DNA from: Nitrospirota bacterium
GTDB taxonomy: Bacteria > Nitrospirota > UBA9217
Assembly: GCA_029858565.1 (NCBI GenBank)
Contig: JAOUEV010000014.1
Coordinates: 1-60,283, forward strand
Length of the DNA stretch: 60,283 nt
Direction of reading: 5' to 3'
The translations under genes and the position numbers were made by a program. The notes beneath the pieces are model-generated. The model was not told the origin of the DNA and searched no databases. It was given only the letters and a program-made list of their open reading frames with translations. Positions 1 through 60,283 of the stretch are shown here, piece by piece (position 1 is the stretch's first letter; every line of letters begins with the position of its first letter).

Positions 1-1
1 G

Positions 2-1792
2 GCGCCCAATGCCGACCATGTTTCCGTGCTCGGGGATTTCAACAGTTGGAACAACCACTCCCATCCCCTGGCCCGTCGCTGGGACGGCACCGGTATCTGG
101 GAGGGTTTTGTCCCCGGCATAGGCAATGGATCGTTGTATAAGTACCATGTCATCGGCCGCCACGGCAGCTACCGCATGGACAAGGGCGATCCTTATGCCT
201 TTGCCTGGGAACTGGCCCATCGCACCGGGTCCGCGTCGGTGGTCTGGGACCTGGCCTACCAGTGGCAGGACAGCGAATGGATGAAGAACCGCCATCGCGC
301 GAACGCCCTTGACGCGCCTATGTCCGTGTACGAACTGCACATGGGTTCCTGGAGGCGGGTGCCAGAGGACGGGAACCGTTCACTCAACTACCGGGAGATG
401 GCCGACTGGCTGCCGGCCTATCTTCGGGATACGGGTTTTACCCATGTGGAGTTCATGCCGGTCATGGAACATCCATTTTACGGCTCCTGGGGCTACCAGG
501 TTACCGGTTATTTCGCGCCCACGAGCCGCTACGGCACGCCGCAGGACTTCATGTACCTCCTGGACCGGCTGCACCAGGAGGGGGTCGGCGTGATCATGGA
601 CTGGGTGCCTTCCCATTTCCCCAGCGACGAGCACGGATTGGTCTATTTTGACGGCACCCACCTTTACGAACACGCGGACCCGCGCAAGGGATTCCATCCT
701 GAATGGGGCAGCTGTATCTTCAATTACGGCAGGCACGAGGTGCGGTCGTTCCTCCTGAGCAGCGCGTTGTTCTGGCTCGACCTCTATCATGCCGACGGCC
801 TCAGGATCGATGCCGTTGCCTCCATGCTCTATCTGGATTACGCCCGGAAGGACGGGGACTGGATCCCCAATGAGTTCGGCGGCAAGGAGAACCTTGAGGC
901 CATCCAGTTCCTGCGCAAGATGAACGAGGAGGTCTACCGGGCCTATCCTGATGTGCAGACCATTGCCGAGGAATCAACGGACTGGCCCATGGTCTCCCGT
1001 CCGGTGCATGTGGGCGGCCTGGGCTTCGGCCTGAAGTGGAACATGGGCTGGATGCACGACACCCTGTTCTATATGTCCCGGGAACCCATCTATCGCAAAT
1101 ACCACCAGAACCAGCTCACCTTCAGCATCTGGTACGCCTTTACCGAGAACTTCATGCTCTCGATCTCCCATGACGAGGTGGTGTACGGCAAGGGATCGCT
1201 GATCAACAAGATGCCCGGCGACGACTGGCAGAAATTCGCCAACCTCAGGCTCCTTATGGGATATCTTTACGCGCATCCCGGTAAAAAGCTGCTGTTCATG
1301 GGATCGGAGTTCGGACAATGGGCGGAATGGAACCATGATTCCAGCCTCAATTGGGACCTCTTTTCCCAGCCGCTCAACCGAAGCGCCTGGCGCTGGTTCC
1401 AGGACCTGAACGCGCTGTACAAGAAGGAAGGTGCCCTGTTCGAGTATGATTTCGATCATCGTGGATTCGAATGGATCGACTGCGGGGACTGGGAATCAAG
1501 CGTCCTGTCATTCATCAGGAAAGGCAGATCGCCTGAGGGCACGCTGCTCGTGGCCTGCAATTTCACGCCTGTACCGCGCCACAACTACCGTATCGGCGCG
1601 CCTGTCGGAGGTTTCTGGAAAGAGCTGCTGAACAGCGATGCACTGGAATACGGCGGAAGCGGCATGGGCAACCTGGGCGGCGTGCATGCAGATGACGTGC
1701 CGTGCCACGGACGGCAGCATTCGGTCGTGATCACCATGCCGCCGCTCAGTATGGTCATCTTCAAAGTTTGGAGCGATCAATGCAGGATGTGA
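2..1792 (+). CDS. glgB: 1,4-alpha-glucan branching enzyme GlgB, 5'-truncated by the window
   Basis: The enzyme transfers alpha-1,4-glucan segments to make alpha-1,6 branches in glycogen. The frame is open from base 2 and begins inside the N-terminal CBM48 domain (APNADHVSVLGDFNSWN), so roughly 130 residues lie outside the window. The GH13 catalytic regions appear in order: DWVPSHFP, then GLRIDAVASMLY with the nucleophile Asp, then IAEEST with the acid/base Glu, then LSISHDEVVYGK with the transition-state Asp. The C-terminal beta domain is complete up to the stop. The MscS gene follows, overlapping the 3' end. No other glycogen gene is in view. Identity is near certain; only the start is missing. 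Confidence 0.97.
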   Translation, partial: APNADHVSVLGDFNSWNNHSHPLARRWDGTGIWEGFVPGIGNGSLYKYHVIGRHGSYRMDKGDPYAFAWELAHRTGSASVVWDLAYQWQDSEWMKNRHRANALDAPMSVYELHMGSWRRVPEDGNRSLNYREMADWLPAYLRDTGFTHVEFMPVMEHPFYGSWGYQVTGYFAPTSRYGTPQDFMYLLDRLHQEGVGVIMDWVPSHFPSDEHGLVYFDGTHLYEHADPRKGFHPEWGSCIFNYGRHEVRSFLLSSALFWLDLYHADGLRIDAVASMLYLDYARKDGDWIPNEFGGKENLEAIQFLRKMNEEVYRAYPDVQTIAEESTDWPMVSRPVHVGGLGFGLKWNMGWMHDTLFYMSREPIYRKYHQNQLTFSIWYAFTENFMLSISHDEVVYGKGSLINKMPGDDWQKFANLRLLMGYLYAHPGKKLLFMGSEFGQWAEWNHDSSLNWDLFSQPLNRSAWRWFQDLNALYKKEGALFEYDFDHRGFEWIDCGDWESSVLSFIRKGRSPEGTLLVACNFTPVPRHNYRIGAPVGGFWKELLNSDALEYGGSGMGNLGGVHADDVPCHGRQHSVVITMPPLSMVIFKVWSDQCRM

Positions 1793-2829
1793 TGCATAAG
1801 CTGTTGATACCCGCCGCGACCGGTCTCGGGACAGCCGGTGTACTGTTCGTGGTGCGCGGTATCGCGATGCGGCTGCTGCGCAAATGGGCGGACCGCACCG
1901 AGACCATGCTGGACGACATGATCATCGCCGCGATCAAGACACCTTCGGTATTTTGGTGCATCACCGTGGGCATGGGCGTGGGCATATCGGTTTCCGATCT
2001 CCATGCGAAGTACGTTCAGTCCGTCAGCGTGGCAATCCATGTGCTGATCATATTCTCCATCACCATTGCGGCGGCCAATCTTGCCGGACAGCTGCTGACC
2101 CACTATATCAGGCAGACAGACCTGCCGTTCAAGAACACGGGACTGGTCTACGGCATCCTGAACGGCCTGATCTACGTCCTGGGAATTCTGATCATCCTGT
2201 CGGTCCTCGGCATATCGATCGCCCCGCTGATCACCGCGCTGGGCGTGGGAGGCCTTGCGGTCGCTCTCGCGCTCCAGGACACGCTGGCAAACCTGTTCTC
2301 GGGGCTGCATATCCTGCTCGAAAAATCCATTCGCGTGAACGACTTTGTGAAGCTTGAGAACGGCCAGGAGGGGACGATCATCGATATCACCTGGCGCACG
2401 ACCAGGATCAGGCTCCAGCCCAACATCGTGGTGGTCATACCGAACAGCAAACTTGCCCAGAGCGTGGTGATCAACTACTCGCTGCCCGAGGACCGTACCG
2501 CGATCGCCGTACAGGTCGGAGTCGATTATTCGTCCGATCTGGACCATGTGGAATCGGTTCTGCTGGATGAGGTTCAAAAGGCGACTGCTGAAGTGGCCGG
2601 AATGCTGACGGAACCTCAGCCGCTGGTCAGGCTCGACCCGGGTTTCGGCGAAAGCTCGCTTGATTTCACGGTTATCTGCTCGATCAGGGATTACGCTGAA
2701 CGGCCGCAAATGCAGCATGAACTGAGGAAGAGGATCTTCAAACGGTTCAAGAAAGAAAATATCGTTATTCCTTTTCCTCATCGTACGATCGTCATGCAAC
2801 ATGCTGAGAAGGAACGAACAGAAGCTTGA
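1780..2829 (+). CDS. MscS-family mechanosensitive ion channel
   Basis: A membrane channel of 349 residues, expected to open under membrane tension and release solutes on hypo-osmotic shock. Several N-terminal hydrophobic segments precede the pore helix and beta domain, which contain the typical Gly/Ala-rich stretch (ITALGVGGLAVALALQDTLA) followed by NLFSGLHILLEKSIRVND and PNSKLAQSVV. The start at 1780 has GGAG six bases upstream; an ATG at 1792, which shares one base with the glgB stop, is an alternative with AGGA four bases upstream. Either way the gene overlaps glgB, so the two are probably co-transcribed. Family membership is clear; gating properties cannot be read from sequence. Confidence 0.93.
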   Translation: MQDVMHKLLIPAATGLGTAGVLFVVRGIAMRLLRKWADRTETMLDDMIIAAIKTPSVFWCITVGMGVGISVSDLHAKYVQSVSVAIHVLIIFSITIAAANLAGQLLTHYIRQTDLPFKNTGLVYGILNGLIYVLGILIILSVLGISIAPLITALGVGGLAVALALQDTLANLFSGLHILLEKSIRVNDFVKLENGQEGTIIDITWRTTRIRLQPNIVVVIPNSKLAQSVVINYSLPEDRTAIAVQVGVDYSSDLDHVESVLLDEVQKATAEVAGMLTEPQPLVRLDPGFGESSLDFTVICSIRDYAERPQMQHELRKRIFKRFKKENIVIPFPHRTIVMQHAEKERTEA

Positions 2830-2960
2830 AGAACTTCTTCGTGTATATTTAAATAAAGTAGAAATAACAACTGGATACATGGTAATACCGAAATAAAAGA
2901 TCTAATGCATTTCGCGATCCGCTGCCTTATGTCCTTCTGAGCACATTGCTCAAGACCTCC

Positions 2961-5489
2961 ATGAACCAGAGATCATTCTATCCCATTGATACGGTCATTC
3001 CCCGGCTGAAGGAAGCCCTTCAGAGTCATCATTCAGCTGTCCTTCATGCTCCTCCCGGGGCCGGCAAAACAACGCGGGTCCCGCTGGAACTTCTCAATCT
3101 GCTGCCTCCCGGAGAAAAGATCGTGATGCTCGAGCCCCGCAGGATCGCGGCCGTGTCCGCCGCCCGGTGGATGGCCCGGTGCCTTGGAGAAGAAGCAGGA
3201 CAGACCGTAGGGTATGCCATACGTTTCGACACGAAGATATCGGAGCGGACGCGGATCGAGGTCGTGACAGAGGGCGTGCTGACCAGGCGCGTACAGGCTG
3301 ATCCCGGTCTTGAGGGCACGTCGCTTGTGATCTTCGACGAGTTCCATGAACGGAGCCTGCACGCTGATCTGGCCCTGACGCTCTGCCTGGACATCAGAAA
3401 ACAGCTGCGCAGCGATCTCAAGGTCCTGGTCATGTCCGCAACGCTGGAGACCGGACCGCTGGCAGCGCTTCTGGGAGACGCGCCGGTAATATCGTCTTCG
3501 GGCAGGACGTACCCGGTTGAAGAACGGTATCTCGGCGGGCTCCAGGGACCGCTTGCGGAAAAGGTCTCAACAGCGGTCAGGACAGCGATCCGTGAAACGT
3601 CAGGTGATATTCTGGTATTTCTGCCCGGCGCCGGCGAGATCCGCGCCTGTGCTCATGAGCTGAAGCCTCTGGCGGCAGACCAGGACAGCGGCTTGTCGCT
3701 CCATCCGCTCTTCGGCGACCTGCCTTTCGAGGACCAGGAGCGGGCCATCCTGCCATCGCGGGACCGCCGGAAGATCGTGCTCGCGACCAATATCGCGGAA
3801 ACGAGCCTGACGATCGAGGGCGTGCATGTGGTGATCGACAGCGGACTGACCCGGGTCCTGCGCTACGACCCGGCCAGCGGCATGAACCGGCTGATGACCG
3901 TTCCTGCGTCGCGGTCGTCCGCTGAGCAGCGAAAGGGAAGGGCAGGCAGGCTCGGCCCGGGCGTGTGCTACCGGCTCTATGAAAAGATCGCGTTCCAGAG
4001 CATGCCGGAGCATTCCCACCCCGAGATCATGACCTCGGACCTCTCTTCGCTTGTGCTGGAACTCGGCGTTTGGGGAGTTCATGACCCCGGTCAGCTTGCC
4101 TGGCTCACTTCGCCGCCCGAGGAGGCCTGGTCGGCCGGCACGGGTTTGCTCAAGGCGCTCGGCGCTCTTGATGACAACGGACTGGTCACCGGAACAGGCC
4201 GGGAAATGGTCCGCCTGCCGCTGCATCCCCGCCTGGCGAGAATGCTGCTGCGCTCGAAAGAACTGGGCAGCCCGCGGCTCGGATCGGACCTTGCCGCCTT
4301 GCTGACCGAGCGGGATATATTTCGCCATTCCGGTGAGGGAACCGCCATAGATGACCCGGACGTGTCCGAGCGCATTGACAAGCTCCGTCTCTGGCGGCGG
4401 GAGAAGATGGCGGGACGGGCCGATCCTTCAGCCCTGCGTTCCGTGGAACGGACAGCGAAACAGCTCCTGGTGATCCTGGCGGCAGGCAAGGATTCACCTG
4501 ATGGTGACGAGGACCAGGACCTCATATCACGGTTACTGCTGGCGGCGTTCCCTGACCGTATCTGCAGGCGCAGGGAGGATGGAGGCAGGGTGTTCGTCCA
4601 TGCCCAGGGCCGGGGCGTGCGGTTCAAGTCCGCGACCGGCCTTATGAACAGCCCCTACATCATCGCGGTGGCGGCAGATGCCGGAGATAAGGCGGAAGGA
4701 TACATCCATCTCGCAGCTCCCGTGTCCGAAGAGGTGATACGTTCGGAATGCGGGAGGACCATTTTGACCCGGAGAAAAGTGGAGTGGGACCGCAAGGACG
4801 GCAGGATCATTGCCGCGGTCGAGGAGCGGATCGGCTCTTTGCTGCTCTCGTCGCGTCAGTTCAGCGCGACCGATGAGGAGGCCGCGCCGCTGCTGCTTGA
4901 GGCGGTCCGTTCGGACGCGGCGATCCTGAACTTCAGCGCAGGAACGCGGCAGCTCCAGGGAAGGGCTGCGATGCTGCGGAAGGCATTTCCCGAAGGGTCC
5001 TGGCCCGACCTGTCCGATGGACAGCTCCGGGCAACGCCGGAACAGTGGCTGCTTCCCTGGCTGGCCGGCATGCGCACCGTAAACGACCTTCGAAAGATCG
5101 ATCTGGCCGCGGCACTGAGGTCGCTGTTGAGCCGGGAGCAGGTCCGGATGCTGGATGAACTGGCTCCGCTCCAGGTGACCGTTCCCAGCGGCAGCAGGAT
5201 CGCACTGGACTATACGTCCGGCGATATTCCGGTGCTGGCGGTCAAACTGCAGGAGATGTTCGGGCTTGCGGACACGCCGGTGGTCGCACGGGGAAGGGTG
5301 AAGGTCCTGCTGCACCTGCTGTCGCCGGCGCGAAGGCCCGTTCAGATCACCCATGACCTGAAGGGGTTCTGGAACAGCGCGTATCTGGAGGTGAGAAAAG
5401 ACCTGAAGGGACGGTATCCCAAGCATCCCTGGCCGGATGATCCCTGGAATGCCGCGCCTACAAAGAGAACGAACCGCCGCAAGGATTGA
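2961..5489 (+). CDS. hrpB: ATP-dependent helicase HrpB (DEAH-box)
   Basis: A DEAH-type helicase of 842 residues, the normal size for HrpB. Visible motifs in order are Walker A (PPGAGKTTRVP), DEFHERS for Walker B, MSATLE (motif III), the helicase C-terminal motifs around NIAETSLTIEGVHVVIDSGL and QRKGRAGR, and a long C-terminal region ending in the HrpB-specific part (GFWNSAYLEVRKDLKGRYPKHPWPDDP). The ATG at 2961 was chosen over a TTG at 2946 because the N-terminus then matches the family; no strong ribosome-binding site is present for either. The 130 bases before it hold no gene. The biological role of HrpB in most bacteria is poorly defined. Confidence 0.95.
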   Translation: MNQRSFYPIDTVIPRLKEALQSHHSAVLHAPPGAGKTTRVPLELLNLLPPGEKIVMLEPRRIAAVSAARWMARCLGEEAGQTVGYAIRFDTKISERTRIEVVTEGVLTRRVQADPGLEGTSLVIFDEFHERSLHADLALTLCLDIRKQLRSDLKVLVMSATLETGPLAALLGDAPVISSSGRTYPVEERYLGGLQGPLAEKVSTAVRTAIRETSGDILVFLPGAGEIRACAHELKPLAADQDSGLSLHPLFGDLPFEDQERAILPSRDRRKIVLATNIAETSLTIEGVHVVIDSGLTRVLRYDPASGMNRLMTVPASRSSAEQRKGRAGRLGPGVCYRLYEKIAFQSMPEHSHPEIMTSDLSSLVLELGVWGVHDPGQLAWLTSPPEEAWSAGTGLLKALGALDDNGLVTGTGREMVRLPLHPRLARMLLRSKELGSPRLGSDLAALLTERDIFRHSGEGTAIDDPDVSERIDKLRLWRREKMAGRADPSALRSVERTAKQLLVILAAGKDSPDGDEDQDLISRLLLAAFPDRICRRREDGGRVFVHAQGRGVRFKSATGLMNSPYIIAVAADAGDKAEGYIHLAAPVSEEVIRSECGRTILTRRKVEWDRKDGRIIAAVEERIGSLLLSSRQFSATDEEAAPLLLEAVRSDAAILNFSAGTRQLQGRAAMLRKAFPEGSWPDLSDGQLRATPEQWLLPWLAGMRTVNDLRKIDLAAALRSLLSREQVRMLDELAPLQVTVPSGSRIALDYTSGDIPVLAVKLQEMFGLADTPVVARGRVKVLLHLLSPARRPVQITHDLKGFWNSAYLEVRKDLKGRYPKHPWPDDPWNAAPTKRTNRRKD

Positions 5490-5532
5490 TAGGAAGACCT
5501 CGGAAAAAGAACTTCGGGCGCGATGACAGCAG

Positions 5533-6255
5533 TCAGGCCACGAGAGCGTCCCGATCTGTCGGGCCGTGCACGGAAGCGCTCCGTTCCTTGTGAACAAAGG
5601 ATTCGATGGCGTTCTTTGAGGCATCGGAAATGGTCAGGAACCGGATCCCGTACTGATTCCCTGAATTAGCCGACTCCTGCTTTACGACCCGGGCAACCTC
5701 GCCTTCGACGCTGATGCGGGTGCCGTCGGGAAGGTAAAAGGAGCAGGACATGCGGCTGTCTGCGGCAAGGATCTCTTTCGTATTGATCAGCATGCCGTGG
5801 GTGCTGATATTCTCTGATCTGCAGAGAAACGGTTTGTTGTTCCGGTATCCTTCGACGGTCATGTTGAGCACGACGCGGTAGGCCCTGCGGGGAGTGACGT
5901 CAAGGTACTCCCGTACCCTGCTGGCGAGGGTCGCGGTATTCGAGGTAAGCGCCATGAACGCGTTGGCTCCGCTTTTTTCGCACCGCTCGCGGCTCGACGG
6001 TGTGTTGTCGTGCATGACCAGGATCGACACCTTGCGCAGCGCTTCGTTCCGGCGTATCACGTGCTCCATGGTCTCGAAGGTCATGCCGTCCTGGTCGATC
6101 TTGGCGATGATCAGATCAGCCTGTTTGTTGAAGTGGGACCGGAGCATGTCATCGGAGGTCTCGACCGCGTCTACCTCAATGTCCGTCCTGTTCAGGAACT
6201 GCATCATGGTCAGGAACATGGGATGAAGTTCTTTGATGATAATGACCTTTTTCAT
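5533..6255 (-). CDS. Receiver-like plus PilZ domain protein, probable c-di-GMP effector
   Basis: A 240-residue protein with an N-terminal response-regulator-like fold (about residues 1-120) and a C-terminal PilZ domain (about 123-235). PilZ domains bind cyclic di-GMP: the RRAYRV arginine motif and the ENISTHGM (N-x-S-x-x-G) motif are both present, so binding is plausible. The receiver is degenerate: where receivers have the phosphorylated Asp (DLILLD), this one reads DLIIAK, and the acidic pair after strand 1 is replaced by KE. Phosphorylation is therefore unlikely. The start was set at the ATG giving MKKVIIIKEL. It is divergent from the Ehr operon and convergent with hrpB. The target is unknown. 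Confidence 0.85.
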   Translation of the reverse strand: MKKVIIIKELHPMFLTMMQFLNRTDIEVDAVETSDDMLRSHFNKQADLIIAKIDQDGMTFETMEHVIRRNEALRKVSILVMHDNTPSSRERCEKSGANAFMALTSNTATLASRVREYLDVTPRRAYRVVLNMTVEGYRNNKPFLCRSENISTHGMLINTKEILAADSRMSCSFYLPDGTRISVEGEVARVVKQESANSGNQYGIRFLTISDASKNAIESFVHKERSASVHGPTDRDALVA

Positions 6256-6366
6256 GGTTGAATCCCTCACGTTTGCCGCAGTTAGAACAATGAATATAGC
6301 TGTCCGGCCATTGCAACCAACTGCACCGGTATGCATCTTCTGCAGTTCCCGGATTCATTAGTGGAT

Positions 6367-6375
6367 AGTATAGCA
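6367..6375 (-). promoter_or_regulatory. Possible extended -10 promoter for the PilZ-domain gene
   Basis: The minus strand reads TGC followed by TATACT, an extended -10 element, about 110 bases upstream of the PilZ gene start. No good -35 box is visible. The long leader makes this tentative. The rest of the 378-base divergent gap holds no gene that I can support. Confidence 0.4.
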
Positions 6376-6530
6376 TAGGGGACGGCGGGAAATTTGTTTT
6401 TGCCGATTTTCAGACGGGAGTCATCCGCTAAATCCGTCATGTCATATAGAGAAGCGCGTTCATCATATCCACCAGTAGAAACACGAGGCTACGGCCAGCC
6501 GCCGCAGCGCGCTGCGTAGTGGAATTACTC

Positions 6531-6560
6531 TTGACATCGGACCGCTCTTTATTGTAGATT
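6531..6560 (+). promoter_or_regulatory. Probable sigma-70 promoter of the first Ehr operon
   Basis: TTGACA at 6531-6536 is followed after 18 bases by TAGATT at 6555-6560, placing transcription start near 6567, about 65 bases before the first Ehr gene. The -35 is perfect and the -10 matches at four of six positions. Confidence 0.5.
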
Positions 6561-6632
6561 TTTCTTGCTCATGCCGGATATGGATTGACCGGATGCCCGC
6601 ACAGGTCGCCGGTCGTCGAACTTTGAAAATTG

Positions 6633-8681
6633 ATGGCTCTTGATCAGCCCGTTGATCTTCTCCGGGCCTTTTTCGCGTTTTTTGAAAACATGGTCGTTCT
6701 GAATACATTTATCGCGGGTTCCGCATGCATCCTGTTCGGTGCAATCGCTTCCCTGACCCTTCTCTCGAAAGCGCGAAACTACAGCTATCTTTTTTCTTCG
6801 GTCGGTTCACTCCTTTTTCTCGCCGCAGGCGGTTATCTTCTCTATGCACCCGCATTCGCAGGCGCAGCAATTCCCGTAACCTCGAACTTCAGTTTCGGAT
6901 TTTCCTTTGATGCGCTCGCCGGTTTTTTCGTCGTTCTTATCTCGATTGTATCCCTTTTCCTGTCCTTTTACTCCGTTGGACTGACCCGCGGCATCAGGCA
7001 CGGCGGTTACCTGTCATTTTTCTACCATCTTCTGCTCCTAAGCATGTATGGCGTCGTCCTTTCCTCCAATATCGTCACCTTTCTGGTGTGCTGGGAGACA
7101 ATGGCAGTTGCATCCTATTTCCTTATCGTATTCGACAGGAACGCAGAGGCGGCAAAGGCAGGACTCTTTACGGTCGTGATGACCCATATCGGCACGGTCT
7201 TTATCATCGCGCTCTTCCTGGTGCTTGCCCGATTCACGGGAAGCATGGAATTCTCGGCGATGCGAAGCGCTGCCGCGTCCATCCCTTCGGGTGCCAGGAA
7301 CCTGATCTTCATCTTCGCGCTGATCGGTTTTGGCACCAAGGCAGGCATCATTCCGCTCCATACGTGGATCCCGCGCGCCTATCCCGTGGCTCCTTCGAAC
7401 GTCACTCCGCTCATGTCCGGAGTCATGATCAAGACCGCCGTGTACGGTTTCTTGCGCATATGTTTGGACGTGCTCGGACCGGGGCCGGAATGGTGGGGGA
7501 TCCTGGTCATAGCGGTCGGCGCCGCATCCGCTGTATTGGGGATCCTCTATGCGGTCATGGAGAGCGACCTCAAGGTCTTTTTGGCCTACTCCAGCGTCGA
7601 GAACGTGGGCATCATCCTCATGGGAATCGGCGCATCCATGACGTTCCGAAACAGCGCCATGCACCCGCTGGCAAGCTTTGCCCTTGCTGCTGCGCTGTTC
7701 CATGCGTTGAATCACGCACTGTTCAAGAGCCTGTTGTTCCAGGGGGCCGGTTCCGTCGTCCATGCGGCGGGTACACGGAACATGGAACAGCTGGGCGGAT
7801 TGCTCAAGAACATGCCCTGGACAGGCGCGCTGTTCCTTGCGGGCACCCTGGCCATTACGGCGCTCCCCCCCCTGAACGGATTCGTGAGCGAATGGCTCAC
7901 CTATCAGGCGCTGCTGCTCGGGTTCAAATCCTCTTCGGTCGTGGTCAAGATCGTTTCACCGCTGGGAGGGGCTGCGCTGGCGCTCACCGGCGCGATCGTT
8001 GCCGCCGGTTTTGTCAAGACGTTCGCGACGACCTTTCTCGGCATGCCGAGGAGCGAACACGCGATCGACGCACGGGAGTCGTCGCCATGGATGATCGCCA
8101 GCATGTCGCTGCTCGCGTTCCTGTGCCTGATCTTCGGAGTATTTCCCGGAATTCCTCTCATGCTGGTCTCACCGGCTGTCTTTTCCATAACCGGATCGTC
8201 CCTCGACCTGGACCTGCACGGCAGCATGGTGACGCCTCAAGCGACAGCTTCGCTGTCGACGACAGCGCTGGCATTGAGTTTGGTGCTGATAGCACTGGCA
8301 GCGATCCTGTTCGTGAGGCTGGCGGGAGGACGCAGAAGAACGGTCATTGCCGATTCCTGGGACTGCGGCATTCCGGCGCTTAACTCGCACATGCAGTACA
8401 CTGCGGCGGCCTTCACCAAGCCGCTCAGGATCATCTATAAGCGTATCTATCTTCCCAACCGAGAGCTGAAGGTTTCCTACATAGTTAAACCTTTTTTTGT
8501 GCGTTCTATCACCTACGGCGGCGAGATCACACCGTTCTTTGAGCGATATGTGTATGAGCCTGTCATGCGCGGAATGCACACTGCGGCGACAAAGATCAAA
8601 CTGCTCCAGTCAGGAAGCCTGCAGCTGTATCTGGGATACATACTGATCACACTGATCGCGCTGCTGATCTTCGGGACCTAG
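6633..8681 (+). CDS. Ehr complex A, HyfB-like antiporter-type membrane subunit
   Basis: A 682-residue polytopic membrane protein of the NuoL/MrpA/HyfB family, thought to carry protons or sodium ions across the membrane in complex I and energy-converting hydrogenases. The ion-path residues are kept: the TM5-type Glu in FLVCWETMAVASYFL, the TM7-type Lys in GFGTKAGIIPLHTW, and a Lys in SGVMIKTAVYG. The C-terminal soluble loop (DSWDCGIPALNSHMQYTAAA) and last helix match HyfB. The start is uncertain: 6633 has no clear ribosome-binding site, and 6690 is an alternative. It is first in a six-gene cluster followed at 25 bases by the HyfC-like gene. Automatic annotation would call it hydrogenase-4 component B, but see the large subunit. 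Confidence 0.9.
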   Translation: MALDQPVDLLRAFFAFFENMVVLNTFIAGSACILFGAIASLTLLSKARNYSYLFSSVGSLLFLAAGGYLLYAPAFAGAAIPVTSNFSFGFSFDALAGFFVVLISIVSLFLSFYSVGLTRGIRHGGYLSFFYHLLLLSMYGVVLSSNIVTFLVCWETMAVASYFLIVFDRNAEAAKAGLFTVVMTHIGTVFIIALFLVLARFTGSMEFSAMRSAAASIPSGARNLIFIFALIGFGTKAGIIPLHTWIPRAYPVAPSNVTPLMSGVMIKTAVYGFLRICLDVLGPGPEWWGILVIAVGAASAVLGILYAVMESDLKVFLAYSSVENVGIILMGIGASMTFRNSAMHPLASFALAAALFHALNHALFKSLLFQGAGSVVHAAGTRNMEQLGGLLKNMPWTGALFLAGTLAITALPPLNGFVSEWLTYQALLLGFKSSSVVVKIVSPLGGAALALTGAIVAAGFVKTFATTFLGMPRSEHAIDARESSPWMIASMSLLAFLCLIFGVFPGIPLMLVSPAVFSITGSSLDLDLHGSMVTPQATASLSTTALALSLVLIALAAILFVRLAGGRRRTVIADSWDCGIPALNSHMQYTAAAFTKPLRIIYKRIYLPNRELKVSYIVKPFFVRSITYGGEITPFFERYVYEPVMRGMHTAATKIKLLQSGSLQLYLGYILITLIALLIFGT

Positions 8682-8706
8682 GGAACGACAAAACACCGAC
8701 AACGCC

Positions 8707-9624
8707 ATGGAATATTTGCAGTTATTTATAATCATCTTGTTCTCTCCGCTGGTGAATGGAGTGATCAAGAAAGTGAAAGCGAACATGCAGGGCAGGACCG
8801 GGCCCGGCGTGCTGCAGCCCTATTATGACCTCTTACGCCTTCTGCGCAAGGACATGGTCATTTCACGCGTGACATCATGGATATTCTCGGTCACGCCCTA
8901 TGTCGTTTTCGCGTCCGTTACCGCCGCGGCGCTGTTCGTTCCCGTACTGACGACAAGGACCGCATTCGGCGTGAAAGGCGATGTCATCGCGCTGATCTAT
9001 GTGTTCGCGCTCGGCCGGTTCTTCCTGGCCCTTGCCGGACTTGACGCGGGCACAGCGTTCGGAGGCGAGGGGAGCAGCAGGGAAATGACCGTGGCGATCC
9101 TTGTGGAACCCATGATGATGCTCGCGCTGTTCACCGCGGCCATTACCGCGGGCTCGACGAACATCGCGAGCATATCCGGCGCACATCGAGCCTTGTCCTC
9201 GCCGTCGCACCTGCTGGCGCTGTCGGCGCTGGTGATCGCCATCATCGCAGAGACCGGACGGGTCCCGGTGGATAATCCCGACACCCATCTCGAGCTCACC
9301 ATGATCCATGAGGGCATGATCCTCGAATATTCCGGCAGGTACCTCGCGCTCATGGAGTGGGCACATTACATAAAGCAGATGATCCTGTTCACCGTGGTCG
9401 TGGACATCTTTGTTCCCGTGGGCATTGCGCAGACAGCAGGGTTCTCCGGCATGACGGTGCCTGCAGTGTCCTATGCGGTGAAAATGACCGTTCTGGCAGT
9501 TCTCATGGCAGCAGTTGAATCCACGCGCGCGAAGGTCCGATTCTTTCAGCTTCCTTCGATCCTGGGAGGGGCATTCGTGCTCGCGTTCCTCGCGCTGGTA
9601 ACCCATATCATGATGGGCAAATGA
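8707..9624 (+). CDS. Ehr complex A, HyfC/HycD/NuoH-like membrane subunit
   Basis: A 305-residue membrane protein homologous to NuoH, HyfC and HycD, the subunit that joins the membrane arm to the hydrophilic arm. Family hallmarks are PLVNGVIKKVKANMQGRTGP, the acidic-rich loop GGEGSSREMT, and AETGRVPVDNPDTHLELTMI followed by HEGMILEYSGRYLAL. It lies between the HyfB- and HyfE-like genes in the usual order. Function in proton coupling is inferred from the family. Confidence 0.92.
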   Translation: MEYLQLFIIILFSPLVNGVIKKVKANMQGRTGPGVLQPYYDLLRLLRKDMVISRVTSWIFSVTPYVVFASVTAAALFVPVLTTRTAFGVKGDVIALIYVFALGRFFLALAGLDAGTAFGGEGSSREMTVAILVEPMMMLALFTAAITAGSTNIASISGAHRALSSPSHLLALSALVIAIIAETGRVPVDNPDTHLELTMIHEGMILEYSGRYLALMEWAHYIKQMILFTVVVDIFVPVGIAQTAGFSGMTVPAVSYAVKMTVLAVLMAAVESTRAKVRFFQLPSILGGAFVLAFLALVTHIMMGK

Positions 9625-9652
9625 GCTGACGTACGCCAAGAGGTGCACTGTT

Positions 9653-10312
9653 TTGAAACACTGGCTTGAGACCTACTCCATAATCGATTTCATCTCTGTC
9701 GGGATCCTTTTGACCGCCGTCACGTTGAACGCATTCAAGAGCATCGAATCCTATGTCAAGGCCTATACGATCAACTCCTGGCTTCTGGCGGGATTGATCG
9801 CCGTGGTCGGGGTTCTGGTAAATGAATCCCATCTGTACATGGCCGCGGTGCTCACGGTCCTGACCAAGGGCGTTCTGATCCCGATCATCATCTGGCGCAT
9901 CATTCGCCGGATGCGCGTGGCCCATGAAGTGACGCCCTATATCAGCAATACACTGTCCCTGGCGATATCCGGCATCCTGGTAGCCGTTGTGTACGCTTCG
10001 CTCCAGGGAGGGATATTCGTGACGGGGTTCTCGCGCGACGCGCTCCAGATCTCCATCGCCGTGATCCTGATCAGCCTGTTCATCATGATCACACGAAAGA
10101 AGGCATTGACCATGGTCATGGGGCTGCTGTTCATGGAGAACGGACTGTTCCTTGCCGGGTTTTCCCTGACCTTCGGCATGCCGACGATCATCGAACTGGG
10201 CGTGCTCTTCGATATGCTGATGGGCGTGATCATCCTGGGGATCTTTGCAGTGCAGATCAAGCGGGTCTTCGCGTCCGCTGATCTAGACAAGCTCACGGTG
10301 TTAAAGGGGTAG
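9653..10312 (+). CDS. Ehr complex A, HyfE/NuoK-like membrane subunit
   Basis: A 219-residue hydrophobic protein of the HyfE type, related to NuoK. The C-terminal part carries MITRKKALTMVMGLLFMENG and the acidic pair ELGVLFDM, typical of HyfE. The start is a TTG at 9653 preceded by AGAGGTG; starting there gives the full N-terminal helix. It lies 28 bases after the HyfC-like gene. The paralogue in cluster B is recognisable but clearly diverged. Confidence 0.88.
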   Translation: MKHWLETYSIIDFISVGILLTAVTLNAFKSIESYVKAYTINSWLLAGLIAVVGVLVNESHLYMAAVLTVLTKGVLIPIIIWRIIRRMRVAHEVTPYISNTLSLAISGILVAVVYASLQGGIFVTGFSRDALQISIAVILISLFIMITRKKALTMVMGLLFMENGLFLAGFSLTFGMPTIIELGVLFDMLMGVIILGIFAVQIKRVFASADLDKLTVLKG

Positions 10313-10319
10313 AACAAGT

Positions 10320-10343
10320 GCGGAGCGCGGAGTGCGGAGTGCG
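10320..10343 (+). repeat. Short 7-base tandem repeat between Ehr genes
   Basis: Three consecutive units GCGGAGC, GCGGAGT, GCGGAGT plus a partial fourth unit fill part of the 58-base gap before the HyfF-like gene. It is probably replication slippage with no function; it lies too far from the start to act as a ribosome-binding site. Confidence 0.6.
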
Positions 10344-10370
10344 AAATAATAATAAATCGCGGAGAACGGC

Positions 10371-11852
10371 ATGTTAACCGTGCTTTTGATCCCGATAATC
10401 ACAGCCGTGCTGTGCTATCTCGTGAAAAGCCCGAGGTTCATCGGTTACGTCAGCCTCGCGGGGATGTCGGTGCTTGTCGTCGCGGCAGCGAGACTCATCG
10501 CAGCCTCTCTCGCGGCTCCGGTGTACGAGTTGCAGGAAGCGCTGTTCATGGACGCGTTCTCCGCCTACGTGATGGCGCTTATGCTGTTCTACAGTTTCGC
10601 GGCAGCGGTCTACTCGATCAGCTACCTTCAGCATGAGTTCGAGACGGGCTTGATCGATATCCGCGGCATGCGGCGGTACTACGGTCTGTTCCATCTCTTT
10701 GTCTTCACCATGCTGCTGGTGGTCGCGGCGAACAACCTGGCGCTCATGTGGATCGGCATGGAGGCCACGACGATCGTCTCGGCGCTCCTGATCGGCCTTG
10801 GTTTTCACAAACGGCCGCTCGCGGTCGAGGCTGCGTGGAAGTACATTGTTCTCTGCACCGTGGGCATCACCTTCGCGCTTCTCGGCACGTTCATCACCTA
10901 CTACGCGGCATCCTCGGTCGTCGGGCACGAGAGCGCGCTCAACTGGACAGTCCTGTCAGGGATCGCCGCGAAATTGAATCCCGGCACCATGAAACTTGCA
11001 TTCATTTTCATGCTGGTGGGCTACGGCACCAAGGCGGGCCTCGCGCCGGTACATAACTGGCTGCCTGACGCGCAGAGCCAGGCGCCGAGCCCCATAAGCG
11101 CGCTCCTGCCGGGCTGGACCGCGTTCTATGCGATCATGCGTTTCCTGGCTATCGTCAGCCCCTCGACCGGCGTCTCCTTTACCGGCAACCTGCTGGTTAT
11201 CTTCGGTCTCATTTCCATCGGCATCGCAGCGATATTCATCGTGGTTCAGGACAATTACAAACGGTTGCTCTCGTACAGCAGCGTCGAACATATGGGTATC
11301 ATGGCGCTGGGTGTGGGCATCGGCGGGCCCCTGGGTTTTTACGGATCGTTGCTGCACATGCTTGGCAATACCTTTGCCAAGCCGCTCATGTTCTTCACTT
11401 CAGGAAAGATCCAGGCACGGTTCGGGTCAACGAACATCGCCAACGTAACAGGCGTCTTCTCCTCCATGCCGCTCCTCGGGGCGATGACGTTCATCGGAGC
11501 CCTCGCGCTTGCCGGTTCGCCTCCTTTCAACATATTCATCAGTGAGTTCACGATATTGAAGGCTGCGGCTGACAAGGGCATGTGGCTTGTTCTTGGTATT
11601 TTTCTGTTCTTTGCCGCAGTTGTTTTCTACGGAGTGCTTTCCGGATTCGGCAAAATGCTTTTTGGCGATCCTGGCAGGGAAAGCGGTGCCGGATCGCTTG
11701 TGCGGCCCCGAATCCCGGTCACCGTAGGCACTGTTCTCGGCAACGGCATCATGATAGCTATGACTGCTTCGATCGTGGTCATGGGTTTTACCATACCGCA
11801 GTTCATCGACCGGACCATCAGGGCGTGCATAGCCGCCCTGGGAGCTAATTGA
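10371..11852 (+). CDS. Ehr complex A, HyfF-like antiporter-type membrane subunit
   Basis: A 493-residue antiporter-like membrane subunit of the NuoN/HyfF group. The conserved ion-path Glu lies in LALMWIGMEATTIVSALL and the Lys in MLVGYGTKAGLAPVHNWLPD. Later segments (SYSSVEHMGIMALGVGIGGP, AGSPPFNIFISEF) match HyfF. The segment after the TM7 Lys region reads ALLPGWTAFYAIMRF, unlike the AVLSGLLLNIALYALVR of its cluster B paralogue. The start at 10371 has GGAGA six bases upstream. The large-subunit gene begins one base after its stop, indicating co-translation. Confidence 0.9.
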   Translation: MLTVLLIPIITAVLCYLVKSPRFIGYVSLAGMSVLVVAAARLIAASLAAPVYELQEALFMDAFSAYVMALMLFYSFAAAVYSISYLQHEFETGLIDIRGMRRYYGLFHLFVFTMLLVVAANNLALMWIGMEATTIVSALLIGLGFHKRPLAVEAAWKYIVLCTVGITFALLGTFITYYAASSVVGHESALNWTVLSGIAAKLNPGTMKLAFIFMLVGYGTKAGLAPVHNWLPDAQSQAPSPISALLPGWTAFYAIMRFLAIVSPSTGVSFTGNLLVIFGLISIGIAAIFIVVQDNYKRLLSYSSVEHMGIMALGVGIGGPLGFYGSLLHMLGNTFAKPLMFFTSGKIQARFGSTNIANVTGVFSSMPLLGAMTFIGALALAGSPPFNIFISEFTILKAAADKGMWLVLGIFLFFAAVVFYGVLSGFGKMLFGDPGRESGAGSLVRPRIPVTVGTVLGNGIMIAMTASIVVMGFTIPQFIDRTIRACIAALGAN

Positions 11853-11853
11853 T

Positions 11854-13422
11854 ATGAATCCTGCGCTCAAAGAGTCCCGCTCACGGCGTGAATTCCGCAA
11901 CGAGGTGTATCTCGAATACGGAGCAGCGGACTTTCACGATGTCTGCTGCAGTCTGGTGAAGGACCACCGCGCGCTCCTCAGGCTCATGTTCGGCACTGAT
12001 GAGCGATTGCGTGACGGTTCCTTCCGGATCTACGCCGTTTTCTCCATTCCCGGGCAGGACCGGTTCCTGATCCCTGTTCTGCAACTGGGCGACAAGGAAT
12101 CATCCTTTCCCTCGATCACTTCGGAGGTTCCAGCGGCCCAATGGTATGAGCGGGAGATCAGCGACATGTTCGGGTTATCTCCTGAAGGCCATCCGGACAC
12201 GCGCCGTCTGGTGTTCCATGAGGCCTTTCCCGCTGGATCGCACCCCCTGCGCAAGGACTGGAGCATAACGGATGAGGAAAAGGCCGTATGGGGCGAGGGG
12301 AGAAAGATCAATGTGCCTCATCCCTTCATGGAAGTGGCAGGCGAGGGCATTGTCCAGATCCCGGTGGGTCCGGTGCATGCCGGGGTCATCGAGCCGGGTC
12401 ATTTCCGGTTCAGCGCGATCGGTGAAACGATCTTCTTCCTCGAACCGAGACTGTTCTACACCCATAAAGGCACGGAAAAGCATTTCGAAAGCTTCGGGTT
12501 TTCCGACGGGGTGCGGCTTGCGGAACGGGTTTCCGGCACTGATTCCTTTTCCCACGGCGTCGCCTATTGCATGGCCGTCGAGCGGATGATGGGGATCGAG
12601 ATCACGGAAAAGGCCGCGGCGGTCAGAACGCTCGGCATGGAACTCGAGCGATTGTATAATCATATCGGTGATATAGGTTTCCTCTGCGCAGGAACGGCGC
12701 TTGCCGTGGGATACGCCAAGGGAGCAGTCATCCGGGAGGAACTCCAGTGCTTGAACGAACGTCTCACCGGCAGCCGGTATCTGCGCGGGGTCAATGCGGT
12801 CGGCGGCGTGACCACGGATATGCTGGAACACGCCGACGACCTGCTGCGGACACTGGACTCGGTAACGGTCGAGTATAAAAGCATGATGAAGCTCCTGCTT
12901 TCTTCGGTCTCCCATGTGGAACGTCTCGAGAATACCGGGAAGCTGTCCCGGGACATCGCGGCCCGTCTCGGCGTGACCGGCGTGGCCGCGCGGGCCTCCG
13001 GCCTTGCAGATGATGTCAGGAAATCTCATCCGCATCTGCTGTACGATCGGATGATCTTCGAAGCACACACCCTGGAAAAAGGCGATGTGCTCGCGCGGAT
13101 GCTGATCAGGGGGGAGGAGGCCGAGTGCTCCATCTCCATGGTCCACGAGCTCCTGGAAAGCTCGTACAGGGGAGGTCTGACCGTTGCGGTGAAGCGTCCG
13201 GAAGCCTATGCTTCAGCGCTGGGATATGTGGAATCTCCCCGGGGATCGCTGTTCTACTGGGTCATGTCAGACAAAGAAGGAAAGCCGTTCCGCGTGAAAT
13301 TGCGGACGCCGTCCTATTGCAACTGGCCTGCAGTCCCTTTTGCCGTGCACGGCAATATCGTTCCCGATTTTCCGCTGTGCAATAAAAGCTTTAATCTTTC
13401 CTATTCCGGCTGCGACCGGTGA
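11854..13422 (+). CDS. Ehr complex A, NuoCD/HyfG-like large subunit lacking Ni-Fe ligands
   Basis: A 522-residue fusion of a NuoC-like domain (about residues 15-130, with AQWYEREISDMFGLSPEGHP) and a NuoD/hydrogenase large-subunit domain (IPVGPVHAGVIEPGHFRF onward). In Ni-Fe hydrogenases four cysteines, in RxCGxC near the middle and DPCxxC at the end, bind the metal centre. Here the first motif reads RVSGTD (Ser227 and Asp230) and the second NLSYSG (Ser516 and Gly519), so no Ni-Fe site can form. The protein stops at SGCDR, where a mature HycE-type subunit ends after protease trimming, so no cleavable tail exists. It is best placed among Ehr complexes. The substrate is unknown. Confidence 0.93.
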   Translation: MNPALKESRSRREFRNEVYLEYGAADFHDVCCSLVKDHRALLRLMFGTDERLRDGSFRIYAVFSIPGQDRFLIPVLQLGDKESSFPSITSEVPAAQWYEREISDMFGLSPEGHPDTRRLVFHEAFPAGSHPLRKDWSITDEEKAVWGEGRKINVPHPFMEVAGEGIVQIPVGPVHAGVIEPGHFRFSAIGETIFFLEPRLFYTHKGTEKHFESFGFSDGVRLAERVSGTDSFSHGVAYCMAVERMMGIEITEKAAAVRTLGMELERLYNHIGDIGFLCAGTALAVGYAKGAVIREELQCLNERLTGSRYLRGVNAVGGVTTDMLEHADDLLRTLDSVTVEYKSMMKLLLSSVSHVERLENTGKLSRDIAARLGVTGVAARASGLADDVRKSHPHLLYDRMIFEAHTLEKGDVLARMLIRGEEAECSISMVHELLESSYRGGLTVAVKRPEAYASALGYVESPRGSLFYWVMSDKEGKPFRVKLRTPSYCNWPAVPFAVHGNIVPDFPLCNKSFNLSYSGCDR

Positions 13423-13443
13423 AACATTGAGAGAGAGCGACCC

Positions 13444-13968
13444 ATGCTGAAAGAGATATTGAAGAACCTCATAACCAGAAAGCGAACAATAACCTTCCCA
13501 ACGGGATTCCCGATAGAACCCGGGCAGACTGTTAAGCTTGTTGACATTCAAGGGAAACTTGATACAATCTTCAAAAGATCGCTGCGGATCAGGATGGTCG
13601 ACGCGGGTTCCTGCAACGCCTGTGAATGGGAATGTCAGGCCCTCATGAATCCGTTCTATGATCTTCAAAGGCTCGGCATCGACTTTGTGGCATCGCCGAG
13701 ACATGCCGACGTACTGCTGGTGTCCGGTCCGGTCTCCCGTCAGATGGAACTCGCTCTCAAAAAGACCTATTTCGCAACTCCGGAGCCAAGGCGGGTCGTG
13801 GCTTGCGGCGATTGCGCGGTGAACGGCGGCATCTACCGCGGCAGTTACGCGGTGACCGACGGCGTGGCGAACGTCATTCCCGTTGACGCGATCATTCCGG
13901 GCTGCCCGCCGACGCCTTCGGCGATCATGCTGGGCATCGCCCAGCTCATGAACAAAGACGTGAAGTAA
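13444..13968 (+). CDS. Ehr complex A, NuoB/HyfI-like small subunit
   Basis: A 174-residue iron-sulfur subunit related to NuoB, HyfI and HycG. The proximal [4Fe-4S] ligand pattern is kept: GSCNACEWE (Cys57, Cys60), ACGDCAVNGG (Cys121, Cys124) and IPGCPPTP (Cys154). The N-terminal 50 residues are basic. It directly follows the large subunit; in Hyf and Hyc operons a NuoI-like two-cluster ferredoxin subunit would sit here, and none is present. It ends cluster A, 85 bases before cluster B, so the two clusters may share one transcript. Confidence 0.92.
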   Translation: MLKEILKNLITRKRTITFPTGFPIEPGQTVKLVDIQGKLDTIFKRSLRIRMVDAGSCNACEWECQALMNPFYDLQRLGIDFVASPRHADVLLVSGPVSRQMELALKKTYFATPEPRRVVACGDCAVNGGIYRGSYAVTDGVANVIPVDAIIPGCPPTPSAIMLGIAQLMNKDVK

Positions 13969-14053
13969 GCATGCAGTGATCAGAGAGCTTGACCTTCACC
14001 AATAGCGCGCCATTTCCGTCCGACGACGCGGGTAAGGGCTGTGAGGTGGAAAC

Positions 14054-16099
14054 TTGGTTATCGATCCTGTCCGTATCATGGCGGCGTCCTTCGCCGCGCT
14101 CGTCCTCCTGCTTGTACTGACGATCTTTCTGCGTCGCAGCCAGCGCCTGCTGATAACGGCGGGGTTCTCCCTTGCCGGCCTCGCATCGTTCCTCGCGGCA
14201 GGCGCGGGATTCCTGACTGTTGCTCAGGGGATGACCTTCCGGATCGTCGTACCCCTCGGGCTGCCTGACCTGCCGTTCCATCTGCGACTCGATGTGCTCT
14301 CCGGCTATTTCTTGATGATCATCGGCCTCCTGGCGCTCTTTGTATCGATCTATTCCATCGGCTATGTGCGCGGTTTTCTCGGGGTGAGGCCGGTAACCAG
14401 CCTCGTGGTCTTCTCTACGTTCTTTCTCGCGGGGATGTTCCTTGTAGTTCTCGCTGACGACGCTTTGTTCTTTATGATCGCCTGGGAATTGATGGCCGGC
14501 GCTTCGTACTACCTGGTCATGTTCGAGGACGAGCGCCTGGAGAACAGAAGGGCGTCGTTCCTCTATCTGCTTGTGGCCCATGTCGGCGCCATCGCGATAC
14601 TCCTGTCCTTTGGTATCCTCGCGGGGCTTACGACGGGGTTTCAGGGATTCGAAGGATACACCTTCGACGCCATGCGCGAGGCGAAGCATCCCCAGGCGCT
14701 CGCAACAGCGGCCTTTCTCCTGGCATTTTTCGGGTTCTCTGCAAAGGCGGGCGTGATCCCGCTCCATATCTGGCTGCCCGAGGCCCATCCGGTCGCTCCG
14801 TCGAACGTATCGGCACTGATGAGCGGAGTGATGCTCAAGACGGCTATTTACGGGATGATGCGCGTCATCTTCGATCTGATCGGCGTGTTTCCCTGGTGGT
14901 GGGGCGCTCTGGTGCTGGTATTCGGGCTGATATCGGCGGTGCTCGGCGTTCTCTATGCGCTGCTGCAGCACGACCTCAAGAAGCTTCTTGCCTATTCGTC
15001 GGTGGAGAATATCGGGATCATCCTGATCAGCATGGGCCTGTCCATGATCTTCGCGTCGTTCGGTCTGACCGTGCTTTCCGCGCTGGCGATGATCGCGGCG
15101 CTCTACCACACCCTGAACCATGCAATGTTCAAGGGACTGCTGTTCATGGGCGCGGGCACGGTGCTTCATGCGACCCATGAGCGGTCCATGGAAAAGATGG
15201 GCGGACTCATCAAATTCATGCCCTGGACGAGCGCCCTGTTCCTCGTCGGCTGCCTCTCCATCGCGGCCCTGCCGCCTTTTAACGGATTTGTGTCCGAGTG
15301 GCTGACCTATCAGGCGTTCCTGCTGTCTCCGGCCCTGACCAACCCGCTGCTGAACCTGCTGGTGCCGCTGGGAGCGGCGCTTCTAGCGCTCACCAGCGCT
15401 CTTGCCGCGGCCCTGTTCGTGAAAGCCTACGGGGTGACTTTTCTCGGTCATCGGCGAAGCCGCCATCCTGCCGTGATCCATGAAGCGCCGTGGTCCATGC
15501 GCATCGCCATGTCGTTGGCGGCACTTGCCTGCCTCGCTCTTGGCATCTTCCCGACCTATCTTATCCACTGGATGGACCCGATAACGAAGTTCCTGGTAGG
15601 GGACACGATATCTTCTTCAGCTGCGGGATTCGGGTGGATGTGGCTGACCCCGATCGCCCATGATAGGGCATCCTATTCAGCTCCCGTGGTGTTCGTGGTC
15701 ATCCTTGCCGTGGTGGCCATCACCTATCTGCTGCTGCATTCACGTGCAGGGACGATACGTCGCGGCCCTCTCTGGGGATGCGGTTTTGAAGGCATCACCA
15801 GCCGTATGCAGTACACGGCAATGTCCTTTTCCATGCCTCTGCGCAGGATATTCGGCTTTCTGTTCAGTATCAAGGAAAAGGTCCATCATCTGCCGCCTAC
15901 GACCCACAGCGCTTTTCCCGGCAGACTGCAGTATCATCTTCGCGTGCGGGACCGGGCGTGGATATGGGTCTATCAGCCGATCTCCGACGCCAGTTTCTGG
16001 ATATCCCGCAGGATCGGCCGGATGCAGCACGGACGGATCCAGGTGTACTTGATCTATTCGTTCGTCACGATCATCGTGCTGCTCATTTTTTCTCGATAG
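14054..16099 (+). CDS. Ehr complex B, HyfB-like antiporter-type membrane subunit
   Basis: A 681-residue membrane protein, the second HyfB-like subunit. Ion-path residues are kept: Glu in FMIAWELMAGASYYLVMF, Lys in FFGFSAKAGVIPLHIW and Lys in SGVMLKTAIYG. The C-terminal soluble loop reads GPLWGCGFEGITSRMQYTA. The start is a TTG at 14054 with GAGGTGG just upstream. Comparison by eye with the cluster A copy shows roughly half the residues identical in conserved helices, so the duplication is old rather than a recent tandem copy. It opens cluster B, whose gene order matches cluster A exactly. Confidence 0.9.
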   Translation: MVIDPVRIMAASFAALVLLLVLTIFLRRSQRLLITAGFSLAGLASFLAAGAGFLTVAQGMTFRIVVPLGLPDLPFHLRLDVLSGYFLMIIGLLALFVSIYSIGYVRGFLGVRPVTSLVVFSTFFLAGMFLVVLADDALFFMIAWELMAGASYYLVMFEDERLENRRASFLYLLVAHVGAIAILLSFGILAGLTTGFQGFEGYTFDAMREAKHPQALATAAFLLAFFGFSAKAGVIPLHIWLPEAHPVAPSNVSALMSGVMLKTAIYGMMRVIFDLIGVFPWWWGALVLVFGLISAVLGVLYALLQHDLKKLLAYSSVENIGIILISMGLSMIFASFGLTVLSALAMIAALYHTLNHAMFKGLLFMGAGTVLHATHERSMEKMGGLIKFMPWTSALFLVGCLSIAALPPFNGFVSEWLTYQAFLLSPALTNPLLNLLVPLGAALLALTSALAAALFVKAYGVTFLGHRRSRHPAVIHEAPWSMRIAMSLAALACLALGIFPTYLIHWMDPITKFLVGDTISSSAAGFGWMWLTPIAHDRASYSAPVVFVVILAVVAITYLLLHSRAGTIRRGPLWGCGFEGITSRMQYTAMSFSMPLRRIFGFLFSIKEKVHHLPPTTHSAFPGRLQYHLRVRDRAWIWVYQPISDASFWISRRIGRMQHGRIQVYLIYSFVTIIVLLIFSR

Positions 16100-16122
16100 A
16101 AATACGCAACAGGAGAAAGAAC

Positions 16123-17070
16123 TTGACGATCCCTTCATCGCTTATAGAAACGACCCAGGTGGCGCTGCTGCTCGCGGCCGCACCGCTGTTCACGGGGTGG
16201 GTGAAGATGGTGAAGTGCTGGATGCAGGGCAGGACAGCGCCGAGCCTGCTCCAGCCCTTCCGCGATCTGGCGAAGCTGTTTTCAAAAGACGTGGTGCTGG
16301 CTGAGAATGCCTCCTGGATATTCCGTTTCACACCCTATCTCGTATTCGGCGTCTCGGTCCTGGCAGGGGCGATCATTCCCGTGCTTTCCACGGACCTGCT
16401 GCTGTCGGCAACCGCGGACGTTATCGTCCTGGTCTCGCTCTTTGCCATTGCGCGGTTCTTTACCGCCCTGGCGGGCATGGACATCGGGACCGCGTTCGGG
16501 GGGATGGGCTCAAGCCGTGAAATGACCATCGCGTCCTTGGCAGAACCGGGCATGCTGATGGCCGTGTTCGCGGTATCGCTCGTGGGAAAATCGACATCGC
16601 TCTCTCAGATGACAGCAGTTATTTCCCAGGGCGGACATGCGATGCTGCGGCCGTCGATGGTGTTCGCACTGCTGGCCTTCATTCTCATTGCCCTGGCGGA
16701 AACAGGAAGGATTCCCGTGGACAATCCAGCGACCCATCTGGAGCTTACTATGATCCATGAGGCCATGATCCTGGAATATTCCGGAAGGCATCTCGCGTTG
16801 ATCGAATGGGCGGGGATGATGAAGCTCTATCTCTTCACGGTCCTGGGCATAGCGGCTTTCTTTCCCTGGGGTATCAGCCTGAATAACGACCTTCCGGCCA
16901 TTGCAGGAGCGCTGGTTTTTCTCTTCCTCAAGCTGGGGTTCGTGGGCATGGCTCTTGTGCTGATCGAGACCGGGCTGGCAAAAATGCGGATATTCAGGAT
17001 CACGGAATTCCTGGGAAGCGCGTTCCTGTTCGCCACGCTCGGCATGATGTCGTTCTTCATGCTGGAATAA
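16123..17070 (+). CDS. Ehr complex B, HyfC/HycD/NuoH-like membrane subunit
   Basis: A 315-residue NuoH-type subunit. Hallmarks are MVKCWMQGRTAPSLLQPF, FGGMGSSREMT and AETGRIPVDNPATHLELTMI followed by HEAMILEYSGRHLAL. An in-frame extension upstream is open, but I place the start at the TTG at 16123, because AGGAGA lies seven bases before it and the N-terminus then begins with the first family helix. It falls in the same position as the NuoH-type gene of cluster A. Confidence 0.92.
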   Translation: MTIPSSLIETTQVALLLAAAPLFTGWVKMVKCWMQGRTAPSLLQPFRDLAKLFSKDVVLAENASWIFRFTPYLVFGVSVLAGAIIPVLSTDLLLSATADVIVLVSLFAIARFFTALAGMDIGTAFGGMGSSREMTIASLAEPGMLMAVFAVSLVGKSTSLSQMTAVISQGGHAMLRPSMVFALLAFILIALAETGRIPVDNPATHLELTMIHEAMILEYSGRHLALIEWAGMMKLYLFTVLGIAAFFPWGISLNNDLPAIAGALVFLFLKLGFVGMALVLIETGLAKMRIFRITEFLGSAFLFATLGMMSFFMLE

Positions 17071-17137
17071 GCGTGACAGCAAGCTGCTTTGTCCCTTGCC
17101 GGACAGGGAATAGCGAGATCATGAGAAAGGTGCAGAT

Positions 17138-17803
17138 ATGAATCCGACTGCTGCTGCGCAACTGAACAGTCTTCTGGCTGCTCTGATCCTTCTTACTGCC
17201 TTTGCGCTGGTGGTGCAAAGACGGATGAACGCGCTGCTCCATATTTTCGCGTGGCAGGGGTTCCTTCTCGCGGTCAGCACGGCCATAGTCGGTTTCGTGG
17301 GCGGGGCCCATCATTTATACATATCCTCGTTCCTGACGCTGGGCATCAAGGTGATCCTTCTGCCCTATATCCTGCATCTGCTGATCCATAAACTGAAGAT
17401 CCGCAAAGAGGTCGACTCGGTGATCAATGTTCCGACGACGATGATGATCGGCATCATCCTGGTCATCTATTCCTATCATTTGACCGCGCCGATCAGGGAA
17501 TTATCGACGCTGGTGACCCGATCGACAATTGCCGTGGCGCTTGCCACGTTCATGCTCGGGTTCCTCATGATGATCACCCGGAAGCACGCGGTCGCCCAGA
17601 TCATCGGTTTCCTTGCCATGGAGAACGGACTTCTTTTCGCCGCAACGAGCGCGACCTACGGCATGCCGCTGGTGGTCGAGCTCGGCGTCGCGCTGGACCT
17701 GCTGATCGCGGCATTCATCTTCGGCATGTTCTTTTTCCATATTTCGACCACTTTCGACAGCCTGGATGTGGACCAGATGGCCAGGTTAAAGGAAGAAGAT
17801 TGA
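17138..17803 (+). CDS. Ehr complex B, HyfE/NuoK-like membrane subunit
   Basis: A 221-residue hydrophobic protein of the HyfE type. It shares with the cluster A copy the C-terminal block MMITRKHAVAQIIGFLAMEN and the acidic pair ELGVALDL, while the N-terminal half differs widely. The ATG at 17138 is preceded by AAAGGTG. It lies 67 bases after the HyfC-like gene. Confidence 0.88.
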   Translation: MNPTAAAQLNSLLAALILLTAFALVVQRRMNALLHIFAWQGFLLAVSTAIVGFVGGAHHLYISSFLTLGIKVILLPYILHLLIHKLKIRKEVDSVINVPTTMMIGIILVIYSYHLTAPIRELSTLVTRSTIAVALATFMLGFLMMITRKHAVAQIIGFLAMENGLLFAATSATYGMPLVVELGVALDLLIAAFIFGMFFFHISTTFDSLDVDQMARLKEED

Positions 17804-17848
17804 TGCGTTGCTTCATCGACAACCCGTTCTCCGGGCATAGAGGTTGAT

Positions 17849-19297
17849 ATGTATCTGCTGATCCTGTTGGTCATCCCACTTGCCGCATCGCTGATCCTGG
17901 CGATCATCGGCGACCGGAAATACGCGCCCGAAGTGAATATCGCCTGCTCGGCGGTCTCCTGCGGGGCGAGTATCGTTCTTGGCCTGCAGGTGTACGAGCA
18001 GGGACCGTTCCTGGCCTGGGACAATTTCTTTTTTGTGGACGCGTTCAGCATCTATCTGTCGGTGCTCACGGCGTTCGTTTCCATGACCACGGCTATCTTC
18101 AGCAGGCGCTATATGCGCCGGGAGCGTGAACACGGGACCATCGGCCACCGCAGAATGCGATTCTATCACGCCATGTATCAGCTCTTTATCTTCGCAATGC
18201 TGCTCTGCCTACTGACCAATAACGTGGGGATCCTCTGGATCGCCATGGAACTTGCCACATTGTCCACGGTCCTGCTCGTATCGCTCTATCGCACGCCCAC
18301 CTCGATCGAGGCTGCCTGGAAGTATTTCATTCTCTGCGGCGTCGGCATATCGCTGGCGCTGTTCGGAACGGTCCTTCTTTACTTTGCCGCGGAAAAGGTC
18401 CTGGGGCCCGGAGGCGCGGCACTGCACTGGACGAACCTGGCGAAGGTCAGCAGCCAGCTGGAGCCGACCATCCTGTCCCTTGCCTTTGTGTTCCTTGTGG
18501 TGGGGTACGGCACGAAAGTGGGGCTGGTCCCCATGCATAACTGGCTTCCCGACGCGCACAGCGAAGGCCCGACGCCCATATCTGCCGTGCTTTCCGGTCT
18601 TTTGCTGAACATCGCTCTCTACGCGCTGGTGCGCTGCAAGGTGCTGGTGGATGGATCCACAGGAACCCACCATTCCGGGAACATCATGATGGGATTCGGG
18701 ATACTCTCGATAATGGTCGCATCCTTCTCGATCCTTCGCCAGAAGGACATCAAACGGATGTTCGCCTATTCCTCGATCGAACATATGGGCATCGCTACGT
18801 TTGCTTTCGGCCTGGGAGGGCCGGTCGCGACATTCGGAGCATTGATGCATATGCTGATGCACAGTCTCACTAAATCAGCGATATTCTTTACCGTGGGCCA
18901 TGCGTCCCAGATGCACCGGACCCAGGAAATGGACAAGATACGGGGCCTTATCCGCGGAAACCCGCTTGTCGGATGGGGACTCGCCCTTGGATGCATGGCG
19001 ATCGTGGGCATGCCTCCCTTCGGTGTATTTACCAGCGAGTTCCTGATCCTGACCGCAACGATCAAGGACGCGCCGCTCATGGCGCCGTTCCTGCTGCTCG
19101 GCCTCACCGTGACGTTCGCGGCACTGTTCAGGAAAGTGCAGCATATGGTCGCGGGAGAGGCGCCTGCATATCAGATAAAACTGAAGGCGGCCCACGTCCC
19201 CGTGGTCCTTCACATGGCGCTTGTTCTCGTCCTGGGATTATATCTGCCCAAATTCCTGTCCGGGTGGTTCCAGGCGGCAGTGGGAGTTCTGAAATAA
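17849..19297 (+). CDS. Ehr complex B, HyfF-like antiporter-type membrane subunit
   Basis: A 482-residue antiporter-like subunit. The ion-path Glu is in VGILWIAMELATLSTVLLV and the Lys in FLVVGYGTKVGLVPMHNW. Downstream it has SYSSIEHMGIATFAFGLGGP with Ala preceding (AYSSIEHMG) and VGMPPFGVFTSEF, both typical of HyfF. AGAGGT precedes the ATG. With the HyfB-like protein this gives two antiporter-like subunits per complex, against three in complex I and hydrogenase-4 and one in formate hydrogenlyase-1. Confidence 0.9.
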   Translation: MYLLILLVIPLAASLILAIIGDRKYAPEVNIACSAVSCGASIVLGLQVYEQGPFLAWDNFFFVDAFSIYLSVLTAFVSMTTAIFSRRYMRREREHGTIGHRRMRFYHAMYQLFIFAMLLCLLTNNVGILWIAMELATLSTVLLVSLYRTPTSIEAAWKYFILCGVGISLALFGTVLLYFAAEKVLGPGGAALHWTNLAKVSSQLEPTILSLAFVFLVVGYGTKVGLVPMHNWLPDAHSEGPTPISAVLSGLLLNIALYALVRCKVLVDGSTGTHHSGNIMMGFGILSIMVASFSILRQKDIKRMFAYSSIEHMGIATFAFGLGGPVATFGALMHMLMHSLTKSAIFFTVGHASQMHRTQEMDKIRGLIRGNPLVGWGLALGCMAIVGMPPFGVFTSEFLILTATIKDAPLMAPFLLLGLTVTFAALFRKVQHMVAGEAPAYQIKLKAAHVPVVLHMALVLVLGLYLPKFLSGWFQAAVGVLK

Positions 19298-19337
19298 TGT
19301 ACCGGATATGAAACTTGAAATGAACGGCTGCTGAATC

Positions 19338-20915
19338 ATGGATAAGATCAGACTTAAAAACCTTGTCATGAACGCACTGGGAAGCGACGCCTCCGAGGAT
19401 GACAGCCTTGCGCCGTCAACGGTCATGTCACTTGTCGTTCCCCGGAGCCGTTTCGCTGAGACCGCGCGCATCCTCAAGAAGGAATACGCTCTGCTTGCAG
19501 CGGAATGGGCGTCTGACGAGACCGGGCTGGGCAGGGGATACGGCGTATACGCCTGCTTTCGTCGGGAGAAAGAGTATCTCGTAGTGAAGATGGAAGTGCC
19601 CACGGACGATCCTGTGTTTCCCAGTCTGGTGAAGAAGTATCCCGCGGCATTTCGGTTCGAACGGCAGATCCAGAGCCTTATGGGACTTATGCCAGCCGGC
19701 AATCCGGACAATCGACCCTGGATCAAGCATGAAGATTGGCCGGCAGATGCCTGGCCCCTCAGAAAGACCTTTGACGGAGCGAAAAAGCTGCCCCGTGTAG
19801 CAGGGGAGTATCGCTGGATACGGGCAGAGGGCGAGGGGATCTACGAGATCCCGGTGGGGCCGGTGCATGCGGGCATTATCGAACCGGGGCATTTTCGATT
19901 CCAGGCCATGGGCGAGGATATCATCAATCTGGAAGCGCGGTTGGGCTATGTCCATAAGGGGATCGAGAAGCGCTTCGAGACCCTCTCCTGGGTTGATGCT
20001 TCCCGTCTCGCGGCGCGCGTGTCCGGTGATACGACGGTCGCACATTCGCTGGGCTACGCGCGGGCCGTGGAAGCTCTCGCGGGCTGTATACCCCCGGACC
20101 GGGCGCATTGGCTCCGTGCGCTTTTCCTGGAACGGGAGCGCATCGCGAACCATCTCGGTGATCTGGGCGCGATATGCAATGATGTTGCATTTGCGTTCCT
20201 CTTCTATCAATTCCATAGACTCAAGGAAATCGTGCTTCGCACCAACATGAATCTTTTTGGCCATCGTTTCCTGATGGACCGAATTGTTCCGGGCGGGGTG
20301 ATCGCGGATATCGATCCCGATAAAGCGCAGACCATAATGGAGGAACTGGCGCTGATCGAAAAGGATTTTGAACGCCTTGTGGCGGTCTATGACGATAATT
20401 CATCGCTCGAGGACCGGGTGCGGGATACCGGTGTCCTGCGCTCCGAGGTTGCGCGGGACCTTTGTGTTGTCGGCATTGTTGCGAGGGCCAGCGGATTGAA
20501 CCTCGATTGCCGCATCCATCATCCTTTTCCGCCTTATGACAGGATAGAAGTGAATGTACCGGTGCTTGTTTCCGGCGACGCTCATGCGCGCGCCTGGGTC
20601 AGGGTGGAAGAGGTCCGGGAATCGATCAGGATCATCCGTGAGCTGCTCAGGTCCATGCCTACAGGAAGACTGACAACGCCGATGGACCGTATCATTGCGA
20701 ACAGATCGGGTTTCTCCGCCGTGGAAGGATGGAGAGGCGAGATCATTTACTGGGTCCAGTCCGGCCAGAACGGCGGCATCAACCGCTGCATGGTGCGTGA
20801 TCCCTCAAGCGTTAATTGGCTGGGATTGGAGCAATGCATCCACGGGAATATCGTTCCTGATTTCCCGCTGTGCAACAAGAGCTTTAATCAGTCCTACTCA
20901 GGAAACGATTTATGA
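19338..20915 (+). CDS. Ehr complex B, NuoCD/HyfG-like large subunit lacking Ni-Fe ligands
   Basis: A 525-residue large subunit with an N-terminal NuoC-like domain, more diverged than in cluster A (FRFERQIQSLMGLMPAGNPD), and a NuoD-like domain beginning at IPVGPVHAGIIEPGHFRF. The first metal-ligand motif reads RVSGDT (Ser229, Thr232) and the terminal one NQSYSG (Ser519, Gly522), so all four Ni-Fe cysteines are absent. The protein ends SGNDL with no cleavable extension. The Tyr of LGYVHKGIEKRFE, equivalent to a quinone-site Tyr in complex I, is present, but hydrogenases share that region too. The small-subunit gene overlaps its 3' end by four bases. Confidence 0.93.
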   Translation: MDKIRLKNLVMNALGSDASEDDSLAPSTVMSLVVPRSRFAETARILKKEYALLAAEWASDETGLGRGYGVYACFRREKEYLVVKMEVPTDDPVFPSLVKKYPAAFRFERQIQSLMGLMPAGNPDNRPWIKHEDWPADAWPLRKTFDGAKKLPRVAGEYRWIRAEGEGIYEIPVGPVHAGIIEPGHFRFQAMGEDIINLEARLGYVHKGIEKRFETLSWVDASRLAARVSGDTTVAHSLGYARAVEALAGCIPPDRAHWLRALFLERERIANHLGDLGAICNDVAFAFLFYQFHRLKEIVLRTNMNLFGHRFLMDRIVPGGVIADIDPDKAQTIMEELALIEKDFERLVAVYDDNSSLEDRVRDTGVLRSEVARDLCVVGIVARASGLNLDCRIHHPFPPYDRIEVNVPVLVSGDAHARAWVRVEEVRESIRIIRELLRSMPTGRLTTPMDRIIANRSGFSAVEGWRGEIIYWVQSGQNGGINRCMVRDPSSVNWLGLEQCIHGNIVPDFPLCNKSFNQSYSGNDL

Positions 20916-21421
20916 TCAGGATACTTAAACAAATATTCAGAACCGGCATCAAAACTGAAACAATTCCGCCGGTCCTGGACCCGGAGATCGCAAAGATCGG
21001 CGTCAAGCTCGAAGCGGTCATCAAAAAACGCTTCCGGGGCAGCCTGGCGATCCGCCAGATCGATGCGGGATCCTGCAATGGCTGTGAACTTGAGATACAT
21101 GCCGTGAACAATGTGTTTTACAATTGTGAACGATTCGGCATCCATTTTACCGCATCGCCTCGGTTCGCTGACCTCCTGCTGGTGACCGGTCCGGTCTCCC
21201 GGAACATGGAAATAGCTCTCCGGAGGACCTACGAAGCTACCCCGACTCCGAAGATCGTTGTCGCGGTGGGGGATTGCGGCTGCAATGGCGGCATTTTCGG
21301 CGAGTCTTATGCCACGGTCGGAGCTGTTGACAGCGTTATTCCCGTCGATGCCCGCATTCCAGGCTGTCCGCCGACACCAATAGCGCTTCTGCAGGGTATT
21401 CTCAAGGCCTTGGCCGATTAA
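20912..21421 (+). CDS. Ehr complex B, NuoB/HyfI-like small subunit
   Basis: A 169-residue iron-sulfur subunit. Proximal cluster ligands are GSCNGCELE (Cys55, Cys58), VGDCGCNGG (Cys122, Cys124) and IPGCPPTP (Cys152). Compared with cluster A the middle motif is shifted: CGDCA there, VGDCGC here. The ATG overlaps the stop of the large subunit as ATGA, a sign of coupled translation. It closes cluster B. No hydrogenase maturation gene, ferredoxin or dehydrogenase follows. Confidence 0.92.
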   Translation: MIRILKQIFRTGIKTETIPPVLDPEIAKIGVKLEAVIKKRFRGSLAIRQIDAGSCNGCELEIHAVNNVFYNCERFGIHFTASPRFADLLLVTGPVSRNMEIALRRTYEATPTPKIVVAVGDCGCNGGIFGESYATVGAVDSVIPVDARIPGCPPTPIALLQGILKALAD

Positions 21422-21480
21422 TGGCTCACAGTGAATGCGGCACCTGATCGTCTGATCACCCCGGTCTTTTCATTTTCCTT

Positions 21481-21509
21481 TTGCTCCTCAGCAGACCTCG
21501 ATTTATAAT
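21481..21509 (+). promoter_or_regulatory. Probable sigma-70 promoter of the NlpC/P60 gene
   Basis: TTGCTC at 21481-21486 and a perfect TATAAT at 21504-21509 are separated by 17 bases. Transcription would start near 21516, about 47 bases before the NlpC/P60 start codon. Confidence 0.6.
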
Positions 21510-21562
21510 GGGACCGTGCCTCAGAAATACAGCTCCGCTTGCCAACGAGGAGTAGCCGATCC

Positions 21563-23017
21563 ATGATCCGTTCTTCTTTCACGCTCATCCGGGCAGCTGT
21601 TGTTCTTTCCTTGACAGCGCTGTTTGTCATCGGCACCGCTTTTTCAGCGCCTGTTGTTGATCCTGCTCTGGAAAAGGACATCCTCGATCTATTGGACCGG
21701 GAATGCCTGAGCCTGAACAAGGAAAAGCTCTACGCACTTCTTGCGCAGGATGCCGCGGTATCGTCTTCCTCCACCGATGCCGCTGTCCTTCTTAAGATCA
21801 TGGAGGGCGTGATCAAAAGGACGGATTTCGACGGCATCGCCGAGGGAAAAACCGTTGAGATCATCGGTCTGGTCTACGGAGCCCATAAAAAAGGCGCGCC
21901 CCTTGAGCAGCTTGACGAGATCTTTGATGTTGCGTACGTGAACACCGTCTCGATCGACCAGCTCTATGCAGCTGCGCAGGCTCTCAAAGAGTTCGGCATG
22001 TCCGAGGTTCCCCAGGATATCTATGAGGAGTTCGTGTATCATTCGATCGAGAACGGATGGGACCCCCGGGTGACGCCGGTCCTTGCGCGCGGGCTCATCT
22101 ACGGCGTTGATCGGGGATTGTCGCCCGACAAAGTCGCCTTGATAATCATGCTCGATGTCAAGAACGGCGAATTGAACAGCAAGAAGCCTGACCAGTTGGT
22201 CATGGATGCAATCAAGCTCGTGCGGGAAAAGGAGCCAGCCAGGTGGAGGTCTCCGGATCAGGGCGAGCGTGACAGGGCTGCAAGGATGGACAAAGAGCGC
22301 CTTCTGGAAAAGAAAAAAGAGGAGATCGATAACCAGCTGCAGCAGAAGGAGCGTGCCTTCACGGCCGCCACGACAAAGCTGAAAGAACTGCGCGAATATC
22401 CGGAGCAGCAGACCATTGACCAGAAGAGGATCGACCAGGATCTGGAAGCATTGATCCGGAAACTCCAGGATGAGATCAGCCAGGCCCAGAACAGACAGCG
22501 CGATATAGTGGCGGAACTGGAAACAACGAAGAAAGATGTTGAACAGCGCCAGGCTGTCAAGGACCGTGAAAAGAAGGAAAAGCGGGAGAAGGAACTGGCC
22601 AGAAAGCAGCAGGACATCCAGTCCAGGGGAAAACAGGGACGCCTGAACAAGACAGCGCTCAAAACGGAAGTCGATAAGTACCTGGGCACGCCCTATCGAT
22701 TCGGAGGAGATTCGAGGAACGGCATAGATTGCTCCGCTTTCACCCGGCGTGTCTACCGCGGCCAGGGTGTGGAGCTTCCACGGACCAGCAGGGAGCAGGC
22801 GCGGGTCGGCAATGGCGTTACGTACAGCAATGTCCGCACCGGGGACCTTATCTTCTTTGATACGTCCATAAACGGGAACATTTCCCATGTAGGCGTGCAC
22901 CTGGGGAACAATGTCTTTGCCCATGCCAGCAGCAGTAAGGGCGTGACCAGGAGTTCCCTCAAGGAAAAGTACTATGTTAAGCGCTTTGTAAAAGGCGGAA
23001 GGATCTTTGCTGATTAA
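21563..23017 (+). CDS. Secreted coiled-coil NlpC/P60 peptidoglycan hydrolase
   Basis: A 484-residue exported protein. A signal peptide (about residues 1-31, ending FSAP) is followed by a helical region of unknown type, a highly charged Lys/Glu/Gln-rich coiled coil (about 230-360), and a C-terminal NlpC/P60 domain (about 365-484). The domain has the catalytic Cys390 in GIDCSAF, His442 in NISHVGVHLG and His454 in VFAHAS. NlpC/P60 enzymes cleave peptide cross-links or stems in peptidoglycan. The ATG at 21563 was chosen because it starts the signal peptide; GAGGAG lies about ten bases upstream. Two small exported proteins follow, probably in one operon. Confidence 0.9.
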   Translation: MIRSSFTLIRAAVVLSLTALFVIGTAFSAPVVDPALEKDILDLLDRECLSLNKEKLYALLAQDAAVSSSSTDAAVLLKIMEGVIKRTDFDGIAEGKTVEIIGLVYGAHKKGAPLEQLDEIFDVAYVNTVSIDQLYAAAQALKEFGMSEVPQDIYEEFVYHSIENGWDPRVTPVLARGLIYGVDRGLSPDKVALIIMLDVKNGELNSKKPDQLVMDAIKLVREKEPARWRSPDQGERDRAARMDKERLLEKKKEEIDNQLQQKERAFTAATTKLKELREYPEQQTIDQKRIDQDLEALIRKLQDEISQAQNRQRDIVAELETTKKDVEQRQAVKDREKKEKREKELARKQQDIQSRGKQGRLNKTALKTEVDKYLGTPYRFGGDSRNGIDCSAFTRRVYRGQGVELPRTSREQARVGNGVTYSNVRTGDLIFFDTSINGNISHVGVHLGNNVFAHASSSKGVTRSSLKEKYYVKRFVKGGRIFAD

Positions 23018-23039
23018 GGATCGAACGGAGAGGTGACCC

Positions 23040-23543
23040 ATGAAAAAGACCGCCCTTGTGGCATATCTGTTTGCGACGGGACTGGTTATGTTCCTGATAG
23101 GATGCACCACGGGACAGAAGGACCGGGTGCCGAAGAACACTCTCGCGACAGCCCAGGAGACGGTAAGGGCGTTCTGCGATCTTGACGCTGACGGGGTGCG
23201 TTTGAAGAGCGAGACCTGGTCAAGGATCCTTCCGTATATCGCATGGACCGAGGAAGCGGGGTGGGACCGGACCGCGGTCATCGAAGGGTATCGGATCGTG
23301 AAATCCGACAATACTTCGGAAAAGCTTGAGCTGGTGACTGTCGAGTACCAGATCGCTGGCAATCTTTCTCAGGATTATATGCCGGCGAAGCAGATGGAGA
23401 CTGTCATATTCACGGTCCAGAAAACCGGAGACGGGTGGAAGATCAAGGACCCGGATTTCATGCCGCCCCATGTGCTCATGCAGCCTGTGATCAGACATCT
23501 TCGGGAAACCAGGCGGCTTGAGCTTGTTGATAAGATCAAATAG
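23040..23543 (+). CDS. Putative lipoprotein of unknown function
   Basis: A 167-residue protein with an N-terminal lipoprotein signal: a basic start (MKKT), a hydrophobic stretch and the lipobox LIGC, so Cys22 would be lipidated. The mature part has mixed alpha/beta character with no catalytic motif I recognise; the layout (SETWSRILPYI, followed by a strand-rich half) recalls small NTF2-like or lumazine-binding folds, but this is only an impression. It starts 22 bases after the NlpC/P60 gene with GAGAGGTGA upstream. Confidence 0.8.
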   Translation: MKKTALVAYLFATGLVMFLIGCTTGQKDRVPKNTLATAQETVRAFCDLDADGVRLKSETWSRILPYIAWTEEAGWDRTAVIEGYRIVKSDNTSEKLELVTVEYQIAGNLSQDYMPAKQMETVIFTVQKTGDGWKIKDPDFMPPHVLMQPVIRHLRETRRLELVDKIK

Positions 23544-23574
23544 CAGCAGTCTGCTCGATCCTGAAGGAGTGAAC

Positions 23575-24036
23575 ATGCGGAGATATCTCGCGTTAGGTCT
23601 CATCATCTTGTGTACCCTGATCAGTTCTACCATCGTCCACGGGGCAGGGGCTGACGACATCCTGGGTGTCTGGAACAACCAGGAAAAGACCGCCCGGATC
23701 GAGGTCATGAAATGCGGTGACGTATATTGCGGGAAGATCGTGTGGCTTGAGGAACCCAATTACCCGGAAGGCTCGACCGACGGCGTTCCCGGCACGCCGA
23801 AGCTGGATCATAAAAATCCCGTGCCGGAGAAGAGGAAAACCCCGGTCATGGGGCTCCCGATCGTGAACGATATGCGGCCTGACGGTGAAAAGACCTGGTC
23901 GGGCGGAACGGTTTACGACCCGAAGAACGGGAAGACCTACAAAGGCAAGCTGACCCTCATTGACCAAAACCGGCTGGACCTTCGAGGTTATATCGGTATT
24001 TCACTGATCGGCAGAACTGCCCATTGGACAAGATGA
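23575..24036 (+). CDS. DUF2147 family periplasmic protein
   Basis: A 153-residue exported protein. A signal peptide (residues 1-23, ending VHG) precedes the DUF2147 pattern: DILGVWNNQEKTARIEVMKC, then CGKIVWL, and the Gly- and Asp-rich C-terminal repeat GGTVYDPKNGKTYKGKLTL. The family is widespread in Gram-negative bacteria and its role is not established. AAGGAG lies six bases before the ATG, which starts 31 bases after the lipoprotein gene. It is probably the last gene of the NlpC/P60 unit. Confidence 0.87.
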   Translation: MRRYLALGLIILCTLISSTIVHGAGADDILGVWNNQEKTARIEVMKCGDVYCGKIVWLEEPNYPEGSTDGVPGTPKLDHKNPVPEKRKTPVMGLPIVNDMRPDGEKTWSGGTVYDPKNGKTYKGKLTLIDQNRLDLRGYIGISLIGRTAHWTR

Positions 24037-24138
24037 AGGATAGGCAGTGCTGCGGTCGCGAAGGTGCTTGCACGTTCCCGGGCGGTTCGATGAGATGACT
24101 GCCGCCATATTTCCCCAATAGATTTTTCCAGGCCTCTC

Positions 24139-24147
24139 TGGTATAGT
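24139..24147 (+). promoter_or_regulatory. Possible extended -10 promoter upstream of the YhcC-like gene
   Basis: TGG followed by TATAGT forms an extended -10 element 27 bases before the ATG at 24175. No clear -35 is present. The other bases between 24037 and 24174 hold no recognisable feature. Confidence 0.4.
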
Positions 24148-24174
24148 ACATTACGATTCGATCGCAGTAATACC

Positions 24175-25125
24175 ATGAAAACAGCAGCTTTACCCACAAA
24201 ACAGACAGCGCGTCGGTACAACGCCTTTGGGCAGGCGATGAAGGACATTTATGGCCTGCCGGTCTACAAGGTGAACGTTGACGCGGGATTTACCTGTCCG
24301 AACCGAGATGGTTCAGTTTCCGTGGGTGGATGCATCTACTGCAATAACGACAGTTTTCGTCCGAACGCGTGCACCAGTGCGGCGTCAGTCCGGGAACAGG
24401 TGGAAAAGGGGATTCCCTATCTTCGCAGGCGCTACGGCGCGGAAAAGTTCCTGGTCTATTTCCAGCCGTTCACGAACACCTATGCCGATGTCCGGACGCT
24501 GGAGCGGCTCTATCTTGAAGCGCTGGACCATCCCGGAGTCATAGGACTCGCTATCGGCACCCGGCCTGACTGCGTTGACGCTGATAAAATCGCGCTTCTT
24601 GAGGACCTTGCAAAGGACCGCTTCGTCCTCGTCGAATACGGATTGCAGTCGGTCTATGACCGGACCCTCGAATTCATCAACCGCGGCCATGACTACGCCT
24701 GTTTCAAGGAAGCACTGCACATGACCGTTGGCAGGGGGATCAAGGTGGGCGCCCATTTGATATTAGGTTTCCCGACAGAGACGCGGGACGAGATGCTCGC
24801 CATGGCCGACGTCCTGTCGGAACTGCCTGTCGGCTTCCTGAAGGTCCATCAGCTGCAGGTAATCAGGGAGACCGCGTTGGCGGACCTGTTTCGCGACAAA
24901 CCGTTCCCGACCTTTGGGTACGAGGAGTATATCGCAATGGTGGCCGAGTTTCTCGAACGGCTGTCTCCGGACATCGTGATCCAACGGCTCTTTGCATCGG
25001 CGCCCGAGGAGATTCTGATCGCGCCGGTATGGAACAGAACGCGCAGCCAGTTCCTGCTTGATCTGGACAGGTTCATGCAGGAGCGGGAAAGTTATCAGGG
25101 CATGCGTCGCGCGCTTCCCGGCTAG
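24175..25125 (+). CDS. Radical SAM protein, YhcC family (TIGR01212)
   Basis: A 316-residue radical SAM protein. The cluster-binding cysteines are Cys41, Cys53 and Cys56 in CPNRDGSVSVGGCIYC; the long spacing between the first two is characteristic of the YhcC/TIGR01212 group. Other hallmarks are YFQPFTNTYADVRTLE, IGTRPDCVD and VGAHLILGFPTET. The E. coli homologue's reaction is unknown. The start has no ribosome-binding site of note. The PHP and TPR genes follow on the same strand. Confidence 0.92.
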   Translation: MKTAALPTKQTARRYNAFGQAMKDIYGLPVYKVNVDAGFTCPNRDGSVSVGGCIYCNNDSFRPNACTSAASVREQVEKGIPYLRRRYGAEKFLVYFQPFTNTYADVRTLERLYLEALDHPGVIGLAIGTRPDCVDADKIALLEDLAKDRFVLVEYGLQSVYDRTLEFINRGHDYACFKEALHMTVGRGIKVGAHLILGFPTETRDEMLAMADVLSELPVGFLKVHQLQVIRETALADLFRDKPFPTFGYEEYIAMVAEFLERLSPDIVIQRLFASAPEEILIAPVWNRTRSQFLLDLDRFMQERESYQGMRRALPG

Positions 25126-25180
25126 CCGCTGCCGCGGACAAGCGGCAAGCTCGTTCTGGTAGCCATCATAAGGAGTTGAA

Positions 25181-25849
25181 ATGATAGATCTGCATACACA
25201 TTCATTGTTCAGCGACGGGGTACTGGTCCCATCCGAGCTTGTACGGCGGGCGGTGATGAAGGGATATGAAGTGATCGCAATTACGGACCACGCCGACGCC
25301 TCGAACCTGGATTTCACCATCCCCCGGGTCACGGCTGCATGCCGGGAACTTTCAAAACGATGGAAGATCAAGGCGCTGCCTGGCATCGAGATCACCCATG
25401 TACCGCCGGAGACCTTCGGAGCTCTCACGCGCAAGGCGCGGGAACTGGGAGCGGTGATCGTCGTGGCTCATGGAGAAACGCTGGTGGAGCCGGTGCATCC
25501 GGGAACGAACCGCGCGGCCATCGAGGCGGGAGTGGACATCCTGGCACATCCGGGCCTGATCACCAACGCCGAGGCCGCGCTTGCCGCGAAAAAAGGCGTG
25601 GCCCTGGAGATCACAACACGCAAAGGGCACAGTCTGTCGAACGGACATGTGGCTAAGGCGGCCCTGGCAGCAGGAGCAAGCCTGGTGGTCGACACGGATT
25701 CCCATGAACCGGGTGATCTGGTGGACAAGGCCTATGCCCTGACCGTGCTGCTGGGGGCGGGGCTCACGAAAAAGCAGTCCGAACAGGTCTTCAGGAATTC
25801 CCGGAAACTGGCTGATCAGGCGATAAAACGGTTCGCATCTTTACGATAA
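25181..25849 (+). CDS. PHP-domain metal-dependent phosphoesterase
   Basis: A 222-residue single-domain PHP protein related to histidinol-phosphatase-like phosphoesterases. Metal-binding motifs are HTHS (His5, His7) at the N-terminus, TDHAD, a His in VVAHGE, HPG in ILAHPGLI, and DTDSHEPGD near the C-terminus. The physiological substrate cannot be inferred; no other histidine-synthesis gene is near. AAGGAG lies six to seven bases before the ATG. Confidence 0.88.
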   Translation: MIDLHTHSLFSDGVLVPSELVRRAVMKGYEVIAITDHADASNLDFTIPRVTAACRELSKRWKIKALPGIEITHVPPETFGALTRKARELGAVIVVAHGETLVEPVHPGTNRAAIEAGVDILAHPGLITNAEAALAAKKGVALEITTRKGHSLSNGHVAKAALAAGASLVVDTDSHEPGDLVDKAYALTVLLGAGLTKKQSEQVFRNSRKLADQAIKRFASLR

Positions 25850-25876
25850 TATCGTTCCAAGGAGGAGTGCGGAAGC

Positions 25877-26596
25877 ATGGCAAAGATAAAGAAGAAAAGC
25901 ACGAAGACCCATTTCGATACGACCGAAGAGCTCAGGTCGATCGCCCACAATGTTTCAGATCAGTATATGGCAAGAAAAAAGCTGGTGAACACGGTGCTGC
26001 TGGCGGTCATTGCGCTTAGTGTGGTTGCGGTCATCTACGTCATGATTAACGCGAACCAGGAGAAAAGCGCCGGCATGTTGGTCGAGACAGCCTATGCTTC
26101 CTATAGCGGTTCAGCTGGTTCCGGTCCGAACTACGACAAGGCTCTCCAGGGTTTTCAGGATGTGGTAAAGCAATACGGCAGCACACTGAACGGCGCGATC
26201 GCGCAGTTCTATATCGGCAACACCATGGCACAGATGGGACGGACCGACGATGCCATGAAGGCCTATCTGGAGTGCACAAAACGATATAGCGGGAAGAAAT
26301 TCATCTCAGCCATTGCCTTTCAGCGGATGGGATACCTTTACGACAAGATCGGAAAGCAGGAGGAGGCGATCGCGGCATTCAAGCAGGCAGAGGCATTGTC
26401 CGGAGCGGGCCTGGCGACCGTTGAGCTTGCTCATCTGTACGAAATGACGGGAAAATCCAAAGAAGCCCTGGAAAAGTACAAGGAGTTGACGGATAAACTT
26501 CCCGGGACGACCTTCGCGATGTCGGCACGGTCAAAACTGCCTCCGCCCGACCTGTCGGCTGCAAAGACCGCTCCGTCGGGGACCTCGGCAAAGTGA
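25877..26596 (+). CDS. Membrane-anchored TPR protein
   Basis: A 239-residue protein with a basic cytoplasmic N-terminus, one membrane helix (about residues 36-57) and a periplasmic domain of tetratricopeptide repeats (about 65-225: DKALQGFQDVVKQYG, AIAQFYIGNTMAQMGR, AIAFQRMGYLYDKIGKQEEA, VELAHLYEMTGKSKEALEKY). The topology resembles YfgM-type chaperone partners, but equivalence is not shown. AAGGAGGAG precedes the ATG. It ends its transcription unit: a strong terminator follows at 26642. Confidence 0.85.
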   Translation: MAKIKKKSTKTHFDTTEELRSIAHNVSDQYMARKKLVNTVLLAVIALSVVAVIYVMINANQEKSAGMLVETAYASYSGSAGSGPNYDKALQGFQDVVKQYGSTLNGAIAQFYIGNTMAQMGRTDDAMKAYLECTKRYSGKKFISAIAFQRMGYLYDKIGKQEEAIAAFKQAEALSGAGLATVELAHLYEMTGKSKEALEKYKELTDKLPGTTFAMSARSKLPPPDLSAAKTAPSGTSAK

Positions 26597-26641
26597 ATCT
26601 TGCTCCCGTCTTCTCGCAATGCGGAGCAAACTTGAAATAAT

Positions 26642-26679
26642 AAAAAAGGGTCAGGAGAACATCTCCTGACCCTTTTTTG
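26642..26679. terminator. Strong bidirectional rho-independent terminator
   Basis: An 11-base-pair perfect stem (gggtcaggaga paired with tctcctgaccc) with a three-base loop is flanked by A6 on the left and T6 on the right. It lies between the convergent TPR and transglycosylase genes and can serve both. Confidence 0.95.
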
Positions 26680-26696
26680 TTCTTATATGACCGCGA

Positions 26697-28034
26697 TCAG
26701 ATCGAATCCACATCCACGACGAGCTTGATCTTCTGTCCTGCCCGAATTGTCCGAAGGCCGTTGTTCCAGCCGCGGATATCAGCAATGGTCACATTGTGTT
26801 TCTTCGCTATCCGTGAAAGGTTGTCGCCGCGGCGGACCCGATAGAGAATCTGCTGTTTCTTTCCCAGCTGCTCCGGCGCCAACGATCCCATATCCGAGGT
26901 TTTCCCGTTCACTTCAAGGGGGATCAGGATATGCTTTCCCGGCACCAGACGGCCCCGCTTCAGACCGTTGATGTCCTTGATCGCTTCGGGATTTGAGTTG
27001 TATTCCTTGGCGATATTGGCCAGGGTGTCGCCTTTTTCCACAAGGTGCCGCTCCCACCGTATCTTCTGATCGTCGGGAACGAGTGCGTAATTGGTCAGGA
27101 AAAGGTCCCTGGTGCCTTTCGGAATGCGAAGGATATATCGCGTTTCATCAGGAGGGGTCACCCATCGCTTCAGCTCCGGGTTCATACCCTTGATCGTCTC
27201 ATAGGTCGTGCCGGCGCAACGGGCTATGACCCGAAGGTCGGAACTCTCCGTGATAAGCACTTCATCGTAGGTAAAGGGATCCACCGGAGGGGTGACAAAC
27301 CCGTAGGCCTCCGGGTTCTTGGCAATGATCGTGGCGGCCATGAACTTGGGGATATAGTTTTTGGTCTCCCGTCGGATATACCTGGACGCCTTCAGATCCC
27401 AGAAATCCTCTGAGCGGGTGCGGAGCACCGCACGCTGGACCTTGCCGGCTCCTGCATTGTAGGAGGCCAGTGCGAGAGGCCAGGAACCAAAGAGGTTGTG
27501 AAGGTCCTTGAGGTGTTCCGCCGCAGCATAGGTCGACTTTATCGGGTCCTTGCGCTCGTCGACCCACCAATCGATCTTGAGACCGTAAAGTTTACCGGTG
27601 TGCGGCATGAACTGCCAGGGCCCCACAGCACGGGCCCAGGAAACAGCGTAGGGGTTGAATCCGCTTTCGATCATGGCGACATAGACAAGATCCTCGGGAA
27701 GGTTCTTTTCCCTGAATATCTCCTGCATGGCGGGAATGTACCTGGCAGACCGCTCCAGCCATTTTTGGAAAACATCGCGGCCTCTTGTTTTGAAGTACTC
27801 GAGATGATTCTCAACGCTGTCGTTCAGGATCATCGGAATCTGATAGGGTTTTGTTTCCAGATACCCGTCGACGTACTCTTCTACCTGGGACAGATCTTCC
27901 TTGGGCGGCTTGTACTCGTTCGGGATCTTCTTGTCCCTGGATGTTTCAGCAGGCACAGCATTGACAGAGAAGGGGATCAATAAGAACGCGAGAGCTGTAA
28001 CTAATGATAAAATTGAGACAAATCTGTATTTCAT
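26697..28034 (-). CDS. MltD-like lytic transglycosylase with LysM domains
   Basis: A 445-residue exported murein hydrolase. The signal peptide (residues 1-26) ends SVNA. The SLT domain (about 110-235) has the catalytic Glu123 in MIESGFNP, followed by SWARAVGPWQFMPHTG and LASYNAGAGKV. Two C-terminal LysM repeats bind peptidoglycan: the first around HLVEKGDTLANIAKEYNS, the second YRVRRGDNLSRIAKKHNV. It cleaves the glycan backbone, forming 1,6-anhydro ends. The order of domains matches MltD. It lies divergent from queE. Confidence 0.93.
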   Translation of the reverse strand: MKYRFVSILSLVTALAFLLIPFSVNAVPAETSRDKKIPNEYKPPKEDLSQVEEYVDGYLETKPYQIPMILNDSVENHLEYFKTRGRDVFQKWLERSARYIPAMQEIFREKNLPEDLVYVAMIESGFNPYAVSWARAVGPWQFMPHTGKLYGLKIDWWVDERKDPIKSTYAAAEHLKDLHNLFGSWPLALASYNAGAGKVQRAVLRTRSEDFWDLKASRYIRRETKNYIPKFMAATIIAKNPEAYGFVTPPVDPFTYDEVLITESSDLRVIARCAGTTYETIKGMNPELKRWVTPPDETRYILRIPKGTRDLFLTNYALVPDDQKIRWERHLVEKGDTLANIAKEYNSNPEAIKDINGLKRGRLVPGKHILIPLEVNGKTSDMGSLAPEQLGKKQQILYRVRRGDNLSRIAKKHNVTIADIRGWNNGLRTIRAGQKIKLVVDVDSI

Positions 28035-28147
28035 TTGCCCTCCTAATTGTACATTATTACTCCATCCTTGTGACTAAGTCAAGGACAAAGAGCATAATTA
28101 AAATGGACAATACCGTGTTTTCTGGTATTTATACCAATAGGAGAATC

Positions 28148-28176
28148 TTGTTTTCCTTACCTCTGTCCGGTATAGT
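28148..28176 (+). promoter_or_regulatory. Sigma-70 promoter of queE, implying a leaderless mRNA
   Basis: TTGTTT at 28148-28153 and TATAGT at 28171-28176 are separated by 17 bases. Only six bases lie between the -10 box and the queE ATG at 28183, so transcription should begin at or next to the start codon. Confidence 0.6.
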
Positions 28177-28182
28177 GCTCCC

Positions 28183-28932
28183 ATGATAACGGTTCCTGTT
28201 GACGAGATCTTCGCATCCATTCAGGGTGAAGGGCCCTATGTGGGGCAACGACATATATTCCTCCGCTTCATCGGCTGCGATCTCCAATGCGCTTATTGTG
28301 ACACCCCCGATGGGGTGAAAACGCCGGAAGGATCACTTCGACCGTGCAGAGCGCAGATATCTCCCGATTCCTTTGACCGCGAGGAATTGGTCAATCCTCT
28401 GACCGGAGTGCGGTTGACCGAAGTCTGCGAACGGCTTCGTGTTGCCGGCTCTGTTAAGCCATGGCTCAGTCTGACCGGCGGTGAGCCTTTGCTGCATGCG
28501 GAGTTTCTCGAACAGTGGCTTCCTGCCATGCGCGGAACATACCGGATATACCTGGAAACGAACGGTATCCGTCATGTCGACATGCAGCAGCTGGCATCTC
28601 TGGTGGATCTGGTCAGCATGGATATAAAACTTCCTTCATCAACAGGGCAACGGGAACGCTGGGACGAGCACGGCCTGTTCCTGGACGCGGCCCTGGGAAG
28701 CGATGTGTTCGTCAAGGCAGTGGTGACCGGCGACTGCGATCCTGAGGACCTCTGGCGCGCTGTGCGGCTGGTGGCTGAACGTCGAAAGACAATTCCGTTC
28801 ATTATTCAGCCTGTATCGGGCATGGAGGGACCGAATCCAGAAATGCTGGTCAGGCTCCAGAACAAGGCACTTGCGGTGCTTGACGATGTACGGGTCGTTC
28901 CCCAGGTGCATAAGATGCTCCTGGTGCCTTAA
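28183..28932 (+). CDS. queE: 7-carboxy-7-deazaguanine synthase QueE
   Basis: A 249-residue radical SAM enzyme that converts 6-carboxytetrahydropterin to 7-carboxy-7-deazaguanine in queuosine synthesis. The N-terminus VDEIFASIQGEGPYVGQRH is diagnostic, and the cluster ligands are Cys32, Cys36 and Cys39 in CDLQCAYCDT. SLTGGEPLLH is the SAM-binding GGE motif. No ribosome-binding site precedes the ATG. The rest of the queuosine pathway is not in the window. rqcH starts 12 bases downstream. Confidence 0.95.
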   Translation: MITVPVDEIFASIQGEGPYVGQRHIFLRFIGCDLQCAYCDTPDGVKTPEGSLRPCRAQISPDSFDREELVNPLTGVRLTEVCERLRVAGSVKPWLSLTGGEPLLHAEFLEQWLPAMRGTYRIYLETNGIRHVDMQQLASLVDLVSMDIKLPSSTGQRERWDEHGLFLDAALGSDVFVKAVVTGDCDPEDLWRAVRLVAERRKTIPFIIQPVSGMEGPNPEMLVRLQNKALAVLDDVRVVPQVHKMLLVP

Positions 28933-28944
28933 GAGGGCACTGAC

Positions 28945-30375
28945 GTGGAACTCTCTCTTCTCAACGCGGTCATTGAAGAACTTACAGCGGTCGTTCCCGG
29001 TTCCCCCGTTGACAAGGTGGTTCCTGTTGAACATGGCGGTCTCGCGCTCTTCCTCCGGAGCGGAATCTCTCGGCCAATGCTTTTGCTGGTGCCTGACCAG
29101 CCCTTTCCCCGGATCCATGTCATATCCCGGAAGCCCGAACCTGCGCACCGACCGGCGGGATTCTATCTTCAGGTAAAGAAACATATTGCCGGTTCCCGTG
29201 TGATCTCGCTTGGCTTATTACGCGGAGACCGCGTCGTGGAGATCAGATGCAGACGCAATACCAGTGAAGTGAACTTGATATTAGAACTGACCGGCAGCAG
29301 GACGAATATGATCCTGACCGATGTCGAAGGAAAGATCATCTCCGTGCTGCATCCGCAGATGCTGGAAAGCGGGGACAAACGGCCTCTCCTGCCAGGCCTG
29401 ATCTATTCACCGCCGGTACAGCATTCCCCGGATAGCAGGTCGCCGCGGCGAACGACAGAGTTTCTTTCAGGTCTTTCGTCTGATGGTTACCTGCCGATAA
29501 ACCGCTCCGTAGAGGAGTGGTACGGTCGGGCACTCGTTGATCGGCAAACCTCTGAGACCAGGAAACGCCTGGAAGGGGTGATCCGCCGCTCCCTCGCAAA
29601 AATCGTACGCAGGATCACTGCTATACAAAAGGACATGGCATCAGCCGATCTCGCGGAAAACTATAAGCAGGAAGGACAACTGATCCTGGCGAACCTTGGC
29701 GCCGTCGGCAGAGGCATGGACATGTGCGAATTGCAGGACCACGAGGGAAAGATGGTGCAAATACCCTTGCATCCCGGGAAGACACCCCTGGAGAATGCTG
29801 AATTGCTGTTCCGCAAGTACAAGAAAGCCAGATCAGGAGCTGCGCTGATACGGGAGCGTCTCGCGCAGTCTGTCAAACAACAGGAAATTCTCCGGTCGCT
29901 CGGAACCGATCTTCCGGATGCACCGAACGACGATCTGATCAGGATCGAGAGCGTGCTCAAAAAGAACGGCTTCGGTGATCGTCCCGTCGGCGAAGGCCGG
30001 AAAACCCTCTCACAACCGTCTGATCCCTACCGGGTCGTGCAGTATGGGGAGTGGGATATCCTTGTGGGAAAGAGTGCGGCAGGGAATGATTATATCACCA
30101 TGACCCTGGCACGGCCTGAAGACCTGTGGTTCCATGCTGAAGGTATCCCCGGATCCCATGTTCTCGTACGTAATCCCCATCGCACTGTGGTCCCCCCGGA
30201 GGTGCTCGCTAAAGCGGCATCTCTTGCAGCATATTACAGCCGCGGGAAAGGGTCTACCAAGGTTCCGGTGGCCTATACACCTGCAAAGTATGTTAAAAAA
30301 CCAAAGGGAGCGAAGCCGGGTATGGTCGTACTGGTGGAGCGAAAATCCGTCATGGCGGTTCCTTCGGCATCTTGA
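28945..30375 (+). CDS. rqcH: NFACT-family protein RqcH
   Basis: A 476-residue NFACT protein. In bacteria RqcH binds stalled 50S subunits and recruits tRNA-Ala to add C-terminal alanine tails. The N-terminal NFACT-N domain, a helical middle and the C-terminal NFACT-R domain (DILVGKSAAGNDYITMTLAR, then DLWFHAEGIPGSHVLVRN) are visible. It is shorter than the Bacillus protein. The start is a GTG at 28945 with GAGGG eight bases upstream. It may share the queE transcript. Confidence 0.9.
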   Translation: MELSLLNAVIEELTAVVPGSPVDKVVPVEHGGLALFLRSGISRPMLLLVPDQPFPRIHVISRKPEPAHRPAGFYLQVKKHIAGSRVISLGLLRGDRVVEIRCRRNTSEVNLILELTGSRTNMILTDVEGKIISVLHPQMLESGDKRPLLPGLIYSPPVQHSPDSRSPRRTTEFLSGLSSDGYLPINRSVEEWYGRALVDRQTSETRKRLEGVIRRSLAKIVRRITAIQKDMASADLAENYKQEGQLILANLGAVGRGMDMCELQDHEGKMVQIPLHPGKTPLENAELLFRKYKKARSGAALIRERLAQSVKQQEILRSLGTDLPDAPNDDLIRIESVLKKNGFGDRPVGEGRKTLSQPSDPYRVVQYGEWDILVGKSAAGNDYITMTLARPEDLWFHAEGIPGSHVLVRNPHRTVVPPEVLAKAASLAAYYSRGKGSTKVPVAYTPAKYVKKPKGAKPGMVVLVERKSVMAVPSAS

Positions 30376-30395
30376 CGGCTTTTGCTGAATGTACC

Positions 30396-30424
30396 TTGAC
30401 AAGATTGGGGCATGTCCCTATAAT
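30396..30424 (+). promoter_or_regulatory. Perfect-consensus sigma-70 promoter
   Basis: TTGACA at 30396-30401 and TATAAT at 30419-30424 match the consensus at all 12 positions with the optimal 17-base spacer. Transcription would start near 30431, 24 bases before the cyclic-nucleotide-binding gene. Confidence 0.85.
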
Positions 30425-30454
30425 AGCGCAATAATTCGAACAACTACCGCCTTC

Positions 30455-30907
30455 ATGGATACTATCGATATACTCCATAAGACCCTCTTGTTCCGGGGCT
30501 GCAACAAGGAAGACCTGGAACTGGTCGCAGGACTGTTCCAGCAAAGAGTGGTCAAGCCGAACATGACCATCTTCACCGAGAAGATGCCTGCCGAAGCGCT
30601 GTACATCATCAAAAGCGGTAGCATCCGGATCACCACCATGGCAGGGGAAGGTGAAGAGGTCGGACTTTTGCACCTGGGGCCCGGCGATTTCTTTGGAGAG
30701 ATCGCGCTGCTGCAGGAATCCAGCAGGGCGGTGACTGCCCGTGCCGAAAGTATGACTGAAGTGCTCATGCTGACGCGGAAGGATTTCCAGGCGCTCATCG
30801 ACCTCGATCCCAGGATCGCCGCCAAGGTCACTCTCTCCATAGCCAGGCTCCTGGCCATGCGCGTCAAGGCATACAGCACCAAGCTTCGGGACATCCTTCT
30901 TTCATGA
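30455..30907 (+). CDS. Stand-alone cyclic-nucleotide-binding-domain protein
   Basis: A 150-residue protein consisting of a single cNMP-binding beta-barrel and a C-terminal helix. The family pattern is clear: LYIIKSGSIRITT, then LGPGDFFGEIALLQESSRAVTARA, which corresponds to the phosphate-binding cassette. Unlike Crp/Fnr regulators it has no DNA-binding domain, so it probably acts by contacting another protein. The ligand is not predictable. Its last four bases overlap the start of ppx (ATGA), so the two are translationally coupled. Confidence 0.88.
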   Translation: MDTIDILHKTLLFRGCNKEDLELVAGLFQQRVVKPNMTIFTEKMPAEALYIIKSGSIRITTMAGEGEEVGLLHLGPGDFFGEIALLQESSRAVTARAESMTEVLMLTRKDFQALIDLDPRIAAKVTLSIARLLAMRVKAYSTKLRDILLS

Positions 30908-31869
30908 TCCTTGCCGGGATCGATATCGGAACTAATACCATACGCCTGCTCGTGGCGGATATCAGCGATCAGGGCCACCGGGAACTTTACTCGGGAAGGC
31001 AGATCACCAGGCTCGGACAGGACCTGGACCGAACAGGGGTTCTGTCTTCTGAAGCCCAGGAAAGGTCGCTTGCGGCCCTGCGGGAGTATACTACGGTGAT
31101 CAACAGGTTCCCCGGGTGCCGGACCATGGTCATTGGCACGAGCGCACTGCGGAACGCCAGGAACGCGGCCGAGTTCATCGATACTGTGCGCGATACGACC
31201 TCGCTCGGGATCAGCGTCATCAGCGGAGAGCAGGAGGCCAGGCTCACGGTTCTCGGCGTCCGTCGCGCGCTTACCCAGGGCAGGGAGACGGAGAGGGATC
31301 CTCTCCGTTCCGCCCTGGTGATCGACATCGGCGGCGGAAGCACCGAACTTATCATTGTCAGAAATGGCGTTCCTGATGCGGTCGCAAGTCTTCCACTTGG
31401 CGCGGTCTATCTTACGGAAAGGTTCGTGCGTCATGACCCGCCTTTGCCGGAAGAGTTAGAGGAACTGAGCAGGGAGATCATGCTCCTTCTTGACGCGTGG
31501 GAAATCGATATTCTCCGCACGCACGCGTTGAGACCGTCGTCACTAGCCGTGCTTGCCGGCACTGCCGGAACGATCACGACCCTGGCTTCCATGGAGCAGC
31601 GGCTTGCAGTCTATGATCCCGCGCGCATCAATGGCTTCATACTGACAAAAGAGGCTCTTGACGGCTGGTCGGACCTTCTTGCCCGGACCAGCGTCAAGGA
31701 CCGTAGGAACATCACCGGCCTTGAACAGGGCCGCGAGGATATTGTTCTTGCGGGCGCTCTGATCGCGCGGGACATCATGGACCGCTACGGCCGGCAGGAG
31801 ATGATCGTAAGCGACTGGGGGCTTCGCGAAGGGATCGTGTTCCATCTGGCCGAACAGGAACGACTGTAG
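30904..31869 (+). CDS. Exopolyphosphatase / guanosine pentaphosphatase (Ppx/GppA family)
   Basis: A 321-residue phosphatase of the ASKHA fold. The phosphate-1 loop is GIDIGTNTIRLLVADI, with GTSALRNARNA and SGEQEARL downstream, and the phosphate-2 loop is LVIDIGGGSTELI. It is the short form with only the catalytic module and no C-terminal HD domain. It hydrolyses polyphosphate or pppGpp; which one cannot be decided here. It is coupled to the upstream cNMP-binding protein and followed at 23 bases by an NtrC-type regulator. Confidence 0.92.
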   Translation: MILAGIDIGTNTIRLLVADISDQGHRELYSGRQITRLGQDLDRTGVLSSEAQERSLAALREYTTVINRFPGCRTMVIGTSALRNARNAAEFIDTVRDTTSLGISVISGEQEARLTVLGVRRALTQGRETERDPLRSALVIDIGGGSTELIIVRNGVPDAVASLPLGAVYLTERFVRHDPPLPEELEELSREIMLLLDAWEIDILRTHALRPSSLAVLAGTAGTITTLASMEQRLAVYDPARINGFILTKEALDGWSDLLARTSVKDRRNITGLEQGREDIVLAGALIARDIMDRYGRQEMIVSDWGLREGIVFHLAEQERL

Positions 31870-31892
31870 ATGAAAGAAAGGGACGTGCTTTG

Positions 31893-33263
31893 ATGCGAGA
31901 TGCCCGTATTCTTATCATGGATGACGACCCGGTTGATCGGGGCAGGATAGAGACATCCCTGCGCGGAAAAGGCTATGACGTAACAGCAGTCGGTCAGGTC
32001 GATCAGGCCATCGAAGTGCTGCGGCGAGAGCGCTTTGATCTGTTCCTGACGGACTGCAATATTCCCGGAGTTGACGCTCTGCAGACCTCGGGCGAGGCAA
32101 GACGGATCAATCCGGACCTGGCCGTGATCATCATGACCGCATTCGGGACCATCGAGACGGCGGTAAAAGCGATCAAGGCCGGAGCCTATGATTATCTTCC
32201 AAAGCCCATCGACCTTGACCAGTTGACCGTTCTTATCGAGCGTGTTTCTGAACGCCAGAACCTGATACGCGAGAACACCCAGCTTCGGGAACAGCTGATC
32301 GAACGGTACCGTTTCGATGAGATAGCAAGCACGAGCCACGCAATGGAAGAGGTCATTAATCTCGCCGGCAGGGTGGCGGGAAGCACGGCCACGGTTCTGC
32401 TTCGAGGGGAGAGCGGTACGGGCAAGGAACTGATCGCCCGGGCGATACATTACCACAGCCCTCGTTCGGCTCAGGCGCTCATAAAGATCAATTGCGCGGC
32501 CCTTCCGGAAACCCTTCTGGAAAGCGAGCTCTTCGGCCACGAAAAAGGGGCCTTTACGGGCGCATCGGCCCGGCGTGCTGGCCGTTTCGAACTTGCGGAC
32601 AAAGGAACGATCTTCCTCGATGAGATCGGAGATGTCTCGCCGGGTGTCCAGGTGAAGCTGCTGCGCGTACTGCAGGAGCGGGAATTCGAGCGGATCGGCG
32701 GGAACCAGACGATCAAGACCGATGTCCGGGTCATTGCCGCGACCAATCGCGACCTTGAGCAGGCCATACGGGAAGGTCGCTTCCGCGAGGACCTGTACTA
32801 CCGCCTGAACGTGGTCACCATCGCGATCCCTCCGCTGCGCGACCGAAAGGAGGATATTCCCGCGCTGCTTGACCATTTTATCAAGAAGTTCGCAAAGGAC
32901 AATCGAAAGAAGATAGCAGGCGTTTCTGTCGAGGCCCGGGACGTGCTGATGCGGTATTCCTATCCCGGGAATGTGCGTGAACTGGAGAATATCATGGAAC
33001 GGGCGGTGGTCCTTGCGAACGGGACGGTCCTCACCGTCGCTGACTTGCCCCTGCACATGCGGTCCGTCGATAGCGAGGAAAAGATCTGTGTCAAAAAGCA
33101 GGGGTCGTCGCTGAACGATACGCTGGATACGGTCGAACGGGGATTGATCATCAAGGCGCTGAAGGATGCGGATGGCGTCCAGACCCGGGCTGCCGACCGA
33201 CTTGGGATCAGTGAACGGGTACTGCGTTACAAACTGAAGAAATACAAGATCCGTGAATCATGA
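31893..33263 (+). CDS. Sigma-54-dependent response regulator, NtrC family
   Basis: A 456-residue enhancer-binding protein with three domains. The receiver (residues 5-120) has Asp10-Asp12 and phosphoacceptor Asp54 in LTDCNIPG. The AAA+ domain has Walker A GESGTGKELIA, the sigma-54 contact loop GAFTGA and the Walker B region FLDEIGD. The C-terminal helix-turn-helix is in TRAADRLGISERVLRYKLKK. No histidine kinase is adjacent. The ATG at 31893 is used; a TTG three bases earlier is possible. Its targets are unknown; the pilin promoter at 37184 is one candidate within the window. Confidence 0.95.
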   Translation: MRDARILIMDDDPVDRGRIETSLRGKGYDVTAVGQVDQAIEVLRRERFDLFLTDCNIPGVDALQTSGEARRINPDLAVIIMTAFGTIETAVKAIKAGAYDYLPKPIDLDQLTVLIERVSERQNLIRENTQLREQLIERYRFDEIASTSHAMEEVINLAGRVAGSTATVLLRGESGTGKELIARAIHYHSPRSAQALIKINCAALPETLLESELFGHEKGAFTGASARRAGRFELADKGTIFLDEIGDVSPGVQVKLLRVLQEREFERIGGNQTIKTDVRVIAATNRDLEQAIREGRFREDLYYRLNVVTIAIPPLRDRKEDIPALLDHFIKKFAKDNRKKIAGVSVEARDVLMRYSYPGNVRELENIMERAVVLANGTVLTVADLPLHMRSVDSEEKICVKKQGSSLNDTLDTVERGLIIKALKDADGVQTRAADRLGISERVLRYKLKKYKIRES

Positions 33264-33293
33264 GTTACTTTTCCGGCCTGCCGACGTATTCCG

Positions 33294-34361
33294 TCAGAAC
33301 TCTCTTTTCACGATATCGTAGGCGGTATTTCTCTGGGCAGCGGCATAGCCCGCGTCCCTGATCAGACTGACGATCTCCTCACGGGACAACCTGAAGGTCA
33401 CTCCCGCCGCTGCAACGACATTCTCCTCGATCATGGTGCTCCCAAAGTCATTTGCCCCGAATTCCAGCGCCACCTGGGCGATCTTCGCTCCCTGGGTGAC
33501 CCAGGATGCCTGGATGTTCGGCACATTGTCCAGCATGACGCGGGAAAGGGCAAGGGTCTTCAGGTACTCCACCGCCGTCGCGGTCCTTCCACCCAGTTCC
33601 GTGTTACCGGGCTGGTAGGTCCAGGGAATGAATGCGGTAAAACCGTGCGTCTCGTCCTGGAGATCCCGCACGCGCACAAGGTGTTGAACGATCTCCTCGC
33701 GTGTTTCCAGGCCGCCGAACATCATGGTCGCGGTCGTCGGCATGCCAAGGCGGTGTGCCTCGCGCATCACGTCCATCCAGTCCCGCCAGCGGATCTTGTT
33801 CGGACTGACCTGCTCCCGCACCCGGTCTACCAGGATCTCGGCTCCGCCGCCGGGGATCGAGTCCAGTCCCGCTTTCTTCAGCCGGATCAGCGTTTCTCCG
33901 ATGGTGATGTTGGCCTTCCGTGCAACGTAGGTTATCTCGGAAGGGGAAAGGGAGTGGACCTGGACAGCGAATCGCGCCTTGATCGATGCAAAGAGGTCCT
34001 CGAAATACTCTATGCCCAGATCGGGATGCACGCCGCCCTGCATCAGGATCTGGGTGCCGCCCAGGGAGATCGTTTCCTCGATCTTCCTGAATATTTCATC
34101 CTTGGTGAGAATATAGGCATCGGGAGATCCCTGCTCGCGGTAAAAGGCGCAGAAGCGGCATTTGTTGACACAGACGTTCGTATAATTGATGTTCCGGTCC
34201 ACGACGAACGTTACCAGCCGTTCCGGATGCAGCCGCTGTTTCACTGCGCTCGCAAGCTCGCCCAGGGTCAAAAGGTCCGCCTCGTTGAAGAGAAAAAGAC
34301 CTTCAGCAGGATCGAGCCTCTTCCCGCTTCGCACCTTTTCGCTGATATCGCTCAATCCCAT
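33294..34361 (-). CDS. mqnC: Cyclic dehypoxanthinyl futalosine synthase MqnC
   Basis: A 355-residue radical SAM enzyme of the futalosine route to menaquinone, cyclising dehypoxanthine futalosine. The cluster ligands are Cys64, Cys68 and Cys71 in CVNKCRFCAFYR, preceded by FVVDRNINYTN, which is typical of MqnC. Other conserved blocks are ILMQGGVHPDL and SIPGGGAEIL. The start overlaps the end of mqnE by ten bases, so the two are co-translated. mqnA, mqnB and mqnD are not in the window. Confidence 0.94.
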   Translation of the reverse strand: MGLSDISEKVRSGKRLDPAEGLFLFNEADLLTLGELASAVKQRLHPERLVTFVVDRNINYTNVCVNKCRFCAFYREQGSPDAYILTKDEIFRKIEETISLGGTQILMQGGVHPDLGIEYFEDLFASIKARFAVQVHSLSPSEITYVARKANITIGETLIRLKKAGLDSIPGGGAEILVDRVREQVSPNKIRWRDWMDVMREAHRLGMPTTATMMFGGLETREEIVQHLVRVRDLQDETHGFTAFIPWTYQPGNTELGGRTATAVEYLKTLALSRVMLDNVPNIQASWVTQGAKIAQVALEFGANDFGSTMIEENVVAAAGVTFRLSREEIVSLIRDAGYAAAQRNTAYDIVKREF

Positions 34362-35425
34362 ATCCGGACCGTTCCGTACAGAGTATCCCGCTCCACCGGC
34401 GTTCTTCCTGCCGTGCAGATGAGATCGATGAGTTCGTTCTTGGTCATGATGCCTTCGGTCGTGCCGCCCGCCATTTTCGTGATCCGCTCCTCAACAACCG
34501 TTCCGTCAATATCATCGACGCCAAAGCTCAGGGAAACCTGTGTGATCTTTTCCCCCAGCATGATCCAATAGGCCTTGATATGGTCTATGTTGTCCAGGAG
34601 AAGCCGGGAAACTGCCAGCGTCTTGAGATCATCGAACCCGGTCGTGAATGCGGCCTTTTTGATCTCCGTGTTCTGTGAATGGAAGCTCAGCGGTATGAAC
34701 GCGTTGAAGCCGCCGGTCCGGTCCTGGAGCTCACGAAGCGTGAGAAGGTGATCGACCCGGTCCTCGATCGATTCAATATGGCCGTAAAGCATCGTTGCGT
34801 TGGACCTGAGCCCTATGCGGTGAGCGGTCTCCATGACCTCGAGCCACCGTGCGCCGGAGATCTTTTCCGCGCAGAGCGTGTTCCTGACGCCGGGTGCGAA
34901 TATCTCTGCCCCGCCTCCAGGAAGCGATCCAAGGCCCGCCTCGTTCAATTTCATCAGCGTATCGCGCACGCTCAGGCCGGAGAGCTTCGACAGATAATCG
35001 ATCTCCACCGCGGTGAACGCCTTGAGGTGGATATGAGGAAACTCTCTCCTGAGCGCATTGAGCATGTCGATGTACCAGGAAAAGGGGAGGTCCGGATGAA
35101 GACCTGACACAATATGGAACTCGCGCACGCCCGGCTGGGCGCTTCGTGCTTTTTGCAGGATGTCCTCGATGGACATCTCGTATGCGCCGGCCTCGCCGCG
35201 GCTCCTGCTGAAAGCGCAGAACTTGCACCGGTTCACGCAGATGTTCGTGGGATTGATGTGCATGTTCTGGACAAAGTAAACGCGGTTCCCGTTCTTTTGC
35301 AGGGCAACGTGGGATGCCATGCGGCCAAGAGCAAGGAGGTCATGGGACCGGAACAACGCGATGCCGTCCTCGCGGGAAAGGCGTTCGCCGGCCAACACTT
35401 TATGGTGAATAAGTTCGATGGGCAT
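34352..35425 (-). CDS. mqnE: Aminofutalosine synthase MqnE
   Basis: A 357-residue radical SAM enzyme that joins the chorismate-derived enolpyruvyl benzoate with SAM to give aminofutalosine. The ligands are Cys63, Cys67 and Cys70 in CVNRCKFCAFSR. The blocks HINPTNICVN, EFHIVSGLHPDLPF and LGSLPGGGAEIF distinguish it from MqnC. It lies 40 bases downstream of the small lipoprotein gene and directly before mqnC. No obvious ribosome-binding site is present at the assigned ATG, which the family length supports. Confidence 0.94.
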   Translation of the reverse strand: MPIELIHHKVLAGERLSREDGIALFRSHDLLALGRMASHVALQKNGNRVYFVQNMHINPTNICVNRCKFCAFSRSRGEAGAYEMSIEDILQKARSAQPGVREFHIVSGLHPDLPFSWYIDMLNALRREFPHIHLKAFTAVEIDYLSKLSGLSVRDTLMKLNEAGLGSLPGGGAEIFAPGVRNTLCAEKISGARWLEVMETAHRIGLRSNATMLYGHIESIEDRVDHLLTLRELQDRTGGFNAFIPLSFHSQNTEIKKAAFTTGFDDLKTLAVSRLLLDNIDHIKAYWIMLGEKITQVSLSFGVDDIDGTVVEERITKMAGGTTEGIMTKNELIDLICTAGRTPVERDTLYGTVRIWD

Positions 35426-35465
35426 TATGAAGATTACATGCAGTAATGGTTCGCTGTTCGAAGGA

Positions 35466-35774
35466 TCAGTTCTTCTTCGTCAGTGTCCCGGTCGAAGGAT
35501 CGTAATCATATGCATCGCTCTTCAACGGGAGTCCGGTGGCTGACAACAATTCGGCCAGGTCAGCGGGATACCGCCCGTTGGTGACATGGAAATCCTGAAT
35601 GGCCTTTCTGGCGGCATCAGCGTGAGCCTTGTCTTCAACGCTTTTCGCGCTTTTCAGCGAATTGACCATCGTAGTGCCGTATTGCTGAGCCGGATTCTTA
35701 TCATCGGTGCATGCAATAATCGTTGCCATGAGCAACGCGGCAATGAGCACTGCACCTGCGGAGAGCTGTTTCAT
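35466..35774 (-). CDS. Small lipoprotein with pseudopilin-like C-terminal half
   Basis: A 102-residue lipoprotein with lipobox TIIAC (Cys22). The ATG at 35774 was chosen because AGGAGGT lies a few bases upstream and it starts the signal peptide. The mature part ends in ARKAIQDFHVTNGRYPADLA followed by DYDPSTGTLTKK, which resembles the globular end of GspG-type pseudopilins (a helix, NGRYP, then a DP-x-G strand). It has no pilin N-terminal helix. It is inserted between the deaminase and mqnE genes with no evident reason. Confidence 0.8.
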   Translation of the reverse strand: MKQLSAGAVLIAALLMATIIACTDDKNPAQQYGTTMVNSLKSAKSVEDKAHADAARKAIQDFHVTNGRYPADLAELLSATGLPLKSDAYDYDPSTGTLTKKN

Positions 35775-35829
35775 TGTCCTACCTCCTGTTGGTTCAACGT
35801 TCGGCAATAAAAAACAAGCGTGATCTCGA

Positions 35830-37047
35830 TCATCCACGGTAAATGATCTTTCCGTTGACCATGGTCATAATACTGGATTCCGTTTCCCTGAGCAAGCCGG
35901 AATAGAAGTCTCCGGTATGGTTACGGGGGAGAGGAACCGCGATCACATCGGCCCTTTTCCCAGGTTCAAGGCTCCCGATATCCTTATCCATTCCCAAAGC
36001 TCGCGCCCCTCCTGTCGTTGCCATCACGAGCATGTCCTTTGGCGAAACGCCGCTCTTTCGATGGAGCTTGCAAGCGAACCGCATCTCATCCCAGAGATTA
36101 AGGTTTGCCACGCTTGCGAGGCTGTCAGTGCCAAGACCCACGGGAATGCCGGCATCAAGCATTTTATTGAGCGGCATAACTCCGACACGGAGCGTTCGGT
36201 TGCTGCGCGGACAGTGGGCAACGGCAGCTCCTCTTCGCTTGATCAGCCGAATGTCACTGTCAGTGACATCTACAGCGTGGACGATCAAGGTATTCGGCCC
36301 AAGCATGCTGTAACGATCAAGCAGAGCAATAGAAGAGGGGGCTTGCGCGAGCCATTTACGGTCCCACCTCGCTGCACGATAGAGCGCCACAAGTCCGCTG
36401 TGAGAACGGCGCAGGAGCCTGCCTTCCTCACGGCTCTCCGCAGCGTGGATTGAGAGACGAAGCCTTTTCCGTTCGGATACATCATGTATGACGCGGAATG
36501 CCTGTTCAGAGACCGTATGAGGCGAGTGGGGTGAGAGACCGAACCGGATCAGGGAGTTGTCCTTTTTGATCAATCCACTGGTGTAAATGAACGGTTTTGA
36601 CGGATCCATGGAGATGATCTCCTGGAACACATAGGCGCGAACACCGCTTCCTGGCAAATGCGCGGGACTTATGCCATGGGTGCATATTTCTCCGATCGTT
36701 GTCGTGCCTGTGCTGACAAGAGCGTTGACATTTCGCTTCACAGCAGCGCCATAATCCTCCCGGGTCAGCTCTCTTTTTTCTTTTATCAGGTCAAGCACCC
36801 AGGAACTGTAGGTTCTGGACTTCAGTCGTTCCAGAAGCGGAGGGATCTCCAGATGGGTGTGAACATTGACCAGCCCGGGCATGACAAGAGCGTTCTGAAG
36901 CGTGATAATCCTTTCTGTGGGATAGGATTTACGCAAAACGTCAATGGGACCATGCCCCTGAATCTTCCCGCTTTTAATGAGGATAGCCCATCGGCTTTTG
37001 GGAAACTGTCCTGTTTTAATGAGAATTTTCTCTGCTATAATCAGCAT
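35830..37047 (-). CDS. Amidohydrolase, probable aminofutalosine deaminase (MqnX-like)
   Basis: A 405-residue metal-dependent hydrolase of the ATZ/TRZ/MtaD type. Metal ligands visible are HTH (His63, His65), the His in SIHAAES, the His in LIVHAVD, and Asp in LGTDSLASV. The family includes adenosine, S-adenosylhomocysteine and aminofutalosine deaminases. Because mqnE and mqnC follow on the same strand, deamination of aminofutalosine to futalosine is the likely reaction. An ATG at 37065 is also possible, but the 37047 start fits the family N-terminus better and has a weak AAGAAG upstream. Assignment of substrate rests on context. Confidence 0.8.
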   Translation of the reverse strand: MLIIAEKILIKTGQFPKSRWAILIKSGKIQGHGPIDVLRKSYPTERIITLQNALVMPGLVNVHTHLEIPPLLERLKSRTYSSWVLDLIKEKRELTREDYGAAVKRNVNALVSTGTTTIGEICTHGISPAHLPGSGVRAYVFQEIISMDPSKPFIYTSGLIKKDNSLIRFGLSPHSPHTVSEQAFRVIHDVSERKRLRLSIHAAESREEGRLLRRSHSGLVALYRAARWDRKWLAQAPSSIALLDRYSMLGPNTLIVHAVDVTDSDIRLIKRRGAAVAHCPRSNRTLRVGVMPLNKMLDAGIPVGLGTDSLASVANLNLWDEMRFACKLHRKSGVSPKDMLVMATTGGARALGMDKDIGSLEPGKRADVIAVPLPRNHTGDFYSGLLRETESSIMTMVNGKIIYRG

Positions 37048-37092
37048 ACACGTACTTCTTACCATTCCTACGTATAAAATGTCAAAGATCTG

Positions 37093-37139
37093 AAAGTGAC
37101 ATAATTTGTCATATAAAGTGACGACATTAGTAACTTGTC
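37093..37139 (+). promoter_or_regulatory. Candidate enhancer (upstream activating) sites for the pilin promoter
   Basis: The octamer AAAGTGAC occurs at 37093-37100 and again at 37115-37122, exactly 22 bases (two helical turns) apart, and each copy is followed by TTGTC (37106 and 37135). The first copy forms the palindrome TGACA-taatt-TGTCA at 37097-37111. The array lies 45-90 bases upstream of the sigma-54 promoter, a normal place for an NtrC/PilR-type activator. Confidence 0.5.
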
Positions 37140-37183
37140 GATAATAAATGCTACAATCCTGTTGAAATTACAGCTTATTATAT

Positions 37184-37199
37184 TGGCATGGTACGTGCA
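37184..37199 (+). promoter_or_regulatory. Sigma-54 promoter of the type IV pilin gene
   Basis: TGGCATG-GTAC-GTGCA matches the sigma-54 pattern with the invariant GG and GC doublets correctly ten bases apart; the only notable mismatch is the first T of TTGCA. It lies about 137 bases before the pilin ATG. Pilin genes of several bacteria are known to be sigma-54 dependent through PilR. The 137-base leader also holds an unused AGGAGGTGA near 37243. Confidence 0.7.
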
Positions 37200-37335
37200 G
37201 TTATAATTAATGACTAGGGAAATTATTCTGCTTTAGGTCTGAGAGGAGGTGAGAATCCCATAGAAGACCTTGAGCGAACATTGCAGTATGTTGTGTAGTA
37301 ACATAATATTAATAGACTATATGGGAGGTATCACA

Positions 37336-37923
37336 ATGCTTAAGAATAAAAAAGGTTTTACGCTTATCGAACTCCTGATCGTGGTGGCCATCATCGCCAT
37401 TCTGGCGGCCATTGCTATCCCGCAGTTCGCTCAGTATCGTATCAGAGGATATAACGCGAGCGCGAACACTGACCTTCGGAACTGCCGTACATCAGAGGAA
37501 GCCCTTTTTGCTGATTGGCAGCGATATGGATCTTCTGAACTTGCAGTCCTTCCAGGTACAGGTGGTAGCGCAGGCGTTGAAATATTGGGTCCTGGCGCAT
37601 CTCCCAACCTTCCGATTCTCACTCTGACCGATGCTGTTGTAGCGCCTCGCGGAATTGGAATTGCTTTGGGAAATAATGTGCTGATTCATGCCGCAAATGA
37701 TGCTGCATGGGCGTCCTATGTCGTGGAAAGCAAACATGTGCAGGGAGATACACTGTATGCTGCAGACGGTGATTCCACAGCAAACTACAGGCAGACAAAT
37801 TCTACCTGGGTAGCGGCTGCAATCAATGGTAATGCGTGCTGTACGGCAAATACTGCTGTTGCATTCCCGACTTCGGTGACTGGAACCAATGAATATGGAG
37901 CAGCTCCCTGGCTTGCCATGTAA
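37336..37923 (+). CDS. Type IV major pilin-like protein
   Basis: A 195-residue prepilin. The class III leader is seven residues (MLKNKKG) and prepilin peptidase would cut before Phe8 in GFTLIELLIVVAIIAILAAI, with Glu12 at mature position 5. The globular domain has three cysteines, Cys50 and the adjacent pair Cys168-Cys169, that could form a disulfide loop near the C-terminus. GGGAGGT lies six bases before the ATG. A terminator follows, then an ABC transporter. Whether it is the main pilus subunit or a minor one cannot be settled; strong promoter features and position favour a major pilin. Confidence 0.9.
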   Translation: MLKNKKGFTLIELLIVVAIIAILAAIAIPQFAQYRIRGYNASANTDLRNCRTSEEALFADWQRYGSSELAVLPGTGGSAGVEILGPGASPNLPILTLTDAVVAPRGIGIALGNNVLIHAANDAAWASYVVESKHVQGDTLYAADGDSTANYRQTNSTWVAAAINGNACCTANTAVAFPTSVTGTNEYGAAPWLAM

Positions 37924-37954
37924 ATCCAGCTAAATTTCCTCGCTTCTTTCATCA

Positions 37955-37988
37955 ACTCGGATCGCACTTGCGGTCCGAGTGTTTTTTT
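37955..37988 (+). terminator. Rho-independent terminator after the pilin gene
   Basis: ACTCGGATCG pairs with CGGTCCGAGT (one G-T wobble) around a short loop, followed by T7. It would allow much more pilin mRNA than downstream ABC mRNA if readthrough is partial. Confidence 0.88.
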
Positions 37989-38035
37989 ATTATAATATGT
38001 TTTGCGTTTTAGTGGTAAAAAAAAGGGGGGGCTGC

Positions 38036-38785
38036 GTGAAGGCTCTTGAGACTCAAGGCATATCAAAAGGATTTGCTGGAAATATCGGCGTCAAGAGGAT
38101 ACAGGCGCTGTCCGATCTGAACTTGCAGATCGACCAGGGTGAAGTCTTTGGATTTCTCGGCCCAAATGGTGCGGGTAAATCAACGTCTATTAAAATATTA
38201 TTGAATCTCATTTATCCGGACTCCGGTCGCGCAACCATTATGGGCAAGGACGTGAAGGAGAAGGAGGCGCGAAGGCGCGTAGGTTATCTTCCTGAAAACC
38301 CCTATTTCTATGACTATCTGTCCGCCGATGAATTACTCTGGTTCGCCGGACGTGTTTCTGGAATTGACAAAGAAGAGTTGAAAATTCGTGCTGACATGCT
38401 GCTTCACAAGGTAAATCTGCAGAAGGCGCGTTCAAGACATATAAGAACTTACTCAAAAGGGATGGTGCAGCGCGCTGGTCTTGCAATGGCGCTGATTCAT
38501 AATCCGGACATCATTATTCTCGATGAACCCATGAGCGGACTTGATCCCCTCGGAAGAAAGATGGTGGGTGATTTGATACTTGACCTAAAATCCCAGGGGA
38601 AAACGGTTTTCTTCTCCTCCCATATTCTGACAGATATCGAGCGGTTCTGCGACAGGGTTGGCATTATTGTGGGGGGGGAACTGCAACTGATGGATACATT
38701 GGACAACTTGTTAAAGAATAATGCGACGCTTGAGGATATTTTCCTGAAGGTCGTAGAAACAGCAGGCGGAGGGAACGAGGCATGA
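38036..38785 (+). CDS. ABC transporter ATP-binding protein (PilH-like context)
   Basis: A 249-residue ATPase subunit. Motifs are Walker A GPNGAGKST, the signature region in degenerate form YSKGMVQRAG, Walker B IIILDEPMSGLDP and the switch His in FFSSHIL. The start is a GTG at 38036 with a run of seven Gs just upstream. The ATG of the permease overlaps its stop. An ABC ATPase and permease next to a pilin gene recall PilH and PilI of Myxococcus, which are needed for pilus assembly; that link is an inference from order. Confidence 0.9.
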   Translation: MKALETQGISKGFAGNIGVKRIQALSDLNLQIDQGEVFGFLGPNGAGKSTSIKILLNLIYPDSGRATIMGKDVKEKEARRRVGYLPENPYFYDYLSADELLWFAGRVSGIDKEELKIRADMLLHKVNLQKARSRHIRTYSKGMVQRAGLAMALIHNPDIIILDEPMSGLDPLGRKMVGDLILDLKSQGKTVFFSSHILTDIERFCDRVGIIVGGELQLMDTLDNLLKNNATLEDIFLKVVETAGGGNEA

Positions 38786-39594
38786 TAGTACTCTGGCCGA
38801 TAGCGGCAATCACTTTCAAGGAAGGCATCAGGGACAGGGCTCTTTACGGTATAACGCTTTTTGCGCTATCGCTTCTGGGTTTCAGCCTCCTGCTTTCGAA
38901 CATGGCGCCCCGTGATGTCGGGAAGGTGGCTGTGGATATGGCGCTTTCCACTATATCATTCGCTGGTTTGCTCCTCGTCTTGTTCGTGGGAATTAATCTC
39001 ATGGCAAAGGACCTGGACAAGAGAACGATCTACTCGGTCCTGTCCAGGCCTGTTTCCCGATCGGAGTACGTCGTCGGTAAATTCTTCGGGCTGTGCCTCC
39101 TGATCGTCGCAGTTGTGGTTTTCTTGAGCATATTTGCGCTTCTCTCCATCCTCATGCTCAAATTGAGTTACCCGAATTACTTTGAAAAGTTCGCCTGGTC
39201 CCTGGTAATCCTCGCGATCACATTCGAGGGCGCTATGCTGATACTTCTGTCAGCGATCAGTTTTTTCTTCGCTTCCCTGACGTCAACGTCTTTTGTCACG
39301 CTTGTGCTGACGGTCATATCCTACCTTATCGGAAACTCTATCCGTGACGTGAAAGCTCTAGTGGAGTCGCCCGCAGCGGCCGGTATCCAGATATCGCCTG
39401 TCATGGTTAAAACCGTGCAAGCCGCATACTACCTTTTCCCAAATCTCTCTTTGTTCGATGTCAAGATACAGGCTGCCCATGGCCTTCCGATCCCCTTAAA
39501 CTATATTCTCCTGCTTTTATTGTATTTTGTCGTCTATTCCAGCCTGGTGATCACGCTTGCGGCGCTGATTTTCAGGCGCAAGGAGTTCCCCTGA
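38782..39594 (+). CDS. ABC-2 type transporter permease (PilI-like context)
   Basis: A 270-residue membrane protein with about six hydrophobic segments, of the ABC-2 permease type. The N-terminal TFKEGIRDRALYGITLFALS and the motif DKRTIYSVLSRPVSRSEYVV are typical of this group (compare NosY and similar permeases). It overlaps the ATPase gene by four bases and the next gene by one, so all three should be made together. The cargo is unknown. Confidence 0.87.
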   Translation: MIVLWPIAAITFKEGIRDRALYGITLFALSLLGFSLLLSNMAPRDVGKVAVDMALSTISFAGLLLVLFVGINLMAKDLDKRTIYSVLSRPVSRSEYVVGKFFGLCLLIVAVVVFLSIFALLSILMLKLSYPNYFEKFAWSLVILAITFEGAMLILLSAISFFFASLTSTSFVTLVLTVISYLIGNSIRDVKALVESPAAAGIQISPVMVKTVQAAYYLFPNLSLFDVKIQAAHGLPIPLNYILLLLLYFVVYSSLVITLAALIFRRKEFP

Positions 39595-40457
39595 TGCGGA
39601 GGCTGTTGACGGCTGTCATATTCATGCTTCTTTGTATTGCGCACGTCGTTATTCTGGAAAAGGCGTCGGAGAGCAGGAATACGCTCCCTGTAGTCAATGA
39701 TACCGAGGAGATGGTTTTACCATCGTCGGTCCTGAAGATATCGTCCGGCGAATTCGACTCGCTCGTATCGGATTACCTTTTCCTCAAAATGCTGGTGTTT
39801 GCTGGTGAAAAAACAGACGAACGCGGAAGTGTGATCATGACTGATCAGGAATGGAGGCTGTTCTATCAAACGCTTGAAGCGTCGAGCGATCTGGATCCCT
39901 ATTTTGTCGATCCCTATTTCATCGGCAATGCGTTTCTGACCTGGGATGGGAACATGATCAAGGAGGCCAACGCTCTTTTGGAGAAGGGGAGCCGCCACCG
40001 CGATTGGGATTGGTCACTGCCTTTTTTTCTAGGGTTTAATCACTTTTTCTTTTTGGATGACAACGAAAAAGCCGGCACATATATGATGGAAGCGGCGCGC
40101 AGACCCGGAGCCAGCCCGAGTTTGGCAGGACTAGCGTCGAAACTTGCGTTCAAAGCCAATCGTGTCGAGACGTCAATCGCTTTTTTGGAAGAGATCCGGA
40201 ATAGCACCGAAGACGAAAGCCTCAGGAAACTCTACGAGACCAGGATTGAAGCGTTGAGGGCGATCCTTGTGTTGGAACAGGCGGTGGACGTTTACCGGAA
40301 AAAATACACGAAAAGGCCTCTGGAAATAGGTGATTTGATAACGGCAAAGATCATAGCGGAAATTCCGGTTGATCCATATGGAGGAAGGTTCTATATCGAC
40401 AAATCGGGATCGATAAAAACGACGAGTGAAAAAGAGTTACTGCCGCATCGCAGATGA
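39594..40457 (+). CDS. Membrane-anchored TPR-like protein of the pilin locus (PilG-like context)
   Basis: A 287-residue protein with one N-terminal membrane helix or signal (residues 1-20). The middle holds helical repeats with weak TPR character (DPYFIGNAFLTWDGNMIKEA, LPFFLGFNHFFFLDDNEKAG, LASKLAFKANRVETSIAFLE). The last 40 residues (VYRKKYTKRPLEIGDL, then IPVDPYGGRFYIDKSG) again resemble the end of a pseudopilin. It shares one base with the permease stop. In Myxococcus a third protein, PilG, accompanies PilH and PilI; equivalence here is only positional. Confidence 0.75.
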   Translation: MRRLLTAVIFMLLCIAHVVILEKASESRNTLPVVNDTEEMVLPSSVLKISSGEFDSLVSDYLFLKMLVFAGEKTDERGSVIMTDQEWRLFYQTLEASSDLDPYFVDPYFIGNAFLTWDGNMIKEANALLEKGSRHRDWDWSLPFFLGFNHFFFLDDNEKAGTYMMEAARRPGASPSLAGLASKLAFKANRVETSIAFLEEIRNSTEDESLRKLYETRIEALRAILVLEQAVDVYRKKYTKRPLEIGDLITAKIIAEIPVDPYGGRFYIDKSGSIKTTSEKELLPHRR

Positions 40458-40510
40458 TGATGCCGCATGCGCATGTTGCGGTTGTTGTATTTAGGTAACG
40501 GGTGTATCGC

Positions 40511-40978
40511 CTACCGTCCCATCCGCTTCTCTTCCTGCCTCATATCCAGCTGTTTCAGCCGTTCTATATTCTTGTTCAGTCGGTCGTTTTCGCGCCTCGC
40601 GTCAAGAATGGCCTTGATAGCGTGACGCCAGTTGCGCGCATCATTGGTCAGTTCGTGATTTGGATACTGCGTAATGAACTCATCAAGCTTTGCAAGGGAC
40701 TGTGCATAGTCTTTCTGCTGGTTGTCCGCCGATACATAGACCATGGCTATGCCGTACAGGGCAAATGCGGACTCCGGTGAGTTTGGATGGTCTTGCATGA
40801 TCTTGCGATACGCATCGATTGCTCCCGTGAAATTCCCGGCTGTTGCAAGTTCGGAAGCATGTTTGACCTGCAGCGCTTCGGCTGACTCCCGAGATCCGGG
40901 ATGGGCGCCGGGAAAGATGGCGCATCCGGCGACAGCCAAGGAGAGAGTAAATATCCCGATCAGGTAAAACTTGGTCAT
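40511..40978 (-). CDS. TPR lipoprotein
   Basis: A 155-residue lipoprotein: signal sequence with lipobox AVAGC (Cys19), then three TPR-like repeats (HASELATAGNFTGAIDAYRK, SAFALYGIAMVYVSADNQQK, SLAKLDEFITQYPN) and a charged C-terminal coiled coil (ENDRLNKNIERLKQLDMRQE). The repeats recall BamD and YbgF-type envelope proteins, but it is shorter. Its ATG overlaps the stop of the GGDEF gene by four bases. No good terminator separates it from the convergent pilin-locus gene; a weak CCGCA/TGCGG hairpin lies between them. Confidence 0.82.
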   Translation of the reverse strand: MTKFYLIGIFTLSLAVAGCAIFPGAHPGSRESAEALQVKHASELATAGNFTGAIDAYRKIMQDHPNSPESAFALYGIAMVYVSADNQQKDYAQSLAKLDEFITQYPNHELTNDARNWRHAIKAILDARRENDRLNKNIERLKQLDMRQEEKRMGR

Positions 40979-42378
40979 CCGGTCCTCCGTTTGTCGATCA
41001 CATACACGCTCTTGGGTATCGTTTTCGCGTAGTCCTTGAGTTCAGCGGCGATCTCGGATGCTTCAAGCGGGCTGTTGATCTGGCGCCGTTCGTTAGTGAC
41101 GATCGCGATCGATATGGTCATGATCGGGAACTTCATGTCGATTCCTTGACGCGTCTTACCCAATATGTACCCATTCTTCAGGTCTGATTCTTCATAAAAT
41201 TCCTGGATACGTCGGTCAAAGCTGCTGATGACCTCTTCACAGATCGGCCGCATGCGTTCAGGAACGGTTATAACGACGAAATCATCTCCGCCGATATGTC
41301 CGGTGAAATCATCGGACGCGCCCTTTACCTTGACCGCGTGTTCGATAATATGCGCCGTTTCCTTGAGAACTTCGCTGCCCTGGGCATAGCCGTAGCGGTC
41401 ATTATAGGATTTGAAATTATCGAGGTCAAACGTACACAGCGCGAGCGGGAGTTTGTTCTCGATCCTTTTCTTGAGGATATTTTCAATGGCGATCCCGCCG
41501 GGGAGACGGGTCAGGGGACTGGCATCGAGATACATCTCTTCCAGTTTTTTGAGCCGTGCTGCCATATCTACAAAGGCAGTGGAAAGGACCCCGATCTCGT
41601 CGCTGGTCTTGATCTGGGGGTCATAGCTGAAATTGCCTTCAGCGATCTGTCGCGTGGCGACCTTGAGCTTGTTGATAGAAGAGGAAATATGATGCGTTAC
41701 AACAAGGCTGCCGAGGATCCCGAGCAGGATGCTGAGGATCGAAAGCAGTGCCGTCATGAAAAATGCAGACCTTCCGATAAAGCGGATCTGCTCCATTTTC
41801 GTGTCACGGGCCTTGCTTGCCTTGCCCGACTCTCCTCGCAGAAGCTCTATGATCTTTTCAGATTTCTTTTTTAGCTGGCCATTCGATATTTTCTGCGCCT
41901 GCTCCCGCTTTCCAGCCTGAATGAGTCCGACCTCTTTCTGGAAAAAACCGGTATATTCAGTGTACAGGGTCTCGAGTTTGTCGAAAGAGGCATATCCGTG
42001 ATTCGGCAGGGTTTTTATGGTGTTGAACCATTGACGAAATTCTTCGCCGCGCTTCAGGAAGAGGGTCTTCATATCCGGACTATTGAGAATGAGGTAACGC
42101 TTTTCGTAGGTATCCTGGGCAATGATCGCTTCCAGCATTTTGTCCGATGCATCCTGGATGGGAACGTCCACGGTAACGATGCTGTTCGTCAAATTATTGA
42201 GTCGTTGAAGACTGATGAGTGCATAGGACACGACAACAACGGTCAGAAGTACCAGGACCATGTATCCGGCAAGCATTTTGCTCGCGATATCGAGACGACC
42301 GAACAGCTCTTTAGGAGTCAGGAACTCGAGGAATGCGGAGGGAACTATGTCGGTCAATTTTGAAATTCGAAAATTCAC
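40975..42378 (-). CDS. Membrane GGDEF-domain protein with HAMP (GGDDF variant)
   Basis: A 467-residue sensor-type protein. It has a membrane helix (about 37-57), a helical periplasmic domain (about 60-200), a second helix (about 203-227), a HAMP linker (about 228-280) and a C-terminal GGDEF domain starting DASPLTRLPGG. The signature is HIGGDDFVVI (residues 361-370): GGDDF in place of GGDEF or GGEEF. FDLDNFKSYNDRYG, which binds substrate and metal, is intact. It may make cyclic di-GMP or only bind it. The start is a GTG placed six bases after the promoter -10 box. Confidence 0.88.
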   Translation of the reverse strand: MNFRISKLTDIVPSAFLEFLTPKELFGRLDIASKMLAGYMVLVLLTVVVVSYALISLQRLNNLTNSIVTVDVPIQDASDKMLEAIIAQDTYEKRYLILNSPDMKTLFLKRGEEFRQWFNTIKTLPNHGYASFDKLETLYTEYTGFFQKEVGLIQAGKREQAQKISNGQLKKKSEKIIELLRGESGKASKARDTKMEQIRFIGRSAFFMTALLSILSILLGILGSLVVTHHISSSINKLKVATRQIAEGNFSYDPQIKTSDEIGVLSTAFVDMAARLKKLEEMYLDASPLTRLPGGIAIENILKKRIENKLPLALCTFDLDNFKSYNDRYGYAQGSEVLKETAHIIEHAVKVKGASDDFTGHIGGDDFVVITVPERMRPICEEVISSFDRRIQEFYEESDLKNGYILGKTRQGIDMKFPIMTISIAIVTNERRQINSPLEASEIAAELKDYAKTIPKSVYVIDKRRTG

Positions 42379-42384
42379 GCCTTT

Positions 42385-42413
42385 AGCTTAACAAACCTTC
42401 CCAAGAATGTCAA
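42385..42413 (-). promoter_or_regulatory. Promoter of the GGDEF gene, implying a leaderless mRNA
   Basis: On the minus strand TTGACA (42408-42413) is followed after 17 bases by TGT-TAAGCT (-10 at 42385-42390, extended by TG). Six bases separate the -10 box from the GTG start codon at 42378. Confidence 0.55.
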
Positions 42414-42424
42414 ATATTTCATTA

Positions 42425-44434
42425 TTATTCAGGTGATTCGTCCTGGATCGCACTCTCGGGAACATCCTGGATCTGCTCATCGCAGTATCGCCGCGGTTCC
42501 GTCCCGGGAAGAAAAGCTTCTCGCAAGGATACGGTGCATTGTTCGGAACTCAACAGGCCTGACCGTGGATCGATGTTCTTGAAGATGATATTGGCAGGAA
42601 CGGGAAAATCCGCTGGCTCGGTCCCCCTGAGAGCCTGCTTCATGAATGTCATCCAGAGGGGAAGCGCTGCCCGGGCGCCGGTGGCTTTTGAACCGAGGCT
42701 GCGCTGATCATCATAGCCCACCCATACGCCGGCAGCCAGGGTCGGTGTATATCCTATGAACCAGGCATCCCGATAATCATTGGTGGTGCCTGTTTTGCCG
42801 GCGACCGGGCGGCCGAGTTCCCGTGCTTTCCACCCTGTGCCGCGTTCCACGACGCCTTTCAGCAGATTGGTGATAATATACGCTGTTTCCGGCCTCATTG
42901 CTTGAACAGGCGCCGGTTCATTGGAATAGAGTATGCGACCAGTGCTGTCGGTGATCTGGATGATCGCCACCGGATCGAGCCGGATGCCCTGATTGGCAAA
43001 AGTCGCGTAGACCGACGTAAGCTCAAGCAGAGTAATGTCCGAACTACCCAAGGCGAGAGAAGGGACTTCCTTCAACGCGCTATTAATACCCAGTTTTTTT
43101 GCAAATCTCACGGCATCTTCCATCCCTATGTCGGCAAGGAGCCTGACCGTAGGAACATTTAAGGACTGGGCCAGCGCCTTTCTGAGCGTCACGCTACCCT
43201 GGAACGTGCGGGTAAAGTTTTCAGGCATCCACGTGTTTTTTCCGTCCAGCTTAACGGTCAAAGGGGCATCTGTGAGCCGATCTACGGCACTGTAGCCCTT
43301 TTCAATGGCAGCGGCATATACCACGGGTTTAAAGGCCGATCCCGGTTGCCTGAGAGCCTGCCAGGCACGGTTGAACTGACTTTCAGCATAGTCACGTCCC
43401 CCGACCATGGCAAGAATATGCCCGGTAGACGGAGAAATAACCACGAAGGCGGCCTGTACTTTGTATCCATCCGCAGCGGGTCGTTTCGTGTTTTTTTCCA
43501 GAGTTGCGAGCCAGGAGTGGACGCTGTCCTCTGCATAAGATTGAAGCGTATCATCGATGCTCGTATAAATATTCAATCCGCCTGAATAAAGGATGCCGGA
43601 ACCAAACCGCTCCTCCACTTTCTGGCGAATATATTCCACAAAATACGGCGCAGGATTGGGACCTTTCTGGACAAACTTCCGCTGATCAGGAAGGGGGCTC
43701 CGGTCCGCTTCGGACGCAGCCTCCTCAGATATGACCTTTAGCACCGTCATCCGCTGAAGAACATAAGAGCGTCTCTTTCTGGCGCCATCTGGCGAGAGGA
43801 AGGGGGAATAGTATTTTGGCGAGCGGGGCAAGCCGGCAAGAAGTGCGCATTCCGCCAAGGTAAGATCACGGGAATTCTTTCCGAAATAGGTCTGAGCAGC
43901 TGACTCGACGCCGTATGCACCGTTCCCGAAATAGATCTGGTTCAGGTAAAAGGACAGTATCTCTCTTTTTGTGTACCGCTGCTCGATCTTCAGTGCCAGA
44001 AGCATTTCTTTGAGTTTCCGCCGATAGTTCCTTTCCGGTGTCAGAAAGAGCACCTTGGCAAGCTGCTGGGTGAGCGTGCTGCCGCCCTCCAGGATCTTCC
44101 CGGCACGGATGTTCCGATAGGATGCGCGAAGGATGCCGCGGACATCGACACCGAAATGCGAGTTAAAGCGCGCGTCCTCGGTAGCGATCAACGCTTTGAT
44201 AAGCATATCCGGAACATCATTGATGTTCACCGGCGTCCGGTTCTCGAGAAAAAACTCGGCCAACAGCCGGTTAGAGCTTGAGTAGACCCGGGTTGTGATG
44301 CTCGGCTTATATTCTTCGAGCTGATGCACCTCGGGAAGGTCCCATACTGAATAGAGAATGAGGCCGATAGCGCCGCCGATCGCGATTGCCGTGATCACGA
44401 GCGCAAGAAGGCCCAGCGTTGTCCTTATATTCAT
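42425..44434 (-). CDS. Penicillin-binding protein 1A (class A PBP)
   Basis: A 669-residue bifunctional murein synthase: short cytoplasmic tail, membrane helix (about 7-30), GT51 glycosyltransferase and transpeptidase. Glycosyltransferase motifs are ATEDARFNSHFGVD, GGSTLTQQLAK and YFGNGAYGVESAA. Transpeptidase motifs are SAFK in RQPGSAFKPVVY (active Ser), SLN in AQSLNVPTVR and KTGT in AGKTGTTNDYRDAWF. The ATG at 44434 was chosen because the promoter -10 box ends seven bases before it; in-frame codons further upstream overlap the promoter. The GGDEF and TPR-lipoprotein genes follow on the same strand. Confidence 0.93.
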   Translation of the reverse strand: MNIRTTLGLLALVITAIAIGGAIGLILYSVWDLPEVHQLEEYKPSITTRVYSSSNRLLAEFFLENRTPVNINDVPDMLIKALIATEDARFNSHFGVDVRGILRASYRNIRAGKILEGGSTLTQQLAKVLFLTPERNYRRKLKEMLLALKIEQRYTKREILSFYLNQIYFGNGAYGVESAAQTYFGKNSRDLTLAECALLAGLPRSPKYYSPFLSPDGARKRRSYVLQRMTVLKVISEEAASEADRSPLPDQRKFVQKGPNPAPYFVEYIRQKVEERFGSGILYSGGLNIYTSIDDTLQSYAEDSVHSWLATLEKNTKRPAADGYKVQAAFVVISPSTGHILAMVGGRDYAESQFNRAWQALRQPGSAFKPVVYAAAIEKGYSAVDRLTDAPLTVKLDGKNTWMPENFTRTFQGSVTLRKALAQSLNVPTVRLLADIGMEDAVRFAKKLGINSALKEVPSLALGSSDITLLELTSVYATFANQGIRLDPVAIIQITDSTGRILYSNEPAPVQAMRPETAYIITNLLKGVVERGTGWKARELGRPVAGKTGTTNDYRDAWFIGYTPTLAAGVWVGYDDQRSLGSKATGARAALPLWMTFMKQALRGTEPADFPVPANIIFKNIDPRSGLLSSEQCTVSLREAFLPGTEPRRYCDEQIQDVPESAIQDESPE

Positions 44435-44441
44435 GGAGTTC

Positions 44442-44447
44442 ATTATA
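44442..44447 (-). promoter_or_regulatory. -10 box of the PBP1A promoter, implying a leaderless mRNA
   Basis: A perfect TATAAT on the minus strand lies seven bases before the ATG at 44434. The -35 is weak (TTGTGA, 19 bases away). No ribosome-binding site fits between. Confidence 0.5.
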
Positions 44448-44533
44448 CAACTGCTCATGTTGTTTTCACAAGATTGTCTCATGGACGCGGTAAGTAGCGT
44501 GGGATATCGAAAACAAGTGAATTGAAAAATGAC

Positions 44534-44562
44534 TTGCAATTGTTACCGCAATGTGATATTAA
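44534..44562 (+). promoter_or_regulatory. Probable promoter of the rimP-nusA-infB operon
   Basis: TTGCAA at 44534-44539, a 17-base spacer ending TGA, and TATTAA at 44557-44562 form an extended -10 promoter. Transcription would start near 44569, so the hairpin at 44590 lies in the leader. Confidence 0.55.
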
Positions 44563-44589
44563 GAACCATCACTCTGAGATTTATTTCGG

Positions 44590-44622
44590 GAGTGGGCAGG
44601 TTCCTTGCCCACTCTTTTTATT
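44590..44622 (+). terminator. Terminator-like hairpin in the rimP leader
   Basis: GAGTGGGCA pairs perfectly with TGCCCACTC (9 base pairs, seven-base loop) followed by TTTTTATTT. It sits between the likely promoter and the rimP start, 16 bases from the ATG, so it is placed to attenuate the operon. It could also end antisense or upstream transcription. Confidence 0.75.
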
Positions 44623-44638
44623 TGGCTGCAACCACTAA

Positions 44639-45100
44639 ATGTCTGATATTATTGGTAAAATAAAGCATCACTTGGTCCCTATCCTCGATGCAAAAGGTCT
44701 CACGCTCTGGGATCTTGAGTTTAAGAAGGATGGACCCAAATGGTTGCTCCGTCTCTTCATCGACAGGGAAGGAAGCGGAGTAACTCTCGACGACTGTGAA
44801 TCCGTGAGCAGGGACCTGAGCATGGTGCTTGATGTCGAGGATGCGATACCTCATGCCTACACGCTTGAGGTATCTTCTCCCGGACTGGACCGGACGCTCT
44901 CTCGCTTGGAGCATTACCAGAAATGCCTGGGAAAGCTCATTCGCATCAAGACGTTCCAGGCCATCGATGGTCAAAAGGTATTTCGCGGGGTACTGAAGGA
45001 CCTGCAAGGCACTATCGTGGTGCTCGGAACCGATAGCGGGACAGACCTGACATTGTCAATGGAAAACATCGCGAAAGCTTCGCTTGAGGTGGTTCTGTAG
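44639..45100 (+). CDS. rimP: Ribosome maturation factor RimP
   Basis: A 153-residue protein needed for maturation of the 30S subunit. It has the two-domain RimP layout: the N-terminal alpha/beta domain with LWDLEFKKDG and LRLFIDREGSGVTLDDC, and the family motif YTLEVSSPGLDR, followed by the C-terminal SH3-like barrel (LGKLIRIKTF to LSMENIAKASLEVVL). It heads the canonical nusA operon. The ATG has no strong ribosome-binding site. A 114-base gap follows, with a short GTGCG/CGCAC hairpin near 45150. Confidence 0.95.
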   Translation: MSDIIGKIKHHLVPILDAKGLTLWDLEFKKDGPKWLLRLFIDREGSGVTLDDCESVSRDLSMVLDVEDAIPHAYTLEVSSPGLDRTLSRLEHYQKCLGKLIRIKTFQAIDGQKVFRGVLKDLQGTIVVLGTDSGTDLTLSMENIAKASLEVVL

Positions 45101-45214
45101 TCATGTGGTGCGAAGCTATCGGACGTCCTCATTCCGAGAATCCACATATCGTGCGGTTTTGCAGAACGCACAGCTGACTATCGTCTTTATTTTCATTCAG
45201 GAGGCAGGAGATCT

Positions 45215-46573
45215 ATGGGCCAGGAGTTGATTCAAGTCGTTGATCAGATCAGCAAGGAAAAGGGCATTTCCAAGGAAATGGTGATCGAGGCTGTAGAAAT
45301 GGCGCTGGTTAGCGCGGCGAAAAAGAAATACGGTGCGCAGCGGATCGCAGTGCAGATCGATCCGAAGCGTGGCGATATCCTGATGTATGCCTATAAGAAG
45401 GTGGTTGCCACGGTCGTAAATCCCGAGGAAGAGATCACTCTTGAAGAAGCGCAAGGGCTTTTTCCTGAAGCGCAGATGGACGGCGAGGTGCCTCTCCAAG
45501 TGGAGTTCGAGGGCTTCGGACGTATTGCCGCACAGACAGCTCGCCAGGTGATCGTGCAGAAAGTGCGGGAAGCGGAACGAGATGTGGTGTTCAAGGAGTT
45601 CAACGACAAGATCGGCCAATTGGTGAACGGTATTGTTTTGCGTCATGAGAAAGGCGCCTACTTCATCGATCTCGGAAAGACCGAGGCGGTCCTTCCGGCG
45701 CGGGAACAGGTGCCCCGGGAGAATTACCGGCGCGGTGACAGGATCCGCGCCTATGTGCTGGAAGTAAAAGATACCTCGAAGGGACCACAGGTCGTTCTCT
45801 CCCGCAGCCATCCGGAATTCGTAGCGAAACTGTTCGAGATGGAAGTTCCCGAGATCTACGAGAATATCGTGGAAATCAAAGGAGTGGTCCGCGAGGCTGG
45901 TGATCGTACGAAGATTGCCGTTGCATCAAAGGATTCCCAGGTAGACCCCGTGGGAGCGTGTGTCGGCATGAAGGGCGCCCGGGTGCAGGCAGTCGTTCGG
46001 GAACTTCGCGGTGAAAAGATCGACATCATCCCATGGTCCGAGGATCCCCGGGTATACATTGCAAAAGCCCTTAGCCCTGCGGTCGTCGAAAAGGTCGGCG
46101 TTACCGAGGAAGATCAGGCTGCACTGGCCGTTGTGGCCGATGCGCAGCTTTCGCTCGCTATCGGGAAAAAGGGACAGAACGTTCGTCTTGCCGCAAAGCT
46201 GTCCGGCTGGAAGATCGATATTCTCAGCGAGTCTGAATACGAACAGGAGCGCCAGAAAGAACGGGATCAGGAGATCGAGGCCGCTATTGCCGAGGAAACA
46301 AGAAAGATGGCCGAGGAGACCGGTGAAGCTGAAAGTGCTGCTGCAGAGTCGAGCGACACTGCTGATTCAGCTCTCCCAGAAGAGGCGACAGGTCTTTTGG
46401 GTATCGAAGGTGTCGGTCAGAAGACCGCAGAACAGCTAACTCAGGCAGGCTACGATACCATCGAAAAGGTGGCGGCCATGAACGACGAGGAGATCCTTGC
46501 GGTGCCGGGTATCGGTGACCGTATGGCCCAGAAGATTCTGCTCTCCGCCCGCGCCCTTTTGAACAAGGAATAA
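45215..46573 (+). CDS. nusA: Transcription termination/antitermination factor NusA
   Basis: A 452-residue NusA. The N-terminal RNA-polymerase-binding domain (residues 1-130) is followed by S1 (about 132-200: LVNGIVLRHEKGAYFIDLGK), KH1 and KH2 (GACVGMKGARVQAVVREL and SLAIGKKGQNVRLAAKLSGW), an acidic linker, and one C-terminal helix-hairpin-helix region (LLGIEGVGQKTAEQLTQAG to VPGIGDRMAQKIL). AGGAGG lies about ten bases before the ATG. It regulates pausing, termination and antitermination, and may act on the hairpin in its own operon leader. Confidence 0.97.
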   Translation: MGQELIQVVDQISKEKGISKEMVIEAVEMALVSAAKKKYGAQRIAVQIDPKRGDILMYAYKKVVATVVNPEEEITLEEAQGLFPEAQMDGEVPLQVEFEGFGRIAAQTARQVIVQKVREAERDVVFKEFNDKIGQLVNGIVLRHEKGAYFIDLGKTEAVLPAREQVPRENYRRGDRIRAYVLEVKDTSKGPQVVLSRSHPEFVAKLFEMEVPEIYENIVEIKGVVREAGDRTKIAVASKDSQVDPVGACVGMKGARVQAVVRELRGEKIDIIPWSEDPRVYIAKALSPAVVEKVGVTEEDQAALAVVADAQLSLAIGKKGQNVRLAAKLSGWKIDILSESEYEQERQKERDQEIEAAIAEETRKMAEETGEAESAAAESSDTADSALPEEATGLLGIEGVGQKTAEQLTQAGYDTIEKVAAMNDEEILAVPGIGDRMAQKILLSARALLNKE

Positions 46574-46589
46574 TAGACGGCTCATTACG

Positions 46590-47177
46590 ATGAAACATCA
46601 ACCGGAACGGACGTGCATCGGTTGCAGAAACACCTTTCCCAAGGATCAGGTGGTCAGGATCATCGCTGGCCCGCAGGGGGTCGTGATCGATTATCGTGAA
46701 AAACTGCCGGGACGGGCCGCCTATGTATGCGCGAAACCGGCATGCATTATTCAGGCCTTGACCCGTGATGTGTTGTCCCGTGCGCTCAAGACAAGGCTGG
46801 CGGTCGTTCCAGACAGAGGCGCTGTTATTACCATGATCGCCGATGCTGCCCAGCAGCGGATCCTTTCGCTGCTCTCCATGGCAGAAAAAGCGGGAAAACT
46901 TGCAACCGGTTCTTCCGCGGTAATCGATGCGCTTCAAAAGAAGCGTGTTCTTCTTCTTTTGTTTGCAGAAGATCTGTCCGAAGGCACCCGGGGGAATATT
47001 GCCGCTGCAGCTGGTGCAGGCATCGTCCGGATGATGACGATGTTCCATAAAAATGAACTGGGCCCGCTGCTCGGCCGCGAAGCTGCCGGTGTCTGTGCAA
47101 TTCTCGACAAAGGATTCGCTGACGCGATCTGGAACGAAAGCGAACGTGTAAAAAACTTGCGAAATGGGCATCAGTAG
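46590..47177 (+). CDS. YlxR (DUF448) fused to a YlxQ/L7Ae-like RNA-binding domain
   Basis: A 195-residue fusion. Residues 1-85 form the YlxR domain with [11 protein letters not shown] and [12 protein letters not shown]. Residues about 90-185 form an L7Ae/YlxQ-type domain ([20 protein letters not shown], then [20 protein letters not shown]). In Bacillus the two are separate adjacent genes, ylxR and ylxQ, in the same place between nusA and infB. Both parts are expected to bind RNA. Confidence 0.9.
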
Positions 47178-47215
47178 AGTACAATGACGCTGCAGATGAG
47201 GGGGAATGGTATTGT

Positions 47216-49774
47216 ATGACGGTGATCAGGGTACATGAACTGGCAAAAAAACTGGGCGTCGAAAGCAAGGACCTCATATCCGTTCTGGAACGGATGGGCA
47301 TCAAGGACAAGACGCCGACAAGCGGCCTTGATGACAAAGAGACCAAGTCCCTGATCGAAAAGCTCAAGGCTATCCGCAAGGAAAAAGAAAAGCAGAAACA
47401 GGATAAACCTGTCACCGCAGCTTCGCTCGCTTTGTCGAAAGAAGAGCGCTTGAAGAAAGCGGCTGCCCTCATCGGTAAGTTCTCATCGACGCTCGAAAAG
47501 CCCGGCGCAAAACCCAAACCAGCGCCAATTCCTCCGGTGATCAAACCCGTACCTCCTGTGATCGCGCCGGCTTCGGCTGAAGTCGCTGTTTCTGACGCGC
47601 AGAAAACGCCTTCCGCAGAGCAGGTTGCACCGCAGTCGCCGGCCTCGCCTTCACCTGCATCACAGGCGCAGGTTGCAAGACCATCAGCACCGCGGCCTTA
47701 TACTCCCTCAGCTCCCGGACAACGATTTACTCCTCAGCGGCCGGGGATGCCTCCGCGCAGAGGTTCCACTCCCTTTGCGCCGGTGCTCGAACCATCGCTG
47801 TTCAACCAGCCGCCCGTTCCCGGTGCGCCTGCTCCCGGCGGAAAGCCAGCCAAAAAGAAATGGAAAAAAGGTGAAGGCAAGGATGACCGCGATTTCCGCG
47901 AGAAGCCTTCATTCAAAAAACTACCCGATATCAAGACGTTGCCTTCGGGTAAACGCCCTCATCGGAAAGATGAACGTCATGGTCAGCAGACCGACCTGGC
48001 GGACATCACAAAGCCCCGGAAAAAGGTCGTCAAGATCCAGGAAGGATGCACGATCAAGGAGTTCGCGGAAGTACTTGGGCAGAAGGTTGGCGACATCATC
48101 AAGAAGCTCATGACCATGGGCTTCATGGCCACGCAGAACCAGACCATGGATATGGATGCAGCTCTGCTTATCGCAGAAGAGTACGGAGTCAAGGCGGAAG
48201 TGGCGACTATCGAGACCGCGGAAGACGTGCTCGAGGAAAAGGCAGACGCCGCAGAGTCTCAGGTTCCGCGGCCGCCGGTGGTCACGATCATGGGCCATGT
48301 GGACCACGGAAAGACCTCGCTGCTCGACGCCATCCGCGAAGCGAACGTCGTCTCCCGCGAAGCAGGCGGTATAACGCAGCATATCGGCGCCTATCAGGTC
48401 AGCCTGAAAGGCCGTGAGATCACGTTCCTCGACACTCCCGGCCACGAGGCATTCACCGCCATGCGCGCCCGGGGCGCCAAGGTCACCGACATAGTGATCC
48501 TGGTCGTTGCCGCTGACGACGGCGTCATGCCGCAGACCCGCGAGGCCGTGAACCATGCGAAGGCGGCTGGCGTGCCGATCATCGTGGCTATCAACAAGAT
48601 CGACAAGCCCGATGCCAAGCCTGAACGGATCAAGCAGGAATTGTCGGACCTGGAGCTGATCCCCGAGGATTGGGGTGGTCAGACGATCTTCTGCGAGGTG
48701 TCCGCAAAAAAGCGTGTCGGCCTGGAGCACTTGCTCGAAATGATCCTGATCCAGTCTGACGTTCTTGAATTAAAGGCAAATCCCGACAAAATGGCCAGGG
48801 GAACGATCGTCGAAGCGAAACTTGACAAAGGCCGTGGTCCAGTGGCGACGGTCCTCGTACAGTCCGGCACCCTTCGCCAGGGAGATGTTTTTGTTTCCGG
48901 CGCGATGTTCGGCAGAGTCCGCGCGCTCAATAACGACAAGGGTGAGCGCGTCGAAGCAGCAGGACCGGCTGTTCCCGTCGAAGTTATCGGCTTCTCCGGC
49001 GTTCCCGGAGCAGGTGAGCGCTTCGTGGTGCTCGAGGAGGAGCGAAAGGCCCGCGCCATAGCAGAGTTCCGAGCGCATAAACAGCGTACCGCGGAGATGT
49101 CCGCAATGAAGAAGGTGACCCTCGAGGATCTGCACAGCCAGATTCAGGAGGGGACTGTTAAAGAGCTCAATATCGTGCTCAAGGCTGACGTGCAGGGTTC
49201 CGCCGGCGCAATCGTCGACGCATTGGAGAAGCTCTCGACCCCCGCGGTCAAGCTCAAGGTCATCCATAATTCCGTCGGCGCCATCAATGAGACCGACGTG
49301 ATGCTCGCCGCAGCGTCGAATGCAATTATCATCGGATTCAATATCCGTCCCGATTCCAAGGCTGCAGACATTGCCCAGCGGGAAGGCGTCGATATCCGCG
49401 TCTACAACATCATCTACAACATCATCGACGATATCAAGGCCGCAATGGAAGGGCTCCTTGAACCGACGCTCAAGGAACGGATCCTTGGCCACGCCGAGGT
49501 CCGCCAGACCTTCCATGTGTCCAAGGTCGGGACCATTGCAGGCTGCTCGGTCACCGATGGTGTCATGACCCGTCAGAACGACGGTGTCAGGGTACTGCGC
49601 GACAACGTGGTTGTCTATACAGGAAAACTGCACTCCCTTAAACGGTTCAAGGACGATGTTCGCGAGGTCCAATCGGGATACGAGTGCGGCCTTGGCATCG
49701 AGAACTTCAATGATATAAAGATCGGCGATGTTATCGAGGCCTTTGTTGTTGAGAAAATAGCGACAAAACTGTAA
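47216..49774 (+). CDS. infB: Translation initiation factor IF-2
   Basis: An 852-residue IF-2, which brings initiator tRNA to the 30S subunit. The N-terminal IF2N domain ([20 protein letters not shown]) is followed by a low-complexity Pro/Ala/Lys-rich linker (about residues 60-250), a second IF2N-like module ([20 protein letters not shown]), and the GTPase domain with [28 protein letters not shown] and NKIDKPDA. Domains II to IV follow to the conserved C-terminus ([20 protein letters not shown]). The linker may vary in length between strains. Confidence 0.98.
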
Positions 49775-49781
49775 CTTCAGC

Positions 49782-50063
49782 ATGTTCATTGGCGTCTGCA
49801 CCATCGAACTCCACATCCCGGATAGCGGTTCGCTCAAGACGAAGCGTCATTCGCTCAAGAGCCTAAAGGACCGCATCCGGGCAAGGTTTAACGTGTCCGT
49901 GGCTGAGGTGGACGACAACGATCTGTGGCAAAAAGTGACCATGGCGGTTGCTGCGGTCAGCAATGATAAAACCCACCTCAATCAGACCTTGGACCATGTG
50001 CTGGACCTTGTCAGGTCGGTGCCTGAAGTGAGCCTGCTGGATTATCAGATAGAAATCCTATAA
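49782..50063 (+). CDS. YlxP-like DUF503 protein
   Basis: A 93-residue protein matching DUF503: FIGVCTIELHIPDSGSLKTK at the N-terminus with KRHSLKSLKDRIRARFNVSV, and VAEVDDNDLWQKVTMAVAAV. Its position between infB and rbfA is the same as in many bacteria. It has been linked to ribosome function but its action is not defined. It starts seven bases after infB. Confidence 0.92.
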   Translation: MFIGVCTIELHIPDSGSLKTKRHSLKSLKDRIRARFNVSVAEVDDNDLWQKVTMAVAAVSNDKTHLNQTLDHVLDLVRSVPEVSLLDYQIEIL

Positions 50064-50158
50064 ATCCGAGTGCCTTTATTACGCTAGCGCATCATGCAAT
50101 CAGCAGGGAGAGGGAAATATGTCCTGCTCGGATGCACCGAAGGAGCGCAGCGAACACT

Positions 50159-50539
50159 ATGTCAAAACCTTCCTACAAACGTGCAGATCGCGTGAGCGAT
50201 CAAATGCGTCAAGAGATCGCCGATATCCTCATGCGAAAGATCAAGGATCCGCGCATCGGATTCGTCACGATAACCGAAGTGGATGTGTCTGATGATCTCA
50301 GGAACGCAAAGGTCTTTGTGAGCGCTTACGGCTCGGACAAAGATGCTACGCTCAAGGGTCTCCAAAGCGCCGCAGCTTTTATCCGGTCAGAACTGGGGAA
50401 ACGGATGCGGATGCGGTTCGTGCCTGAACTTCTTTTCCGGTACGACGAGACTGTGGAACGCGGCGCACACATCATGGAACTCCTGCATGACATTGAAAAG
50501 AAAGACAAGGGCGGCTCGAACGATGAAGGGAATTCCTGA
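50159..50539 (+). CDS. rbfA: Ribosome-binding factor A (RbfA)
   Basis: A 126-residue KH-type 30S maturation factor. Conserved blocks are RADRVSDQMRQEIADIL, DPRIGFVTITEVDVSDDLRN and AKVFVSAYG, with the C-terminal LLFRYDETVERGAHIMELL. The ATG at 50159 gives the family N-terminus; AAGGAG is rather far upstream (12 bases). The nrnA gene overlaps its last 17 bases. Confidence 0.95.
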   Translation: MSKPSYKRADRVSDQMRQEIADILMRKIKDPRIGFVTITEVDVSDDLRNAKVFVSAYGSDKDATLKGLQSAAAFIRSELGKRMRMRFVPELLFRYDETVERGAHIMELLHDIEKKDKGGSNDEGNS

Positions 50540-51503
50540 TATTATCGCGGCCCTCAGGCCGTGCCAATCGGTCCTTATTTCGGTCCATAAAAATCCGGAT
50601 GGTGACGCACTGGGCTCCCAACTCGCGCTTATGCGTGCTCTGGAGCGATCAGGGAAAAGGGTACATGCACATAATCTGGACCCGGTACCTGAAATCTATC
50701 GTTTTCTCCCTGGAGTAGAACGGATTACCTCCGGCGCGAAGGTGGCAGGATCCTACGATGCCTTCATGGTCCTTGACGCGGATCCGCCCAGGACCGGCTT
50801 GTTCGACGGGATCTATCCGGCACCCACTCTGATCAACATAGACCACCATGTCACGAATCCACTGGCATGGCCTCTCACCTGGCTAGATCCCCATGCAACT
50901 GCTACAGGTGAAATGATTTATCATCTTGTGCAGGAAATGGGGACCGATATCGACCGGGAAATGGCGCTGTGCCTGTACACCGCGATTTTTACCGATACCG
51001 GTTCTTTCCGTTACACCAATACGACCCCCTCCTGCATGCGCATTGCCGCTGATCTCATCGAAAAGGGCGCAGACACATGGCTCGTGACGGAAAATGTCTA
51101 TGAATCCTATACCTACCGGCGGATAAAGCTGCTCGGGATTGTTCTTTCCGGCATGGTGCGCCACAATGACGACAGAATCGCTCATGTGCTGGTAACCGAG
51201 GAAATGTACCAGCAGACTGGTGCAAGCGCAGAAGATACTGATAATTTCGTTAATTATGTTCGTGCGGTAAAAGGCGTCGAGGTTGCCATCCTCTTTCGTC
51301 AGACCGGAAAGAACCAGTACAAGATCAGCCTGCGATCCAAGGGCAGGGTGGACCTGTCCGCAATGGCTCAAGCACTTGGCGGGGGAGGTCATAAGAACGC
51401 GGCCGGCGGCGTCCTTGACGGATCCTTCGACGAAGTCTGTCGCAAGGTCGTAACCGCTGCTGAAAAGGTCTTGGCAGATCAGCTTGGTGCACCCCGGGCC
51501 TGA
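50523..51503 (+). CDS. nrnA: DHH/DHHA1 phosphoesterase, NrnA-like oligoribonuclease
   Basis: A 326-residue DHH-family enzyme that degrades nanoRNA and may dephosphorylate pAp. Motifs are HKNPDGDALGSQ, VLDADPP, INIDHHVTN (the DHH triad), TDTGSFRYTN, and the DHHA1 signature GGGGHKNAAGG at the C-terminus. The upstream frame is open within rbfA, but the ATG at 50523 gives the proper start. It sits between rbfA and truB, the usual place. Confidence 0.93.
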   Translation: MKGIPDIIAALRPCQSVLISVHKNPDGDALGSQLALMRALERSGKRVHAHNLDPVPEIYRFLPGVERITSGAKVAGSYDAFMVLDADPPRTGLFDGIYPAPTLINIDHHVTNPLAWPLTWLDPHATATGEMIYHLVQEMGTDIDREMALCLYTAIFTDTGSFRYTNTTPSCMRIAADLIEKGADTWLVTENVYESYTYRRIKLLGIVLSGMVRHNDDRIAHVLVTEEMYQQTGASAEDTDNFVNYVRAVKGVEVAILFRQTGKNQYKISLRSKGRVDLSAMAQALGGGGHKNAAGGVLDGSFDEVCRKVVTAAEKVLADQLGAPRA

Positions 51504-51505
51504 GC

Positions 51506-52390
51506 ATGAACGGGGTTCTCATCATCAACAAACCACGAGGATGGACGTCTCACGACGTGGTAGCCAAGGTGCGGCGCCTTCTCGGCGTTGCCAAGGCCGG
51601 CCACACCGGGACCTTGGACCCCCTTGCCACCGGGGTACTCGTTGTATGTGTCGGCAAGGCCACGCGACTGGCACGCTATCTGGAATCTGATGACAAGGAA
51701 TACGAAGCAGAGATCCGCCTGGGAACGATCACCGATACCCTGGACACTGACGGCCGGATCTTGGAAACGAAAGTATACGAATCCCCTTCTGAAAAGTCCG
51801 TACGTGAGGCGCTCAACGCTTTTACTGGTGTTATCAAGCAGCGACCTCCTTCATTCTCAGCCATCAAGATCCATGGCATACCATCCCATCGTCTCGCACG
51901 ATCGGGAGATGCGAGAGAACTGCCTGAGCGGCAGGTAACGATCTTTTCACTGGAACTGCTTCATTACCAAGACCCCTGCATCCGGGTTGCTGTTCGTTGC
52001 TCCAAAGGCACCTACATCCGTTCCTTAGCAGCTGACATAGGCGACAGATTGGGCGCCGGAGCATGCCTGTCTGTGCTGATCCGGACAAAGGCTGGGGCAT
52101 TCGGACTTGAACGTGCTATTACGATCGAGCAGCTGGCAGATCTTGTCGTTAAGAACGAAACACAAAGGGTACTGCTGCCTCCGGCCGAGGTTCTCAATGG
52201 CTTTTCATCCCTGAAAATGTCCGAGCAAGAGTGCCGTCTGGTCGCCCATGGAAATGCGGTTACGATAACGGACGATCGTGGAGAGATCGGAAATGAGGAG
52301 CAGGTGTGCCTCCTCGACCGGTCCGGCAGCCTTATTGCCGTTGGCAAACGGTCCGGAAGCACGATCCAGCCAGAAGTTGTACTTGTCTGA
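51506..52390 (+). CDS. truB: tRNA pseudouridine-55 synthase TruB
   Basis: A 294-residue pseudouridine synthase acting on U55 of tRNA. The N-terminus NGVLIINKPRGWTSHDVV and the catalytic motif GHTGTLDPLATGVL with Asp38 are intact, as are KEYEAEIRLG, QRPPSFSAIKIHG and RCSKGTYIRSLAADIG. A C-terminal PUA-like region follows. It begins two bases after the nrnA stop. Confidence 0.97.
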   Translation: MNGVLIINKPRGWTSHDVVAKVRRLLGVAKAGHTGTLDPLATGVLVVCVGKATRLARYLESDDKEYEAEIRLGTITDTLDTDGRILETKVYESPSEKSVREALNAFTGVIKQRPPSFSAIKIHGIPSHRLARSGDARELPERQVTIFSLELLHYQDPCIRVAVRCSKGTYIRSLAADIGDRLGAGACLSVLIRTKAGAFGLERAITIEQLADLVVKNETQRVLLPPAEVLNGFSSLKMSEQECRLVAHGNAVTITDDRGEIGNEEQVCLLDRSGSLIAVGKRSGSTIQPEVVLV

Positions 52391-52416
52391 TTTATTCATA
52401 AACAAGCATAAAACAC

Positions 52417-52445
52417 TTTACAACAGCTTGTAAATATGATATTTT
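52417..52445 (+). promoter_or_regulatory. Probable internal promoter of rpsO-pnp
   Basis: TTTACA at 52417-52422, a 17-base spacer ending TGA, and TATTTT at 52440-52445 make an extended -10 promoter about 45 bases before rpsO. ACAAGC at 52402 and GCTTGT at 52426 form an inverted repeat overlapping it, possibly an operator or by chance. Confidence 0.6.
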
Positions 52446-52491
52446 ACATCGCTTCAAAGCTTCACAAATTCAACGGAAAGGGGGGTGACTG

Positions 52492-52755
52492 ATGGACAAG
52501 GACAAGAAATCAAACCTGATATCTACCTACCGCAGACACGCCTCGGATACCGGTTCCCCGGAGGTTCAGATCGCGCTCTTGAGCGGGCGTATCAACCACC
52601 TTACCGAGCATCTGCAGGCGCACAAGCAGGACCATCACTCGCGGCGGGGTCTTCTCAAGATGGTCGGACAGCGTCGTCGCCATTTGGAATACCTGCGAGT
52701 GAACGATATGGATCGTTATCGTCAGATCGTCGAGAAGCTCGGCTTGCGCAAATAG
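52492..52755 (+). CDS. rpsO: 30S ribosomal protein S15
   Basis: An 87-residue S15, two shorter than the common 89. The family signature is plain: [40 protein letters not shown] and [20 protein letters not shown]. The ribosome-binding site AAAGGGGGGTGA is strong. In many bacteria S15 represses its own translation through its leader; the 46-base leader here is too short for me to assign a structure. pnp follows after 41 bases. Confidence 0.98.
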
Positions 52756-52796
52756 GCAAACGACAACTTTCACGTTGGCACAAGAAATGAGGATGA

Positions 52797-54887
52797 ATGG
52801 CAACAACCGTAGAAGCTGAAATTGGTGGAAAGCGATTGATCCTTGAAACCGGGATCATGGCAAAACAGGCAAGCGGCGCTGTCGTCGCACGATACGGTGA
52901 TACCGTCGTGCTGGCGACTGCGGTCGCATCCAAAGTGGAACGGGAGAACGTTGATTTTCTTCCGCTCACGGTGGATTACCAGGAAAAGGCCTATTCGGCA
53001 GGCAGGATCCCGGGTGGTTTTTTCAAGCGCGAGGGCCGTCAGTCGGAGAAAGAGATCCTTACGTCGCGGCTCATTGACAGGCCAATGCGGCCGCTGTTCC
53101 CGGACGGATACTATTTCGATACGCAGATCATTGCTTCTGTCCTGTCCATTGGTGATGAAAGCTCCATGGACCTGATGGGCATGATCGCGTCATCTGCAGC
53201 GACATCGATCTCCGACGTCCCTTTTAACGGTCCTATCGGCGCTGTCCGGATAGGATTTATAGAAGGGAAATTCATCGTCAACCCCGGGATCAAGGAGATC
53301 GAAGCATCATCCCTCAATCTCGTTGTCGCGGGGACTGCTGATGCCATCATGATGGTCGAAGGCGGCGCGAAAGAGCTGAGCGAGGATCAGATGCTGGAGG
53401 CCCTCGAAACTGCACATCAGGAGATCAAAAAGATCGTGGCGCTGCAGAAAGACCTGATGAGCAAGGTCGGGAAGACCAAGCGGGTCGTTAAGACCGTTGA
53501 GCTCGACAAGGACCTTGAGAAGGAAGTGGCTGCTCTTGCCATGGATCGCCTCAAGACAGCGATCGTAATCCCGGACAAGATGGAACGCCAAAAGACCCTG
53601 GACGTCCTTCTCGGCGAGATCAAGGAAAAGCTGAAAAAAGAGGACGATCCTACGCGCAAGCTTCAGATCTCCAAGATCTTCGTCAACATAGAGAAAGATG
53701 AAGTTCGCAGGATCATCCTTGAGAAGAACGTCCGTGCCGATGGAAGAAAGCCTACAGAAATACGGCCTATCAGCAGCATGGTGGGACTGCTTCCCCGGAC
53801 CCATGGATCCGCACTCTTTACTAGGGGAGAGACCCAGGCGCTCGCCGTAGCGACACTGGGGACGTCGGAAGATGAACAGCGCATTGACGCATTGGAAGGC
53901 GAATATTACAAGACCTTCATGCTCCACTACAACTTCCCGCCATTCAGCGTAGGTGAAACCAAGCCGTTACGCGGACCCGGGAGAAGGGAAGTAGGACATG
54001 GAGCTCTCGCCGAGCGTGCATTACGTCCGGTGATCCCGACCAAGCAGGAGTTCCCTTATACCATCCGCCTGGTCTCCGATGTGCTCGAATCGAACGGTTC
54101 ATCATCCATGGCCACGGTATGCGGCGGAACGTTATCGCTCATGGATGCCGGCGTACCGATCAAAGCGCCTGTTGCAGGCATCGCAATGGGATTGATCAAG
54201 GAAGGCGACAAGGTGATCGTGCTTTCCGACATCCTCGGACTCGAGGACCATCTCGGTGACATGGATTTCAAGGTCACGGGAACGAGCAAGGGCATCACTG
54301 CCCTCCAAATGGATATGAAAATCGAAGGGATCACGATCGAGGTTATGCGTTCGGCCCTCAAACAAGCACAGGAAGGGCGACTTCATATTCTCGGCAAAAT
54401 GCTCGAGACGCTTGCCGTTCCGCGGACGAATCTTAATCCCCACGCTCCCCGTATCATATCGATGAAGATCAATACGGAGAAGATCAAGGATGTCATCGGC
54501 ACTGGCGGAAAGGTTATCCGCAGTATCGTTGAGCAGACCGGTGCAAAGATCGATATCGAGGATGATGGAACGATCAATATCGCGTCATCGGATGAAGCCG
54601 CAGCGAATAAGGCCAAGGAGATCATCCGGGGGATCGTCCAGGAAGCAGAAGTTGGCAAGCTCTACATGGGCAAGGTTCGCAAGATCATGGACTTCGGCGC
54701 TTTTGTTGAGATCTTCCCGGGAACCGACGGATTGCTGCACATTTCGCAGATCTCAGAAAAACGCCTGGAAAAAGTGACGGACGAGCTCAAGGAAGGTGAC
54801 GAGGTCCTTGTTAAGGTCCTCGAGATCGACCGTCAGGGGAAAATACGTCTTTCGCGCAAGGAAGCAATGCGGGAAAAGAACAAGTGA
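52797..54887 (+). CDS. pnp: Polynucleotide phosphorylase
   Basis: A 696-residue 3'-5' exoribonuclease of the RNA degradosome type. Two RNase PH domains (VARYGDTVVLATAV and RTHGSALFTRGETQALAV), FFKREGRQSEKEILTSRLID in the first, the C-terminal KH domain (IKDVIGTGGKVIRSIVEQTG) and an S1 domain (GKVRKIMDFGAFVEIFPGTD) are present in order. GAGGAT precedes the ATG. It ends the operon at a terminator. Confidence 0.98.
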   Translation: MATTVEAEIGGKRLILETGIMAKQASGAVVARYGDTVVLATAVASKVERENVDFLPLTVDYQEKAYSAGRIPGGFFKREGRQSEKEILTSRLIDRPMRPLFPDGYYFDTQIIASVLSIGDESSMDLMGMIASSAATSISDVPFNGPIGAVRIGFIEGKFIVNPGIKEIEASSLNLVVAGTADAIMMVEGGAKELSEDQMLEALETAHQEIKKIVALQKDLMSKVGKTKRVVKTVELDKDLEKEVAALAMDRLKTAIVIPDKMERQKTLDVLLGEIKEKLKKEDDPTRKLQISKIFVNIEKDEVRRIILEKNVRADGRKPTEIRPISSMVGLLPRTHGSALFTRGETQALAVATLGTSEDEQRIDALEGEYYKTFMLHYNFPPFSVGETKPLRGPGRREVGHGALAERALRPVIPTKQEFPYTIRLVSDVLESNGSSSMATVCGGTLSLMDAGVPIKAPVAGIAMGLIKEGDKVIVLSDILGLEDHLGDMDFKVTGTSKGITALQMDMKIEGITIEVMRSALKQAQEGRLHILGKMLETLAVPRTNLNPHAPRIISMKINTEKIKDVIGTGGKVIRSIVEQTGAKIDIEDDGTINIASSDEAAANKAKEIIRGIVQEAEVGKLYMGKVRKIMDFGAFVEIFPGTDGLLHISQISEKRLEKVTDELKEGDEVLVKVLEIDRQGKIRLSRKEAMREKNK

Positions 54888-54926
54888 TACCAAGAACTGA
54901 TGCGAAGAACATAGTCGTAATGCCAA

Positions 54927-54964
54927 GGAAGCAGGATACGTAATAAATCCTGTTTCCTTTTTTT
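54927..54964 (+). terminator. Rho-independent terminator of the pnp operon
   Basis: GGAAGCAGGAT pairs with ATCCTGTTTCC (one G-T wobble) across an eight-to-nine-base loop, followed by T7. It closes the rimP-pnp operon and lies just before the next gene. Confidence 0.9.
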
Positions 54965-54989
54965 ATTTGCACTTACAGGAGCGGATGGT

Positions 54990-56216
54990 TTGAGCAAGTA
55001 CGACGCGGTCATAATCGGTGCTGGCATTGCGGGTCTGTCCGTTGCCGCGAGATTGGGGCGCAAAGGGAAGCGCGTGGTCATTATCGATCCTGCGACAGCC
55101 GTTGGCGGGAACTCCCTGGATGTTTCTCTTGATGGATTATACTATTCGCCTGGCCCCGCCGCTTGTTTCGGCTTTGAACAAAATGGCCCGCTGAGAAATT
55201 TATGTTCCGAGCTCGGCATAACCCTGAAATTTCACCATGACAAGGCCCCGTATCAGATTGTGCTGCCGGATCACCGGATAACGGTATTTCCTGATAAGGA
55301 CCATACGATCCAGGAACTGAGCAGGGAGTTCCCGAGAGAGATGGAAAACGTCCGGAAAATATACCGCGAACTGCTCGGAGTCTTTAATGCTTCAAAAAAA
55401 AGCAGAGTGAAAGCGTACCTTGCTGAGCGGCGTTCCGCTAAAGAGTTTCTCGCTCCATTTCACTTGAGCCGTGGACTGACGGCTTTCTTCAATGTGCAAG
55501 CGCTTATTTTCTTTGGCATGCCGGTCGCCAGCCTCCGCCTTTCCTCTTTAGCTCTTTTAATCAGCACATTTCCCCAGACCGTCAATGATGGCCTTTCCGG
55601 ATTAGCAGCATCTCTTGGGAATATCATCTCGGGAACAAGCGGAACGATCAGATTGGGGGAGCCGTGGCCCCAACTCACTGGCCGTTCGAATATCGTCACG
55701 GGAGTTGTAACAGGGTCCGGAACCCTTGAGGCCAGATCGGTAATTATTAATACTCTGGAGCAAGGATCTGAACGAAGATGGCTTATCGGCATTCGTCCGG
55801 ACGTCGTCCCGGTTTGCATGCGCGATACTGTTGTTTATCTTCCTGATTATGATAAACCGTTTAACGTTATGACAATGACGATGCCCGACAATACATCGGG
55901 CAGTGCAGGGAATGACCTGCGTGCGCTGCGTGTTTCATTCTACGGTCCGGAATCAACTACGGCTTCTGATATTCTTTTGGAAAGAATTTGCGCCATTATA
56001 CCCTTTCTCAGGAATCATCTCATGACCGGAGGGGAAGAGGATCTGTCGGCGCTATCATATCCCGCGGAGAAACTTCCCGCGCATCATACGGCATCGCGGC
56101 ATGAACTAACTCTCGCGGAAGGCTGTAAACGAATTAAAAATGTTATTTTCATCCCAGACCGCAACCCTGGCCTTGGTCAGACCGTGATGGAAGCTCATCG
56201 GCTGGCAAGAGGATGA
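54990..56216 (+). CDS. FAD-dependent oxidoreductase, phytoene-desaturase/amine-oxidase-like
   Basis: A 408-residue flavoprotein. The N-terminal dinucleotide-binding fold is DAVIIGAGIAGLSVAARLGR ending in VVIIDP, followed by the family's GGNSLD in place of the usual GG(R/H). The C-terminal FAD-contact block is VIFIPDRNPGLGQTVMEA. It resembles carotenoid desaturase/isomerase and protoporphyrinogen-oxidase-like enzymes, but no substrate can be named and no carotenoid gene is near. The start is a TTG at 54990 with AGGAG upstream. The secreted GHL13-like gene starts one base after its stop. Confidence 0.83.
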   Translation: MSKYDAVIIGAGIAGLSVAARLGRKGKRVVIIDPATAVGGNSLDVSLDGLYYSPGPAACFGFEQNGPLRNLCSELGITLKFHHDKAPYQIVLPDHRITVFPDKDHTIQELSREFPREMENVRKIYRELLGVFNASKKSRVKAYLAERRSAKEFLAPFHLSRGLTAFFNVQALIFFGMPVASLRLSSLALLISTFPQTVNDGLSGLAASLGNIISGTSGTIRLGEPWPQLTGRSNIVTGVVTGSGTLEARSVIINTLEQGSERRWLIGIRPDVVPVCMRDTVVYLPDYDKPFNVMTMTMPDNTSGSAGNDLRALRVSFYGPESTTASDILLERICAIIPFLRNHLMTGGEEDLSALSYPAEKLPAHHTASRHELTLAEGCKRIKNVIFIPDRNPGLGQTVMEAHRLARG

Positions 56217-56217
56217 C

Positions 56218-57378
56218 ATGATGATACCCCGACCTCTGCATCATACCTTGCCTCTGATCCGTATATATAACTGTTTGTCCGTGCTTGCCGTCCTTCTATT
56301 CCTGTCAGCGGCTGTAGCCGATGCTGCTGCTGAGCCAATAAACGCTTTGCTGCTCAGAGATATTCCGCCATCTTACAGTGAATGCGACAGGTTCCTGAGT
56401 TCTTTGCAGGATACCGGCGCAAATACCGTGATCATCGAGCTTCCATTTCTTAGCGATGACAGACCGGACCTGTTCAGCCTCCACAACCTGGTATACTTGG
56501 CTCACCGCGCCGGTCTCAAGATCTTGGTGATCCTTCCCATTCGACAGTATCCATCTATACTCACCCAACATCCCGAGTGGGCAGACAGGGAGTACGATCC
56601 CAATAGCGGCTCAATCCGCGAAATACGGAAACTTGATCTATTCGTTGATGATGCTGTCAAATATATGGCGTCAATAGCGGCGAACCTGTCTGAGTACTCC
56701 ATTGACGGCATTCTGCTCAGCGATGACTTCATGTATGGAACATTTGAGGGCATGAGTAAACAGGCAATTCAGGAAAGTGAGAAACGTCTCGGCACCGACG
56801 TAAAACCGAAGGTACTCTTCAAGCGGAATGAGAAACCTGCTGGAAACAGTCTTTCCGATCAATACGGGGCACAATTTCAATCATGGGTGGCCATAAAGCG
56901 TGATCGTATGCTTGAAACCTATGACACGATCCGAAAAGCCGTTCAGTCTGCGGCCAAAAGACCGATAATAACCGGTGTCACAGTGCCTGTTATTCTTCCT
57001 ATTTCGAGCGCAGAGGAACTGCTTACCCGATACGCGTTCGATATGAGCGGGTTGAAAAGACTGAACGTTGATCTTTATTGGACTGTGATCGAAGTGCGTA
57101 ATTATCGTGATACGCCGGGCATGAGCTACAAACAATCACTCGAATTATTATCAAGAGCTGTTCATTCGGCGGTGACTTCGATTCGTGATGAGAGTAAAAC
57201 GGTAATTATCATCCCCGCGGCGGCGGCAGGTGGGTACACCGTGACACTGTCTGAACTGGAGGAGTCTACGAGTTTACTGAAGCACAATCGAGAGATAGGG
57301 CTTGGATATGCGATGACACCGCTGAAAAGGCCGGCATCGTTATTCCTGCAAAAGATGTTCCGACGAATCGACCGATAA
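56218..57378 (+). CDS. Secreted GHL13-like (PgaB C-terminal-like) putative glycoside hydrolase
   Basis: A 386-residue exported protein. The signal peptide runs to about residue 38 (VADAAA). The mature protein looks like a TIM barrel of the GHL10/GHL13 kind found at the C-terminus of PgaB: VIIELPFLSDD, AHRAGLKILVILPIR, and the acidic segment SIDGILLSDDFMYGTFEG, which aligns in pattern with the catalytic-site region of PgaB. No deacetylase domain and no exopolysaccharide genes are present. Substrate is unknown. It is coupled to the FAD enzyme gene, with GAGG before the ATG. Confidence 0.72.
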   Translation: MMIPRPLHHTLPLIRIYNCLSVLAVLLFLSAAVADAAAEPINALLLRDIPPSYSECDRFLSSLQDTGANTVIIELPFLSDDRPDLFSLHNLVYLAHRAGLKILVILPIRQYPSILTQHPEWADREYDPNSGSIREIRKLDLFVDDAVKYMASIAANLSEYSIDGILLSDDFMYGTFEGMSKQAIQESEKRLGTDVKPKVLFKRNEKPAGNSLSDQYGAQFQSWVAIKRDRMLETYDTIRKAVQSAAKRPIITGVTVPVILPISSAEELLTRYAFDMSGLKRLNVDLYWTVIEVRNYRDTPGMSYKQSLELLSRAVHSAVTSIRDESKTVIIIPAAAAGGYTVTLSELEESTSLLKHNREIGLGYAMTPLKRPASLFLQKMFRRIDR

Positions 57379-57431
57379 TACCGCCCGTCACACTATAGTC
57401 ACGGACCTCCGGAGATATGATGCCATGGAGA

Positions 57432-59873
57432 TCAGACTTTCGCGAGCACGCTCAATTCCGCTTCCTGAAAGACAATGCTCCCATCTTTCAGGGATACCGA
57501 TATCTTATGCATATCCCGGAAACGTCCTCGCAGCATCTCTTCGGATAGCGGGTCTGTTATATACTTCTGGATCGCCCGGCGAAGGGGACGAGCCCCGTAG
57601 GTGGGCTGAAAATTCTCCTGTATCAACCACTCTTTGACAGCCACGTCAACAACCACCTGGATGTTCATGTTCTGCAACAGCTGATCATTCAACTCCTTCA
57701 CCAACATATCGACGATCAGCATCAGATGGTCGTCTGCGAGCGGATGGAAAACCACGATATCGTCGATCCTGTTCAGGAACTCAGGATTGAATGATTTCTT
57801 CAGCTCCGTTATGACGTTGCCCTTCATCTTGGCGTATTGATCGGTTGTCGTGTCCTGACGGAATCCCAGCGACGTATCCTTGTCGATCATCCTGGCGCCA
57901 AGGTTCGACGTCATGATGATCACCGTGTTCTTGAAGTCAACTTTTCTCCCGACGCTGTCGGTGAGATACCCGTCATCAAGGACCTGTAAGAGCATATTGA
58001 AAATATCTGGATGCGCCTTTTCTATCTCATCGAACAGAACTACCGAGTAGGGACGCCGCCTTATTTTTTCCGTCAGCTGTCCGCCTTCGTCATAGCCCAC
58101 ATATCCCGGAGGAGATCCGACAAGTCGTGATGAACTGAACTTTTCCATGTATTCCGACATGTCGACCCGTATCAGAGCGTCCTCACTATCGAACAGGAAG
58201 GTTGCAAGGGAACGGGCAAGTTCCGTTTTCCCAACGCCGGTGGGTCCCAGAAATATAAACGACCCGATCGGTTGTTTTCGTGATTTGAGCCCTACACGAG
58301 ACCGTCGAATCGAACGGGATACGGCAACGATCGCCTCATCCTGTCCGACGATGCGTTTATGAAGTTCCTCTTCCATCCGGAGAAGGCGCGATGCCTCTTT
58401 TTCCTCAAGCTTGATGAGCGGAATTCCGGTGATATGTGAAACAATCACTGCGACATCCTCTTCCGTGATGAGCGGGACGTTCTTCTCGTTGGTATCTTTC
58501 CAGTCCTTGTGGATCGCATCCAGGCTCTCGCGGAGCTTATCCTCCTCTTCGTGAATAGCCTCCACTCGAACATAATCCTTGATCCGCGTAAACAGGCTTT
58601 TCTCCTGTTCAAGCTTTTTCAATCGCTTTTCTATGTTCTTGATCTCTGCAGGATACGTGTAGCGGGTCAGTTTGGCCTTAGCCCCGGCCTCATCGATCAC
58701 GTCAATTGCCTTGTCCGGCATGAATCGGTCCGTTATGTACCGCTCTGCGAGATTTGCCGATGCGACGACAGCTTCGTCGGATATCTTGATCTTGTGATGG
58801 GCCTCGTATTTAGGACGAAGCCCCTTGATGATGCTGATCGTTTCTTCCACGCTGGGCGGCTGCACGAATATCGGCTGGAACCGTCGCTTCAACGCACCGT
58901 CCTTTTCAATGTGCTTGCGGAACTCGTCAAGGGTGGTGGCACCGATGCACTGTATCTCCCCGCGTGCCAGCGCCGGTTTAAGCATGCTGGAAGCGTCGAT
59001 CGAGCCTTCCGCCGCACCGGCACCCACAAGCGTATGCAGTTCATCAATGAACAGGATGATGTTATCGGCCTGAGCGATCTCCTTCATGACGATCTTCAGC
59101 CGCTCTTCGAACTGCCCCCGGTACTTTGTTCCCGCGATCAGCGCCCCGAGATCGAGTGACACGACACGGCGGTTGAGCATGTTCTCGGGCACATCGGAAC
59201 CGATGATGCGCTGGGCCAAGCCTTCCACGATGGCTGTTTTTCCGATGCCGGCCTCTCCGATGATAACGGGATTGTTTTTCGTTCTCCGGGAGAGTATCTG
59301 CAGGAGCCGATCAATTTCCTTTTCCCTGCCGATGACAGGATCGAGCTTGTTGTTCTTTGCCAGCTGGGTAAGGTCTCTGCTGAACTCATCAAGGGCGGGT
59401 GTAGGACTTTTCTTTGCCGTAACCTGGGTAGCTGCACGGCGGAGGTAATTGATCACCAACTGCCGGGAACCGAGAAGGTTCACGCCGAAGCTGCGAAGGA
59501 TCTTTCCGCCGATGCCTTCTTCTTCACGGATCAATCCCAGGAGAAGATGCTCGCTGCCTATGTAATTATGTCCGAGCAATCGGGCTTCTTCGACAGCGTA
59601 CTCCAGGACCTTTTTCGCACGAGGCGTGAACGGTATATCTCCAAAGGTAAGAGTGTTCCCGCTCGAAGGGAGATTTCGCTCTACCTCCATCCGGACCTGA
59701 TCGATATCGATACCCATCTTCCTGAGGACCGAAACGGGGATGCCATCCTCCTCACGCAGTGTACCAAGAAGAATGTGCTCCGTCCCCAGATAGTCGTTCT
59801 GAAGACGCTCGGCCTCCTCACGGGCATAAACGATTACTTTTCTTCCGCGTTCGGTAAACTTCTCAAACATCAT
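57432..59873 (-). CDS. clpC: ATP-dependent Clp protease ATP-binding subunit ClpC
   Basis: An 813-residue Hsp100 unfoldase that feeds proteins to ClpP. Two N-terminal Clp repeats ([20 protein letters not shown], ending LGTEHILLG; and the repeat at [14 protein letters not shown]) precede AAA-1 with [13 protein letters not shown], a middle domain with coiled coil (about 400-480), and AAA-2 with [15 protein letters not shown] and the C-terminal helical domain. The two AAA domains and middle domain identify ClpC rather than ClpA or ClpB. The start at MMFEKF was chosen from the family; an AAAGGCGG precedes it. No mcsA, mcsB or ctsR gene is adjacent. Confidence 0.95.
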
Positions 59874-59921
59874 GCAGTTGACCGCCTTTGCAGGATATAA
59901 GCCAATCTGTATCTGTTTAAA

Positions 59922-59950
59922 ACTATACACCATTCATCTGACCAAATCAA
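59922..59950 (-). promoter_or_regulatory. Probable sigma-70 promoter of clpC
   Basis: On the minus strand TTGATT (59945-59950) and TATAGT (59922-59927) are separated by 17 bases. Transcription would begin near 59915, about 42 bases before the clpC start. No CtsR- or CIRCE-type repeat is visible. Confidence 0.6.
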
Positions 59951-60005
59951 GAGCTCCTTGTGCTTGTGCTTGACTTTGATCTGTGTTCGAGGTACTTTGG
60001 CAACC

Positions 60006-60283
60006 ATGATGCGAAAAGCCACGATAGCAGATGTAAAACCAATCCAGATCATTGTGAATCATTATGCAGATCAAGGCCAGATGCTGCCCCGCTCGCTGAA
60101 TGAACTGTATGAGAACTTGAGGGACTTCTGGATATATGAAGAACCGGCGGGTATGATAACAGGTGTCTGCGCGCTGCATATCAGCTGGGACGGCCTTGCA
60201 GAGATACGGTCGCTCGCTGTGAAGAGCGGCCATACAGGAAAAGGGATTGGGGCAGCACTCGTAAAAAACTACCTACAAAAAAC
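60006..60283 (+). CDS. GNAT acetyltransferase, N-acetylglutamate-synthase-like, 3'-truncated by the window
   Basis: The first 92 residues of an acetyltransferase that runs off the window. The N-terminus MMRKATIADVKPIQ, then GQMLPRSLNELYENLRDFWI, ALHISWDGLAEIRSLAV and the acetyl-CoA loop GHTGKGIGAALV match the short, stand-alone N-acetylglutamate synthase type that starts arginine synthesis in Geobacter and relatives. A second ATG is directly adjacent at 60009. It is divergent from clpC. The remaining active-site region is not visible. Confidence 0.8.
   Translation, partial: MMRKATIADVKPIQIIVNHYADQGQMLPRSLNELYENLRDFWIYEEPAGMITGVCALHISWDGLAEIRSLAVKSGHTGKGIGAALVKNYLQK

Follow-up and report, generated by a model that had tools for sequence, protein, structure and literature searches.

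A probable PilS-PilR/sigma-54 control region of a major pilin gene in a Nitrospirota bacterium, with a predicted non-initiating Shine-Dalgarno sequence in the mRNA leader

The window, a stretch of 60,283 nucleotides from a Nitrospirota genome, carries on its forward strand a gene for a major type IV pilin-like protein of 195 residues (pilA, 37336-37923), which matches Pfam N_methyl (PF07963) and, above the cut-off, TIGR02532. The closest named relative of this pilin comes from 'Nitrospirae bacterium' (L063, 53% identity). Direct reading places the ribosome-binding site of pilA, GGGAGGTA, at 37323-37330 (+). An intrinsic terminator (37955-37980, +) follows the gene, suggesting that pilA is probably monocistronic. 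Past the terminator lie an ABC transporter ATPase, an ABC-2 permease and a 287-residue protein (37979-40457), the last with no Pfam or NCBIfam match. On the other side, two radical-SAM genes and an aminofutalosine-deaminase-like amidohydrolase gene (33294-37065; best NCBIfam match PRK08418, below the cut-off) adjoin the pilin gene in divergent transcription. The radical-SAM genes have a look that we take to be that of menaquinone synthesis of the futalosine type. Genes resembling those of membrane hydrogenases and complex I form two tandem clusters elsewhere in the window (6630-21421). The CxxC motif is wholly absent from both hydrogenase large-subunit-like proteins (11854-13422 and 19338-20915), and the clusters thus look like duplicate 'hydrogenase-related' complexes without the metal site, presumably of the type named Ehr.

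The region upstream of pilA contains two copies of the octamer AAAGTGAC on the forward strand (37093-37100 and 37115-37122), exactly 22 bp apart as given in the preliminary description. Only 0.01 pairs of this 30-bp arrangement with up to two mismatches are expected from shuffled windows, and the exact pair with a spacer of 13-15 bp occurs a single time in the whole 3.9-Mb genome. The first copy was said to lie within a TGACA/TGTCA palindrome, and it does overlap a perfect one, TGACATAATTTGTCA, at 37097-37111. This dyad, TGACA-TAATT-TGTCA, is centred at about -106 and is the predicted PilR enhancer site 1; dyads of the form TGACA-N5-TGTCA occur five times in the source genome. The second copy runs on into a degenerate dyad, TGACGACATTAGTAACTTGTCG (37119-37140, about -91 to -70), which was read directly and is the predicted PilR site 2. 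The motif TTGTC had been described as a repeat following each octamer. However, TTGTC is found at 37106 and 37135, 29 bp apart rather than 22. Its distances from the two octamer copies are unequal, and thus the octamer and TTGTC are not repeated as one unit.

Downstream of the repeats, the sequence TTGGCATGGTACGTGCA (37183-37199, +) has the GG-N10-GC spacing of a sigma-54 promoter, at the place where such a box had been proposed. The sigma-54 consensus by itself is not above chance in the 60-kb window, with 46 matches at up to two mismatches versus 56 expected. The support for the box is thus its conservation, which is seen in all five aligned leaders of family f1, with TGGCA and TGCA invariant. 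From sigma-54 geometry, transcription is predicted to start at 37210 (+), 12 nt past the C of the -12 element, giving a leader of ~126 nt.

Comparisons with related pilin loci, one from the same genus (G001) and two from the same family (G006 and G009), showed that the dyad, a second TGAC 21-22 bp further on and the box are all kept, while the remainder has diverged. In a further relative (G005) the box is kept and the scanned stretch has no intact dyad. The relatives keep only the TGAC/TGTC letters of the octamer, which was therefore rejected as a conserved unit. Thus the octamers, the palindrome and the GG-N10-GC box of the preliminary description all exist, and its suggestion to compare the region in relatives gave a divided answer: the conserved unit is the TGACA-N5-TGTCA dyad with its second TGAC, not the octamer. 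A chance origin of the repeats and the box could draw on the frequency of the box in the window and on the five places of the dyad in the genome. It would have to account for an order and spacing of dyad, second TGAC and box that three family relatives preserve despite different surrounding letters, and for the excess of the combined pattern in the phylum described below, and we regard it as extremely unlikely.

The phylum was searched for the pattern dyad-N63-93-GGYAY-N7-GC in 395 genomes, with the reversed pattern as a control. The dyad and box occur together in 83 of the 395 genomes, with 107 matches listed versus 8 for the reversed pattern, a ~13-fold excess. All 107 listed matches were read, counting a prepilin gene when its start lies within 700 nt and a box as good when it scores at least 10 of 13. 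A prepilin gene follows in 48 matches, among them the one here, whose prepilin gene stands directly 3' of the promoter; the others have a good box (36) or a poor box (23) and no prepilin gene. The dyad-box spacings cluster at 63-64, 71-76 and 81-89 bp in the prepilin matches and the good-box matches and show no such clusters in the poor-box matches. Extra TGACA copies bunch around the dyad at the 48 prepilin loci (13 at +19 to +22 and 11 at -22 to -19), loci that were selected by dyad and box and are related to one another. The helical phasing between dyad and promoter (Rayleigh R of 0.61 at 10.5 bp) is weak, because nearby periods are nearly equal, the 71-76 mode dominates and the loci are related; the dyad distances of the pilR-linked loci, 108 and 110 bp, do not fit the 10.5-bp period neatly. 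Taken with the conservation, the layout claimed in the preliminary description, a sigma-54 pilin promoter with a tandem enhancer of the PilR/NtrC type, is well supported at the level of prediction.

The same arrangement is also found at other genes. At four loci of the phylum (L153, L154, L155 and L156), the translations read behind dyad and box resemble class A penicillin-binding protein and cell-wall peptidase, and a wider PilR regulon is possible. Such targets would fit the cell-wall targets of Geobacter PilR reported in PMC6058289. The search was repeated in 297 genomes from the phylum to which a Desulfobacteraceae genome (L064) belongs; 50 dyad-box matches were listed, with none for the control. 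A prepilin gene stands behind the pattern at only 7 of the 29 loci parsed (30 fetched), so that other regulators, or a larger regulon, may make use of the box. Many dyad and sigma-54 sites of that phylum (L286-L291), often of the form TGACAAAAATTGTCA, have no prepilin gene downstream.

The preliminary description found no pilS-pilR pair next to the promoter and named the NtrC-type regulator at 31893 as a candidate activator. The first statement is true within the window, but the same genome carries the pair on another contig, C73, in a pilB-pilT-pilC-pilS-pilR cluster. There pilS and pilR (6949-10007) overlap by four bases, and the PilS kinase has the Pfam 6TM_PilS membrane domain. The source genome encodes 25 long NtrC-type activators, and five further matches are weak AAA matches. 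A recognition-helix search of all 25 activators found the PilR-type helix [ST]FRSxR[HY]R in one, the C73 gene at 8643-10007, as LTFRSFRHR. In a related locus (L105, genome G019) the stop codon of a PilR-type gene with the helix LSFRSFRHR shares bases with the dyad, and in the Desulfobacteraceae genome the dyad is placed after a PilR-type gene with the helix LSLRSFRYR.

The regulator proposed earlier, encoded at 31890-33263 (+), combines a receiver, a GAFTGA-bearing domain for sigma-54 activation and an HTH_8 domain. It keeps the GAFTGA motif and the receiver and can thus be a sigma-54 activator of something. That it, or another NtrC-type activator of the genome, binds the dyads instead of PilR would agree with its 46% identity to PilR, its position 4 kb from the dyads and the many dyad-box matches ahead of non-pilin genes. 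However, its recognition helix, ISERVLRYK, differs from that of PilR, its neighbours are non-pilus genes (cNMP-binding and Ppx/GppA), and in two relatives the dyad is located at a pilR gene. Binding by such a regulator is therefore considered unlikely, and the gene at 31890 is not this genome's PilR. The cluster with a PilS-type kinase, the unique PilR-type helix and the dyads at pilR genes make PilR the better candidate. PilR is thus the predicted activator of pilA, and the 31890 regulator is not needed.

The predicted leader contains a stand-alone Shine-Dalgarno (SD) sequence, AGGAGGTGA, at 37244-37252 (+), with no start codon at the usual distance. It resembles a STAB-SD. The nine nucleotides are the exact complement of the 3' end of the organism's own 16S rRNA (GGCTGGATCACCTCCTTTCT, contig C115). 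The leader SD ends 84 nt ahead of the pilA ATG, lies ~35 nt from the predicted 5' end and is clearly separate from the GGGAGGT that serves the pilin itself. In the source genome the combination of box and AGGAGGTGA occurs once only, at pilA; in other genomes many matches to this combination resemble ordinary short leaders.

The leader SD was followed in 44 of the 48 prepilin loci, those with a leader of at least 90 nt; these loci had been picked solely for their dyad and box and are not independent. In 33 of the 44 leaders the word GGRGGTG is found at a distance of more than 50 nt ahead of the assigned ATG, versus a mean of 0.8 and a largest value of 4 in 200 shuffles, and is present in 10 of 13 families. 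Its reverse complement and the reversed word were each found in 0 of the 44 leaders. The word was found at 2 of 36 non-pilin promoters of similar kind and in none of the 48 untranscribed spacers between dyad and box. Its median position is 37 nt past the promoter box, or ~27 nt from the predicted start. The word is missing from 11 of the 44 leaders, and five of the seven leaders of family f17 are without it. In the phylum of the Desulfobacteraceae genome it is present in one of five pilin leaders, and the claim is not extended to that phylum. A perfect SD that seems not to initiate is a feature of the predicted mRNA leader of many pilin genes of the phylum. A literature search for a non-initiating SD in pilin mRNA found nothing, which does not prove absence.

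Perfect SDs usually signal initiation, and the one here could open a short leader peptide through which pilA translation is controlled. An ATG does stand 5 or 11 nt behind the SD in two of the 33 leaders (L167 and L243). However, ATG, GTG or TTG codons 4-12 nt behind the SD number 2, where the remaining leader sequence predicts 14.2 (p = 6e-5), and the GTG inside the SD opens frames of 2 to 101 codons (one running past the available stretch) whose phase to the pilin reading frame varies. The leader peptide was rejected on the start-codon depletion and the inconsistent frames, and we hold it to be improbable. The depletion instead suggests that the leader SD, which seems not to serve initiation, is under selection against starting translation.

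Folding predictions place the SD of the window in a leader hairpin with the arms GCTTTAGGTCT and AGACCTTGAGC (37230-37275, +). The SD-enclosing stem is also predicted, with changed letters, in the three relatives from the same genus and family (G001, G006 and G009). Four family-f1 leaders have the SD in a predicted stem of ~10 pairs with compensating changes at some pairs, although the sequences are too few for a formal claim of covariation. In this family the predicted fold pairs some of the SD with a conserved CCC, which could weaken ribosome binding. Instead of a ribosome site, the purine run may be a target of an RNA-binding protein like CsrA or may belong to a riboswitch-like fold, a reading in line with the GGA in the hairpin loop of family f1 and the compensating letters of the stem. 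Conservation nevertheless reaches GGTGA(TC), past the GGA core, as a 16S complement predicts, with complementarity of up to 12 nt (AAGGAGGTGATC in L243), and no common hairpin surrounds the SD in the other families. A search of the window and 20 related loci found no Rfam family at the gathering score. A further scan gave only a snoRNA with a score of 14 bits (E 3.5), and a riboswitch or other catalogued RNA was rejected. Such a regulatory site is rather unlikely, and ribosome binding that protects the mRNA is the likeliest role that we infer for the leader SD.

Other hairpins were observed nearer to the pilin start. A short A+T-rich hairpin, TATGTT-GTGTAGT-AACATA (37287-37305, +), stands ahead of the pilin ribosome-binding site. 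Hairpins at this place average 9.7 versus 3.3 in shuffles. However, 18 of the 48 loci have no hairpin with a perfect stem of at least 5 in the scanned stretch, and therefore no claim is made for it. Many pilin leaders of the phylum (L146-L248) have a second, G+C-rich hairpin with a CCTTTGG-like loop just before the ribosome-binding site; in examples such as CGACCTTTGGTCG, ATCCGCCATTGGCGGAT and TTCTGCCTTTGGCAGAA the stems differ and the pairing stays.

The locus is probably a PilS-PilR/sigma-54 control region of the major pilin gene whose leader carries a non-initiating, mRNA-stabilising SD. From the sequence we infer the following order of events, in which the binding of PilR and of the 30S subunit, the start of transcription and the stabilisation of the mRNA are all predicted. 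PilR, whose gene stands beside pilS on another contig, would occupy the dyad at 37097-37111 together with the weaker site 22 bp further downstream. Looping of the DNA would then let it activate the sigma-54 RNA polymerase positioned at 37183-37199. The mRNA starting at about 37210 would expose the leader SD ~35 nt from its 5' end, in family f1 within a hairpin loop. The leader SD would then hold a 30S subunit without initiation, shielding the 5' end and stabilising an abundant structural mRNA. More tentatively, and with somewhat less than even confidence, this may hold phylum-wide, PilR/sigma-54 pilin mRNAs carrying a conserved non-initiating 5' docking site for the 30S subunit that sets the amount of pilin via mRNA protection.

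In a phylum where genetics is scarce, the promoter provides a PilR box open to testing, namely TGACA-N5-TGTCA and a further site at a distance of 20-22 bp, and the leader is a statistically strong case of an SD seemingly selected against translation start. If the SD stabilises the pilin mRNA, a post-transcriptional layer would be added to pilus control, and the leader would be a natural system for idle 30S binding that protects mRNA in Gram-negative bacteria. If this is true phylum-wide, the STAB-SD principle would extend outside Firmicutes and be tied to one regulon.

In the STAB-SD of cry3A from Bacillus thuringiensis, a ribosome-binding SD shields the 5' end of the mRNA and stabilises it. 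The present leader differs from it in phylum, in belonging to a sigma-54 pilin mRNA, in its predicted unprocessed 5' end and in the predicted hairpin around the SD in family f1. The two are alike in having a perfect SD far from the start codon and a highly expressed structural product, and the present SD is predicted to resemble that of cry3A also in lying near the 5' end and in having no use in initiation. Tandem enhancers of the NtrC glnA type consist of two dyads about two helical turns apart. The predicted sites share this spacing and are similarly placed, some 70-115 bp ahead of a sigma-54 start, whereas the half-site letters and the pilin target are different. The PilR consensus of Pseudomonas aeruginosa is (C/G)TGTC. 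For Geobacter sulfurreducens, PMC6058289 describes GTCT elements and 54 predicted loci. The locus resembles the PilS-PilR/RpoN control of pilA in these two species and in Myxococcus xanthus in its sigma-54 promoter, upstream tandem half-sites of the TGTC type, pilS-pilR pair and pilin target. Unlike these systems, the predicted sites here comprise a TGACA-N5-TGTCA dyad of perfect symmetry and, 20-22 bp away, another site, and pilS-pilR lie with pilB, pilT and pilC on another contig.
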